Source: Oscillospiraceae bacterium
GTDB taxonomy: Bacteria; Bacillota; Clostridia; Oscillospirales; Oscillospiraceae
NCBI GenBank assembly: GCA_021203045.1
Contig: JAJQBY010000139.1
Coordinates: 1 to 49,922, forward strand
DNA: 49,922 nucleotides
Direction of reading: 5' to 3'
The notes under the pieces were generated by a model that did not search any database, was not told the origin of the DNA, and was given only the letters and a program-made list of their open reading frames with translations. Position 1 is the stretch's first letter; every line of letters begins with the position of its first letter. The translations under genes and the position numbers were made by a program. Shown piece by piece: positions 1-49,922 of this stretch.

Positions 1-113
1 CAACAAGTATGCAAAAGTAAGTTACTTCCCATCCGATAGCGAAATTATTAGGACAATTAAAACAATTTCCTGCAATGAGAAAAACCAGGAACACAGTGAC
101 AGAGGTTGCCAAG

Positions 114-332
114 ATGACAAAGTATGACCTGTTACACCAAAAGGCCAGTATAAAATATAATGCGGATTTACAATCCGGAGATTACGCGGATGCTCTTCAC
201 CAACTGGAGACAATGCTTAGAATAGCAGAACTCGAAGGCAGAACCCAGGACTACAAGAGCCTAAACGATCTTGCAGAACTCATTCGTAACAGGCTCTGCA
301 ACGGGCACGGGCATCAAAATGTTTACCCTTAA
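114..332 (+). CDS. Small hypothetical protein at the edge of an integrated element
   Basis: I do not recognise this 72-residue protein. It looks soluble and mostly helical, with a charged central part (DADALHQLETMLRIAELEGR region), and has no signal peptide or membrane segment. The ATG at 114 is chosen because an AGAGG stretch lies about 6 bases upstream; the frame is open further left to 21, with another ATG at 75. The stop falls just before the first TTTACCC repeat of the putative attachment region, so this may be the last gene of an integrated mobile element whose other genes lie to the left of the window. Function unknown. Confidence 0.5.
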   Translation: MTKYDLLHQKASIKYNADLQSGDYADALHQLETMLRIAELEGRTQDYKSLNDLAELIRNRLCNGHGHQNVYP

Positions 333-351
333 TTTACCCTTATTTTTACCC
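322..351. repeat. Three TTTACCC direct repeats, helically phased (left group)
   Basis: TTTACCC occurs at 322-328, 333-339 and 345-351, with starts 11 and 12 bases apart, about one helical turn. A second pair occurs at 551-569 on the other side of a tRNA-like core. This arrangement resembles arm-type binding sites of a tyrosine integrase around an att core. The repeats are seen; the role is inferred. Confidence 0.45.
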
Positions 352-472
352 TTTACAGATAGGGACGCACAGAGACGTTTGTCTCTAGTAGTCCGCCAAA
401 AATGCTGAAATTCCAATGCTTTCACGCCCTAGACAGGACCAGATAAAACGGGTTAAAACGCTGTGCTTATTA

Positions 473-495
473 TTCAAATCCCTCCTTCTCCGCCA
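473..495 (+). other. tRNA 3'-end-like sequence, candidate att core
   Basis: The sequence has a T-loop-like TTCAAAT, then a stretch ending in CTTCTCCGCCA, as in the 3' half of a tRNA whose acceptor stem begins GGAGAAG (a tRNA-Ser type). No tRNA 5' part can be folded from the bases upstream, so this is a tRNA end without the gene. That is the usual signature of one end of an element integrated at a tRNA 3' end. Confidence 0.45.
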
Positions 496-499
496 ACAG

Positions 500-535
500 A
501 AAACCCTGTAGTTTCAATGACTACAGGGTTTTTCT
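500..535. terminator. Bidirectional intrinsic terminator
   Basis: A perfect 12-bp stem (AAAACCCTGTAG with CTACAGGGTTTT) and a 9-base loop are flanked by T-runs on both strands. It can end transcription from the left element and from the cardiolipin synthase gene on the minus strand. Confidence 0.8.
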
Positions 536-550
536 TGCTGTCTGGGGGCG

Positions 551-569
551 TTTACCCTTTGTTTTACCC
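551..569. repeat. Two TTTACCC direct repeats (right group)
   Basis: TTTACCC at 551-557 and 563-569, 12 bases apart, on the same strand and with the same spacing as the three copies at 322-351. Candidate second arm of the attachment site. Confidence 0.4.
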
Positions 570-616
570 CTTGTAGCTTATTGCAGCTTAAAAAGGCTTT
601 GCGTGGAACCACGGCG

Positions 617-2182
617 TCACATCAGCGGTGCCAGCACCTTCAGCAGTGCGCCGAAAAGCTTCACCCGGAGCTTTTCCTTCTTGATATCCTCCATGGTGAC
701 GGGCTGGCATTTTTCCAGGGTCTCCTGAAAATCTGCGTAGATATCCTGTATGGCCGGGACCTTATACAGATATACCCCGCACTCGAAGTGGAGATACAGG
801 CTGCGATAGTCCAGATTGATGGTGCCTACCACCGCCTTTTCACCGTCACTGATGAATTGCTTGGCATGTACGAAGCCGGGGGTGTATTCGTATATTTTCA
901 CGCCGCCCTTCACCAAATCCTTATAATGGCTCTTGGCCAGGGTAAAGGCGTATTTCTTGTCCGGGATGTGGGGGAGAATCAGCCTTACATCCACGCCCCG
1001 CTTGGCAGCGAACAGCAGGGCCGTCAGCATCTGGGAATCCAGTATCAGATAGGGCGTCATGATATATACATAGTCTTTGGCAGTGCTCAGAATGTCCAGG
1101 TAGACCATTTCCCCTGTCAGCTCGTCATCCAGCGGGCTGTCTCCATAGGGCATGACATAGCCCTGTGCCTCCTTCGGCCCGGTGCCGGGGGCGATAAGAT
1201 AGGGCTCGTATACCCGCTCCTTTACCCCGGTATTCCAAAGCTGCAAAAACATAAGGGTCAGGCTGCGTACCCCGTCTCCCTGGAGCATGACGGCGGTATC
1301 CTTCCAGTGACCGTATTTCGCGGTTTCGTTGATGTATTCGTCCGCCAGGTTCACGCCTCCGGTGAAGCCTGTGTGACCGTCGATGACCAGGATCTTCCGG
1401 TGATCCCGATTGTTATAGGCTGTGGAGACGAAGGGGCGGATAGGGCCGAACACCCGGCACTGGATGCCGGCGGCCTCCATCTGTCGGGGGTAGTCGAAGG
1501 GCAGTTTGGAAAAGGAGCAGGTGCCGTCGTACATCAGCCGTACCTCTACGCCCTGGGCGGCCTTGCGCTTCAATACGTCCAGCACATCCCCCCACATATG
1601 TCCGTCCTGGATGATGAAGTATTCGAGGAAGATGAATTTCTCCGCTTTTTCCAGCTCGGGGATAAGCGTCCGGAATTTGTCCTCTCCCAGGGGGAAATAG
1701 GTGATGCGGGTATTTTCATAGACAGGGAAGCCCAGCCCGGTCCCATATATGGCCAGGGGATAAAAGGCGGGCTCGTCTGCCTTGATCTGCTCCATCAGGG
1801 CGGACTGATCGGAAATGAACGGAGCGCTCTCGTCCTGGATACGCTGGATAAGCGTCTTTTCCGTCCGGTGACCTACGTCGGAGGCGATATAAAAATACAG
1901 AAGCGTTCCGAATACCGGGGCTACGCCGATCAGCACGCACCAGGTCAGCTTGTAGTTGGGGTCGCGCCTGGTGTTCAGAACGTATATCATCATCACCACC
2001 GCGATAACGGTCATACTTCCGGTGGTATATACCACATACCGCTGGAGCAGCCCGAAGGAGCCTATCAGAAACAATACCTGTATCAGCAGCAGCAGAACGA
2101 CCACGGCAGAACGGCTGAACACGGCCCGGAACAGGGCCTGTTTGCCTCTGCCGGGAGTTCTGTTTTTCTTTTCTCCTGCCAT
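617..2182 (-). CDS. cls: Cardiolipin synthase (phospholipase D superfamily)
   Basis: This membrane enzyme joins two phosphatidylglycerol molecules to cardiolipin and glycerol. The 521-residue length is typical of bacterial Cls. Two hydrophobic segments lie near residues 26-48 and 55-70, with a further one near 80-100. Both HxK(x4)D catalytic motifs are complete: H261/K263/D268 followed by GGVNLADEY, and H439/K441/D446 followed by GTINLDYRS. The ATG at 2182 is preceded by TAAGGAGG at good distance. It is transcribed divergently from the metal-resistance operon, from its own promoter at 2212-2241, and ends toward the terminator at 500-535. Identity of the family is certain; the precise lipid product is known from the family, not shown here. 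Confidence 0.93.
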   Translation of the reverse strand: MAGEKKNRTPGRGKQALFRAVFSRSAVVVLLLLIQVLFLIGSFGLLQRYVVYTTGSMTVIAVVMMIYVLNTRRDPNYKLTWCVLIGVAPVFGTLLYFYIASDVGHRTEKTLIQRIQDESAPFISDQSALMEQIKADEPAFYPLAIYGTGLGFPVYENTRITYFPLGEDKFRTLIPELEKAEKFIFLEYFIIQDGHMWGDVLDVLKRKAAQGVEVRLMYDGTCSFSKLPFDYPRQMEAAGIQCRVFGPIRPFVSTAYNNRDHRKILVIDGHTGFTGGVNLADEYINETAKYGHWKDTAVMLQGDGVRSLTLMFLQLWNTGVKERVYEPYLIAPGTGPKEAQGYVMPYGDSPLDDELTGEMVYLDILSTAKDYVYIMTPYLILDSQMLTALLFAAKRGVDVRLILPHIPDKKYAFTLAKSHYKDLVKGGVKIYEYTPGFVHAKQFISDGEKAVVGTINLDYRSLYLHFECGVYLYKVPAIQDIYADFQETLEKCQPVTMEDIKKEKLRVKLFGALLKVLAPLM

Positions 2183-2211
2183 CGACCTGCCTCCTTACAT
2201 ATACCATTCCT

Positions 2212-2241
2212 ATTATATGCTATCTTGCCACGTTTTGCCAG
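2212..2241 (-). promoter_or_regulatory. Candidate promoter of cls
   Basis: On the minus strand CTGGCA and TATAAT are separated by 18 bases, about 30 bases upstream of the cls start codon. The -10 is perfect and the -35 is moderate. Confidence 0.5.
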
Positions 2242-2309
2242 AAAAATCAACTTTCATTTTATCCGGGTTGACAAAAGTGCGCCGGCTGAAAATATTTTTC
2301 GCCGGGCTA

Positions 2310-2338
2310 TTGACAGAGACATAGGGATGTGCTAACAT
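2310..2338 (+). promoter_or_regulatory. Promoter of the ArsR-HMA-P-type ATPase operon
   Basis: TTGACA at 2310-2315 and TAACAT at 2333-2338 with a 17-base spacer. The -10 hexamer lies inside the left arm of the operator palindrome at 2334-2359, so a bound repressor would block RNA polymerase. Confidence 0.75.
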
Positions 2339-2359
2339 ATGAACATCATTTCATATGTT
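2334..2359. promoter_or_regulatory. Operator palindrome for the ArsR-family repressor
   Basis: A perfect 10-bp inverted repeat (AACATATGAA and TTCATATGTT) with a 6-base spacer. The ATATGAAC-type half site is close to those known for CadC/SmtB/CzrA-type sensors. It overlaps the -10 and the transcription start just before the regulator gene, which points to autorepression released by metal. Confidence 0.75.
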
Positions 2360-2379
2360 TGTTCGATGGAGGTGAGCTT

Positions 2380-2742
2380 ATGCCGGAAAACGGAGAGATC
2401 GAGCGCTGCGGCTATCTGTGTGTCCATGAGGAGACGGTAGAGCAGGTGCTGAGCCAGATGCCGGATGATGAGACGCTTTATGACCTGGCGGAGCTGTTCA
2501 AGATCTTCGGGGATTCCACCCGGATCAAGATATTATACGCTCTGTTCGAGGCGGAGCTGTGTGTCTGCGATATCGCCCAGCTTCTGGGCCTGACCCAGTC
2601 CGCCGTGTCCCACCAGCTCCGGGTGCTGAAGGGCAGCCGCCTTGTGAAGCCCCGGAAGGAGGGAAAGACCGTGTTCTATTCCCTGGCGGATGACCACGTG
2701 AGAAAGATTATTGCCCAGGGTATGGAGCATATAAACGAGTAA
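2380..2742 (+). CDS. ArsR/SmtB-family metal-sensing repressor (CadC/CmtR-like)
   Basis: A 120-residue winged-helix repressor that in this family dissociates from DNA when it binds Cd, Pb or Zn. The core FKIFGDSTRIKILYAL, the ELCVCDIAQLLG metal-box/helix segment and the recognition helix QSAVSHQLRVLK are all present. The two Cys of ELCVCD match the CadC-type alpha-3 metal site, and an N-terminal CGYLCVHE supplies further Cys and His ligands as in CadC. The ATG at 2380 is chosen over an upstream in-frame start because GGAGG lies 7 bases before it and the upstream start lies within the promoter/operator. It is first gene of an operon with an HMA protein and a P-type ATPase. Confidence 0.9.
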   Translation: MPENGEIERCGYLCVHEETVEQVLSQMPDDETLYDLAELFKIFGDSTRIKILYALFEAELCVCDIAQLLGLTQSAVSHQLRVLKGSRLVKPRKEGKTVFYSLADDHVRKIIAQGMEHINE

Positions 2743-2768
2743 TATTGATTTTAAAGGAGAGACGACCT

Positions 2769-2993
2769 ATGAAAAAGACCTACAAGCTGATCGACCTGGA
2801 TTGCGCCAACTGCGCCCAGAAGATGGAGGACGCCATCAAAAAGCTGGACGGCGTCACGGACGCCTCCGTCAGCTTCCTGATGCAGAAAATGACCATTGAG
2901 ACAGATGGAGATGAGGCCCAGCTGAACGAGCTGATGAAAAAGGTGGTCAAGACCTGTAGACGGGTGGAGCCGGACTGTCAGATCGTCCTGTGA
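2769..2993 (+). CDS. Free-standing heavy-metal-associated (HMA) domain protein
   Basis: A 74-residue HMA-type metallochaperone domain. The metal-binding loop DCANCA near residues 11-16 carries the two Cys of the family's CxxC motif, followed by the usual beta-alpha-beta pattern. In most Cd/Zn ATPases this domain is the N-terminus of the pump; here it is encoded by its own gene, 25 bases before the ATPase, which lacks an N-terminal HMA domain. AAAGGAGA lies 8 bases before the ATG. It probably delivers metal to the pump or regulates it. It ends with Cys-containing PDCQIVL. Confidence 0.88.
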   Translation: MKKTYKLIDLDCANCAQKMEDAIKKLDGVTDASVSFLMQKMTIETDGDEAQLNELMKKVVKTCRRVEPDCQIVL

Positions 2994-3018
2994 GCCGTCC
3001 GGACAGGAGGTCGAGGCT

Positions 3019-4860
3019 ATGTCGAAAAAGCAAAAGGAGTCCCTGGCCCGCATCCTGATAAGCGCCGCCCTGCTGATAGCGGCATCCCTGCTGCCGTCGG
3101 AGGGCTGGGTGCGGCTCGCGATATTTCTGGTACCATACGGCATCGTGGGCTGGGACGTGCTGTGGAAGGCTGTGCGCAATATCGCCCATGGGCAGGTGTT
3201 CGATGAAAACTTCCTGATGGCGCTGGCTACTGTGGGGGCTCTGGTCCTGGGCGAGTATTCCGAGGCTGTCGGCGTCATGCTGTTCTATCAGGTCGGGGAA
3301 CTGTTCCAGTCGGTGGCTGTGGGCCGTTCCCGGCAGTCCATCGCACAGCTGATGGACATACGTCCGGATTCCGCCAACGTCCTGCGGGACGGAACGGCGG
3401 TAGAGACAGATCCGGAGGAGGTGGCGGTAGGGGAAGCTATCCTGATCCGCCCCGGGGAGAAGATCCCCCTGGACGGCGTCGTCCGGGAGGGAAGCTCCGC
3501 TTTGGATACCGCTGCCCTGACCGGAGAGAGCATCCCCCGGGATATAGCGGTGGGGGATGAGGTGGTGTCCGGCTGCGTGAACCTGACCGGGGTCCTGACC
3601 GTGGAGGTCACAAAGCCCTTTGGGGAATCCACCGTGGCAAAGATATTGGAGCTGGTGGAAAATGCTGCCTCCAAAAAAGCTAAGGCAGAGAATTTTATCA
3701 CCAAATTCGCCCGGTATTATACGCCCGCCGTGGTTATCGGTGCGGTGCTGCTGGCTGTGATCCCGCCCCTGTTTGTGGGCAGCTGGTCGGAGTGGATCCA
3801 CCGGGCGCTGATCTTCCTGGTCATCTCCTGCCCCTGCGCTCTGGTCATTTCCATCCCCCTGTCCTTCTTTGGCGGCATCGGCGGGGCGTCCCGCCAGGGG
3901 GTCCTGGTGAAGGGCGGAAATTATCTGGAGCTGCTGGCAAAGCTGGAGACGGTGGTCTTTGACAAAACCGGGACCCTGACCGAGGGCGTGTTCCAGCTCC
4001 GGGCCCTGTATCCCGCGGAGGGCGTGTCGGAATCGGAGCTTTTGGAGGCCGCCGCCCTGGCGGAATGCCATTCCGGTCACCCCATCGCCCAGTCCCTGCG
4101 CCGGGCCTATGGCCGCGAGATAGACCCCGACCGGGTCTCGAATGTGACGGAGACCCCCGGCCAGGGTGTCAGCGCCGTGGTGGACGGGGCGCAGATACAC
4201 GCAGGCAATGAAAAGCTGATGGCGGCCCTGGGCATCGCCCCGGATAGGGGCGGGGATACGGGCACGGTGGTATATGTGGCCCGAAACGGGAAATACCTGG
4301 GCCGTGCCGTTATTGCGGATGGAGTAAAGCCCTCCGCTCCGGCGGCCATTGCCGCCCTGAAAGCGCGGGGCATCAGGACCGTCATGCTCACCGGAGACAG
4401 TCAGGCGGCGGCAGAGGCCGTGGCCGGGAGCCTCGGCATAGATCAGGTGCATGCCCAGCTCCTGCCGGGAGACAAGGTGGAACAGCTGGAGACCCTTCTG
4501 GGGACAAAATCGTCAAAGGGGACTCTCGCCTATGTGGGCGACGGCGTGAACGACGCGCCGGTGCTGAGCCGGGCGGATATCGGCATCGCCATGGGCGCCA
4601 TGGGCTCCGACGCCGCCCTGGAGGCGGCGGATATCGTCCTGATGGACGACGATCTGACGAAGCTGTCCGCCGCCATGGATATTTCCCGCAAGTGCCTGCG
4701 CATCGTCCGGCAGAACATCGTTTTTGCCCTGGGGATAAAGGCCCTGTTCCTGCTGCTGGGAGCATTCGGTCTGGCCTCCATGTGGGAGGCCGTATTCGCC
4801 GACGTGGGTGTGGCGGTGCTGGCTATACTGAATGCCAGCCGTATGCTCGGGAAAAAATGA
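3019..4860 (+). CDS. cadA: Heavy-metal-translocating P-type ATPase (Zn/Cd/Pb type)
   Basis: A P1B-type ATPase that exports divalent metal across the cell membrane. Visible in order: N-terminal membrane helices, actuator loop with TGES (near residues 172-176), the metal-site SCPCAL in the membrane (C271-P-C273), phosphorylation site DKTGT (D315), the soft-metal HP motif (H354-P355), and the hinge GDGVNDAP (D508-D512). The CPC site and the Asp-rich C-terminal membrane segment (ADVGVAVLAILNASRML) fit the Zn/Cd/Pb subgroup. At 613 residues it is short for CadA because the HMA domain is in the preceding gene. An ArsR repressor leads the operon, so it is probably induced by metal. Confidence 0.92.
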   Translation: MSKKQKESLARILISAALLIAASLLPSEGWVRLAIFLVPYGIVGWDVLWKAVRNIAHGQVFDENFLMALATVGALVLGEYSEAVGVMLFYQVGELFQSVAVGRSRQSIAQLMDIRPDSANVLRDGTAVETDPEEVAVGEAILIRPGEKIPLDGVVREGSSALDTAALTGESIPRDIAVGDEVVSGCVNLTGVLTVEVTKPFGESTVAKILELVENAASKKAKAENFITKFARYYTPAVVIGAVLLAVIPPLFVGSWSEWIHRALIFLVISCPCALVISIPLSFFGGIGGASRQGVLVKGGNYLELLAKLETVVFDKTGTLTEGVFQLRALYPAEGVSESELLEAAALAECHSGHPIAQSLRRAYGREIDPDRVSNVTETPGQGVSAVVDGAQIHAGNEKLMAALGIAPDRGGDTGTVVYVARNGKYLGRAVIADGVKPSAPAAIAALKARGIRTVMLTGDSQAAAEAVAGSLGIDQVHAQLLPGDKVEQLETLLGTKSSKGTLAYVGDGVNDAPVLSRADIGIAMGAMGSDAALEAADIVLMDDDLTKLSAAMDISRKCLRIVRQNIVFALGIKALFLLLGAFGLASMWEAVFADVGVAVLAILNASRMLGKK

Positions 4861-4889
4861 GCGGAACAGCAAAGGGAATATAAAATTTT

Positions 4890-4924
4890 ATCGGCCAGCA
4901 AGGCACCTTGCTGACCGATTTTTT
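4890..4924 (+). terminator. Intrinsic terminator after cadA
   Basis: A 14-bp stem with one mismatch and a two-base loop (4890-4903 with 4906-4919) is followed by a run of T. It lies 30 bases after the ATPase stop codon and also between convergent genes. Confidence 0.85.
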
Positions 4925-4939
4925 ATGGAAGATATTGCT

Positions 4940-5731
4940 TCATTTCTGGTCCATGCGGTCTCTCAGCTTGTCCGTTATGGCGGCCTCGAAGACGGAGCAG
5001 GCGGCGGCGTGATAATCGTCCAGCTTGGCGGAGACGTTATCGAGAGCCACGCTGGCCTGGCAGTAGGTGTCCACGTCCAGGACAAACTCCCGGCGGCGGT
5101 TGGGCTTGGGATATTCGCCATTGAAAATACCATAGCGGATGGTGGCCCGATCGGTGCCGTAGTTCAGCTCTGTGGTGCACATATGCCGGGCCAGCGCCCC
5201 GTCGTTGGCGGCAAAGCGCAGGCCGCCCAGGAGCCATGGGTTTACATAATTTTGCCAGAAATCCGCCCCCAGGCCGGTGCCGGCATCCGCCTGGGGCAGC
5301 TTGATCTCGTTGATATAGCGCATGCCCAGCCGCCGGATGGCAAGATTCGGATACTGGGCGGCCATGGCATCCAGCACGTCCAGAAACGTATCCCGCAGGA
5401 TGCCGTAACCCTCGTAGCGGCGATCCTCCAGAAAGGCGTACTCGCTGGACATGGCGATGCGCCGGGTCTTTCCCTCGGCCCAGAAGTTATTTTCCACATA
5501 GTTGATGGTGCGGGTGTCCTTCACAGGGCCCTGGGGCGTTTTGCGCACGTGGACCTCCGTTTTTGTCCGGTTCATGCGGTTGCGCTGGGGAAAATCTGCC
5601 AGCAGATCAGAAAAGCTCTCCTCCGCCTGATTTACCATAGGCACCGAGCCGGAAACGAAGTCCGCCCGGATGATCACCTGGGAGATAAAATTGCTGTCAT
5701 ATTGCGGCATGAGCTGCGCCTGCCTTTCCAT
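4940..5731 (-). CDS. TIGR04255 family protein
   Basis: A 263-residue soluble protein that matches the sporadically distributed TIGR04255 family, as judged from the N-terminal segment YDSNFISQVIIRADF, the VENNFWAEGKTRRIAMSSEYA region and the signature RRLGMRYINEI. The family's biochemical role is not known; members often sit near mobile or defence-type genes. The ATG at 5731 has no good ribosome site; ATG at 5710 (MPQYDSNF) is an alternative that starts exactly at the conserved part. Monocistronic, with promoter TTTACT-17-TATAAT just upstream, and convergent with cadA. Confidence 0.75.
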   Translation of the reverse strand: MERQAQLMPQYDSNFISQVIIRADFVSGSVPMVNQAEESFSDLLADFPQRNRMNRTKTEVHVRKTPQGPVKDTRTINYVENNFWAEGKTRRIAMSSEYAFLEDRRYEGYGILRDTFLDVLDAMAAQYPNLAIRRLGMRYINEIKLPQADAGTGLGADFWQNYVNPWLLGGLRFAANDGALARHMCTTELNYGTDRATIRYGIFNGEYPKPNRRREFVLDVDTYCQASVALDNVSAKLDDYHAAACSVFEAAITDKLRDRMDQK

Positions 5732-5752
5732 TCAGTAATATTTACTGTTCCT

Positions 5753-5781
5753 ATTATACTGTTTTCCGTTCCAAAAGTAAA
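5753..5781 (-). promoter_or_regulatory. Candidate promoter of the TIGR04255 gene
   Basis: Minus-strand TTTACT and TATAAT with 17-base spacing, 20-50 bases before the start codon. Confidence 0.55.
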
Positions 5782-5792
5782 GCGCGCACCGG

Positions 5793-5822
5793 TTGACAAT
5801 CGGCCGGTTTCGATGGTATAGT
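5793..5822 (+). promoter_or_regulatory. Promoter of tRNA-Ser
   Basis: TTGACA (5793-5798) and TATAGT (5817-5822) with an 18-base spacer, about 45 bases before the tRNA. Confidence 0.7.
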
Positions 5823-5866
5823 ATGGGGGCGCGGATATTATCCGCCGGAAAACAGGATATGGATAT

Positions 5867-5955
5867 GCAGCGGTATCGAAGCGGTCATAACGGGGCTGAC
5901 TCGAAATCAGTTTGGGAGCAATCCCACGTGGGTTCGAATCCCACCCGCTGCGCCA
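5867..5955 (+). tRNA. tRNA-Ser (anticodon CGA)
   Basis: An 89-nt class II tRNA with encoded CCA. The acceptor stem GCAGCGG pairs with CCGCTGC. The anticodon loop is CTCGAAA with anticodon CGA, which reads UCG serine codons. A long variable arm (TGGGA...TCCCA) and a T-loop TTCGAAT identify it as tRNA-Ser. It has its own promoter upstream and a terminator 9 bases downstream, so it is a single-gene unit. Confidence 0.93.
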
Positions 5956-5964
5956 GAAAAAAGA

Positions 5965-6000
5965 CCTCTCTCGTCCTCCGGGACAAGAGAGGCTTTTTTT
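5965..6000 (+). terminator. Intrinsic terminator after tRNA-Ser
   Basis: Stem of CCTCTCT and GTCC against GGAC and AGAGAGG with a short loop, followed by seven T. Confidence 0.85.
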
Positions 6001-6050
6001 AAAAAATTCGCTGGAATACGGGAACAGTCCGTTTTATGGGACAGCTCATA

Positions 6051-6059
6051 TGGTACAAT
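6051..6059 (+). promoter_or_regulatory. Extended -10 upstream of the CFI-box gene
   Basis: TGGTACAAT (TG motif at 6051, -10 TACAAT at 6054-6059), 40 bases before the start codon. There is no clear -35. Confidence 0.4.
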
Positions 6060-6099
6060 ACAGGTACAAACAGAAAAATCAATGCAAGGAGGAGCGATC

Positions 6100-6684
6100 A
6101 TGGCAAACAAAGGAAGAAGCACGCCCGGCCTGTTCGGATCGGTCAACCACTATGACGAGCACGGCAACAAGATCGGCCACAGCGACCCCGGCATTTTTGG
6201 CGGCTATGACCACTATGACAGCAAGGGACATAAGACAGGTCACTCCGATCCGGGTCTGTTCGGTGGCTACGATCATTATGACGATCACGGTAGAAAGACC
6301 GGCCACAGCGATCCCGGTTTGTTCGGCGGCTATCAGCATTGGGACAGCAATGGCGATCCGGCCGGCTCCAGTGACCCCAATCTGTTCGGCGGATACAGCC
6401 ACAACGACAGTCAGGGCTGTTACGTAGCTACATGTGTTTATGGCTCCTATGACTGCCCTCAGGTTTGGACTCTGCGCCGCTTCCGCGATAACACGCTGGC
6501 CGGGACCCTACCCGGCCGGGCCTTCATCCGCACATACTACGCGATCAGCCCCACCATCGTGAGATGGTTCGGCAGGCGGCAATGGTTTAAGAATATGTGG
6601 CAGGGCGTGCTGGACGGCATGGTGAAAAAACTCAATGACAGCGGCGTGGAGGATACGCCGTATCACGACAGAAGCTGGAGGTAA
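6100..6684 (+). CDS. Tandem-repeat protein with CFI-box C-terminal domain
   Basis: A 194-residue protein. Residues 1-105 hold four to five tandem units of about 21 residues built around GHSDPGLFGGYDHYD, rich in Gly, Asp, His and Tyr. The C-terminal half begins with CYVATCVYGSYDCPQVWTLR and has the conserved FRDNTLAG, GRAFIRTYY and SPTIVRWFG blocks of the CFI-box-CTERM domain, a Bacillota domain of unknown function with two or three conserved Cys. There is no signal peptide or membrane helix. AAGGAGG lies 7 bases before ATG 6100, which decides against an earlier in-frame start. It is followed at once by a small EF-hand-like gene and a SWIM zinc-finger gene. The repeats may bind metal, but that is inference. 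Confidence 0.75.
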   Translation: MANKGRSTPGLFGSVNHYDEHGNKIGHSDPGIFGGYDHYDSKGHKTGHSDPGLFGGYDHYDDHGRKTGHSDPGLFGGYQHWDSNGDPAGSSDPNLFGGYSHNDSQGCYVATCVYGSYDCPQVWTLRRFRDNTLAGTLPGRAFIRTYYAISPTIVRWFGRRQWFKNMWQGVLDGMVKKLNDSGVEDTPYHDRSWR

Positions 6685-6688
6685 CACA

Positions 6689-6853
6689 ATGAAGGGACTT
6701 TTTGGCGGACTGTTTGATCTAAATGGGGATGGGGACATGAGCTTTATGGAGAGCGCCCTTGAGCTTGCGCTGTTCTCTGACCTGATGGAGGACGACGAGG
6801 CCGGAGACTGGGGTTTGGACGAGCTTGACGATCCTGACGCCTGGGATGACTGA
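6689..6853 (+). CDS. Small acidic EF-hand-like protein
   Basis: A 54-residue protein beginning MKGLFGGLFDLNGDGDMSF. The DLNGDGDMSFME segment matches a calcium-binding EF-hand loop (DxNxDGxxSxxE). About a third of the C-terminal part is Asp or Glu. The ribosome site GGAGGT overlaps the last codons of the CFI-box gene, four bases before this ATG, so the two are translationally coupled. I know no function for it. Confidence 0.65.
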   Translation: MKGLFGGLFDLNGDGDMSFMESALELALFSDLMEDDEAGDWGLDELDDPDAWDD

Positions 6854-6921
6854 CCCCTGGTGAGGAGGGGGAAAAACCGGCTGAGATACCGGCAGGGCCG
6901 ATTAGATAAGGAGGAACGACT

Positions 6922-7735
6922 ATGGCATTTCGGATTGGATTTATGGCTGAGCAGCCATCCGCAAGGACTGTCGCCGCATACACTGTGCCGCAGCAGACGG
7001 GGACGCCCCGCCGGTCCGTGGTGCAGGTGCGTTTTCCGGACAGGGGGCCTCAGACTGGCATATTATAATGACCGGTTTGACCTGCATCGGGGCGACATTG
7101 TTTTTGTGGAAGGAAAGCTGGAGGGAAAGCGCGGCCGCGTGGAGGAGGTCAGCTATAATTTTAAAATCAAGGTATCGGATTACAAGCGCGTGATTGCCGT
7201 GGCTGATACGGAGGTGCACGGACGGTTTCACATGGCGGGCTCGCATGTCGTTTCCTTCGACCAGGCGGCACTGCCCTTCGGAAAGGCTGCGACCTGGTAC
7301 ATGGCGCCGCGGCAGGAGGACGACGAGTATGCCAGCGGCGTAGACGATACCGGCTTCCTTCTCAATGATCTCAAGGGCTTCAAGGTGAGCGAGGCGATCG
7401 CAGAACGCGGCCGGGACTATTACATGCGAAACAAGGTCGTATATATCAGCGTCGATGGGACCAGCGGCTGTGCCATCGTGGAGGGCAGCAGCCCCTATGA
7501 GGTGGAATTTACCTATCGCGGCGGCGAGATCAGCGGGCTTATCTGCTCCTGCTTCTGCAGCGGCAGCTGCAAGCACCAGGTGGCCGTGCTGCTGCAGCTT
7601 CGTGAATTGCTGGAGCTGATCGAAAAGCATTATGCGGATGAATATGAGCGCGCCGGATACTTCGCCGCAGTGAGCAAGGACGCGCTGTTCGATATCGTCA
7701 TCGGTGGCCGGGAGACCGGCAGCTTCACCCTGTGA
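6922..7735 (+). pseudogene. SWIM zinc-finger family protein, interrupted by a frameshift
   Basis: AAGGAGG at 6908-6914 and ATG 6922 start a reading frame MAFRIGFMAEQ...VVQVRFPDRG that runs out at a TAA near 7066. The rest of the protein, from LAYYNDRFDLHRGDIVFVEGK to the end, continues in the next frame to 7735. Dropping one G from the G5 run at 7043-7047 restores one frame of about 270 residues. The C-terminal part has the SWIM zinc finger CSCFCSGSCKH (CxC...CxH) preceded by a beta-rich region with a GKLEGKRGRVEEV segment. SWIM domains bind DNA or protein partners; the substrate is unknown. Either a real frameshift or a base-call error explains the break. If a gene caller starts inside, the intact second frame runs from about 7048 to 7735. 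Confidence 0.75.
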
Positions 7736-7763
7736 GCGGAACACAGCCTGCGGCCCTTTATAA

Positions 7764-7810
7764 CGGGAAAGCGCCTGACCTGTCCGCAGACAGATCAGGC
7801 GCTTCCCGGT
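7764..7810. terminator. Hairpin between convergent genes
   Basis: A long imperfect stem (CGGGAA, GCGCCTGA, CTGTC pairing with GACAG, TCAGGCGC, TTCCCG) ends the SWIM gene and the hydrolase gene on the other strand. It has no long T-run. Confidence 0.55.
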
Positions 7811-7832
7811 CAAATGTTTATCTGAAGGACGA

Positions 7833-10052
7833 TCAGAACAGATCGCTCAAGACGGCGGCGTATTCCGCGTTCTGGAATATCTCGTTCACAAACGCATCCC
7901 AGTGACGGGCGTCGGTCTCGGTGTTGCCGAAAACGTAGTCCTCCTGGCCGTAGTCGATCACGTCAAATCCGGGGACGGCCTTGCTGGCGCCGCTGTTGCG
8001 ATAGGCCAGCACATCCGCCAGAGAGAAGGAAACGCTGGTCACGTCCTCGTAATCCACCCAGTCGCTCAGGTCGGTGCCGGTGGCGCTCTCGGCGGTGCCG
8101 TTGGTGGTCTGGGCCTCAGCCTCGGCCTTTTCGATCTCGATGCCGCTGACATACTCGCCGTACATCTGGTCGATATACAGGGAGATGGAGTTGCCAAGCA
8201 CCTCAGAGGGCACATGGCCGCCGTCCCACTGCCATTCGATGACAGCGTCCGTCCCGGCGTTCAGCCAGGCGATCTCCAGGTTCAGGGAGGTCATCATGGG
8301 CATATCGCCCTCCACGGCGCCCATAACGATGCGTACCCAGGTGGGGTCCTCCGTGTCTTCATCCCCGATGTAGTTCAGGGGGTTATACAGGCTCACGATG
8401 TTGTTGCCGTACTTATCGCCGGCCTCGATCTCCGCGATATCGGCGGCATAGGCCTCGGCCATCTCCTCAAAGGTGCTGTAGTTGCTGGAGTTGGAGCCGC
8501 TGCCTGCGGCGGCAGTGCTGCCCTCGTCCGGGCCGCCGGAGCGGATGTCGTCGCCATACAGCTCCAGGGCGGTGTCCTCGGAATCGGCGCTGGCCTCGCC
8601 GGAGGCGGTAATATCGATATCACCGGAGGCCTCATCCGAGAAGTCCGCCGCGCCGTTCATACCGCTGGTCAGCATCTCGCCGCCGGCCCCGCCGGGGCCG
8701 CCGCTGCTGCTGGAGGAGGATGTCTTGGCATAACGGCCCTCGATGAAGGCCACGGCCTTGTCCTCACTGGTCATGGCGGCTACCTCCTCATCGGAAAGGG
8801 CGTTGCCGTCCTCATCGAACCAGGTCCAGCCGCTGGCATAGTCCAGATTGTCCAGATACCACTGGAGGTTTTCCGTGAATTCAGCCAGATACAGGTCCAG
8901 ATAGGTGCCGTAATAGCCGTTGGTCTCGGGATAGGCTTCCAGGTCGTATTCGATGGTCAGGGCGATGGTGCTGTTCAGCTCTCCGTCCCCGTCCAGGTCG
9001 AAGCCAACGGCGGATTCCTCTACCGTCAGGTTCTGGTCGTTGATGTATTCCATATAAGCCGCAGAGAGGTACTCGGCAAGCTGGACCTGGAAATCGGTGT
9101 TGAACTCATAGGTGGTGTCCATGTAATACTCGAACGCCTGGGCCATATCGCCCTCATACAGAGAGGTGATAGCGCTGTAGGCCACGCAGCCCCAGGCGCC
9201 GTCGGAGAGCTCGACCTCCTCCCCGTCGATGGTGACAGTGGTGGAGTAGGTGCCGTCCTCGTTGAGATACACGCCCACAGCGCCGGCTTCGATCTCATAA
9301 TCGTAGAAATCCGGGTTGTTGGAGGTGGCTGCGAACATGGTGGCATGGGCCGCGCCGCCGGAGCCGCCGGTGGATACCAGCAGGTCCACGTTGCCGGGCA
9401 GGTTCCCCAGCAGGATGTTGTACTTCACATACCGGGCGGCGTTTTTCTGGTCCACCAGGCAGGAGGGGGCGTCGCCGGTGTAGTAGGTGTTGCCGTCCTC
9501 ATCGGTGGCGGTGTCCTGCTTGCCCCGGTTGCCGCAGGCCACATTGATATAGCCCTCAGAGGCATAGGTGGTGGAGGCCTTGGAGTTATTGGAGGAGCCA
9601 TACCCCGCAGCGCCGGTGTTCAGGATGATGGGCGCGGTGGCGGCGGTATAGACCTGGCCGTTGGAGCTTGTGACCTCCGCCTCGTAGTCGATGACCAGGG
9701 AGCCCTTCACAGCGGACTCATAGGTCTCGGCGGTCACATCCTCCACGCCGTCCCCGTCTGTGTCGATGCCGGTGACATAGGCCCCGGGCACGCACACGGA
9801 CACGCCCTGCTGATCGGGCAGCTCGGGATAGGCCACGGCGGATACCACAGACAGCACCCATGCGTCGGCGCTGGCCGTGTAGCTCCATTCCTGGTCCTCG
9901 TTGTTGGCCAGGTTCAGGGTCTCCTCGATGTACTCCTTGTCGGAGGCCACCGATGTGCTGTCCTCCTCCGCGGCAAAGGCGGTCAGTCCGCACAGGGACA
10001 GCACCATAGCCAGTGCCAGCGTCAGAGACAGCAGCTTTTTCAGCTTCTTCAT
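7833..10052 (-). CDS. Secreted tannase/esterase-like alpha/beta hydrolase
   Basis: A 739-residue exported hydrolase. The signal peptide is residues 1-28 (MKKLKKLL...LTAFA) with cleavage before AEE. The segment GNRGKQD, then APSCLVDQKNAARYVKYN, then LPGNVDLLVSTGGSGGAAH matches the core of tannase/feruloyl-esterase-like enzymes; S231 in GGSGG is the probable nucleophile. GAVEGDMPM (near D583) and WDGGHVPSE (H613) fit the acid and His of the triad. Residues about 444-525 form a Ser/Gly/Asp-rich low-complexity insertion between the two halves of the fold. An Asp-rich FDLDGDGEL segment may bind calcium. AAAGGAGA precedes the ATG. It probably releases esterified phenolic or acyl groups outside the cell; the substrate is not determined. 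Confidence 0.7.
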   Translation of the reverse strand: MKKLKKLLSLTLALAMVLSLCGLTAFAAEEDSTSVASDKEYIEETLNLANNEDQEWSYTASADAWVLSVVSAVAYPELPDQQGVSVCVPGAYVTGIDTDGDGVEDVTAETYESAVKGSLVIDYEAEVTSSNGQVYTAATAPIILNTGAAGYGSSNNSKASTTYASEGYINVACGNRGKQDTATDEDGNTYYTGDAPSCLVDQKNAARYVKYNILLGNLPGNVDLLVSTGGSGGAAHATMFAATSNNPDFYDYEIEAGAVGVYLNEDGTYSTTVTIDGEEVELSDGAWGCVAYSAITSLYEGDMAQAFEYYMDTTYEFNTDFQVQLAEYLSAAYMEYINDQNLTVEESAVGFDLDGDGELNSTIALTIEYDLEAYPETNGYYGTYLDLYLAEFTENLQWYLDNLDYASGWTWFDEDGNALSDEEVAAMTSEDKAVAFIEGRYAKTSSSSSSGGPGGAGGEMLTSGMNGAADFSDEASGDIDITASGEASADSEDTALELYGDDIRSGGPDEGSTAAAGSGSNSSNYSTFEEMAEAYAADIAEIEAGDKYGNNIVSLYNPLNYIGDEDTEDPTWVRIVMGAVEGDMPMMTSLNLEIAWLNAGTDAVIEWQWDGGHVPSEVLGNSISLYIDQMYGEYVSGIEIEKAEAEAQTTNGTAESATGTDLSDWVDYEDVTSVSFSLADVLAYRNSGASKAVPGFDVIDYGQEDYVFGNTETDARHWDAFVNEIFQNAEYAAVLSDLF

Positions 10053-10269
10053 TGGGTTTCTCCTTTCAACATAAAGCTAAATTCATTATACACGAAATTA
10101 TGACTTTCTCTTATGCATTTTATTAATAAATCATGAACGTTACAAGCTTTTCCTGATGTATATCGTTGTAATACGATTTTATAACAGGTGATATATTGAT
10201 TTGCAGAGAAAGGGACGGCGCATAATCCCCTTATCCGGCGGAAATAAGCGCGGGAGGGCGTGGTTCTTT

Positions 10270-10298
10270 TTGACAAACAGCGGATAATATCGTATAAT
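10270..10298 (+). promoter_or_regulatory. Consensus promoter of the LCP gene
   Basis: TTGACA and TATAAT, both perfect, with a 17-base spacer; the start codon is 48 bases downstream. Confidence 0.8.
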
Positions 10299-10345
10299 TC
10301 CACTTATATATGGTCAAAAAAGATTAAAGCACGGGAGGAAAAGCC

Positions 10346-12259
10346 ATGAGCCAGTATGAATCGAGTGGCCGGGGCGGAAGGCATCTCAGACCGTCGGAGG
10401 ATGAGGATATTCAGGAGAGCCGGTATGAGCGGCAGCAGCCCCGCTCCACGGCCCGTCGTCCCATCGGTGATGGGGACGTACCGGCCCGTCCGTCCGGTCA
10501 GGCGGGGGACCGCGCTTCCCGGCAGCAGAGCCGCAGCTATCAGCAGGGGACCCGCAGTGCCCAGACCGCCGGCCGGAGCCCGTCGTCCGGGGGGCGTTCC
10601 CCTCAGCCGGCCGACAGGAGCCGCCAGCCCGGCAGCCGGTCCTCCCAGCAGGGCCGCGCCCCGCAGCAGAGCCGGCAGCCGCAAGGGGACAGACGGCCGC
10701 CTCAGGGGAGCGGAAGACCGCCTCAGGGCGGCGGACGGCCACCCAGGAGGGGCCGGAATATGCGCCCGTGGCAGATCGCCGGCATTATCCTGTCCGCCGT
10801 GCTCATTATCATCGTCACAGTGTTCTGCATCCAGCTGGGACGGCTGGGCATGCTGCCCAATAAATACCGCAACCTGATATGGGTCATCCTGGCGGCTCTG
10901 AGCGTCTGCATTCTGGCCCTCCAGCTCCGTCATTCCCGGGCTATCGGCTCCAAGGTGGTGGCGGTTATCCTGGCGGTGATTATGCTGGTGGGACTGATAT
11001 ATATCACCAAGGCCCTGTCCGCCCTGGGGAGCGTGACGGACGTGAGCGTCCAGTATTACAGCATAGGGGTGTATGTTCAGACGGACGACCCGGCGGAGTC
11101 CATCACGGACGCATCGGGCTATACCTTCGGCATCTTGACCTCTCTGGACAGGGACAATACGGACGAGTGCCTGGACGCCATCGTGGCGGAGCAGGGCGTG
11201 GCTCTGACCGCCGTGGAATATGAGAGCGTGGTGGACCTGGCTACCGCCCTGCTGAGCGGGGATGTGCAGGCCATCGTCATGAACAGCTCCTACCTCAGCG
11301 CTTTGTCGGAGGCCAGCAGCGACGGCGATATCTCCGAGGAGCTGGGCCAGTTCTCCGATGAGACGAAGGTCATCTATGAATACACCGTGGAGCGCACCAT
11401 CGAGCGGGTCGTTTCCGGCATCGCCGCCACCACGGAGGACGGCACCGAGGCCTATACAGGCAGCGACGGCGTCTACAGCATCAGCGAGGACCCCTTCATC
11501 GTCTATATCAGCGGCAACGACACCTCCGGCACCCTGGCCAGCACCGGGCGGAGCGATGTGAACATCCTGGCGGTGGTGAACCCGTCCACCCGCCGCATTC
11601 TCCTTGTGAACACCCCGCGGGACTACTATGTGACTCTGGCCTTCACCGGCGGCTCCAAGGACAAGCTGACCCACGCGGGCATCTACGGCGTGGACGTGTC
11701 CATGCAGGCCCTGGAGGACCTTTATGACATCTCCATCCAATATTACGTCCGCATGAACTTCCCAGGCTTTGAGGAGATCATCGACGCCCTGGGCGGCGTG
11801 AGCGTATACTCCGAATACGCCTTCACCAGCACCCATGGGGGCTATACCTTCACCGTGGGCTATAACGACGTGAACGGCGCGCAGGCCCTGGCTTTCGTCC
11901 GGGAGCGGTATTCCTTCACCGAGGGAGACCGGCAGCGGGGCAAAAACCAGATGGCGATGATCGAGGCCGTCATCGACAAGGCCCTCTCCTCGGCCATTCT
12001 GACCAACTATATGGACGTGATGAACGCCGCCTCCGCCGCCTTCGCCACCAATATGACCCAGAGCGAGATATCCTCCCTGGTGCAGTGGCAGCTGGCCACT
12101 GGCGGGAGCTGGACCGTGGACAGCACGGCCGTCACCGGCTCGGACAGCACCGGCACCGTGTATTCCATGGGCAGCACCAACGTCTATCGCATGCTCCCTG
12201 ACGACGACTCCGTAGCCGCCGCCGTGGAGCTGATAAACGAGGTCCTGGAGGGCAACTGA
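10346..12259 (+). CDS. LytR-CpsA-Psr (LCP) family cell-wall glycopolymer transferase
   Basis: LCP enzymes attach teichoic-acid-like or capsular polymers from lipid carriers to peptidoglycan, outside the membrane. In this 637-residue protein residues 1-138 are a disordered cytoplasmic tail very rich in Arg, Gln, Ser, Pro and Gly. Three membrane helices follow (about 142-162, 176-193, 204-222). The LCP domain lies near 395-550 with SDVNILAVVN, NTPRDYYV, LGGVSVY and the Arg-rich ALAFVRERY...DRQRGKNQ block. GGGAGG precedes ATG 10346. Most LCP proteins have one helix and a short tail; the long basic tail and three helices are unusual. A -35/-10 for the next gene follows directly. Confidence 0.88.
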   Translation: MSQYESSGRGGRHLRPSEDEDIQESRYERQQPRSTARRPIGDGDVPARPSGQAGDRASRQQSRSYQQGTRSAQTAGRSPSSGGRSPQPADRSRQPGSRSSQQGRAPQQSRQPQGDRRPPQGSGRPPQGGGRPPRRGRNMRPWQIAGIILSAVLIIIVTVFCIQLGRLGMLPNKYRNLIWVILAALSVCILALQLRHSRAIGSKVVAVILAVIMLVGLIYITKALSALGSVTDVSVQYYSIGVYVQTDDPAESITDASGYTFGILTSLDRDNTDECLDAIVAEQGVALTAVEYESVVDLATALLSGDVQAIVMNSSYLSALSEASSDGDISEELGQFSDETKVIYEYTVERTIERVVSGIAATTEDGTEAYTGSDGVYSISEDPFIVYISGNDTSGTLASTGRSDVNILAVVNPSTRRILLVNTPRDYYVTLAFTGGSKDKLTHAGIYGVDVSMQALEDLYDISIQYYVRMNFPGFEEIIDALGGVSVYSEYAFTSTHGGYTFTVGYNDVNGAQALAFVRERYSFTEGDRQRGKNQMAMIEAVIDKALSSAILTNYMDVMNAASAAFATNMTQSEISSLVQWQLATGGSWTVDSTAVTGSDSTGTVYSMGSTNVYRMLPDDDSVAAAVELINEVLEGN

Positions 12260-12286
12260 CGGGAACGAAAATTTGCTGTAATTTAA

Positions 12287-12315
12287 TTGACAAATCCGCG
12301 CTCGTGCTATAAAAT
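12287..12315 (+). promoter_or_regulatory. Promoter of the BspA-like gene
   Basis: TTGACA at 12287-12292 and TAAAAT at 12310-12315, 17-base spacing. The start codon is almost 190 bases downstream, leaving a long leader. Confidence 0.6.
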
Positions 12316-12321
12316 TATGAT

Positions 12322-12500
12322 AGAATTATCCGGGAAAGGGGCTTGACAGGGATGCTGCACGGCGTTAACCTTTGTACGGCACGGCATAATTGCGTCCTGG
12401 GACAGGTCCGTCTTTTTTGCGTAACAGAGCGTCTTCCTGCGGGGAAACCACGCGGGGAGGCGCTTATTGCCTTCGGAAAAACCTGTATAGGAGGGATTAA
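12322..12500 (+). promoter_or_regulatory. Long, possibly structured 5' leader
   Basis: Between the promoter and the ATG lie about 180 bases. A small CCTG/CAGG hairpin followed by TCCGTCTTTTTT sits near 12394-12418. A longer stem forms between 12430-12438 and 12453-12462 (GCGTCTTCC with GGGGAGGCGC, including G-U pairs). I could not match a known riboswitch class. Confidence 0.3.
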
Positions 12501-12503
12501 AAA

Positions 12504-13961
12504 ATGAAACAGCGGAAAATCATAACCTGGGCTCTCGTCCTGCTCACGGCCCTGTCCCTGCTCTCCGTGGCCGCCTTCGGGGACGATACGGAGGAGACAG
12601 ATAACCAGGAGACGATGGAGACATCTTCTAATGGGCAAACACTGACCGCCACAGCCTCTGGAGACGGGTGGACGCTGGACGAGGACGGCGTGCTGACCAT
12701 TTCCAGCGATACGGGAATGAGCAGCTGGGCAAGCAGCCGTTCCACTTATGCTTCCGATGTGAAATCGGTGGTGATAGAGGCCAGCGTCACAACCATCGGG
12801 AACGATGCCTTTCGGGGCTGCACCGGTCTGACCACAATCACGATTCTGGACGGCGTTACAACCATCGGGGGCTATGCCTTTTATGACTGCACCAGTCTGA
12901 CGAATGTGACCCTCGGCAGCGGGATAACAGAGATTCCGGCATATACGTTCAGTGGCTGTACCTCCCTGACGTCGGTAACAATGAGCTGCGCAGCAAACAA
13001 AAACATTGCCGAGAATGCGTTTGATAGTGCGTCAACCACATACACCATAACGCTCACCCACACCTACAGCGACGCCCCGGTCTTTACCTGGGCAGAGGAT
13101 TACAGTGCCGCCACGGTTACGTTCACCTGTGACGAAGGGGATGATACCGTGACGGAAACCTGCGAGGTGACGAGTAAGACCACCGCCGCCACCTGCACGA
13201 CGGCGGGGGAGACGGTTTATACGGCCAGCGTCACCTTTGAGGGCGTGACCTATACGGATGAGCAGACGGTTGCCATCCCCGCCACCGGCCATACCTACGA
13301 TACGAACACCTTTAGCTGGAACTGGTCGGAAGACTACAGCTCTGCCACCATCTCCTTCAGCTGTATCGATTGCGACGACGTCCACACGGAAAATGCCACA
13401 GTGACGTCCGAGGTCACGACTGCCGCCACGGAAACGGAAGCGGGTGTGACGGTCTATACCGCTGTTGCTAAATTTAACGACAGGGTATATGCGAACGTAC
13501 AGGCGGTGACGGACATTTCCGCCACGGGTCACAGCTATGGCGACCCGGTCTTTACCTGGGCGGAGGATGGAAAATCCGCCGTGGCGAGCTTTACCTGCGA
13601 GACCTGCGGCGATGTTCAGTCGGTGATAGCCGCGGTGACATCCGAGGTCAAGACCGCCGCCACGGCCGCGGAGGCGGGTGTGACGCTCTACACCGCCGCC
13701 GTCACCTTTGACGGCGTGGAGTATACGGACACAAAGGAGCTGGCGGACATTCCCGCCACGGGCGAGGCCACTGAGCCGCCGGCGGAAACGGCTACGCCCA
13801 GCGCCTCCCCCACGGCGACGGCTGCCGCAAGCCCCGCCGGCGCGGCCCCGTCCACCGGGGACGAGGCCAGCCCGCTCCTCTGGGCGATTCTGGCCGCAGT
13901 ATGCGCCGTCGCCCTGGGCGCGGCCCTCGCGCTGGCCCGGAAGGAGAGAACGGCGCGCTAA
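12504..13961 (+). CDS. BspA-like leucine-rich repeat surface protein with sorting-like C-terminus
   Basis: A 485-residue exported protein. The signal peptide is MKQRKIITWALVLL...VAAFG. Residues about 85-165 contain LRR_5/BspA-type repeats (AFRGCTGLTTITI, AFYDCTSLTNVTL, TFSGCTSLTSVTM). Three repeats of about 85 residues follow, each with F.W.ED....A...F.C, a YTA.V.F.G..Y segment and an ATGH/IPATG end. A Pro/Thr/Ala linker leads to APSTGDEASPLLW, a hydrophobic helix and a basic tail (RKERTAR). That resembles a sortase signal with PSTGD in place of LPxTG. TAGGAGGG precedes the ATG. Likely a cell-surface adhesin or carbohydrate-interacting protein; the ligand is unknown. Confidence 0.8.
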   Translation: MKQRKIITWALVLLTALSLLSVAAFGDDTEETDNQETMETSSNGQTLTATASGDGWTLDEDGVLTISSDTGMSSWASSRSTYASDVKSVVIEASVTTIGNDAFRGCTGLTTITILDGVTTIGGYAFYDCTSLTNVTLGSGITEIPAYTFSGCTSLTSVTMSCAANKNIAENAFDSASTTYTITLTHTYSDAPVFTWAEDYSAATVTFTCDEGDDTVTETCEVTSKTTAATCTTAGETVYTASVTFEGVTYTDEQTVAIPATGHTYDTNTFSWNWSEDYSSATISFSCIDCDDVHTENATVTSEVTTAATETEAGVTVYTAVAKFNDRVYANVQAVTDISATGHSYGDPVFTWAEDGKSAVASFTCETCGDVQSVIAAVTSEVKTAATAAEAGVTLYTAAVTFDGVEYTDTKELADIPATGEATEPPAETATPSASPTATAAASPAGAAPSTGDEASPLLWAILAAVCAVALGAALALARKERTAR

Positions 13962-14010
13962 GCCCCCCGTTGGGCTTTAGGTTTAGGGCGTGACGGATTG
14001 TCGTCTAATG

Positions 14011-14274
14011 TAGTGCTGGTACGGGGGAAACCTCTCCGTCAGCGCCTTTGGCGCTGCCACCTCCCCTTTCAGGGGAGGCATCCTAGTTTGAAGCTGGTTC
14101 TTTTCAACTTAGTGCAGTGCAAACAATGCTCTCCTTTGAGGCGCACTTGATTAGACGATTGTTTGCTACACACTACGTTATAGCCTACCAGCCTGCAACA
14201 AAGGAGGCCTCCCCTGAAAGGGGAGGGGGACCGCCCGCTAGGGCGGGGGAGAGGTTCCCCCGTAACCGGCACTA
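14011..14274. mobile_element. 264-bp MITE-like inverted-repeat element
   Basis: The ends TAGTGCTGGTACGGGGG and its near-complement CCCCCGTAACCGGCACTA form terminal inverted repeats. Pairing continues inward over about 65 bases on each side, through GGAAACCTCTCC and a CCTCCCCT/AGGGGAGG hairpin in both arms (14060-14078 and 14208-14226). A nested GCAAACAAT (14119) and ATTGTTTGC (14158) lie in the middle. No ORF of size is present. The outermost TA on both sides would fit a TA target duplication as in IS630/mariner-type elements, but two bases are weak evidence. Confidence 0.65.
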
Positions 14275-14354
14275 ACAAAGAGCGCTTCCCACCTGGACGA
14301 AAAAATCGCCGGCGAGTGCCCTCCGAAAAAGGGCGCGTAACGGACGCACAACAA

Positions 14355-14396
14355 AACACCGCACAGCAGCAAACCGGCGGCTGTGCGGTGTTTTTA
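14355..14396 (+). terminator. Intrinsic terminator before pdxS
   Basis: A 13-bp perfect stem (AACACCGCACAGC with GCTGTGCGGTGTT) and a 12-base loop, ending in TTTTTA. It isolates pdxST from the upstream surface-protein gene and the MITE. Confidence 0.85.
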
Positions 14397-14460
14397 TTCT
14401 CTGAAATCTGACTCTATAAAAAATATCTGATTTGAATATTTTAATATGACCAGACCGGCG

Positions 14461-14466
14461 TATAAT
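14461..14466 (+). promoter_or_regulatory. -10 element of pdxST
   Basis: A perfect TATAAT 35 bases before the pdxS start codon. No good -35 lies 17 bases upstream; the preceding DNA is AT-rich (TTGAATATTTTAATATGA) and could hold an activator site. Confidence 0.4.
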
Positions 14467-14501
14467 AAGACCCATCAGATCAGATAAGGAGGAAAAGACT
14501 T

Positions 14502-15377
14502 ATGGAAAAAACGAGATACGAGCTGAACAAGGAGCTGGCGCAGATGCTGAAGGGCGGCGTGATCATGGATGTCACCACCCCGGAGCAGGCCCGGATTGCC
14601 CAGGAGGCGGGGGCCTGCGCGGTGATGGCGCTGGAGCGCATTCCGGCGGATATCCGCGCCGCCGGCGGCGTGGCCCGGATGAGCGACCCGGCGCTGATAC
14701 GCAGCATCCAGGAGGCGGTGTCCATCCCGGTGATGGCAAAATGCCGCATCGGCCATTTTGCGGAGGCCCAGGTGCTGGAGGCGCTGGAAATAGACTACAT
14801 CGACGAGAGCGAGGTGCTGTCCCCGGCGGACGATGTATATCACATTCAAAAGACCCAATTCAAGGTTCCCTTTGTGTGCGGGGCGCGGAATCTGGGAGAG
14901 GCTCTGCGGCGCATTGCCGAGGGCGCGGCCATGATTCGCACCAAGGGCGAGCCGGGCACCGGCGACGTGGTGCAGGCCGTGCGCCATATGCGGGCTATGA
15001 ACGGGGAGATACGCCGGGTGCAGAGCCTGCGGCCGGATGAGCTGGCGGAGGCGGCCAAGGAGCTTCAGGCGCCCCTGTCCCTGGTGGAGTATGTCCACGA
15101 AAACGGGCGGCTCCCGGTGGTGAACTTCGCCGCCGGCGGCATCGCAACCCCGGCGGACGCGGCCCTGATGATGCAGCTGGGGGCGGAGGGCGTTTTCGTC
15201 GGCTCCGGCATTTTCAAATCCGGCGACCCGGCCCGCCGCGCGGCGGCCATTGTCCAGGCTGTGACCAACTATACGGACGCGAAGAAGATTGCGGAGGTGT
15301 CCGCCGGTCTGGGCCAGGCCATGGTGGGCATCAACCAGGAGGAGATAAAGCTTATCATGGAAGAACGGGGCGTTTGA
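14502..15377 (+). CDS. pdxS: Pyridoxal 5'-phosphate synthase, lyase subunit PdxS
   Basis: PdxS condenses ribose 5-phosphate, glyceraldehyde 3-phosphate and ammonia to PLP in the DXP-independent vitamin B6 pathway. The 291-residue TIM barrel is full length and very conserved. D23 (GVIMD), K80 (VMAKCRIGH) and K148 ([11 protein letters not shown]) match the catalytic Asp and the two lysines that carry intermediates. AAGGAGG lies 8 bases before the ATG. pdxT follows after one base, so the two subunits are made together; PdxT supplies the ammonia. Confidence 0.97.
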
Positions 15378-15378
15378 C

Positions 15379-15963
15379 ATGGACATCGGCATCCTGGCCC
15401 TGCAGGGGGCCTTCGCGGAGCACGCCGCCATGCTGGACCGCCTGGGGGCGGGTCACTTCGAGATAAGGAACCGGGCCGCCCTGGAGCGGCCCATGGACGG
15501 ACTCATCCTCCCCGGCGGGGAGAGCACGGTCATGGGAAAGCTGCTGCGGCAGCTGGGCTTATATGAGCCGCTGCGCACGCGCATCGCCGGGGGCCTGCCG
15601 GTATTCGGAACCTGCGCGGGGCTGATACTCCTGGCGGAGCAGGTGGAGGGGGGTGAGCCCTGCTTTGAGACCATGGATATCCGGGCGGTGCGGAATGCCT
15701 ATGGCCGCCAGCTGGGCAGCTTTCACGCCGTCAGTCTCTTTGACGGTCAGCCCATCCCCATGACCTTTATCCGGGCCCCCTATATCGGCGGGGTGGGGCC
15801 GAAGGCCCGGGCGCTGGCCCAGGTGGATGGCCGGGTCGTGGCCGCCCGCCAGGATAACCAGCTTGTCACTGCCTTCCACCCGGAGCTGGACGGAGACCTG
15901 ACGGTGCATACGCTGTTTTTGGATATGTGCCGGAAGGGCGGTGGCGCGCAGGCGGCATCGTAA
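15379..15963 (+). CDS. pdxT: Pyridoxal 5'-phosphate synthase, glutaminase subunit PdxT
   Basis: The class I glutamine amidotransferase that hydrolyses glutamine and channels ammonia to PdxS. Length 194 residues, as usual. The catalytic triad is visible: C79 in FGTCAGLI, and H167 and E169 in AFHPEL. The GGEST motif near residues 46-50 is the family's oxyanion/glutamine-binding loop. The start codon follows the pdxS stop after one base. A strong terminator follows the gene. Confidence 0.96.
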   Translation: MDIGILALQGAFAEHAAMLDRLGAGHFEIRNRAALERPMDGLILPGGESTVMGKLLRQLGLYEPLRTRIAGGLPVFGTCAGLILLAEQVEGGEPCFETMDIRAVRNAYGRQLGSFHAVSLFDGQPIPMTFIRAPYIGGVGPKARALAQVDGRVVAARQDNQLVTAFHPELDGDLTVHTLFLDMCRKGGGAQAAS

Positions 15964-15969
15964 ACGCAA

Positions 15970-16025
15970 AACCCCCGATTCCACGGACGGGCGGGAGCCG
16001 TTGTCCGGGGAATCGGGGGTTTATT
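15970..16025. terminator. Terminator between pdxT and the thioesterase gene
   Basis: AACCCCCGATTCC pairs perfectly with GGAATCGGGGGTT around a GC-rich loop, with TTATT following. It serves two convergent genes. Confidence 0.8.
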
Positions 16026-16033
16026 ATGTAAAC

Positions 16034-16444
16034 TTATTTCTTCTTCCGCTCGCCGACCTTCATGCCTGTCACGGTCACATAGGCCACCTGGTTTCCCGGG
16101 TCGTCGGTCACGGTAACGGAGAAAAGGCAGGTCTGGCGGCCTGTGCGTATCTCCCTGGCCTCGGCGGTCAGGGTCTTGCCCGGGGAGGCGGTGAGGAAGT
16201 GTATCTCCGCGGCGGAGGAGACGAAAACGTCCCTGTCGAAATTGGAGGCCACCCCAAAGGCGAAATCCGCCAGAGTGAATATCGCCCCGCCCATGGGGAC
16301 GCCCAGGCTGTTTTGATGGGCCGGCGTCAGGGCCATGGAGCAGCGGGCATATCCGTCGCCTACCGCGTCGATCACGCAGCCGGTCACCTCCGTGGCAAAG
16401 GTGGTAGTGTAAAAAGCGTGCCGCGCCCGTTCCAGATCTGTCAT
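16034..16444 (-). CDS. PaaI-type hotdog-fold thioesterase
   Basis: A 136-residue acyl-CoA thioesterase of the 4HBT/PaaI group. The signature HQNSLGVPMGGAIFTLAD (residues 43-60) includes the conserved Asn/Gly loop and D60 at the catalytic position. The family hydrolyses small aromatic or acyl-CoA esters; the substrate here is not known. AGGAGG lies 8 bases before the ATG and a TTGCCT-17-TATAAC promoter is upstream. Single gene; the C-terminus is basic (GERKKK). Confidence 0.88.
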   Translation of the reverse strand: MTDLERARHAFYTTTFATEVTGCVIDAVGDGYARCSMALTPAHQNSLGVPMGGAIFTLADFAFGVASNFDRDVFVSSAAEIHFLTASPGKTLTAEAREIRTGRQTCLFSVTVTDDPGNQVAYVTVTGMKVGERKKK

Positions 16445-16481
16445 ATACTATGCCTCCTATTTTGGGCGTTCATTCCTGTTT

Positions 16482-16510
16482 GTTATACCACATATCGTAT
16501 CGAAAGGCAA
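16482..16510 (-). promoter_or_regulatory. Promoter of the thioesterase gene
   Basis: Minus-strand TTGCCT and TATAAC separated by 17 bases. Confidence 0.6.
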
Positions 16511-16568
16511 ATTCAAATCGTATGTGGCGGCGGAAAGCCGCAAAATATGCCCTTCATTCCCCACCAGC

Positions 16569-16597
16569 TTGATATTTTTTGGCATTTGTGGTATGTT
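16569..16597 (+). promoter_or_regulatory. Promoter of the DUF4015 gene
   Basis: TTGATA at 16569-16574 and TATGTT at 16592-16597, 17-base spacing, 35 bases before the start codon. Confidence 0.6.
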
Positions 16598-16631
16598 TTT
16601 ATGGGAATCATCCCCCCGGAGGAGCAATATT

Positions 16632-18479
16632 ATGTCCCACGATGGCAGGAAAAGGAAAAAGAGAAGATACCGCCTGCGGCCCTGGCAGCGGCTGGGACTG
16701 GTGGCGGTGCTGGTCCTTGTCTTTGCGGTGAGCAGTACTCTGTTCATGGACTTTGACCGGGCTGCCCCGGAGGACGAGGAGGAGACGGTGTCCGCCGGCT
16801 CCGGCTGGACGGACTCCGTGTATGCCTATGTCCTGGCGGAGGACGGCTCCCTGACCGCCACGGTCTATAACGAGGGTCTGGCGGAGGCGTATCAGTGCGG
16901 CCGGGGCGCTTATGTGGAAATAGAGAGCTGGACGCCCTTCGTTTCGGAGACGGGGGAGGAGTATTACCACATCTACTATAACGGGGATTACGGCTATATC
17001 CTCTGCGAATACATTACGGACGACCGCTCCGACCTTTTGCAGGAGAGCATCGTCTATGTGCGCACGCCGGTGATGCTGCTTGCGGAGCCGGACAGCGTGG
17101 AGACCGGCGGCCTGGCGGAAAAGGGTGATATGCTCCAGGTAGTGGGCTACGACTATTTCTGCGATGACGGCACCGTGCATATGTACGAGGTGATGATGGG
17201 CTCGGAGATCGGCTGGATCAAGGCGGACTATGTGGTATCCACCTATGCGGAAAGCATGGAGAACTGGACGAACGAGAATAACGTCTATGCGACCCATGTC
17301 TCCCGGGGAGACAGCTACGGCGGTGGCGACGCGGCGGATCTGGATTACTGGCCCCACGAGAAAGGCGATTTTGCCGACGAGGGCAATGAGATGCCGGAGA
17401 GCGTCTATGCGCTGTATATCAACGCCGAGGATGCGAACCCGGAGACGATGGCGGAGTATATCGCCCTGGCGGAGGGAACGGAGATCAATGCCTTTGTGAT
17501 CACCGTCTTTGACGACGGGATAGTGGCCTATCCCTCCGACGTGCTGGACAGCTATGGGATAATGGACAGCTACTCCTGCGGAAATACCCTGGAGGAATTC
17601 ACCCAGGCGATACAGATGGCTCAGGACGCCGGATATTACTGCGTGGCCCGGATAACCTGCTTCCGGGATCAGGTCCTGGCCCAGGCGTATCCGGAATGGG
17701 CCATTTCGGATTTGAACGGGGTGCCGATGGAGCTGAACGGCTCCTACTGGCCCAGCGTATACTGCCGGGAGGTCTGGGAGCTGAAGGTGTCCCTGGCCAT
17801 CGAGGTGGCAGATACCTTCGGCTTCAATGAGATACAATTCGACTATGTGCGCTTCCCGGATTACATCATCAACTATGAGGAGGAGGGCACCGTAGACCTG
17901 AAAAATACCTATGATGAGTCCAAGGCCCAGGCGGTGCAGCGGTTTCTGACCTATGCGACGGACATTCTCCATGATCATGGGGTCTATGTGGCGGCGGATG
18001 TGTTCGGAGAGACCTCCAATACCTATGTGGCTCCCTACGGCCAGTACTGGCCGGCCATCAGCACGGTGGTGGATGTGATATGCGGGATGCCATACCCCGA
18101 CCATTTCAGCTCTTACTATTCCGGCGGGAGCTATTACGTTCCCTATAAGCACCCCTATGAGATGCTGAACGACTGGGCCCAGCGGGTGGCCCTGCGGCAG
18201 AACGAATGCTCCTCTCCGGCGGTCGTCCGCACCTGGCTGCAGACCTGGGACGACTCCAACTATGAGTATGACAGCTGGGCCATCCAGCGGCAGATCGTGG
18301 GCCTGTACGATGCGGACATCACCGGCGGCTATATGCTCTGGCATGGCTATGGAAGCCTGTATGTGGCGGATAAGCTGGAGGGCGTTATCGAGTACGACTA
18401 CTATACCCTCTATCTGGAGGCCGAGGAGGCCGGCGAGCTTTTGTCTGACTATATGGGCGTGGACACAAACGAGGACTGA
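16632..18479 (+). CDS. Putative glycoside hydrolase (DUF4015/PF13200-like) with SH3-type region
   Basis: A 615-residue membrane-anchored extracellular protein. A basic N-terminus (RKRKKRRYRLRPW) is followed by one membrane helix near residues 20-40. Residues about 60-215 look like SH3-type repeats (VYVRTPVMLLAEPDS, GDMLQVVGYDYF). The C-terminal part, from VYALYINAED onward, is a TIM-barrel hydrolase-like domain with INAFVITVFDDG, YYCVARITCFRD and the FNEIQFDYVRFPDY strand that carries conserved acidic residues in this family. ATG 16632 is chosen because GGAGGAG lies 8 bases before it; an upstream in-frame start lacks one. Probably acts on cell wall or surface polysaccharide; no activity is established. 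Confidence 0.82.
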   Translation: MSHDGRKRKKRRYRLRPWQRLGLVAVLVLVFAVSSTLFMDFDRAAPEDEEETVSAGSGWTDSVYAYVLAEDGSLTATVYNEGLAEAYQCGRGAYVEIESWTPFVSETGEEYYHIYYNGDYGYILCEYITDDRSDLLQESIVYVRTPVMLLAEPDSVETGGLAEKGDMLQVVGYDYFCDDGTVHMYEVMMGSEIGWIKADYVVSTYAESMENWTNENNVYATHVSRGDSYGGGDAADLDYWPHEKGDFADEGNEMPESVYALYINAEDANPETMAEYIALAEGTEINAFVITVFDDGIVAYPSDVLDSYGIMDSYSCGNTLEEFTQAIQMAQDAGYYCVARITCFRDQVLAQAYPEWAISDLNGVPMELNGSYWPSVYCREVWELKVSLAIEVADTFGFNEIQFDYVRFPDYIINYEEEGTVDLKNTYDESKAQAVQRFLTYATDILHDHGVYVAADVFGETSNTYVAPYGQYWPAISTVVDVICGMPYPDHFSSYYSGGSYYVPYKHPYEMLNDWAQRVALRQNECSSPAVVRTWLQTWDDSNYEYDSWAIQRQIVGLYDADITGGYMLWHGYGSLYVADKLEGVIEYDYYTLYLEAEEAGELLSDYMGVDTNED

Positions 18480-18488
18480 TGCCCGGAA

Positions 18489-18517
18489 TTGACAAGCCTC
18501 CGGCCCTGTGGTAAGCT
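18489..18517 (+). promoter_or_regulatory. Promoter of ridA-xdh
   Basis: TTGACA (18489-18494) and TAAGCT (18512-18517), 17-base spacing, 41 bases before the ridA start. Confidence 0.6.
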
Positions 18518-18557
18518 GTCGTTGTGATCTAATATTTGCATGAAGGAGTGTTTCATC

Positions 18558-18929
18558 ATGGAAAAACTGACTGGTGCGACCCCGGCGCTGGGTCCCTATT
18601 CCGCAGGCGTAAAGGCAGGAGGACTGGTGTTCGTGTCCGGACAGATACCCACGGACGCGGCCGGTAATCTGCCGGAGGGCATAGAGGCCCAGGCGGAGCA
18701 GAGCATTCTGAACGTGAAGGCCGTTCTGGAGGCCGGCGGCAGCGATCTGCAGCATGTGGTGAAAACCACCGTGTTTCTCCGGGATATGGAGGACTTCGCC
18801 AAGGTGAACGAGGTCTATGCCCGGTACTTCAACGGCGAGGTGCAGCCTGCCCGTTCCTGCGTCCAGGCGGCGAAGCTGCCGAAGGATATGCCCCTGGAGA
18901 TCGAGGCCATCGGCGTAGTCGTGAAATAA
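18558..18929 (+). CDS. ridA: RidA family enamine/imine deaminase
   Basis: RidA (YjgF/YER057c/UK114) hydrolyses reactive enamine and imine intermediates formed by PLP enzymes. The 123-residue length and the motifs GPYSAG, FVSGQIP and QPARSCVQ are diagnostic, with R99 at the carboxylate-binding position. ATG 18558 is used because AAGGAG lies 9 bases before it, although an in-frame ATG exists at 18540. The stop is 13 bases before the xanthine dehydrogenase start, so they form one operon; RidA-like proteins commonly accompany this hydroxylase type. Confidence 0.92.
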   Translation: MEKLTGATPALGPYSAGVKAGGLVFVSGQIPTDAAGNLPEGIEAQAEQSILNVKAVLEAGGSDLQHVVKTTVFLRDMEDFAKVNEVYARYFNGEVQPARSCVQAAKLPKDMPLEIEAIGVVVK

Positions 18930-18942
18930 GGGCCCGGGGGCC

Positions 18943-21507
18943 ATGTACGCGTTTACCGTCAACGGCGTCCCCGTCCGGACGGAGCGGGATATGAAGCTGC
19001 TGCCCTATCTGCGGGACGAGCTTCATCTCACCTCCGTCAAGGACGGGTGCAGCCAGGGCGTATGCGGCGCCTGCACCATTCTGGCCGACGGCCGTCCGGT
19101 GCGGGCCTGCGTGCTGACCACCGCCAAGGCCAGTGGGAAAAATATAACCACCTGCGAGGGGCTTTCCCCTTATGAGCGGGAGGCTTTTGTATACGCATTT
19201 TCTCACTGCGGGGCCGTTCAGTGCGGCTATTGCACCCCGGGCATGGTGATGGCGGCGAAGGCGCTGCTGGATGGAAATAAAACCCCCATCCGGCAGGAGG
19301 CGGCTAAGGCCGTTCGGGGGAACCTGTGCCGCTGCACTGGCTATGTGAAGATTGTGGACGCTATCCTGCTTGCCGGAAGGCTGCTGGCCTCCGGGGAGCC
19401 TGTGCCAAAGGACGAGGCGGCCGCCCTGCTGGGAGAGCGTATGCTGCGGGTGGACGCCCCGGACAAGGCCGTCGGCCGGGCGGAGTACGCCGGAGACGTA
19501 TACCTGGACGGCATGGTCTATGGCTCCGCCGTCCGCAGCGCGTATCCCCGGGCGCGGGTGCTTGCCGTTCATAAGGAGAAGGCCCTGGCCCTGGAGGGGG
19601 TCCTGTGCGTTCTGACGGCGGAGGATGTGCCGGGGACGAATAAGATCGGCCATTTGAAGCAGGACTACGACGTGATGATTCCCGTGGGGGAGATCACCCA
19701 CTTCCGGGGGGATGCGGTAGCCCTTGTATGCGCCGAGACGCCGGAGCTGCTGGCTCAGGCCAAGGCGCTGGTGGAGGTGGAATATGAGCCTCTCCCCGCC
19801 GTGCTGGATCTGGAGAGCGCCCGGAAGGGGGATATCATCGTCCATCAGGAGATGGGGGAGGAGACCAACTGCTTCGCGGAGACCCATGTCGTCCGGGGCC
19901 ATGCGGACGAGGTTATCGCCGGGTCAAAATATGTTGTCACCACCCACTATTCCACCCCGGAGACGGAGCATGCCTTTCTGGAGCCGGAGAGCGCTGTGGC
20001 CCGGCCCTGGGAGGATGGGGTGCAGGTGTTTTGCGGGGATCAGGGCATTTATCAGACCCGGAAGGAGGTCGCCCAAATGCTGGGCCTGGCCCAGGAACAG
20101 GTACGGGTCACGGCCAAAATGGTGGGCGGCGGCTTCGGGGGCAAGGAGGATATGTCCGTCCAGCACCACGCGGCCCTGCTGGCCTGGCACACAGGGCGTC
20201 CGGTGAAGGTGACGCTGACGCGGGATGAGTCCATTCTTATCCACCCCAAGCGGCACGGCATGGAGATGGATTTCACCACCGCCTGCGACGAGACGGGCAG
20301 ACTTACCGCCATGAAGGCTGTCCTGCTGACGGATTCCGGGGCCTATGCCTCCCTGGGCGGGCCGGTTTTGCAGCGGGCCTGCACCCACGCCGCCGGGCCG
20401 TACAACTATCAGGACGTGGACATCCTGGGCCGGGCCTATTACTCCAACAACCCGCCCTGCGGGGCGTTCAGGGGCTTCGGAGTGACCCAGTCCTGCTTCG
20501 CCACGGAGATGAATCTTAACCAGCTGGCAAAGCTGGTGGGCATCAGCCCCTGGGAGATACGATATAAAAATGCCGTCCGCCCCGGGGATACGCTGCCCAA
20601 CGGCCAGATAGCGGGGCCGGATACCGCCCTGACGGACTGTCTGGAGGCGGTGAAGCCCTATTTGGACCAATACCCCCAGGCGGGGGTGGCCTGCGCCATG
20701 AAAAACAGCGGCGTGGGTGTGGGCATCCCGGACATTGGCCGGGTGCGGCTGGTGATACGAAAGGGCCTGGTGGAGATCCATTCCAGCGCCGCCTGTATCG
20801 GCCAGGGGATGGGCACCGTCCTGACCCAGATCGTCGGGGAGACGGCGGGCCTGGACCGGACCTTGCTGCGGTATTTCCCGCCGGATACGGCGGATTCCCC
20901 GGATGCGGGGAACACTACCGCCTCCCGCCAGACTCTGTTCACCGGGGAGGCCTGCCGCCGGGCGGCCATCGCGCTGCAGGACGCCCTGGAAAACGCCTCT
21001 CTTGATAAGCTGGAGGGGCGGGAGTTTCTGGGGGAATATCTGGGCGAGACCGACCCCATCGGTTCGGATAAGGATAACCCCGTCTCCCATATCGCCTATG
21101 GCTACGCCGCCGAGGTGGTCATATTGGGAGAGGGTGGAAAGATATCCCAGGTGGTCGCCGCCCATGACGTGGGCCGGGCCGTAAACCCCACCGCTCTGGA
21201 GGGACAGATAGAGGGCGGGGTAGTCATGTGCCTGGGCTGGGCCTTGACGGAGCGCTTCACCCTGATAGACGGTCAGCCCCAGGAGAAGCTGGGGACGCTG
21301 GGCCTGCTCCGGGCCGATCAGATACCGGAGATCACCACAGTCATCGTGGAGAAAAACCCCTCCGACCTGGCCTGCGGGGCCAAGGGCGTAGGGGAGATCG
21401 CCGCCATCCCGGCGGCTCCGGCGGCGGCGCTGGCCTATTGGAACCGGGACGGTATCCTCCGCACCAGCCTTCCCCTGGAGGGGACACCGTACAGCCGGAG
21501 AAAATAA
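18943..21507 (+). CDS. xdh: Selenium-dependent-type xanthine dehydrogenase (fused 2Fe-2S and Mo-cofactor subunits)
   Basis: An 854-residue molybdenum hydroxylase. Residues 1-155 bind two 2Fe-2S clusters: C36, C41, C44, C56 for the plant-type cluster and C94, C97, C129, C131 for the second. From about 165 to the end is the molybdopterin domain, with GGGFGGKED, PPCGAFRGFG and GAKGVGEIAAIPAAP containing the catalytic Glu. No FAD domain is fused. The fused layout and length match the family TIGR03311, thought to carry a labile selenium at Mo and to oxidise purines or related heterocycles. The protein itself needs no selenocysteine codon. The ribosome site is weak (GGGGG). A MocA-like cofactor gene lies 6 kb downstream. 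The selenium assignment rests on family knowledge. Confidence 0.85.
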   Translation: MYAFTVNGVPVRTERDMKLLPYLRDELHLTSVKDGCSQGVCGACTILADGRPVRACVLTTAKASGKNITTCEGLSPYEREAFVYAFSHCGAVQCGYCTPGMVMAAKALLDGNKTPIRQEAAKAVRGNLCRCTGYVKIVDAILLAGRLLASGEPVPKDEAAALLGERMLRVDAPDKAVGRAEYAGDVYLDGMVYGSAVRSAYPRARVLAVHKEKALALEGVLCVLTAEDVPGTNKIGHLKQDYDVMIPVGEITHFRGDAVALVCAETPELLAQAKALVEVEYEPLPAVLDLESARKGDIIVHQEMGEETNCFAETHVVRGHADEVIAGSKYVVTTHYSTPETEHAFLEPESAVARPWEDGVQVFCGDQGIYQTRKEVAQMLGLAQEQVRVTAKMVGGGFGGKEDMSVQHHAALLAWHTGRPVKVTLTRDESILIHPKRHGMEMDFTTACDETGRLTAMKAVLLTDSGAYASLGGPVLQRACTHAAGPYNYQDVDILGRAYYSNNPPCGAFRGFGVTQSCFATEMNLNQLAKLVGISPWEIRYKNAVRPGDTLPNGQIAGPDTALTDCLEAVKPYLDQYPQAGVACAMKNSGVGVGIPDIGRVRLVIRKGLVEIHSSAACIGQGMGTVLTQIVGETAGLDRTLLRYFPPDTADSPDAGNTTASRQTLFTGEACRRAAIALQDALENASLDKLEGREFLGEYLGETDPIGSDKDNPVSHIAYGYAAEVVILGEGGKISQVVAAHDVGRAVNPTALEGQIEGGVVMCLGWALTERFTLIDGQPQEKLGTLGLLRADQIPEITTVIVEKNPSDLACGAKGVGEIAAIPAAPAAALAYWNRDGILRTSLPLEGTPYSRRK

Positions 21508-21611
21508 CCATCGCATACAGAGGAAAGCCGCTGCAATTTCGCTGACGAGTTCATTTTGGGTTCATACTTTCCGGGTATACTATCGTAAAAAACTCGGAAA
21601 GGAAGCTGCAC

Positions 21612-22277
21612 GTGGACAACGATAAGATCACACCCACCATCCAGAGCTCTCTCCGGCACATTCTGAAAATGCCGAAGGAATGCTACGGAGCCAGCGGCGT
21701 TGTGGTCAATGGCCGCCGCATCAAGAGCCTGGTGTTCACCACGGACGTGGCCATCATCCGCAACTGCGACGCGGACGCGGTGTTCGCCGTCTATCCATTC
21801 ACGCCCCAGCAGGCCATCAGCGAGGCGCTTGTGCGCTATTCCTATATCCCGGTGTTCTGCGGCGTGGGCGGCGGCACTACCAAGGGAATGCGCACCGTAG
21901 GACTGGCGAGGGATGTGGAGTGTCAGGGCGCCATGGGCGTGGTGCTGAACGCCCCCATTACCAATCTGAACCTGCTGGCTGTGGCAAAGGCTGTGGATAT
22001 CCCGGTTATCATCACCGTGGTGAATGAGGAGACGGACATTGCCCAGCGCCTTGCCTCCGGCGCGTCCATCCTGAACGTGGCCGGCGGCCCGAGCACCCCT
22101 GATATTGTTCGGCGGATACGAGAGGATTTCCCGGATGTGCCCATCATCGCCAGCGGCGGCAACACCGGGGAGATGATAAAAAAGACCATCGCCGCCGGCG
22201 CGAACGCCATCACCTATACCCCGTCCTCTACGGCGGAGCTGTTCAAGTCGATGATGCAGCGGTATCGGGAGCAATAA
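21612..22277 (+). CDS. TIM-barrel protein of unknown function (often annotated 'hydrolase')
   Basis: A 221-residue soluble protein. It has alternating strands and helices of a phosphate-binding TIM barrel, with ADAVFAVYPFTPQ, PVFCGVGGGTTKG, GAMGVVLNAPI, ILNVAGGP and the C-terminal PIIASGGNTGE and GANAITYTPSSTAE, which resemble phosphate-binding loops of HisF/ribulose-phosphate-type barrels. Start is GTG at 21612, with AAGGAAG upstream. A TATACT -10 lies at 21576-21581. It stands alone between xdh and a strong terminator. I recognise the family from clostridial genomes but know no demonstrated reaction. Confidence 0.65.
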   Translation: MDNDKITPTIQSSLRHILKMPKECYGASGVVVNGRRIKSLVFTTDVAIIRNCDADAVFAVYPFTPQQAISEALVRYSYIPVFCGVGGGTTKGMRTVGLARDVECQGAMGVVLNAPITNLNLLAVAKAVDIPVIITVVNEETDIAQRLASGASILNVAGGPSTPDIVRRIREDFPDVPIIASGGNTGEMIKKTIAAGANAITYTPSSTAELFKSMMQRYREQ

Positions 22278-22280
22278 CAC

Positions 22281-22317
22281 TCATCAGGGATAAAAGCTTT
22301 GCTTTTATCCCTGATGA
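22281..22317. terminator. Perfect 17-bp hairpin terminator
   Basis: Two perfectly complementary 17-base arms (22281-22297 and 22301-22317) around TTT, starting three bases after the TIM-barrel stop codon. There is no long T-run, but the arms contain GCTTTT. Likely a terminator or a strong RNA 3' stabiliser. Confidence 0.6.
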
Positions 22318-22498
22318 AGGGGCAGCGGCCTGACCTGCGCACTCAGCGTCCGCCTGCGGCGGCCACTTCGCACACTCCCAGGCTGAGAAGAATTTTTTTG
22401 CCACGTACACGCCGCGGCAAAAAATGATTTGATTTTATTCGCCGCTGCGGCGGCGAACTCTGCGAGGCTTTTTGGAAAATTTACACCAAGCGCGAAAA
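22318..22498. other. Gene-free spacer with several hairpins
   Basis: Between the TIM-barrel and MATE genes. It holds a CTCAGC/GCTGAG stem near 22341-22387 enclosing CCGCCTGCGGCGG, a TTTTTTGCC/GGCAAAAAA stem near 22393-22424 and the palindrome CGCCGCTGCGGCGGCG at 22440-22455. No gene with a ribosome site was seen. Confidence 0.45.
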
Positions 22499-22539
22499 CC
22501 ACCGGCATGAAGCGGAAAACGCTTCGTGCCGGTGGCTTT
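22499..22539. terminator. Bidirectional terminator after the MATE gene
   Basis: A 16-bp stem with one mismatch (22499-22514 and 22520-22535) and loop GAAAA, followed by CTTTT on plus and TTTTC on minus. Confidence 0.75.
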
Positions 22540-22557
22540 TATCGCAGGTGGGTGTTT

Positions 22558-23928
22558 TTATATAGCAGCGGTCAGCAGCTGCCGGTTTTTCCAGCGGCCG
22601 GTGGCAAAGTATATCCAGCCGCATATGACGGATACAAAGCCGGCCAGGGCGCTGCCCCACCAGTAGCCGTACAGCCCCATGCCCATGGGAATGGCCAGTA
22701 GCAGGCTCAGGCCGATGCGGGCCACCACGCCGTCCGCCAGGGCGATGACGAAGTTCAGCTTCACATTCCCCACGCCGCTGATAAGACCCAGTACCGGGGC
22801 CATCAGGGCGAAGGACAGGTACATCCACGTCAGGATGAACATATAATCCGGAGCCATGGCCAGCACCGCCTCATCCGAGGAGAAGATACCGAACACTGTC
22901 TGGGGAAACAGCAGACACAGGGCGGACAGGATGACCCAATAGGCAAGGCATATCCCTGTGGATACAAACAGGGACTTTTTCACCCGCTCCGGCTTTCGGG
23001 CGGCGATGTTCTGCCCTGTGACAGTGGCTTCCGCCGTCTGCATGGAATTTGTGATGATGTTGCAGAGGGAATAGAGCTTATTCCCTACGCCGCTGACCGC
23101 TGAGGCCACTACGCCATAGACGTTTACCCAGGCGTTCACGAACATCATGGAGATGTTAATGGCGATCTGCATGAAGGCCAGGGGCGCCGCCAGGCTGATC
23201 ACGACCCGCAGGGTGCGCTTGTGTATACGGAAGCTCTCCCGTTTGAAGTCGAAGCCGAAGGTCTCCCGGTGCTTATAAAGGTAGATAAGGGCAAAGAGGA
23301 AGCTGGCGAGCTGGGCGATGGAGGTCGCTATGCCTGCACCCTTGGCCCGCATGCCCAGGCCCCAGACCAGAACCAGATCCAGAATCATATTGGTGACGGC
23401 CGCCGCTGCGATGATGTACATGGGCCGGGTGGAGTCTCCCATGCCCCGCAGCACGGCGCAAAGGGTACCGTAGCCATAGGTGAAGGGGATGCCCAGGCAG
23501 CACCAGAACATATACTCCGTTGCGTCTGTCCAGGCCTCGCTGGGGGTGTTCAGGAGCCGCAGAACGGGGTTTTTGAATATGAGGCCCAGCGCAGTGACTA
23601 TCACTGCCAAAATGACCGTGAAGGACAGGGAGGTACCTATGGTGCGGCGTACGCCCTGCGTATCTCCGGAGCCTACCTGCTGAGATATAAGGATCTGGCA
23701 GCCGCTGCCCAGGCCGATGCCAAGGGCGTACAGCAGGAAGGTGATCTGCCCGGCGATGGAGACGGCGCTCAGCCCCTCGCTGCCCACCACCTGGCCCACC
23801 ACGGCCAGGTCCACCAGGTTATACAGGGTCTGCAGCAGGTTCGCCAGGGCAAGGGGGGCGGCATAGAGGAATATCTGCTTTGCCAGCGGCCCCTGTGTCA
23901 GGTCGTTTATCATGGTTTTTTGCTTCAT
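22558..23928 (-). CDS. MATE family efflux transporter
   Basis: A multidrug/toxin exporter of about 456 residues with roughly twelve membrane helices in two homologous halves. The N-terminus contains the family pattern PLALANLLQTLYNLVDLAVVGQVVG and the second half begins near VVISLAAPLAFMQIAINISMMFVNAW. Such proteins exchange Na+ or H+ for cationic drugs or metabolites. The ATG at 23928 is the probable start (MKQKTMINDL); a TTG at 23937 in the same frame is possible, and neither has a close ribosome site. Monocistronic; the substrate is unknown. Confidence 0.9.
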   Translation of the reverse strand: MKQKTMINDLTQGPLAKQIFLYAAPLALANLLQTLYNLVDLAVVGQVVGSEGLSAVSIAGQITFLLYALGIGLGSGCQILISQQVGSGDTQGVRRTIGTSLSFTVILAVIVTALGLIFKNPVLRLLNTPSEAWTDATEYMFWCCLGIPFTYGYGTLCAVLRGMGDSTRPMYIIAAAAVTNMILDLVLVWGLGMRAKGAGIATSIAQLASFLFALIYLYKHRETFGFDFKRESFRIHKRTLRVVISLAAPLAFMQIAINISMMFVNAWVNVYGVVASAVSGVGNKLYSLCNIITNSMQTAEATVTGQNIAARKPERVKKSLFVSTGICLAYWVILSALCLLFPQTVFGIFSSDEAVLAMAPDYMFILTWMYLSFALMAPVLGLISGVGNVKLNFVIALADGVVARIGLSLLLAIPMGMGLYGYWWGSALAGFVSVICGWIYFATGRWKNRQLLTAAI

Positions 23929-24004
23929 TGCGTTCAATATAAAATGGCCGGAGCCGTTCCTTTCTGAAAATTCGAATTCATTGCATAAGGCGCTTATGAA
24001 TTTG

Positions 24005-24038
24005 AACTCCCGAAAACCCAGCAGGGCTTCCGGGAGTT
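24005..24038. terminator. Hairpin between the MATE and pyrophosphatase genes
   Basis: AACTCCCG pairs with CGGGAGTT over a 17-18-base loop that can pair further internally. There is no strong T-run. It lies upstream of the MATE gene and downstream of hppA. Confidence 0.45.
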
Positions 24039-24054
24039 ATCTTGTGTTTCCGTA

Positions 24055-24086
24055 AAACCGCCTCACCTGGTTTCCCAGGTGAGGCA
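24055..24086 (-). terminator. Intrinsic terminator of hppA
   Basis: GCCTCACCTGG and CCAGGTGAGGC form an 11-bp stem; on the minus strand it is followed by GGTTTTACG. It begins 10 bases after the hppA stop codon. Confidence 0.75.
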
Positions 24087-24095
24087 GCGGTGTGA

Positions 24096-26228
24096 TCAGA
24101 ACAGGCCGATGACGTTGAAGGCAACGATCAGGCCGGAGAACACGATGGACACGGTGGAGCACAGCTTGATCAGGATGTTCAGGCTGGGGCCGGAGGTGTC
24201 CTTGAAGGGGTCGCCCACAGTGTCGCCTACAACGGCGGCCTTGTGCTGCTCGGAGCCCTTGCCTCCGTGGTTTCCACGCTCGATGTACTTCTTGGCGTTA
24301 TCCCAGGCGCCGCCGGCGTTGGACATGAACACCGCCATGGCGAAGCCGGTGACGGACACGCCGCCCAGCAGACCCACGACGCCGGTGGGCCCGAGGATCA
24401 GGCCGGTGACGATGGGAACGATGATAGCGAGCAGGGCGGGAATGACCATCTCATGCAACGCGCCCTTGGTGCACAGGGAAACGCAGGTGGAGTAGTCGGG
24501 GTCGGCCTTGTATTCCATGATGCCGGCGATTTCCCGGAATTGGCGGCGGACCTCCTGCACAATGGACTGGGCTGCGGTCTGCACCGCGCTCATGGTGAAG
24601 GCGGAGAACACGAACACCAGCATGGCGCCGATGAACAGGCCCACCAGGACGGTCGGGCTGGTCAGGGTGAAGTTCAGAACCACGTCGGTCTTCTCCTGCA
24701 CGATGTTCACATAGGACACCAGCAGGGCCAGAGCGGTCAGGGAAGCGGAGCCGATGGCGAAGCCCTTGCCGGTAGCGGCGGTGGTGTTGCCAAGGGAGTC
24801 CAGGGCGTCGGTACGGTCCCGGACCTCCTCCGGCAGACCGGCCATCTCGGCGATGCCGCCGGCGTTGTCGGCCACGGGGCCGTAAGCGTCCGTCGCCAGG
24901 GTGATGCCCAGGGTGGACAGCATGCCCACGCCGGCGATGCCGATGCCGTAAAGACCCTGGTTGAAAGCGGCGGTGAACTGGCCGTTCCCGTCCACGATGG
25001 TGGCGGAGCCGCCGGCAGCGAAGTAGCTGATAAGAACAGCGGCGCCCACGATCAGGATGGAGGCCATGGTGGACTTCAGGCCCAGGGAGATGCCGCCGAT
25101 GATGATGGTGGCGGAGCCGGTCTCGGAAGCCGCAGCCAGGTTCTGGGTGGGCTTGTAGTTATCGGAGGTGAAGTACTCGGTGAAGTAGCCGATGGCGGTG
25201 CCGCCGATCAGGCCGCACAGGATGGCTACATAGATGCCCCAGCAGTGATTTTCAGGGCCCATGATGAAGTAGCAGAGGGGCGCGGCCAGAACAGCGCTCA
25301 GGATGGCGGCGCTGTAGGTGCCGGTGCGCAGGCTCTTCAGCAGGCTCAGCTGGGTGGCGTCCTCCTTGGTCTTTACCAGGAAGCTGCCGATCAGGGAGCA
25401 GATGATGCCGCAGACGGCCAGGGCCAGGGGCAGGAGCATACCGGCCCAGCTGTATCCGGCCACAGCGCCCAGGGCGAAGGTCGCCAGGATGGAGCCCACA
25501 TAGCTCTCATACAGGTCGGCGCCCATACCGGCCACGTCGCCCACGTTGTCACCCACGTTGTCGGCGATGGTGGCGGGGTTACGGGGGTCGTCCTCAGGAA
25601 TGCCGGCCTCTACCTTGCCCACCAGGTCAGCGCCCACGTCGGCGGCCTTGGTGTAGATGCCGCCGCCCACACGGGCGAACAGAGCCATAAAGGAAGCGCC
25701 CATGCCGTTCATGACCATGATGTTGGCCATGGTGGTGGCGTCCATGTGGCCTATGTATTTCAGACCGAAGAACCAGAGGGTGATGTCCAGCAGGCCCAGG
25801 CCCACAACGGTGAAGCCCATGACGGTGCCGGAGGAGAAGGCCACGTTCAGACCCTTGTTCAGGCCCTCCTGGGCCGCATTGGCGGTGCGGGCGTTGGAGT
25901 TGGTGGCGATCTTCATGCCGATCAGGCCTGCCAGCATGGACCAGATGCCGCCGGTCAGGAACGCGAAGGGCGTTACCCGGGAGAGCATCTGCCCCTTGGA
26001 GGCAAAGGCGATGATGAGCAAAATGACGAACACGACGGCAAATACCTTGGCCACAGTGGTGTACTGCGCCTTCAGGTAAGCGTTGGCGCCCTCGCGGATG
26101 GCGGAAGCGAGCTTGACCATCTTCTCGTTGCCTTCAGAGAACTTCATGACCTTGTTTCTCTGCAGGGCGGCGAAGATGAGCGCGATCGCCGCACCCACGA
26201 AGCCGATCCAGAACAGGTTTTCAACCAT
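24096..26228 (-). CDS. hppA: Membrane-bound ion-pumping pyrophosphatase (K+-dependent, probably Na+-transporting)
   Basis: A 710-residue integral membrane enzyme, about 16 helices, that couples PPi hydrolysis to cation export. The substrate motifs [12 protein letters not shown] (about 196-207) and [23 protein letters not shown] (about 221-243) are complete. [10 protein letters not shown] (480-489) has Ala and Gly where K+-independent H+ pumps have Lys and Thr, which places it in the K+-dependent class. E241 in DLYESY takes the gate position of Na+ pumps, where typical H+ pumps have a Gly. So Na+ or Na+/H+ transport is expected, but this is inference from residues. It has its own promoter at 26268-26296, an AGGAG ribosome site and a terminator. 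Confidence 0.93.
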
Positions 26229-26267
26229 TTTGAAACCACTCCTATCAGTAAGTATTCAGACTTATTA

Positions 26268-26296
26268 ATAATATACTGTTCCGGCGTTTTTTTCAA
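26268..26296 (-). promoter_or_regulatory. Promoter of hppA
   Basis: Minus-strand TTGAAA and TATTAT with a 17-base spacer in a very AT-rich stretch, 40 bases before the start codon. Confidence 0.65.
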
Positions 26297-26364
26297 ATAA
26301 AACTTTTCATTTCCGGAAAAAATATATTTTTTTGTAAAATATAGCAATTCCCTCTAGGCTGGTT

Positions 26365-26370
26365 TATAAT
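26365..26370 (+). promoter_or_regulatory. -10 element of the threonine-synthase-like operon
   Basis: A perfect TATAAT about 70 bases before the start codon; the -35 region (TAGCAA) is poor. Confidence 0.4.
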
Positions 26371-26439
26371 AAAGTTATAAAAAACGCACGAAATAAACGG
26401 CCTGTTTTTGGCGGGAAAATATGGAAAGGGGAGCTGACC

Positions 26440-27663
26440 ATGCGGCAGGTAAGAGGCTTACGCTGCGTATTATGCGGAAAGGAGCAGAAAGCGGCTGCGG
26501 ACGCCACTACATGTCCCCATTGCGGGGGCATATTGGACGTGGTATACGACTATGACTATATCCGCTCCGTGACAAGTCCGGAGGAGATATCCCGGAGCGG
26601 GGACTATACCATGTGGCGGTACAGGCCCTTCCTTCCGGTGGAGGCGGATACGTCCCTCCCGCCCCTGGCGGTGGGGTGGACGCCGCTGTATCCAACGCCC
26701 CGGCTGGGGGAGGCGCTGGGCCTGTCCCGCCTGTGGCTCAAGGACGACGGCCAGAACCCTACGGCCAGCCTGAAGGACAGGGCCTCCGCCCTGGCGGTGG
26801 CGAAGGCGGTGGAGGCGGGGTATGACACCGTGGCCTGCTCCTCCACGGGGAACGCCGCATCCTCCCTGGCGGGAAGCGCCGCCGCCGCGGGACTGAAATC
26901 CTATATCTTCGTGCCGGAGCGGGCCCCGGCGGGCAAGCTGACCCAGCTTCTCATCTTCGGGGCCACGGTCATATCCGTTCAGGGCAATTATGAGCAGACC
27001 TTTGCCCTGAGCCGGGACGCCATAGAAAAATACGGCTGGTATAACCGCAATGCGGCCATAAACCCCTATCTGATGGAGGGGAAAAAAACCGTGGCCCTGG
27101 AGATCGCGGAGCAGCTGGGCTGGCAGGCCCCGGACTATGTGGCCCTGTCCGTGGGGGACGGCTGCACCATCGCCGGGGTGTGGAAGGGCTTCCGGGATCT
27201 TTACGCCGCCGGATTTATCCAAAAGCTGCCCCGGCTTATCAGCGTGCAGGCGGAGCGCACCTGTCCCATCAACCGGGCGGTGGAGACGGGCCGCCCCTGG
27301 GAGCCCATGGAGGAGAACACCCTGGCCGATTCCATCGCCGTGGGCGTGCCCCGGAACCCAGATAAGGCCATCGCCGCCATTCGCCAGTCGGACGGTCTCG
27401 CCGTGGAGGTATCCGACCAGGAGATACTGGACGCCATGGCCCTGGTGGGCTGCACCTGCGGGGTGTTCGCGGAGCCGGCCGGGGCCGCCGGGACGGCGGG
27501 GCTTATAAAGCTGTGCCGGATGGGGAAAATTCCCAGGGATGCCGCCGTGGTCTCCATCGTCACAGGAAACGGCCTGAAGGATACGGCGAACGGCATGAAG
27601 GCCGCCGGGGAGCCTATCCGCCTGCCGCCGGATATCGGCCTGCTGGAAAAGGTCCTGTCGTGA
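26440..27663 (+). CDS. thrC: Threonine synthase-like PLP enzyme with N-terminal zinc ribbon
   Basis: A fold-type II PLP enzyme of 407 residues. The N-terminus has a four-Cys zinc ribbon (C9, C12, C25, C28), as in many bacterial threonine synthases. PTASLKDRA contains K112, which binds PLP; SSTGNAASSLAG is the substrate/phosphate loop and GDGCTIAGVWKG the cofactor phosphate loop. It should make threonine from O-phosphohomoserine, but related beta-replacing enzymes cannot be excluded. The stop codon overlaps the GTG of a MocA-like nucleotidyltransferase, so both are co-translated, an odd pairing for threonine synthesis. GAAAGGGGAG precedes the ATG. Confidence 0.82.
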   Translation: MRQVRGLRCVLCGKEQKAAADATTCPHCGGILDVVYDYDYIRSVTSPEEISRSGDYTMWRYRPFLPVEADTSLPPLAVGWTPLYPTPRLGEALGLSRLWLKDDGQNPTASLKDRASALAVAKAVEAGYDTVACSSTGNAASSLAGSAAAAGLKSYIFVPERAPAGKLTQLLIFGATVISVQGNYEQTFALSRDAIEKYGWYNRNAAINPYLMEGKKTVALEIAEQLGWQAPDYVALSVGDGCTIAGVWKGFRDLYAAGFIQKLPRLISVQAERTCPINRAVETGRPWEPMEENTLADSIAVGVPRNPDKAIAAIRQSDGLAVEVSDQEILDAMALVGCTCGVFAEPAGAAGTAGLIKLCRMGKIPRDAAVVSIVTGNGLKDTANGMKAAGEPIRLPPDIGLLEKVLS

Positions 27664-28244
27664 TCGCCGCCGTTCTGCTGGCCTCCGGCCGGGGCAAGCG
27701 CTTCGGCCCGGATAAGCTGCTGTATGAGGTGGAGGGCGTTCCCATAGCGGAGCGGGCCTTCCGCGCCCTGCCTCCGGATATGCCGGCCCTTGTGGTGACG
27801 GGGGACAACCGGGTGGGGGCTTTGGCCCGGCGGCATGAAAATATCACCGTGGTGGAAAATACCGGCGGGCGGGACGATATATCTCTCACCATCCGCCTGG
27901 GCCTGCAGGCCCTGCCGGCAGATACGGAGGCCGCCCTTTTCTGCGTATGCGATCAGCCCTGGCTGACGAGGGCGAGCGTGGAGCGCCTTCTGGCCGCGTT
28001 CCGGGCGGAGCCGGAGGGGATATACGTCTTGGCCTGGGAGGGAAGGATGGGAAACCCCTGCCTGTTTCCCCGAAAATATTTCCCGGAGCTTGCCGCCCTG
28101 GAAAACGATCAGGGCGGCAAAGCCGTGATCGCTCGCCACCCGGAGGCGGTGCGCTGCGTGCAGGCCCTGGACCCCAGGGAGCTGGAGGATTTGGATATAC
28201 GGCCGGGAGAGAGAAATATAGACGGAAATATAAAGCAGATATAA
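27660..28244 (+). CDS. MocA/MobA-like nucleotidyltransferase (molybdenum cofactor cytidylyltransferase type)
   Basis: A 194-residue NTP transferase. The N-terminal LLASGRGKRFGPDKLL is the nucleotide-binding loop, CDQPWL (near residues 94-99) the metal-binding Asp region, and EGRMGNPCLFPRKYF the product loop typical of MocA-type enzymes that link CMP or GMP to molybdopterin. The start is a GTG whose bases overlap the TGA of the thrC-like gene (GTGA). Xanthine dehydrogenases need such a cytidylyltransferase, so it may mature the hydroxylase encoded at 18943-21507. The stop overlaps the ribosome site of the next lipoprotein gene. Confidence 0.82.
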   Translation: MIAAVLLASGRGKRFGPDKLLYEVEGVPIAERAFRALPPDMPALVVTGDNRVGALARRHENITVVENTGGRDDISLTIRLGLQALPADTEAALFCVCDQPWLTRASVERLLAAFRAEPEGIYVLAWEGRMGNPCLFPRKYFPELAALENDQGGKAVIARHPEAVRCVQALDPRELEDLDIRPGERNIDGNIKQI

Positions 28245-28258
28245 GGAGGAACGTAAAA

Positions 28259-29800
28259 ATGTCAAAAAATCTCCAAAAACGCACAAAACACAAAGTCTGG
28301 AGGAGTGTCATGAGCATTGTAATGCTGTTTGTGATTGTTGTAGGAACGACAGCCGGATGTCAGATGGAGGAAGAGGCCGATTCCTATGCAGCAAGCGAGG
28401 AGAAATACACGGGAAATGAGAGTGATGCCTCTGCGGACATTGAGGAGGATTACACGGAAAGCGAAGAGAATACCTCGTATGCGGATGTGGATGGCGAGAT
28501 AGAGGATATATCAGAGTCGGAACAGACCGTTAATATCTACGCTCTGTACGCGGAAGTCGTTCAGGAATATGAGGACACCTACGGAGAGCTAGAATTTTAC
28601 GAACAGACAGACTATAACTCTATAGAATATACTGGTGTATTTCTACTGGAATTAGTGGACTTTGATCAGGATGGCATTGAGGAACTTATCATTGGCTATT
28701 CTATTCCAGACAGCTTCGGCCAAGGATCCGTATGGCCTTATCTGGACGTTTGGAGGTTAGAGGATGGTGAACCTGTTCTGGCTTATGAGGGTGCTATTAT
28801 CGAACATGGTGATATTAGCAGACACTGTGCATTCACGCTGATGGATGGAAAATATTACCTTCTTGTTGGGCAGGAAGGATATGACATAAATCTCACTCTT
28901 CTGACACTAGTGGATGGGGAATTCGTTGCAGATATGACAATAGCGTTTGAAAACTCCACTGGAAATGATGTAACTTACACATTAAATGGATATGAAGTGG
29001 ATGAAGAAACCTGTAGGAACACATACAATCAGATATACGCTGGATGCCCATATTATTATTATTCGGAATGGGCGGATGGATGTTTTTGCGGAACAATCTT
29101 TGAAAGCTCTACTTATACTGCTGATGATTTAATTGATCATTTGAGTGAAGTGAAGCAATTGATTGGACTTGAGGAACAGGAGACCGATCTGACGGCATAC
29201 GCCAGCGTTGTGCAGCAATATGAGGACAGCTACGGCACCATTGGCTATAATACCTACTACCAGAACCAGGAGGCCCAGACGGGGGAGGCCTATATGCTCA
29301 CGGGCCTGTGCCTGGTGCAGCCCATCGATTTTGACGGGGATTCCGTTTATGAGCTGCTGATCGGCTATGGGGAGACGGTCGATGCGTCCACCGGACAGAC
29401 GGAGGTATACGGGGACGTGTGGGGGCTGGATGGCGATACCCCCGTCCTGCTCTACAGCGGAGCCAGCTTCCCGGGGGAGTCGTACTATAATGCGATTGCC
29501 TATAAGAATGAGGACGGCGTATATTATCTTTACGATGGATATTCTGAAAACAGATTTGCCCACGTTGATATTTATTGCCTGACGGATGGGAGCTTCACGA
29601 AGGTCTATACGCTGGAGGCGGATTTCTCCGGCGACAGCCCGCTCTATACCCTGAACGGGACGGCGGTCAGCATGACCGAGTATGCGGGATATGTCTCCGA
29701 CGGCCTTACAGAATTTTATGCCCAGGTTTCCAGTCTGGAAGCTTTCGAGACCTGCCGGGCCGATCTGGAATCGACGTGCAGCGAGATGGGACTGCAATAA
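28259..29800 (+). CDS. Lipoprotein with two Asp-rich DxDxDGxxEL domains (paralogue A)
   Basis: A 513-residue lipoprotein of unknown function. The hydrophobic leader ends in lipobox TTAGC (Cys at residue 34), followed by a Glu/Asp/Ser-rich linker to about 90. Two domains follow, each opening with (A/L)YA.VVQ.YED.YG: domain 1 from about 95 with VDFDQDGIEELIIGY (134-148), domain 2 from about 313 with IDFDGDSVYELLIGYGE (about 357). These motifs resemble calcium-binding FG-GAP/VCBS-type loops. AAGGAGG overlaps the mocA-like stop. Domain 2 is almost identical to the last domain of the lipoprotein at 32776 over 29206-29759, at a fixed offset of 5135 bases and without gaps. Confidence 0.75.
   Translation: MSKNLQKRTKHKVWRSVMSIVMLFVIVVGTTAGCQMEEEADSYAASEEKYTGNESDASADIEEDYTESEENTSYADVDGEIEDISESEQTVNIYALYAEVVQEYEDTYGELEFYEQTDYNSIEYTGVFLLELVDFDQDGIEELIIGYSIPDSFGQGSVWPYLDVWRLEDGEPVLAYEGAIIEHGDISRHCAFTLMDGKYYLLVGQEGYDINLTLLTLVDGEFVADMTIAFENSTGNDVTYTLNGYEVDEETCRNTYNQIYAGCPYYYYSEWADGCFCGTIFESSTYTADDLIDHLSEVKQLIGLEEQETDLTAYASVVQQYEDSYGTIGYNTYYQNQEAQTGEAYMLTGLCLVQPIDFDGDSVYELLIGYGETVDASTGQTEVYGDVWGLDGDTPVLLYSGASFPGESYYNAIAYKNEDGVYYLYDGYSENRFAHVDIYCLTDGSFTKVYTLEADFSGDSPLYTLNGTAVSMTEYAGYVSDGLTEFYAQVSSLEAFETCRADLESTCSEMGLQ
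29206..29759 (+). repeat. Direct repeat copy 1 (about 554 bp)
   Basis: Nearly identical in sequence to 34341-34894, same strand, no indels seen. Encodes the last Asp-rich domain of lipoprotein A. The two copies could recombine and delete the 5.1 kb between them. Confidence 0.85.
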
Positions 29801-29858
29801 CATTTTCCGCCGCTGTGCGGTTGCGCAATAAACAATCAAGAGTTCGGAGGAAAAACAA

Positions 29859-32747
29859 ATGGCAAGAACAGAAAATAATCGCAGAGGACGGAAACGCTGG
29901 CGGATTGTGGTGATCGTGGTCCTTTGCCTGCTGGTGTGTGCGTTCATTGGGCTGATGAAGCTGGGACAGGGAAGCCAGGACGATGCCAGCATCGAGAAGG
30001 GAACAGCTCTGACGGATGAGGAGGCGGAGAGCATCACGTTTGGGGATATCTCCGATGAGGATTGGGAGATATTTGAATCTGCCAACGAGGAGCTCAGTCA
30101 GATTATTGCGTCGTACTCCAACGAGGACGGCTATATCGACCCCGACGATACGGAGGCAGTGCTAAATGCTGTAACGGAGCAGGTGGACGCGCTGTATGAG
30201 AACGGGACGGTAACATATTACCTTTGCACTTCGGATACGATAAGCTTTGAATTCGCCAGCGGGATCGCGGCCTTATATACGCCGGCCCTGGAGGGCTATG
30301 CCGCCGGAGGTGGGGACACCACTATTTTGGCGTTTGATATATTCTCTGACGAGGAATTCCAGGGAGAAGGCAAAGATTGGTTTGGAGAATACAGCGATAA
30401 GGGAACCGGTTATTATCAGGCCGCAGGCAGATTAGCGTCAGAATTACAGGAGGCCATTTCCGGCTCGTACGTCTACACCTGGGTGGGAGAAGCGGCAGAT
30501 TTGGATGCGCTGCGTGATCTTCCGGAAGCAGATATTCTGCTTTGGAATGGTCATGGAGTATTCTGTAACGATGCTTATCCGGTTTTGGTCACGCAAGAAA
30601 GAGACATGGGCGGATTGATAGAAGCATCATATAACTGCTATATACGCGACTTTGTTTACTTAACAGGTGACCCGGGTTATTGGGCGATCACGCCGAGTTT
30701 TGTGAGAAAGTATATATCGTTAGATCAGGGGCTTGTTTACCTTAACGCATGCCAAAGCGGAAGAAACGATGAACTGGCGAACGCTTTTTTATACAGTGGC
30801 GCGGAGGTCGTTTTTGTAAACGTAGGAGGTGATGTATGGGCTTTTTACGGTCAATGGATGATGAAAACGATCATGGAATATATGTCCGGGGAATATGACG
30901 GCATATATCACACGGCGGCAGAATCGCTGTTTTTGGCAAATGGGGTGCTGTCTAATTTCTGCTCGGGCATCGGCGGTGTGGATGAGCTGACCCTTTGGAA
31001 CACGACTGGAGACAGAGAGTGGTTTTCGTCCACCTATGGAAGCTTTTCATCTTTGGATGAATTTCTTCAAAAGGTAACCGGCGGAACGCATGTGGAATAC
31101 CGTGGCAACGGCGACTATACGCTCTGCCCCTGCATCCGGGGCGAGGTAACCTTTGCGGAGGGCATGACGGAGGATGAGATCGAGGAGGTCCTGTCGTCTG
31201 GGCTGACGGTTCAGCTGACGAAGGAGGACGGCTCATCCCTGGTGACTGCAGACGTGAATGAGGATGGAACGTTTTATTTCAACGATGTCGAGGCCGAAAC
31301 AACGTATGTGATATCTTCGTATGGGATTGCTGAACAGTCTGTTACGGTGAGAGTGGAGAAGCACAGCTATGCAGAGGTATCCTTGGAGTACTCCAAGCGG
31401 GTGACCCTGGAGGGGTACGTATACGATACGGACGGAGCGCCGCTCTCCGGGGTGACGGTGAGCGCGGATATGACGGGGGGCTCTAATCTGTGGGGTGGTG
31501 AAACCCAGACCAACGATGAGGGATATTATGCGCTGGAGGTCTACGGGGAAAACACATACGCGCTGACCTACAGCAAATCCGGCTATACGAAGCAGGAGAC
31601 CACCTTTGAGATAACCTCCGAGATGTTTGAGGAAGCGCAGGCGGGGGTACCCTGTACGCTGGAGGATGTGGAGCTATCGTTTGACCTCTATGCCCGATAC
31701 GCGGAGATCGTTCAGGAATACGAGGATGCTCACGGTGCATTTAATCTTCAGCAATTAGGCTGGTGTGTCAGTGCTGAAGGCGTGAATTATTTGCAGCTTG
31801 TAGACATGGACGGCGATGGAGTGGAGGAATTGCTCATAGGATATATGGATTCCTTCACTACCAGCTATTTTATCGAGGTCTGGACGTATAAAGAGGATGA
31901 GGCCAAGTGTGTAGGGAACATTGAATGCTACTTGCGAGGCATTGAGGTCGTTGGTGTGTGTACCACGAACATCAATGGGACGTTTGCAATCATCAGCGGC
32001 GGGATTTACGCCGGGTACACGGGCTGGACGTATGATGGTGAAGCTCTGAATGCAGTTGCGACTTATACGGATGATGAGTTCGACAGCTTAGCTACCACAA
32101 TTACATACCTTAATGCGGGAAACTCAAACACGGATGCAGAAAAAGCCGAACTTATGGGAGCATGGGATGCTGTCCGTGAAACGAAGGAGGCGCTTTCCTG
32201 CATTACGGATGCAGAAAAGGCTTTGGTGGCCTATCAGTTTACCTTGCTATATGATGACACAACGGGGTGGTATGCCGCTGATAACAGTGACAGCTTAAAA
32301 TTTGAATACATTTATGTGGACGATGACGATGTACCTGAATTGGTCGTGTCTTCAGATAGCAGTTTACCCGCCAGCGCATATTTGTATACTTATTATGATG
32401 GGCAGGTGAACATGCTGGGGCAATTTGGCTATTACGGTGACCTGGAATATAGCGAGAAAAATAACGTGATACTAAGTGGATTGTCCCGCCAGGGCTATAT
32501 TGAATATTATTACTATGAGATACTAAACGGTACAGCAAGCCTGATACATTATTTTTCATGTTCTTATGACGAAAAAACGATAATCGATACGGGAGAGTGG
32601 GTTTATTCGGACTGTAAGATCGATAATGTGTCGGTATCGGAGTCCGTTTACAGCGCAACTCTTTCAGAGATTACAGATGATATTACGTTCACAGTTGCAG
32701 GCCATTCAACCGGGCAGTATGTATATCAGGCAATGGGAAGTTATTAA
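29859..32747 (+). CDS. Membrane-anchored protein with caspase/CHAT-like His-Cys domain
   Basis: A 962-residue protein without a match I can name. After a basic start, one membrane helix (about 15-34) anchors it with the bulk outside. Residues about 120-400 have the pattern of a clan CD peptidase (caspase, CHAT, gingipain): a strand ending ILLWNGHG with H232, and a strand ending LVYLNACQSG with C298, followed by GAEVVFVNVGGDVWAFYGQWMM. Residues about 510-590 look like a carboxypeptidase-regulatory/CnaB-type beta-sandwich (GYVYDTDGAPLSGVTVSA). Then comes the same YAEIVQEYEDAHG and VDMDGDGVEELLIGY domain as in the flanking lipoproteins, and a further beta-rich tail. GGAGG precedes the ATG. Protease activity is inferred only from the dyad. 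Confidence 0.6.
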   Translation: MARTENNRRGRKRWRIVVIVVLCLLVCAFIGLMKLGQGSQDDASIEKGTALTDEEAESITFGDISDEDWEIFESANEELSQIIASYSNEDGYIDPDDTEAVLNAVTEQVDALYENGTVTYYLCTSDTISFEFASGIAALYTPALEGYAAGGGDTTILAFDIFSDEEFQGEGKDWFGEYSDKGTGYYQAAGRLASELQEAISGSYVYTWVGEAADLDALRDLPEADILLWNGHGVFCNDAYPVLVTQERDMGGLIEASYNCYIRDFVYLTGDPGYWAITPSFVRKYISLDQGLVYLNACQSGRNDELANAFLYSGAEVVFVNVGGDVWAFYGQWMMKTIMEYMSGEYDGIYHTAAESLFLANGVLSNFCSGIGGVDELTLWNTTGDREWFSSTYGSFSSLDEFLQKVTGGTHVEYRGNGDYTLCPCIRGEVTFAEGMTEDEIEEVLSSGLTVQLTKEDGSSLVTADVNEDGTFYFNDVEAETTYVISSYGIAEQSVTVRVEKHSYAEVSLEYSKRVTLEGYVYDTDGAPLSGVTVSADMTGGSNLWGGETQTNDEGYYALEVYGENTYALTYSKSGYTKQETTFEITSEMFEEAQAGVPCTLEDVELSFDLYARYAEIVQEYEDAHGAFNLQQLGWCVSAEGVNYLQLVDMDGDGVEELLIGYMDSFTTSYFIEVWTYKEDEAKCVGNIECYLRGIEVVGVCTTNINGTFAIISGGIYAGYTGWTYDGEALNAVATYTDDEFDSLATTITYLNAGNSNTDAEKAELMGAWDAVRETKEALSCITDAEKALVAYQFTLLYDDTTGWYAADNSDSLKFEYIYVDDDDVPELVVSSDSSLPASAYLYTYYDGQVNMLGQFGYYGDLEYSEKNNVILSGLSRQGYIEYYYYEILNGTASLIHYFSCSYDEKTIIDTGEWVYSDCKIDNVSVSESVYSATLSEITDDITFTVAGHSTGQYVYQAMGSY

Positions 32748-32775
32748 CCGTAAATCAAGATGGAGGAAAATAAAG

Positions 32776-34935
32776 ATGTCAAAGCAACAGAAAAAACGTA
32801 TAGGACACAAGCATTTGTGGAGCGCCATGGTCATTGTGATGCTGTTCGCGATCATTGTGGGAGCGACAGCCGGGTGTCAGGCGAGAGAAGAAACCGATTC
32901 CTATGCGGACAGTGAGGATGATTACACGGAAAGGGAGAGTGATACGCTGTATGCAGATGTGGAGGAGGAGAGCGTCTCTGCAGAGGATATATCGGAGCCG
33001 GAACCGGAAACGGATACCTACGCTCTATACGCGGAAGTCGTTCAGGAATACGAGGACACCTACGGCGAGGGCGCATGTATCGTTGAGTATGAATATGGTT
33101 CCGGTAACGCTTCTTACATAATGAACGGCACATACCTTGTTCAGCTCCTTGATTTCAATGGAGATGGGCAGGAGGAGCTTTTGATCGGCGTCTGCACAGA
33201 TTCCGCTACCTCCTGGGTCGATGTGTGGGCCTATGAGGACGGAGAGGTGGTCAAGGTCTATTCGCCTGAGCTACAGGCGGAGGAGTCCCTTTATACTTAT
33301 GGGAGCGGATATGCCTATTATAATATCGCGCATGGCAGCGACATAGGTTTATATGTGGAATATACTTCATACAACGGAAAGATTTACCTGATACAAGGCT
33401 TCAGAGGCTCGAGTGAACAATATTATTATTTCGAATACATAGATGGAACGTTCCGGAGAGTAAAGACCATAGAGATTCTGGAAGATGACAACTGGACCCC
33501 ACAGATTGACGGGCAGACGGTGACCGACGAGGAGTGGAGCAGTGAGCTGGCCCTCTGGAACGACGGATTGGTGTCGTATCTTGTGAGAGGCGGCGGCGCG
33601 GAAATGGGCGATACGCTGCTGGAAATCACCGCGAAGACAAAGGCCATTCTTGGAATGGAGGCCGAGGAGACCGACCTGGCCGCATATGCCAGCGTTTTGC
33701 AGCAATACGAGGAGACCTACGGCGCGGGTGGCTATCAGGAATATGAGTACGCAGGATACGGGGTGACAGGAACATATTTTGCGCAGCTGCTGGATTTTGA
33801 TGGCGATGGCGTGGAGGAGCTGCTGGTGGGCGTCTATGACAAGGATAACTATAGCAATATAACATCAGTGGCTGACGGATACAGATACCCATGGGTGGAG
33901 ATATGGGCCTTATTGGATGGAAACGCAACGAAGGTATACTCGCCCGATATGCAGTGCGAATCCGCGGGGACGAATAACGTGTTTGGCGGCGATATCAGCA
34001 CCTATATAGCATATACAGTCTATGATGGAAGGATCTATATGCTCCAGGGAACTAGAGGATATGCGCCGGTACTGTATTATTACGGCTACATCGATGGAGA
34101 ATTTCAGCTGGTCCGATCGGTCGACTATTGTGAGGCAGATGACTATTACAGTATTGACGGCGTTTCGGTAACCCAGGATGAGTTTGAGGCAGAACAGGAA
34201 GCCTGGGATGCCGGCCTGGTCTTATATTGCGTTTTTGGTGCAACGGAAGATCAACTGCAGACTGTAAGTGAGATCACCGCGCAGACAAAGGCCCTTCTTG
34301 GAATGGGGGACGAGGAGACCGACCTGACTGTGTATGCCGACGTTGTGCAGCAATATGAGGACACCTACGGCACCATCGGCTATAATACCTACTACCAGAA
34401 CCGGGAGGCCCAGACGGGGGAGGCCTATATGCTCACAGGCCTGTGCCTGGTGCAGCCCATCGACTTTGACGGGGATTCCGTCTATGAGCTGCTGATCGGC
34501 TATGGAGAGACGGTCGATGCATCCACCGGACAGACGGAGGTATACGGGGACGTGTGGGGACTGGATGGCGATACCCCCGTCCTGCTCTACAGCGGAGCCA
34601 GCTTCCCGGGGGAGTCGTACTATAATGCGATTGCCTATAAGAATGAGGACGGCGTATATTATCTTTACGATGGATATTCTGAAAACAGATTTGCCCACGT
34701 TGATATTTATTGTCTGACGGACGGGAGCTTCACGAAGGTCTATACGCTGGAGGCGGATTTCTCCGGCGACAGTCCGCTCTATACCATGAACGGGACGGCG
34801 ATCAGCATGACCGAGTATGCGGGATATGTCTCCGACGGCCTTACGGAATTCTATGCTCAGGTCTCCAGCCTGGAGGCCTTCGAGACCTGCCGGGATGATT
34901 TGATTTCAGTATTCAATCAAATGGGACTGAAGTGA
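32776..34935 (+). CDS. Lipoprotein with three Asp-rich DxDxDGxxEL domains (paralogue B)
   Basis: A 719-residue paralogue of the lipoprotein at 28259. The leader matches it closely and ends in lipobox ATAGC (Cys at about 34), with an acidic linker to about 80. Three domains start near residues 83, 303 and 519, each with YA.V.Q.YE.TYG, and carry LDFNGDGQEELLIGV, LDFDGDGVEELLVGV and IDFDGDSVYELLIGY. The third copy is the near-identical duplicate of paralogue A's last domain. ATG 32776 follows GGAGG by 7-10 bases. It lies 28 bases after the caspase-like gene, so the three genes probably form one transcript. No function known. Confidence 0.75.
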   Translation: MSKQQKKRIGHKHLWSAMVIVMLFAIIVGATAGCQAREETDSYADSEDDYTERESDTLYADVEEESVSAEDISEPEPETDTYALYAEVVQEYEDTYGEGACIVEYEYGSGNASYIMNGTYLVQLLDFNGDGQEELLIGVCTDSATSWVDVWAYEDGEVVKVYSPELQAEESLYTYGSGYAYYNIAHGSDIGLYVEYTSYNGKIYLIQGFRGSSEQYYYFEYIDGTFRRVKTIEILEDDNWTPQIDGQTVTDEEWSSELALWNDGLVSYLVRGGGAEMGDTLLEITAKTKAILGMEAEETDLAAYASVLQQYEETYGAGGYQEYEYAGYGVTGTYFAQLLDFDGDGVEELLVGVYDKDNYSNITSVADGYRYPWVEIWALLDGNATKVYSPDMQCESAGTNNVFGGDISTYIAYTVYDGRIYMLQGTRGYAPVLYYYGYIDGEFQLVRSVDYCEADDYYSIDGVSVTQDEFEAEQEAWDAGLVLYCVFGATEDQLQTVSEITAQTKALLGMGDEETDLTVYADVVQQYEDTYGTIGYNTYYQNREAQTGEAYMLTGLCLVQPIDFDGDSVYELLIGYGETVDASTGQTEVYGDVWGLDGDTPVLLYSGASFPGESYYNAIAYKNEDGVYYLYDGYSENRFAHVDIYCLTDGSFTKVYTLEADFSGDSPLYTMNGTAISMTEYAGYVSDGLTEFYAQVSSLEAFETCRDDLISVFNQMGLK
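34341..34894 (+). repeat. Direct repeat copy 2 (about 554 bp)
   Basis: Second copy of 29206-29759, offset exactly 5135 bases along its length. A few synonymous and conservative changes are visible, mostly toward the ends. Confidence 0.85.
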
Positions 34936-34985
34936 ACAGGCTTTTATAATGGGGAAAAATTATAATATAGGGGGGAAGTGAAGAA

Positions 34986-36362
34986 ATGAAGGTATGGAAA
35001 ATCATCTCTGGTGTTGTATCTATCTTCTTTTCTCTGATAACACTGTACGCGGAGTTCATGAATGAGATTGCACGGTCAGCTACGGATGGGTATGTATTCC
35101 TGTGGGGGCTTGGTGCGTGTTTACTAGTGTTGGTAGGTGGAACCGTAGCTGTTTCTACCAGTAATAGCAAGAGCGTAGTAAGTTGTGCGTGGACAGTCGT
35201 TTTGTACGGAGCTGCAATGATTTTGGATATATGCATTGGTGTGTGGACAAACAATGGAAATGCGCAATTTTCCTCTGACTTTATGCTGTGGTGCATATGG
35301 AATCTTATTTGCATGATGGTTGCCGTAATAAGTATTGCAACGACAGTATCTCAGAGTCAGCAATTAGAAGAAAATAGCAGCCAAACCATTTCCAGCCATG
35401 ATAATACATACCATACAAATTCAAATGCCAGCGTTAAAAGGCCCGGTCTGATAAATGCTGTAACGGTGCTTTGCGTCATAGTTGTAGCTTTGGTCTTCTT
35501 TGCCACAAGAGGAAAAAACGACTCCGAGGTTGCTGACTCTGGCAGAACATCAAGTGCAGTATCATCTACGGTTGAATCGTCATCAGCTACAACTCGTCCT
35601 ACATCAACCACAAAACCAACGGAAGCTCCTGCGGCGAGTATAGAAACCCCTGTGGTCTATGACGAGAATGGAATTACTATTACTGCCACAGCGATTAATG
35701 ACGACTCTATCGACTTTACCATAGTTAATGATGCGGATTTCGATATATATGTTCAATTCAGTTATCTTGTTGTTAATGGAGCTTCTGCAACGGGTGTTAT
35801 GTGGTGTGATGTTGCAACAGGGAAAAAGGCTAACACAACTCTGTATTTCACAGATTTAGATTATCTGAATATCACGGAGATTGTAAGCGCAGAGCTAATG
35901 TATGGCTACATCCTCAACACAGACACGGATGAGGTCGTTGACTATCTGGACTTCAGCCTGACTACCACAAAAGCAGACTCATACAAGCAATCGTTCGACA
36001 TATACGGGGACGCCCTTTACGACGATGGCGATTATGCTGTATATGGTTCTTTCTTTGGAAGTACCCCCGTTGTCTTGATTGAAAACGATACGGACAGTGC
36101 AATATATGTACATTTTGACAATGTGTCAGTAAGCGGTGTAATGGTATATCCATATACCACTTCGGGTACTCCTGTTTACCCCGGAACAGTCAGAGCGTTT
36201 GAGCTGGGGCTTTACTCATCAAACCTAGCAGAGGCAGGGCTGGAGAAGAACGATGTAGACAACATTTCTTTCGCTGTTGAATTCAACCGATACACGCAGG
36301 GGAGTGTTTCAACAGCAGATGACCTATACCAGACCGAGGAACTGACTATCACAAAAGATTGA
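34986..36362 (+). CDS. Membrane protein with duplicated extracellular beta-domain, unknown function
   Basis: A 458-residue protein. Four hydrophobic segments fill residues 1-125 and a fifth lies near 155-175 (LINAVTVLCVIVVALVFFA). A Ser/Thr-rich linker (about 184-216) leads to two similar domains of about 100 residues, recognisable by DFTIVNDADFDIYVQF/VVNGASATGVM and VLIENDTDSAIYVHF/VSVSGVMV. This fold is common in Bacillota surface proteins but I cannot assign a role. The gene is clearly richer in A and T than its neighbours, with rare-looking codons such as ATA and TTA, suggesting later acquisition. GGGGGGAAG lies about 10 bases before the ATG. Confidence 0.7.
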   Translation: MKVWKIISGVVSIFFSLITLYAEFMNEIARSATDGYVFLWGLGACLLVLVGGTVAVSTSNSKSVVSCAWTVVLYGAAMILDICIGVWTNNGNAQFSSDFMLWCIWNLICMMVAVISIATTVSQSQQLEENSSQTISSHDNTYHTNSNASVKRPGLINAVTVLCVIVVALVFFATRGKNDSEVADSGRTSSAVSSTVESSSATTRPTSTTKPTEAPAASIETPVVYDENGITITATAINDDSIDFTIVNDADFDIYVQFSYLVVNGASATGVMWCDVATGKKANTTLYFTDLDYLNITEIVSAELMYGYILNTDTDEVVDYLDFSLTTTKADSYKQSFDIYGDALYDDGDYAVYGSFFGSTPVVLIENDTDSAIYVHFDNVSVSGVMVYPYTTSGTPVYPGTVRAFELGLYSSNLAEAGLEKNDVDNISFAVEFNRYTQGSVSTADDLYQTEELTITKD

Positions 36363-36439
36363 GATGGAGTCTGCCTAAAGTACATATATCGGAAAACTCT
36401 GATTTATTTCTACAACACTTAAACAGGCTATGTGGCGCT

Positions 36440-36593
36440 TTTCTTAGAAAGGAAATTATAACCCCTGGCGTTGCATCGGGAAGGAAAACGTTCCAGCGAA
36501 CATGGGATTGTGGCGATAGCTTCTCGCAGGTAATACCACTGTTTCATTGGAGCTTACGGTCTCCCATCTTGACAGATGGGGGGCCGTCTTTTA
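36440..36593 (+). ncRNA. Candidate structured RNA, possibly a decayed T-box-like leader
   Basis: Three consecutive hairpins can be drawn: around 36469-36501 (GTTGC, GGGAA with TTCC, GCGAAC), around 36502-36546 (ATGGGA, GTGG, CGA with TCG, CCAC, TTTCAT) and the terminator at 36556-36593. The bases AGGTAATACCACTG before a terminator recall the T-box AGGGTGGTACCACG, but the UGG that pairs with tRNA is absent. It may be a degenerate leader or an independent small RNA. Confidence 0.3.
36556..36593 (+). terminator. Intrinsic terminator overlapping a promoter
   Basis: ACGGTCTCCCATCT pairs with AGATGGGGGGCCGT (a G-T and one mismatch) around TGAC, then CTTTT. The TTGACA of the next promoter spans its loop. 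Confidence 0.75.
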
Positions 36594-36597
36594 TAAT
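36569..36597 (+). promoter_or_regulatory. Consensus promoter of SDR-gtrA
   Basis: Perfect TTGACA (36569-36574) and TATAAT (36592-36597) with 17-base spacing, 48 bases before the SDR start codon and inside the preceding terminator. Confidence 0.75.
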
Positions 36598-36644
36598 GGA
36601 GAAAAATACATAAAAAAATTTATGTGAAAAGGCGGGTCAGATAT

Positions 36645-37436
36645 ATGGCGAAGGTGGCGATTGTGACGGGGGGCAGCTCCGGCATCGGGCTGGAGACCGT
36701 CCGGGCCCTGCGTGAGGCGGGGTGCGTGGTCTATGCTGTCAGCCGCAGGCCCTTTGAGGAACCGGGGGTTTTTCATATCCTAGGGGATGTGACGGAGGAC
36801 GAGGCCGTTCAGGCCGCCGTGGAGCGGGTATACCGGGAGCAGGGCCGCATCGACATTCTGGTGAACGATGCGGGCATGGGCATCTCCGGCGCGGCGGAAT
36901 TCAACGGCGGCCCGGCGGGGCGGTATCTGTTCGATGTGAATTTCTTCGGCATGACCCGCTTTTGCGACGCCGTCATGCCTTATATGCGCAGCCAGGGTGA
37001 GGGCCGCATCGTGAACATCGGCTCCATCGCGGGGATCGTGCCCATCCCCTTCCAGGCCTATTACTCCGCCTCCAAGGCGGCGGTACACAGCTATACCATG
37101 GCCCTGGCCAATGAGATACGGCCCTTCGGCATCACCGTGTGCGCCCTCATGCCGGGGGACATCGCCACCGGCTTCACCGCCGCGCGGGACAAGCTCCACC
37201 AGGGGGACGATATCTACGGCGGGCGGATAGGCCGCTCCGTGGCGAAAATGGAGCACGATGAGGAGACGGGCATGACCCCGGCAAGGGTGGGGGCCTTCGT
37301 TGCGAAGCTGTGCCTGAAAAAGCGGGTCAAGCCCCTTTACAGCCTGGGCTTTTTCTACGGGTTGGTGAAGGTGCTTTCAAAGCTGCTGCCGGCGGGCCTA
37401 TTTAACCGGCTGGTGGGGCTGCTTTATGCGGCGTGA
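36645..37436 (+). CDS. Short-chain dehydrogenase/reductase (SDR)
   Basis: A 263-residue classical SDR. The cofactor loop TGGSSGIG (8-15), the NDAG motif (74-77) and the catalytic S127, Y140 and K144 (YSASK) are all present. The segment RRPFEEP after the second strand fits NADP(H). The C-terminus is hydrophobic and basic, as in SDRs acting on lipids. ATG 36645 (MAKVAIVTGG) is preferred over an upstream GTG. The next gene, a GtrA-type membrane protein, starts 10 bases after the stop. The substrate is unknown. Confidence 0.88.
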   Translation: MAKVAIVTGGSSGIGLETVRALREAGCVVYAVSRRPFEEPGVFHILGDVTEDEAVQAAVERVYREQGRIDILVNDAGMGISGAAEFNGGPAGRYLFDVNFFGMTRFCDAVMPYMRSQGEGRIVNIGSIAGIVPIPFQAYYSASKAAVHSYTMALANEIRPFGITVCALMPGDIATGFTAARDKLHQGDDIYGGRIGRSVAKMEHDEETGMTPARVGAFVAKLCLKKRVKPLYSLGFFYGLVKVLSKLLPAGLFNRLVGLLYAA

Positions 37437-37446
37437 GGGGGAGACG

Positions 37447-37863
37447 ATGAAAAAGCTGTCCAGAAAGGAAAATATATTGCAGGGGGTGAAGTTCACCCTG
37501 TTCTCCTGCTCGGCGGGCATCATTCAGGCCGTCAGCTTTGCCCTTTTGAATGAGCTGACAGGCTTTCCCTATTGGCCCTCTTATCTCATCGCCCTGACCT
37601 TGTCCGTGCTGTGGAACTTTACCCTGAACCGCCGGTTCACCTTCAAATCTGCCGCCAATGTGCCGGTGGCCATGCTGAAGGTGCTGGGCTATTACTGCGT
37701 GTTCACCCCGCTGTCCACCATCGCGGGGAACTATCTGACGGAGACCCTGGGCTGGATGGAGTATCTTGTCCTGGCCGGTACCATGGTGACCAATTTCGTT
37801 ACGGAGTTTCTGTTTGACAGATTCGTGGTATTCCGGGATTCGATCAATACCAACGGAAAGTGA
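37447..37863 (+). CDS. GtrA family membrane protein
   Basis: A 138-residue protein with four membrane helices and the family motif LWNFTLNRRFTFKS in the middle and FLFDRFVVF at the end. GtrA proteins are thought to flip polyprenyl-phosphate-linked sugars or to act in cell-surface glycosylation. ATG 37447 follows GGGGGAG; another in-frame ATG at 37426 overlaps the SDR gene. It shares a transcript with the SDR and ends at a strong terminator. Confidence 0.85.
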   Translation: MKKLSRKENILQGVKFTLFSCSAGIIQAVSFALLNELTGFPYWPSYLIALTLSVLWNFTLNRRFTFKSAANVPVAMLKVLGYYCVFTPLSTIAGNYLTETLGWMEYLVLAGTMVTNFVTEFLFDRFVVFRDSINTNGK

Positions 37864-37864
37864 A

Positions 37865-37894
37865 GGAGAGGCATAACCTGCCTCTCCCTTTTTG
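37865..37894 (+). terminator. Intrinsic terminator after gtrA
   Basis: GGAGAGGCA pairs perfectly with TGCCTCTCC, loop TAACC, then CTTTTTG; it lies directly after the stop codon. Confidence 0.85.
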
Positions 37895-37895
37895 T

Positions 37896-38417
37896 TCACC
37901 TGCCGAAAAGCCCTTCTTCCTTCAATATCTCCAGCACTCTCGCTTCGCGTTCGAGCATGAGCGGGTCCTTTGGCCCGTGTCCGGGGGATCGGTTGGCTGC
38001 GATGGCCTTTTCGGGCTCGACCCAGACGAGGGTGAAGCCCTCGCTTGCCTCGTATTCGCACAGCGCCTGAGATGCGGTAGCGTCTTCCACCTCGCAAAGA
38101 TAATAAAAATTATCCTGCAAAAGATAATCCTCCCCCTCGTAGAGGCTCCTCTGGATTCTGTGCACATAGCCGAATTCCCGAACGGTGGAGGGAATGACGG
38201 CCAGGCCCGCTTCCTCCAGGGTTTCCCGTATCATGGCCTGCTCCTTTGTCTCTCCCGGCTCGATGCCTCCCCCGGGGAATTTATAATAATCATACTTCCG
38301 GCTGTAGACCATGGCGGCCCGGCCGGTTTTTATAGTGATGCAGCGGGCGGAATGGCGGATAAAGCCGGTTCCGTTTATGTCATAGTCCTTTGTGTCTATC
38401 GCAAATAAAAGCCGCAT
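37896..38417 (-). CDS. NUDIX hydrolase
   Basis: A 173-residue NUDIX enzyme that cleaves nucleoside-diphosphate-linked substrates. The box GGIEPGETKEQAMIRETLEEAG (residues about 50-71, written here in the family's G-x5-E-x7-RE-x2-EE-x-G spacing) is complete. A C-terminal GHGPKDPLMLEREARVLEIL is typical of a clostridial subgroup. ATG 38417 has GGAGG 11 bases upstream; the longer frame has none. Substrate unknown. Confidence 0.87.
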   Translation of the reverse strand: MRLLFAIDTKDYDINGTGFIRHSARCITIKTGRAAMVYSRKYDYYKFPGGGIEPGETKEQAMIRETLEEAGLAVIPSTVREFGYVHRIQRSLYEGEDYLLQDNFYYLCEVEDATASQALCEYEASEGFTLVWVEPEKAIAANRSPGHGPKDPLMLEREARVLEILKEEGLFGR

Positions 38418-38446
38418 AAAAATTTTACCTCCTGCAATTAGGGATA

Positions 38447-38483
38447 CGAAAACAGGCACGGCAGCCGGCCGTGTCTGTTTTCG
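38447..38483 (-). terminator. Hairpin after trmD
   Basis: CGAAAACAG and CTGTTTTCG with CACGGC/GCCGTG inside form a long stem about 25 bases after the trmD stop codon. It probably ends the ylxM-trmD operon. Confidence 0.6.
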
Positions 38484-38506
38484 GCTCAAATTTACGGAGC
38501 TCCGTA

Positions 38507-39775
38507 TCAGAACACCTTTTCATATACCAGCCGGACGGGGTCCCGTTCGACGGTATCGGTCAGGCGGATGGCGCCGCGCAGCGTATAGCCGCAGGAGGCC
38601 AGGAGGGCCTGCATGGGCTTATTCAGGGGATGGGTATCGCAGCGGAGGGCAGTACAGCCGGAGCCCAGGGCCAGATCCTCCCCCAGCTGCATCATCTCCC
38701 TGGCCAGGCCCCGGCCCCGATAGGACGCCGCCACGGCGACCCGGTGGAGGGTGCCGTATGGCCCGTGGGAGTGGAACGCATCCTCCAGAGGGGCATAATC
38801 CGCCTCCGGGGTCAGATACAGGCTGACGCACCCGGCGGGCTCCTCCTCATGGGTGAACAGCCAGCAGCCTCCGGCGTCGATGTCCCGGCGGAATACGGCC
38901 TCGTTAGGGAAACCGTCCTGCCACTGGGGAACGTCCATCTCCCGCAGAAGGTCCCCGCCCTGGCGGGCGATGGAGAGGAGAGCGTCCATATCCGCCTCCG
39001 TGGCCCGGCGGCAGTCGTAATGGAGGCGCTCCCGGCCGGTCAGACGGAGAACGGTCTCCTTTTCCTCCTTCGTTTGAGGCTGGAAGGCGGCGAACATATC
39101 CGGCCGCCGGGCCTGGGTGCGGATGAGCTGCTGCTCCCGCCGCCATACGTCCACATCCCGATGGTTGCCGGTGCGCAGAACCTCCGGCACGGCCAAGCCC
39201 TCCCATACCTCCGGGCGGGTGTATTGAGGGTATTCCAGAAGGCCGTCCCAGTGACTCTCTCCCATATAGCAGGCCGGGTCGGACAGCACACCCGGCAGCA
39301 GACGGCATACGCTGTCCGCGATGGCCATGGCGGGGATCTCCCCGCCGGTCAGGACGAAGTCCCCGATGCTCATCTCCTCATCGCAGCAGAGCTGTATGAA
39401 CCGCTCGTCCACTCCCTCATAATGGCCGCAGACCAGCACCAGATGGTCATAATCTCCCGCCAGGCGGCGGGCCTGGGTCTGGTCGAAGCGCGTTCCCTGG
39501 GGGGACATATAGATGACCCGCCGCTGCCGGTCGCCGGCCTGGGCGGTAACGTGGTCGAGGCAGGCCTTCAGCGGCTGTGCCATCATGACGCAGCCCCAGC
39601 CGCCCCCATAGGGGTAGTCGTCCACCTGCTGCTGCTTATTGGTGGTGAAGTCCCGTATCTGGACGCAGTTTATCTCGATCAGGCCCTTTTTGGCTGCCCG
39701 CCCCAGGATGGAGGAGGACATCATCGCGTCCACCGCCTGAGGAAACAGGGTCAGTATATCGATCCGCATAGACAT
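38507..39775 (-). CDS. trmD: tRNA (guanine-37-N1)-methyltransferase fused to a GNAT acetyltransferase
   Basis: Residues 1 to about 245 are TrmD, which methylates G37 of tRNAs next to the anticodon: YPYGGGWGCVM, VCGHYEGVDERF (the SAM-binding knot), GDFVLTGGE and LLEYPQYTRPEVW are conserved. Residues about 256-422 are a GNAT domain with CRRATEADMDALLSIA at its start and LHRVAVAASYRGRGLAREMM as acetyl-CoA site. TrmD alone is about 230-250 residues, so this is a real fusion in one frame with no break. It is the last gene of the operon, 63 bases after rimM and behind a hairpin. The acetyl acceptor is unknown. Confidence 0.92.
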   Translation of the reverse strand: MSMRIDILTLFPQAVDAMMSSSILGRAAKKGLIEINCVQIRDFTTNKQQQVDDYPYGGGWGCVMMAQPLKACLDHVTAQAGDRQRRVIYMSPQGTRFDQTQARRLAGDYDHLVLVCGHYEGVDERFIQLCCDEEMSIGDFVLTGGEIPAMAIADSVCRLLPGVLSDPACYMGESHWDGLLEYPQYTRPEVWEGLAVPEVLRTGNHRDVDVWRREQQLIRTQARRPDMFAAFQPQTKEEKETVLRLTGRERLHYDCRRATEADMDALLSIARQGGDLLREMDVPQWQDGFPNEAVFRRDIDAGGCWLFTHEEEPAGCVSLYLTPEADYAPLEDAFHSHGPYGTLHRVAVAASYRGRGLAREMMQLGEDLALGSGCTALRCDTHPLNKPMQALLASCGYTLRGAIRLTDTVERDPVRLVYEKVF

Positions 39776-39802
39776 GATTTATCTCATCCCATATAAAAGA
39801 CA

Positions 39803-39824
39803 GGCGGGAGCAAGGACTCCCGCC
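39803..39824 (-). terminator. Hairpin between rimM and trmD (possible attenuator)
   Basis: GGCGGGAG and CTCCCGCC form a perfect 8-bp stem; on the minus strand TGTCTTTTATA follows. It could reduce read-through into trmD. Confidence 0.5.
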
Positions 39825-39838
39825 ATTTGTTTTCTGTG

Positions 39839-40324
39839 TTACATTCCCTCGATCAGCCGCACGGTGACCACGCCGGCGTCGGGGTCTTTTTTCAGTACGA
39901 AGGCAGGGACATCGGGAATCAGGATCTCCCGCTGGCCCCGGACCACCAGAACGCTGGCAGCCGGCTCGGACAGCACGTCCTCCAGAATGCCGAGGGCGTT
40001 TCCCGCCTCATCGGTCACCTGCGCACCCAGAATGTCCTGGATAAACACCGCGCCCTCCGGCAGACGGGCCTCCGCCCGGTCGATGAAGATGGTCTTTCCC
40101 TTCAGGGTCATGGCGGCGTTTACGTCCTCATAGCCCTCCAGAGCGGCGATGCACATGGTCTTTTGCACCCGGCAGGAGCGGACGGCCACCGCCGCTCCGT
40201 CGATATAGAAGCGGGAAAAGCGGGTCAGAAACGCCGGCTCATCCGCCCAGGGCTGAATTTTTACCTGGCCCTGGACGCCGTGGGTGCTGACAATCTGGCC
40301 GGCCTCAAGATAGGGCTTTTTCAA
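39839..40324 (-). CDS. rimM: Ribosome maturation factor RimM
   Basis: RimM binds S19 and helps assemble the 30S head. The 161-residue protein has the N-terminal RimM beta-barrel (LEAGQIVSTHGVQGQVKI) and the C-terminal PRC-barrel (FIQDILGAQVTDEAGNALG...EILIPDVPAFV). The start codon is TTG, overlapping the TGA of khpA (TTGA), so it is translationally coupled to khpA. Confidence 0.93.
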   Translation of the reverse strand: MKKPYLEAGQIVSTHGVQGQVKIQPWADEPAFLTRFSRFYIDGAAVAVRSCRVQKTMCIAALEGYEDVNAAMTLKGKTIFIDRAEARLPEGAVFIQDILGAQVTDEAGNALGILEDVLSEPAASVLVVRGQREILIPDVPAFVLKKDPDAGVVTVRLIEGM

Positions 40325-40551
40325 TCCAGGATCTCAACGGATATCCGCTGGCCCTGGCGCTGGGCCACGGCCTTCATCAGGACGCGGATCTGGCGCACGA
40401 TGCGGCCCTTGCGGCCTATGACCTTGCCCATATCTCCATCGGCGACCCGCACCTCGAACACGGTGGTGCCGCCGGATACGCGCTCATCCACCGTGACCTG
40501 ATCCGGGTGATCCACCAGGCTTTGTATGATATAGGTCAGAAGTTCCTTCAT
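40321..40551 (-). CDS. khpA: KH-domain RNA-binding protein KhpA
   Basis: A 76-residue KH protein (formerly YlqC). The RNA-binding loop VIGRKGR (44-50) is the GxxG motif. In Bacillota KhpA pairs with KhpB and affects cell division and RNA. AGGAG precedes the ATG at 40551. It sits between rpsP and rimM as in most relatives. Confidence 0.92.
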   Translation of the reverse strand: MKELLTYIIQSLVDHPDQVTVDERVSGGTTVFEVRVADGDMGKVIGRKGRIVRQIRVLMKAVAQRQGQRISVEILD

Positions 40552-40567
40552 TGGACGGCTCCTGGCC

Positions 40568-40825
40568 TTATTCCGCCTGCTGGGCCTGCTGCGCCTCCGC
40601 CAGCTTGAGAAGTCCACGGACGGTGTCGGTGGGCTGAGCGCCGCAGGAGATCCAGTATTTCGCCCGCTCCATGTTGATGCTGATGGCGGCAGGGGTGACC
40701 ATGGGGTCATAGGTGCCCAGCTCCTCGATGTTCCGGCCATCCCGGGGAGAGCGGCTGTCCGCCACCACGATGCGGTAGAAGGGAGCCTTCTTTGCGCCCT
40801 GACGCTTCAGTCTGATCTTTACCAT
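40568..40825 (-). CDS. rpsP: 30S ribosomal protein S16
   Basis: An 85-residue S16. [31 protein letters not shown] is the conserved N-terminus and IEELGTYDP follows. The start at 40825 is set by this N-terminus and by TGGAGGAC upstream. It is 16 bases before khpA. Confidence 0.97.
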
Positions 40826-40863
40826 TGTCTTGTCCTCCAAAATATATTTGTTTGTTTTGTTTG

Positions 40864-40883
40864 GAGCCTGTTTCCACAGGCTC
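40864..40883 (-). other. Hairpin between ffh and rpsP
   Basis: GAGCCTGT and ACAGGCTC form a perfect 8-bp stem with a 4-base loop in the 97-base gap. There is no T-run, so it is more likely an RNA-processing or stability element than a terminator. Confidence 0.4.
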
Positions 40884-40922
40884 ATATTCAAAAATCCTGT
40901 TCGGATATTGAAGCGAGTTTAT

Positions 40923-42263
40923 TTAAAAGCCGAAAAGCCCGGCCTTTTTACCCATGCGGCGGCCCTTTTTGGAGCCGGACATCTGCTTGACCATGGCGTT
41001 CATGGCGTCGAAGCCCTTCAGAAGCCGGTTGATCTCCACCACGCTGGTGCCGGAGCCTGCGGCGATGCGCTTTTTGCGGCTGGCGTTCAGGATGGAGGGG
41101 TTGTCCCGCTCCTTCTGGGTCATGGAGAGGATGATGGCCTCCGTGCGGGCCATGGCCTTGGGGTCTATCTTGGCCCCCTTGAGCTGACGGGCATCCAGCC
41201 CGGGCACCATGGCGGCCAGGTCCTCTATGGAACCCATGTCCTTCATGGAGCGGAGCTGTTCCAGATAGTCCTGAAGGGTGAAGCGGTTTTTCATCAGCTT
41301 GTCCGCCATCTCGGCGGCCTTTTTCTGATCCACCGCCTGCTCCGCCTTCTCGATCAGGGTCAGCACATCGCCCATGCCAAGGATGCGGCTGGCCATACGG
41401 TCAGGGTGGAACACCTCTATGGCGTCCAGCTTCTCCCCGGTGCCCACGAATTTCACGGGCTTTCCTGTGACTGCCCGGACGGACAGGGCCGCGCCGCCTC
41501 TGGCGTCGCCGTCCAGCTTCGTCAGCATGACGCCGGTGATGCCCAGCGCCTCGTCGAAGGCGGCGGCGGCGTTCACCGCGTCCTGGCCGGTCATGGCGTC
41601 CACGGTCAGCAGTATCTCCGCCGGGTCAACGGCAGCCTTGATGTTTTTCAGCTCATCCATCAGCGCCTCGTCCACATGGAGGCGGCCGGCGGTATCCAGA
41701 AAGACCACGTCATTCCCGTGGCGGCGGGCGTGCTCCACAGCGGCCTTGGCGATATCCACCGGGTCGATCTGGCCCATCTGGAACACAGGAATGCCTACCT
41801 GCTCGCCCACGGTCTCCAGCTGCTTGATGGCGGCGGGGCGGTATACGTCACAGGCGGCCAGAAGGGGCCGCTTGTTCTGGTGCTTTTTCACCCAGGCGGC
41901 CAGCTTTGCGGTATTGGTGGTCTTGCCCGCGCCCTGCAGGCCCACCACCATCACCACGCTGGGTACCCGGGAGGAGTAGTTCAGCTTCTCCGCCTTGCCG
42001 CCCATCAGAGCGGTCATTTCCTCGTTGACGATCTTGATGACCATCTGGGCGGGATTCAGGCTCTCCAGGATCTCTGTGCCGGTGGCCTTTTCCGTGACGG
42101 TGTTCACGAAATCCTTGACCACCTTATAGCTCACGTCCGCTTCCAGGAGTACCATCCGGACCTCCTTCATGGCGGTCTTGACGTCCGCCTGGGTCAGGCG
42201 GCCCTTGCCGCGGAGCTTTTTGAAGATGTTGTTAAGTTTTTCCGACAGACTTTCAAAGGCCAT
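40923..42263 (-). CDS. ffh: Signal recognition particle protein Ffh
   Basis: The SRP GTPase that brings nascent membrane and secreted proteins to FtsY. Length 446 residues. The N-domain is followed by the G domain with GLQGAGKTT (P-loop), DTAGRLHVDE, TKLDGDARGG, and the Met-rich M domain from about 300 that binds SRP RNA and signal peptides, ending in KKGRRMGKKAGLFGF. GGAG precedes the ATG; ylxM ends 6 bases upstream. Confidence 0.97.
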   Translation of the reverse strand: MAFESLSEKLNNIFKKLRGKGRLTQADVKTAMKEVRMVLLEADVSYKVVKDFVNTVTEKATGTEILESLNPAQMVIKIVNEEMTALMGGKAEKLNYSSRVPSVVMVVGLQGAGKTTNTAKLAAWVKKHQNKRPLLAACDVYRPAAIKQLETVGEQVGIPVFQMGQIDPVDIAKAAVEHARRHGNDVVFLDTAGRLHVDEALMDELKNIKAAVDPAEILLTVDAMTGQDAVNAAAAFDEALGITGVMLTKLDGDARGGAALSVRAVTGKPVKFVGTGEKLDAIEVFHPDRMASRILGMGDVLTLIEKAEQAVDQKKAAEMADKLMKNRFTLQDYLEQLRSMKDMGSIEDLAAMVPGLDARQLKGAKIDPKAMARTEAIILSMTQKERDNPSILNASRKKRIAAGSGTSVVEINRLLKGFDAMNAMVKQMSGSKKGRRMGKKAGLFGF

Positions 42264-42269
42264 GGTATA

Positions 42270-42602
42270 TTACTCCAAATCGTCCAGCCGCGCCAGCAGA
42301 GCGCGGCCGCGCTCATCATCCGGGAGAAGGGGCGCCAGGTCTCTGCGGAGCGCCTGTATCTGCCCGCGCCGCTCCAGATGGCGGCGGACGAGACCGGTTT
42401 TTGTTTCAATGTCCTGCAGGGAGGTCTCCGCACGGCGGAGAATGTCCCACACCCCCTGGCGGGTCAGACCGCCCAGCTGGGCGATCTCCGAAAGGGAATA
42501 GTCCTCGTTCCAGTGCAGATCGCAGTATTGCCGCTGCTTTTCCGTAAGAAGGTCTCCATAGAAGTCCAGCAGAAGGGAGCGGTCCAGGGGCGTGCTTTCC
42601 AT
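42270..42602 (-). CDS. ylxM: YlxM-type helix-turn-helix protein
   Basis: A 110-residue sigma-70-region-4-like DNA-binding protein, almost always just upstream of ffh. LTEKQRQYCDLHWNEDYSLSEIAQLGGLTRQGVWDILRRAE (positions about 19-60; motif core QRQYC, SLSEIA, TRQGVWD) is the conserved part. ATG 42602 follows AAAGGAGGT. First gene of the operon, behind a TTGACA-17-TATGAT promoter. Thought to modulate the SRP operon. Confidence 0.9.
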   Translation of the reverse strand: MESTPLDRSLLLDFYGDLLTEKQRQYCDLHWNEDYSLSEIAQLGGLTRQGVWDILRRAETSLQDIETKTGLVRRHLERRGQIQALRRDLAPLLPDDERGRALLARLDDLE

Positions 42603-42647
42603 GCTGGAAGGACCTCCTTTCAAGTAATACTGCTTTACAGCCCATAT

Positions 42648-42676
42648 ATCATACACCTATGGCGCGTGGCTGTCAA
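42648..42676 (-). promoter_or_regulatory. Promoter of the ylxM-ffh-rpsP-khpA-rimM-trmD operon
   Basis: Minus-strand TTGACA and TATGAT with a 17-base spacer, 45 bases before ylxM. Confidence 0.75.
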
Positions 42677-42741
42677 GTGTTTTTCCCAAACAGGCGGAGA
42701 CATCTGTATATTCCCCGGAAAAGGCGGGTAAGATTCCTGAT

Positions 42742-45183
42742 ATGGAAATGATTCGTAATGAAAGCCTGGCCGGATGGGGCGAACAAGCGGCCAGGAGCAT
42801 CCCCATCACCGGCGCCATATCCGCCCGGCGCACCGAGAGGCGTCTGCGGGAGGCCATGGGCCGGGTATCTGACAGGAGCCGGGACGAAAAGGCCCCGGCC
42901 TGGTATGCGGACAATGAATATCTGGCACGGCGGGAGGGGAGCCTGGCGCTTCAGGCCTTCCATAACGCCGGACGGCTGCGCTGGGGCCCGGACGGGGCGG
43001 CGCTGGTCATGCTGTGCCGGCAGCTGGTGCAGGCCGGCCCTATCACAGAGGAGCGCATGGAGGAGTTCCTCACAGGGGCCAGGCGTACCGATGTGCTGCC
43101 GGAAAACGAGGCTGCTCTGGTGGGGGCGGCCCTGCGCATGGCGGTGATCCAGGAGCTGGGCCGGGAGGATATGGACGGCTCCGGGGCCGGGGAGCTGTTC
43201 ACCAGCCTGCGTACCCTGTCGGAGCTTGATCTGACCCACGCCCTGGAGCGCTCCGACCCGGTGGACGCCCTGCTCCGGCAGGATGAGGTGTATCCCAAAA
43301 TGGATGAGGAGAGCCGGGCCATGTATCGGGCGCGGTGCCAGAAGCTTGCGAAAAAGCACGGCGTATCTGCCGTCAGGGAGGCCCAGACCGCCCTGGACGG
43401 GGGATTGCATGACTATCTCTTTCCGCAGACAAAGCGCACGGGAGCCGGATATATCGCTGCCCAGGCGCTGCTGACGGTAGGACTGTCCCTGCTGGCGGGC
43501 GCGGCCTCCGGATGGATATGGACGGCGGCGCTGGTGCTGCTGCCTGTGTCGGAGCTGGTGCGGTCCCTGATGGATGGGGCGCTGCTGCGGGTGGTGAAGC
43601 CTCGGCGGCTGCCCCGGCTGGCGCTGGAGGAGGGCCTGGGCCGGGAGGGGCGGACGGTGTGTACCGTATCCCTGCTGCTTGCAGACAGCGAGACGGGCCT
43701 GGCTCTGGCAAAGCGGCTGGAGGAATACCGTCTTGCCAGCCGGGACTGCGGGAAGGAGCTGCTGTTTGCGATTCTGGCCGATCTGCCGGACGGAAGGGAA
43801 TATCCCGGCCCCGGCGGGGCGGAACGGCTGGAGGAGCTGAGGGCTGTCATAGACGGGCTGAATGAGACCTATGGCGGAGGTTTTTTCCTGCTGACCCGGC
43901 GGCCTGTATGGGATGAGCGGGAGAAGGTATTCACCCCCTGGGAGCGGAAGCGGGGGGCGGTGATGGAGCTGGCCCGCCTGGTGCGGGGCCGGGCCAGCTC
44001 TCTCCAGTGTCTGGCCGGGGACGGAAAGGAGCTTTTTGCGGAATATATCCTGTGTCTGGACGGGGATACCCGCCTGGTGCCGGGGGCGGCCCGGGCGCTC
44101 ATCGGCGCGGCCATGCATCCGCTGAACAGGCCCGTGGTGGAAAAGGGCACGGTGGTCAGGGGCCACGGCGTCCTCCATCCCCGTATGTCCGTGGAGCTGG
44201 ATAAGGCCCTGGCCACGGATTTTGCCCGCATATGGGCGGGGCAGGGGGGCACGGACCCCTACGGCGCGCCCACCGGGGAGCTGTTCACGGACCTTTTCGA
44301 CCGGGGCGGCTTTTCCGGCAAGGGCGTCGTGGACGCGGAGGCCTATCTGCAGTGCCTGGAAAATCGTTTTGGGGACGGACGTGTTCTGAGCCATGATGCA
44401 TTGGAGGGAGCCTATCTGCGGGGAGCCTATGTGGGGGACGTGGAGCTGACGGATGGGGCCCCGGTGACTGCCGGAGCGTGGTTTCGCCGGATGCACCGCT
44501 GGGTGCGGGGGGACTGGCAGAACCTGCCGTGGCTTTTCAGGGCCGGACGGGAGCTGACAGCCCTGGATAAATGGCGGCTGCTCGACAGTATGCGCCGGAG
44601 CCTGGTAGCGCCGGGGGCGCTGGCATGCTTTCTGTGCGCCTTCTTCCTGTCGGGGGCGCTGCCTGCCGGGATTACGGCGCTCATATGCCTGGGGGCGGAG
44701 GCCGTGCGGGACGCCTTCGCGGGGCTGTTCTCCCGGACGGGAGACGTGCGCCTGCGGTGCCGCAGCGGGGTGCTGCGGGGCCTGGGCGGGTCGCTGACCC
44801 GGCTGATGGCCCGGCTCATCTTCCTGCCATGGGAGGCCTATACCTGCGTATCCGCCGTGATAACGGCCCTGTGGCGCATGGGGGTCAGCCACCGGCATAT
44901 GCTCCAGTGGGTGCCGGCGGCCCAGACGGAGGGCCTGGGACGGCAGCCTGCGGCCATGTGGTTTTCTGTGGCGGGAGGCCTGGCTCTGATGCTGCTGGCT
45001 CCCGGACCGGCAGGTAAGGCCAGCGGGGTGGTGTGGCTGTGCGCACCGGCCTTTGCCTGCCTTACCGGTCAGCCCCGGATGCCCCGTAACGATCTGACGG
45101 AAGCTGACAGGGCCTTTCTGCAAAACAGCGCCCAGGCCATATGGGGCTATTTCGCCCGGTATTGCAGCCGGGAGGATCATTGA
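42742..45183 (+). CDS. Cyclic beta-1,2-glucan synthase, N-terminal fragment (GT84 domain)
   Basis: This 813-residue frame is the first third of a NdvB/Cgs-type enzyme, which polymerises glucose from UDP-glucose into beta-1,2 chains. It has membrane helices near 237-280, 615-660 and 735-775. The glycosyltransferase core has CLDGDT with D440 and D442 and RMHRWVRGDWQNLPWL, both diagnostic. It ends at TGA 45181-45183 in the context ...CSRED-H-stop-LPPDN; relatives have Trp exactly here (NWLPPDN), and the frame stays open after it. So this is a nonsense or error at a Trp codon, not a domain boundary. No strong ribosome site precedes ATG 42742. Confidence 0.8.
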   Translation: MEMIRNESLAGWGEQAARSIPITGAISARRTERRLREAMGRVSDRSRDEKAPAWYADNEYLARREGSLALQAFHNAGRLRWGPDGAALVMLCRQLVQAGPITEERMEEFLTGARRTDVLPENEAALVGAALRMAVIQELGREDMDGSGAGELFTSLRTLSELDLTHALERSDPVDALLRQDEVYPKMDEESRAMYRARCQKLAKKHGVSAVREAQTALDGGLHDYLFPQTKRTGAGYIAAQALLTVGLSLLAGAASGWIWTAALVLLPVSELVRSLMDGALLRVVKPRRLPRLALEEGLGREGRTVCTVSLLLADSETGLALAKRLEEYRLASRDCGKELLFAILADLPDGREYPGPGGAERLEELRAVIDGLNETYGGGFFLLTRRPVWDEREKVFTPWERKRGAVMELARLVRGRASSLQCLAGDGKELFAEYILCLDGDTRLVPGAARALIGAAMHPLNRPVVEKGTVVRGHGVLHPRMSVELDKALATDFARIWAGQGGTDPYGAPTGELFTDLFDRGGFSGKGVVDAEAYLQCLENRFGDGRVLSHDALEGAYLRGAYVGDVELTDGAPVTAGAWFRRMHRWVRGDWQNLPWLFRAGRELTALDKWRLLDSMRRSLVAPGALACFLCAFFLSGALPAGITALICLGAEAVRDAFAGLFSRTGDVRLRCRSGVLRGLGGSLTRLMARLIFLPWEAYTCVSAVITALWRMGVSHRHMLQWVPAAQTEGLGRQPAAMWFSVAGGLALMLLAPGPAGKASGVVWLCAPAFACLTGQPRMPRNDLTEADRAFLQNSAQAIWGYFARYCSREDH

Positions 45184-45204
45184 CTGCCCCCGGATAACGT
45201 CCAG

Positions 45205-46632
45205 GTGCAGCCCCCCAAGGGGGCGGCCCGGCGCACCTCGCCCACCAATATCGGCATGGCTCTGGTATCCGCCCTGGGGGCGATGGAGCTGAAGCTGGCC
45301 CCGGAGACGGAGGCCATGGCCCTGATCGAGCGGATGCTGTCCACCGTTGAACGGCTGCCCAAGTGGCGGGGCCATCTGTATAACTGGTATGATACCGGCA
45401 CCTGCGCGCCCCTGCAGCCGGCCTATGTGTCCACCGTGGACAGCGGGAACCTGTGCGCCGGCCTGATCTGCCTGTCCCACGGGCTGAAGGCCCATGGCCG
45501 CCCGGATCTGGCGGAGCGGGCCGGGACGCTGGCGGCAGATATGGAGCTGGGGGCGCTGTATGACGAAAAGCGGCGGCTGTTCCGCATAGGCATCGACCCG
45601 GCCTCGGAGACCGTCTCTCCGGGCCACTATGATCTGATGGCCTCGGAGGCGCGGCTGACGAGCTATCTTGCCTGCGCAAGAGGGGAGGTCCCTCTCCGCC
45701 ACTGGCAGGCCCTGAGCCGGGCGCGGCTGTCCCTGGACGGGTGGCGGGGGCTTGCCAGCTGGTCCGGGTCCATGTTTGAATATCTGATGCCGGAGCTGTT
45801 CCTGCCCCTGGTGAACGGCTCCATGCTGTGGGAGACCGGGCGCTTCTGCCTCTATGCCCAGCGGCGGCGGGGAGCGCAGACGGACGCGCCCTGGGGCAAT
45901 TCCGAGAGCGCCTTTTTCTCCCTGGATGCAGGGATGGATTACCGATACAAGGCCCATGGAACGGGGACGCTGGCCCTGCGCCGGGATATGGACGGGGAAC
46001 TGGTGGTGGCTCCATACGCCAGCTTCCTGGCCCTGTGCGTCCATCCCAAGGCGGCGGTGAAAAACCTGCGCCGCCTGAAGCGGATGGGGATATATGGTCA
46101 GTATGGCTTTTATGAGGCTCTGGATATGACCCCCGGCCGCACCGGGAAAAAGGGAGAGCCGGTGGCCTGTTTTATGAGCCACCATCTGGGCATGAGCCTT
46201 TGTGCGGCGGCGAACTGCCTGGCCGGCGGCGTCATGCGGCGGTATTTCATGGCAGAGCCGTCCTGCGCCGCCTTCAAGCCCCTGCTAGCCGAGCGGGTGC
46301 CCCTGGGCGGGGCCGTGCTGCGCAGGAGTAGGAGCCCTGTGACCCGCCCACCGGAGAGCCGCCAGGAGCGGCCCGTGTTCACATGGGAGGGCCAGGGAGC
46401 CGACCCTGCCGCGCCGGCGTGGCTGCCCCTGTCGAACGGGGTATATTCCCTGCTGGTATGCGATGATGGCCGGTGCATGGCCCGGACCGCCGGCCTTCTG
46501 ATGTATCGGCCGGAGGGGCTGAGCCTGTCCGTGAACGGTGTTCCCCTGGGCCCCTCCCGCCGTGCGGCAGTATTCTGTCCCTGGCGGTATGAGGCCGGGG
46601 CGGTGACCTTTACGACCCGACAGGGGGGATAA
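45205..46632 (+). CDS. Cyclic beta-1,2-glucan synthase, middle fragment (GH189 cyclisation domain)
   Basis: A 475-residue open frame in the same phase as the upstream fragment, starting after its TGA (first GTG at 45205, without ribosome site). RRTSPTNIGMALVSALGA, LYNWYDTGT, YVSTVDSGNLCAGLI, LTSYLACARGEVP and SWSGSMFEYLMP are the conserved blocks of the central domain that closes the glucan ring (GH189). It ends at TAA 46630 after a G6 run; the protein continues in the next frame as the GH94 part. Almost certainly not a separate gene. Confidence 0.78.
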   Translation: MQPPKGAARRTSPTNIGMALVSALGAMELKLAPETEAMALIERMLSTVERLPKWRGHLYNWYDTGTCAPLQPAYVSTVDSGNLCAGLICLSHGLKAHGRPDLAERAGTLAADMELGALYDEKRRLFRIGIDPASETVSPGHYDLMASEARLTSYLACARGEVPLRHWQALSRARLSLDGWRGLASWSGSMFEYLMPELFLPLVNGSMLWETGRFCLYAQRRRGAQTDAPWGNSESAFFSLDAGMDYRYKAHGTGTLALRRDMDGELVVAPYASFLALCVHPKAAVKNLRRLKRMGIYGQYGFYEALDMTPGRTGKKGEPVACFMSHHLGMSLCAAANCLAGGVMRRYFMAEPSCAAFKPLLAERVPLGGAVLRRSRSPVTRPPESRQERPVFTWEGQGADPAAPAWLPLSNGVYSLLVCDDGRCMARTAGLLMYRPEGLSLSVNGVPLGPSRRAAVFCPWRYEAGAVTFTTRQGG

Positions 46633-46636
46633 TGTT

Positions 46637-49600
46637 ATGTCAACTACAATGGCGGCTGCCTCCGGGGAGCAGGGAGAGCTGCGCCGCATAACAGGCCCAA
46701 GCGGCGGCCAGCTGGAGATAAGGTTTGAGCCGGTGCTGGCACGAGAATCGGATTATGTCGCCCATCCTGCCTTCTGGCGGCTGGGCCTGGAGGTGCTGGG
46801 ACGTTCCGGCTCGGTGCTGGTGCGGCGGCTCGCCAGAGGCAGTCTGCCGGAGGTGTGGCTGTGCCTGACCGCCACGGTGGAGCTGAAGATCGCAAAGGGG
46901 GCCGGGTGGCAGATGAACGACCCGGTCATTATCCGGGCCGTGCTGCCGGAGGGCGGCTGCGGGGCGCTGGCCCTTTGCTTCGGCCGCAGCCGGGAGGAGG
47001 TCATGGCCGGTGCCCGGCGTATTCTGGCCGGAGGCGGCGGAGATATGGCCGCATCCATGGCGGGACTTCTGGGCATGGGGGCAGAGGGTATGGCTGCGGC
47101 CTTTGCGCTCTGCGGCGGTATATGCGCTCCCAGGGTCCGGGTGGATGCAGACTGTACCCGCGAGGCCCTGTGGAAGCAGGGGCTTAGCGGCGATCTGCCC
47201 ATTTTGTATGTCCGGGCGGACAAGGAGTTGGACGAGGCCCGCCGGATGATAAAGCGCCATGCTCTGCTGGCCGCCTGCGGCGTCCGGGCCGATTTGGTCA
47301 TTGACACCGGGGAGGAGGGAGCCTATCTTCGGCCTCGCGGGGAGGCTCTGCGCCGGTATCTGGATAAATACGGCCTGGCGGGCTTTGAGGGGACGAAGGG
47401 GGGCGTTCACTTTGCAGGGGGCGATGTGGTGGCCGCCTCGGCCCTGCTGCCGCCTCCCAGACGGGAGCGGGAGAGCGTCCGCCTGCCCGGTCTGCGTCCG
47501 GCCCCGGAGCGGGGAGAGAGCGTGCCGGATATAGTCTATCTCACCGGCGGCGCGGCGGCGTTTCAGACGCCCCCTCTGCCACCCAGGGCCTGGTGCAATG
47601 TGATATCGAACGGAGCCTTCGGCTATCTGGCCGCGGACTGCGGCACAGGCTTTATGTGGCGGGAAAACGCCAGGGAGTGTCCCGTAAACCCATGGGAGAA
47701 CGACCCCATGGCGACCCGGGGCGGGGAGACGCTGGAGATGGTCACCGCCCAGGGGCGGCAGACCCTTTTTGCGGACGGCCATACGCCTTGCCGGGTGATA
47801 CACGGCTTCGGCTGGAGCCGCTGGGAGCAGGAGGGCTGCGCCGTCACTGCCTTCGTCCCGGCGGGGTATAAGGCCCGCATCCTGCTGATCGAGGGCGGAG
47901 AGCAGGCCTATATCGGCTGGCATCTGCCCCTGGCCCTCGCGCCGGAGGCTATGGACAGGGTCTGCACCGTTACCGGCTTTGAGGACGGCTGCCTGACGGC
48001 GGAAAATCCCCGGAGCCTTTATCCGGCGGATACCTTCCGGGCGGCCTTCAGCAGGAAGCTGTCCGGCTTCACCGGGGACGAGGCGGCCTGGCTGGAGGGA
48101 AAGCTGGACGGAAGGACCGGCTCCGGCCTGCGGCCCTGCTTCGGGGCTCTGTGGAAGGGCGGCGGCGTCAGTGTGGTGGCCTGCGGCTATGAGGACGCGG
48201 CGACGTTGCAGATGCTGGCCGGTCCGGACAGAGCGGCCCAGGAGCTTCTGAAGGTGCGGGACGGCTGGCGCACCACCCTGGGCCGGGTGCGGATCAGGAC
48301 CCCGGACGAGGATTTGAACCGCATGATGAACGGCTGGGCGGCCTATCAGGCCCTGTCCTGCCGGATGCTGGGCCGGACGAGCCTATACCAGAGCGGCGGG
48401 GCCTATGGCTTCCGGGACCAGCTTCAGGATGCGGTAAATCTGATCGCCGTCGATCCGGCTATCGCCCGGGAGCATATCCTTCGCTGCTGCGCCCGGCAGT
48501 TCCGGGAGGGGGATGTGCTCCATTGGTGGCATGAGACTCCAGCGGGGCCGAAGGGGGTCCGCACGCGCTGCTCGGACGATCTGCTGTGGCTGGCCTGGGC
48601 CCTGTGTGAATATACGGAAAAGACCGGGGACAGGGCTCTGTGCGGCCGGAAGGCTCCCTGGCTGGAGGGAACAGCCCTCCGGCCGGAGGAATCGGACCGG
48701 TACTTTGCCCCCGCCCTTACCGGGGCGGAGAGCACGGTTCTGGAGCATGCCTGCCGGGCCATGGACTGTGTCCTTCGCCGGGGAGACGGCCCTCACGGGC
48801 TGCTCCTGACCGGCTCAGGGGACTGGAACGACGGTATGGACAAGGTGGGAGGCGAGAGCGTTTGGCTGACCTGGTTTTTTGTCCACATCGCCGGGCGTAT
48901 GGCCGCCCTGATGAAAAAGGAGGGGCGGGAGGATGGAGAGAAATACGCCCGGGCCGCCGCAAAATACACCCAGGCGGCGGAGCGTGCCTGGGACGGGAGC
49001 TGGTATCTCCGGGGCTGGTGGCAGTCCGGCGCGCCCCTTGGGGCGGTGGGCTCTCCCGCCTGTGCCATCGACTCCATCGCCCAGAGCTGGGCGGCCTTCT
49101 GTCCGCAGGCGGACAGAGGCCGGGTGCGCACGGCGCTGACCGCCTGTGCAGAGCAGCTGTACGACCCGGCCCACGGCCTTACGAGGCTTTTTGCGCCGCC
49201 CTTCGGAGACGGAGGCCGGGACCCGGGCTATATCCGGGCCTGCGGCCCCGGCTTCCGGGAAAACGGCGGACAGTATACCCATGGGGCCCTGTGGCTGGCC
49301 TCCGCCCTTTTGCAGGAGGGGCTCACAGAGATGGGCGGCGCCATCCTGCTCGATACCGTGCCGGGCCGCCATCCCGCCGCCCAGTGGCAGGCGGAGCCGT
49401 ATGTCCTGGCGGCGGACGTTTCCGCGAATGAGGATCACTATGCCCGGGCGAACTGGAGCTGGTACACCGGCGCGGCCGGCTGGTTTTTCCGGGTGGTGCT
49501 GGAGGACCTGCTGGGCATCCGCCGGAAGGACGGCCGCCTGACCGTCGACCCAAGGCTCCCTGCCGGCTGGGAGGGCTATGAGGCGGATGTGTATGGAAAG

Positions 49601-49639
49601 CATATCGAGGTGAAGTACGGAAGGGTGAAAATAACATGA
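46637..49639 (+). CDS. Cyclic beta-1,2-glucan synthase, C-terminal fragment (GH94 phosphorylase domain)
   Basis: A 1000-residue frame. The N-terminal beta-sandwich begins near ELRRITGPSGGQLEIRF and the (alpha/alpha)6 barrel has YQSGGAYGFRDQLQDA, HWWHETP, GSGDWNDGMDKVG (D732 at the general-acid position) and an EDHYARANWSWYTGAAGWF end. In Cgs this domain trims chains by phosphorolysis and sets ring size. Deleting one G of the G6 run at 46623-46628 joins it in frame to the middle fragment. With both breaks repaired one protein of about 2300 residues results. ATG 46637 is only the first Met after the break. Confidence 0.82.
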   Translation: MSTTMAAASGEQGELRRITGPSGGQLEIRFEPVLARESDYVAHPAFWRLGLEVLGRSGSVLVRRLARGSLPEVWLCLTATVELKIAKGAGWQMNDPVIIRAVLPEGGCGALALCFGRSREEVMAGARRILAGGGGDMAASMAGLLGMGAEGMAAAFALCGGICAPRVRVDADCTREALWKQGLSGDLPILYVRADKELDEARRMIKRHALLAACGVRADLVIDTGEEGAYLRPRGEALRRYLDKYGLAGFEGTKGGVHFAGGDVVAASALLPPPRRERESVRLPGLRPAPERGESVPDIVYLTGGAAAFQTPPLPPRAWCNVISNGAFGYLAADCGTGFMWRENARECPVNPWENDPMATRGGETLEMVTAQGRQTLFADGHTPCRVIHGFGWSRWEQEGCAVTAFVPAGYKARILLIEGGEQAYIGWHLPLALAPEAMDRVCTVTGFEDGCLTAENPRSLYPADTFRAAFSRKLSGFTGDEAAWLEGKLDGRTGSGLRPCFGALWKGGGVSVVACGYEDAATLQMLAGPDRAAQELLKVRDGWRTTLGRVRIRTPDEDLNRMMNGWAAYQALSCRMLGRTSLYQSGGAYGFRDQLQDAVNLIAVDPAIAREHILRCCARQFREGDVLHWWHETPAGPKGVRTRCSDDLLWLAWALCEYTEKTGDRALCGRKAPWLEGTALRPEESDRYFAPALTGAESTVLEHACRAMDCVLRRGDGPHGLLLTGSGDWNDGMDKVGGESVWLTWFFVHIAGRMAALMKKEGREDGEKYARAAAKYTQAAERAWDGSWYLRGWWQSGAPLGAVGSPACAIDSIAQSWAAFCPQADRGRVRTALTACAEQLYDPAHGLTRLFAPPFGDGGRDPGYIRACGPGFRENGGQYTHGALWLASALLQEGLTEMGGAILLDTVPGRHPAAQWQAEPYVLAADVSANEDHYARANWSWYTGAAGWFFRVVLEDLLGIRRKDGRLTVDPRLPAGWEGYEADVYGKHIEVKYGRVKIT

Positions 49640-49900
49640 CGGTGCAATGAGGCGAGAAAGCCCATCCGTCATACTGCTGCGCGGGGACGCCCTCTCCCCG
49701 GTAAAGGGGCAAGGGGGCCCCCCCCCCCCCCCGTCCCACTGTGCGGGGGGGCGCTCCCCCCCCGCCTCTGTCGGTGTCGCCGCCCCCCCCCGCGGCCGGA
49801 GGAGGGACTTTCTGTGGCGACTGCGAGAAATTTACAATCTTGACATTTTCAATACTAACGCCTTCCATTCTGGAAAGAGAAAAATTAGTAATACCAATAC
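49640..49900. other. Gene-free right end with long C and G homopolymers
   Basis: C15 at 49718-49732, G7 near 49745-49751, C8 near 49756 and C9 near 49782 lie in a GC-rich stretch that includes CCCTCTCCCC and GGGGCAAGGGG, similar in style to the 14011-14274 repeat. Then the DNA turns AT-rich. TTGACA occurs at 49840 without a good -10. Homopolymer lengths may be unreliable. Confidence 0.5.
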
Positions 49901-49904
49901 TTTG

Positions 49905-49922
49905 AAGGAGTTATTAGTGATT
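49905..49922 (+). other. Possible start of a gene running off the right edge
   Basis: AAGGAG at 49905-49910 followed after 6 bases by GTG at 49917. Too little sequence remains to judge. Confidence 0.25.

Follow-up and report, generated by a model that had tools for sequence, protein, structure and literature searches.

A putative caspase-like surface peptidase between two lipoproteins at a variable locus of an Oscillospiraceae bacterium

What is the role of a caspase-like protein that is encoded between two lipoproteins and shares a domain with both? We addressed this question for a window of 49,922 nucleotides, which is the entire contig 144 in the draft genome (2.59 Mb, 144 contigs) of a gut Oscillospiraceae bacterium. 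A sequence-only reading had seen in the three genes, here named LP1, CASP and LP2, a dedicated extracytoplasmic cassette. Our analysis leads us, with a probability of about 0.6, to regard CASP as a clan CD cysteine endopeptidase that belongs to a divergent CHAT-like family, is tethered to the membrane so as to face outward, and sits together with LP1 and LP2 in a hypervariable surface-protein locus.

The genes LP1 (28259..29800, 513 aa), CASP (29859..32747, 962 aa) and LP2 (32776..34935, 719 aa) follow one another in the same orientation on the + strand, on which all features described below are also located. All three frames are open, AGGAGG or GGAGG stands ahead of every ATG and the intergenic gaps are 58 and 28 bases, which bears out the layout read earlier. 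No + strand terminator-like site was found in either gap. Overlooked by the sequence-only reading were a fourth gene (34986..36362), which encodes a membrane protein of 458 aa, the low-GC tract that it shares with the other three, and the near identity of the LP1 and LP2 3' ends. The fourth gene is split over two frames in the sister genome G095 and is absent in a further sister, G791. A terminator-like stem of 14 pairs with a T-rich tail follows 3' of it (36556..36587); across the region, the count of such sites equals the shuffle mean. The GC content is.48 in LP1,.49 in CASP,.52 in LP2 and.44 in the fourth gene, while the flanking PALP, NTP transferase and SDR genes have.65,.64 and.64. The GtrA-like gene that comes next in this flank has a GC content of.54, so that the edge of the tract is softer there. 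No tandem repeats were found.

LP1 and LP2 start alike (MSK..., a hydrophobic stretch, ...TAGC). Both have a basic N-terminus and an AGC-ending lipobox with its cysteine at C34 (28358-28360 in LP1, 32875-32877 in LP2), so that the earlier lipobox assignment stands and lipidation is predicted for both. The remainder is made of a domain of about 200 residues, here called YED. Two copies are found in LP1 (D1a, 28532..29194, and the last domain D3, 29192..29797) and three in LP2 (D1', 33010..33672; D2, 33673..34335; and the last domain D3, 34333..34932), while CASP has one good copy (31683..32177, containing DMDGDGVEELLIGY) and a second, degenerate one (32220..32744). Single-sequence searches in the own genome link the three proteins beyond chance, as had been proposed: CASP retrieves LP2 at 1.3e-9 and LP1 at 1.7e-9, and LP2 retrieves CASP at 4.2e-10. 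With profile A3 the count is two for LP1, three for LP2 and one for CASP, though its E-values are no independent proof, because these six copies are its own rows; the iE of 1.3e-26 for the degenerate copy likewise belongs to a row of the searching profile.

In the family scans, for which the LP1 query carried two extra upstream codons and the LP2 query one, FG-GAP (PF01839, cut-off 22.1 bits) is passed by LP1 (24.2) and LP2 (37.1), while CASP stays below (15.7). A calcium-sensor reading, whose one support was the Asp-rich FG-GAP-like loop, was rejected. The modelled domain, D2 of LP2, matches the beta domains of XAC2610, PliI and CarG below the level trusted for fold kinship, and no family match exceeded the cut-off. 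Elsewhere in G791, a YED lipoprotein gene overlaps that of a membrane-anchored M4-type protein whose C-terminus is YED-like by eye (locus L145); YED modules are thus found alongside surface peptidases of different classes.

CASP itself starts with a transmembrane anchor (29904..29957, residues ~16-33), recognized by sequence and hydropathy, which has RRGRKRWR before it and lacks a lipobox. Judging from these basic residues ahead of the helix, the protein is expected to be oriented N-in, C-out, which supports the extracytoplasmic topology suggested before. A helix pair and beta hairpin (30045..30311), a candidate prodomain, precede the predicted clan CD alpha/beta core (30312..30998, residues 152-380). 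Residues 230-233 indeed read NGHG and residues 296-301 NACQSG, so that H232 (30552..30554) and C298 (30750..30752) had been numbered correctly; each directly follows a core strand. The stalk behind the core is formed by two CarboxypepD_reg/CnaB-like beta-sandwich domains (31194..31616; CarboxypepD_reg, E 1.6e-14), as had also been recognized, and the two YED domains complete the protein.

Structure prediction followed by a fold search gave a caspase-like alpha/beta/alpha fold for CASP, with both dyad residues placed where core strands end (162-168 followed by H170 and 226-234 followed by C236, model numbering). The model therefore favours the clan CD assignment of the sequence-only reading, and the outcome that it had named as refuting, a structure without a caspase-like fold, did not occur. 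The best structural match is DdvA (8rw5, 8rot) with Z 14.5. Foldseek itself gives weak E-values, 0.045 being the best, the VIA rows re-examine the list that Foldseek produced, and a family missing from the fold lists was not counted as excluded.

To which family does this protein belong? Pfam CHAT (PF12770, cut-off 24 bits) scores 17.4 bits with the domain alone and 14.6 bits with whole CASP, and an NCBIfam scan gave no match for the caspase-like region. Among 27 aligned members of the CASP family, nine match CHAT at E<=0.1. When 20 of the 27 were scored singly, L049 (33.3 bits, most of the domain covered) and L014 (26.2) passed the cut-off and the 18 others stayed below; it was passed in none of 196 class genomes. 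The earlier label "CHAT-like" hence holds for the family and fails for CASP itself: a few members tie the family to CHAT by sequence, and it is divergent and grades into CHAT. No member matched Peptidase C25 (PF01364), C11 or Peptidase_C14 profiles at E<=0.1 (0/27 each), and the own genome is also without a C25 match. A profile comparison with a C25 protein from a class-level genome (probability 1.2, p 0.042) lent no support at the sequence level to kinship with C25. PDB sequences searched with the peptidase profile returned only six arabinanase rows at chance level (E 1.2-2.2), and no paper on the CASP family or the DdvA structure was among the matches listed for open PMC papers. By the cut-offs tried, CASP is outside CHAT, C25, C11 and C14, though it is built like them, and it probably works like these peptidases.

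The comparison with known proteins sharpens this picture. Solved CHAT peptidases are cytoplasmic CRISPR- or CBASS-type effectors. Examples are SAVED-CHAT (8tl0) and the Craspase protein TPR-CHAT/Csx29; CASP, below the CHAT cut-off, is by contrast anchored outside. Gingipains are secreted. The C25 gingipains RgpB and Kgp share only ~10% identity with CASP, which differs from them in its membrane anchor and YED domains. The C11 peptidase PmC11 of a gut bacterium is, in the parts of PMC4850288 drawn on here, a clan CD enzyme with its His/Cys dyad at strand ends, as in CASP; the C-terminal domains of C11 peptidases differ. Prokaryotic metacaspases with an N-terminal transmembrane or signal segment are extracytoplasmic like CASP, and are set apart by the missing Peptidase_C14 matches. 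In the passages of a 2012 survey used here (PMC3501461), 671 metacaspase sequences include 98 grouped as membrane, 30 grouped as extracellular and 7 assigned to both; most of the membrane group were placed there for an N-terminal helix, possibly a signal peptide. Extracytoplasmic caspase homologues as such are, according to these passages, already known. Together with the gingipains as solved relatives, they speak against the previous view that an outside caspase-type protein would be unusual.

We were able to detect CASP-type surface proteins in 23 of 400 family genomes, distributed over 15 of 106 genera (six-row profile search), and in 8 of 391 class genomes, the own genome included. The family search gave 33 peptidase places including our own, 27 of which entered the A2 alignment, while 6 weaker ones were left out. 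The class search gave seven further places, five of which were taken as regions (those in G412 and G448 were unused); one region, L105 in G676, stayed outside the tree and the 32-row count. The 32-row set, aligned by a second method, comprises the 27 members, L128 and four class-level relatives, window included. His is present in 27/27 and Cys in 25/27 rows of the first alignment, and each in 30/32 of the second. The exceptions are the mutually close relatives L014 and L016, which lack Cys in both alignments and in which HG is displaced by two residues, so that one alignment counts it as His and the second does not; some members thus work without catalysis or are dead. Apart from these two, both alignments agree with His and Cys as family-wide residues. 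A hydrophobic segment precedes the caspase-like domain in 31/32 rows, the exception being L014, which starts at a contig end. Two members, L012 and L015, carry S-layer homology (SLH) domains, L013 a zinc ribbon and L128 a lipobox. Across the 33 loci, no recurring partner that would name a pathway was found: neighbours reaching three loci are only surface proteins clustering with the peptidases, ABC ATPases, opposite-strand ORFs and an SDR. A close-relative scan of genome contigs with the peptidase domain gave 28 pattern stretches and no relative.

For the genus, the picture is one of variation at a fixed place. YED domains occur in 6 of 35 genus genomes, strongly in four, and these four share the position of the locus. 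CASP is matched in two of the 35, the own genome and G791, and the three-gene form is present only in the own genome; the three syntenic sisters hold other contents in their draft contigs. In G095, with flanks of 86-91% nucleotide identity, a lipoprotein start followed by part of D1' reaches the edge of one contig, and the remainder of D1', together with D2 and D3, opens another; LP2 matches these lipoprotein pieces, and no peptidase match was found in this 97% complete genome. In G257 the same upstream flank (86%) is followed by a lipoprotein start, D1' and D3 up to the contig end, again with no peptidase match in the genome. Because the draft MAG contigs end inside YED genes, the absence of the peptidase in both may be an assembly gap. 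G791 has a single gene that joins a lipoprotein start, a Flg_new repeat, a caspase-like domain (LTHG, NACQSG), a weak sandwich match, a further stretch and D3, and that is followed by the SDR gene. The upstream flanks of G257 and G791 are 95.5% identical, and their locus contents differ. CASP and the G791 peptidase share ~30% aa identity, against a protein identity of 87% for D3. The tree joins the G791 peptidase to that of G115, a genome from another genus (97/84), and this pair to the window (94/51, mixed support); CASP and the G791 peptidase, though at one place, may therefore not be simple orthologues. The sequence-only reading had named a missing three-gene association in related genomes as refuting, and this check, made on draft contigs, goes against it. 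In the closest relatives the genomic spot is put together differently; the three genes are therefore one of its versions and no fixed three-part system.

The ends of the lipoprotein genes carry signs of exchange. LP1 and LP2 are 94.05% identical over 605 bases at their 3' ends, and their D3 domains agree in 189/202 aa. Compared over 638 positions, the 3' ends show 51 differences, of which 30 are in third codon positions; 15 of the differences fall into the central 500 bases, which hold a 152-base identical run, and 36 lie at the two ends. This clustering is as would be expected from gene conversion. The nucleotide identity of LP1 D3 to the sisters is 87.8% (G791), 89.4% (G095) and 83.9% (G257, partial), so the two copies are closer to one another (94%) than to any sister's D3 (84-89%). 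For D1a of LP1, blastn finds nothing in the sister loci past the first ~57 bases.

Could the caspase-like domain instead be a ligand- or partner-binding fold of a surface sensor or adhesin, with cleavage secondary, as perhaps in DdvA? DdvA of Myxococcus xanthus, the top structural match, is, in the part of PMC4374960 cited here, a transmembrane anti-sigma factor that holds back a sigma factor; it is, like CASP, a membrane protein with a caspase-like domain. Two homologues without Cys and two SLH proteins point the same way. We nevertheless consider this reading unlikely, since Cys is retained in 30/32 members, no sigma factor match was found among the neighbouring genes scanned and CASP has no cytoplasmic domain: only 15 residues precede the membrane helix, which leaves no anti-sigma domain. 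Unlikely, too, is the proposal that YED is an enzyme-inhibitor or immunity-type domain, by which LP1, LP2 and CASP's own YED copies would restrain the peptidase or block attacking wall hydrolases.

The dedicated operon of the sequence-only reading, in which calcium-sensing lipoproteins would switch on the peptidase, agrees with the shared strand, the short terminator-free gaps and the Asp-rich FG-GAP-type loops. It is very improbable given that the form was seen in 1/35 genus genomes, that three sisters are arranged otherwise at this position and that no partner recurs in 33 loci. A misjoining of the three genes via the common D3 repeat, which the 152-base identical run and the draft state of the genome would allow, is still less credible: the 3' ends differ at 51 positions, 30 of these being third codon positions, and G791 has a CASP-type protein fused to D3 at the same place. 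Least probable of all is an intracellular defence or cell-death CHAT system. The CHAT-like fold and the CHAT matches of some members fit it; the N-in/C-out anchor, the lack of any match in phages and plasmids (tblastn) or viral contigs, and the PADLOC results (no match for CASP or LP1, one 14-bit CARF match for LP2, one of 27 members at 0.0056) do not. A known anti-phage defence system was rejected on this topology and on PADLOC.

In summary, we favour the tethered peptidase in a hypervariable locus. CASP would combine an N-in/C-out anchor with a prodomain-like region, the H232/C298 core, a beta-sandwich stalk and YED domains, the last of which would place the enzyme at the surface. It is very probably an active peptidase. 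Like other clan CD enzymes it would cleave after one preferred P1 residue, most likely in extracellular or surface proteins. LP1 and LP2 would be surface lipoproteins assembled from the same kind of YED module, and together with CASP they would represent one allele of the locus. Its alleles have the signal region of the lipoproteins and the terminal D3 in common, and the middle may be swapped by recombination between these shared ends; the peptidase would thus be a separate gene here, part of a lipoprotein in G791 and not found in G095 and G257. One may speculate, with considerable reserve, about a diversity-generating surface cassette of gut Oscillospiraceae, in which the fixed start and the terminal YED serve as recombination handles for exchanging peptidases and YED domains, the latter as tethered inhibitor, immunity or targeting modules, and in which neighbours compete, or evade host recognition, via polymorphic surface peptidases. 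If active, the CASP-type proteins, few of which are named by the two curated libraries scanned, would be commensal surface peptidases able to reach host or neighbour proteins, and the allele differences at one locus would offer a tractable handle on what drives the change.

Upstream of the lipoprotein gene LP1, the block at 18943-28244 of the window encodes a selenium-dependent xanthine dehydrogenase (TIGR03311), a MATE transporter, a membrane pyrophosphatase, a threonine synthase-like PALP protein and finally a MocA-like nucleotidyltransferase, whose profile match lies under its cut-off and whose gene ends 14 bases before LP1. The low-GC tract closes with a membrane protein gene (34986-36362, GC 0.435), the counterpart of which is split into two frames in the sister genome G095 and is missing in the sister genome G791.

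Ahead of the caspase-like core of CASP lies a helix pair with a beta hairpin (30045-30311), found again across much of the 27-row peptidase-domain alignment, which could be a prodomain. Two close relatives of the peptidase, L014 (1010-3007, minus strand; above the CHAT cut-off) and L016 (8299-10758, minus strand; just short of it), are probably pseudoenzymes, judging from their motifs, because the Cys is gone (NAS/GAS in its place) and the HG is displaced (IHGCG/LHGGG). Members of a second large clade of the family (L056, L063, L052, L054 and kin) are long surface proteins in which the motif reads DSHG.TD ... C.(G/S)MAT; some genomes have several of them, with four places in genome G258 and three in G052.

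In G791, the genes of a YED-domain lipoprotein and a membrane-anchored M4-type protein (locus L145, contig C61, 334-3471 and 3468-4451, minus strand) overlap by 4 bases. By eye, the C-terminus of the membrane-anchored protein looks YED-like. The same protein matches M4 peptidase and the FTP propeptide, together with a sub-threshold CarboxypepD_reg match. As predicted from sequence, L145 is thus a second pair of YED protein and surface peptidase, of a catalytic class unrelated to CASP.
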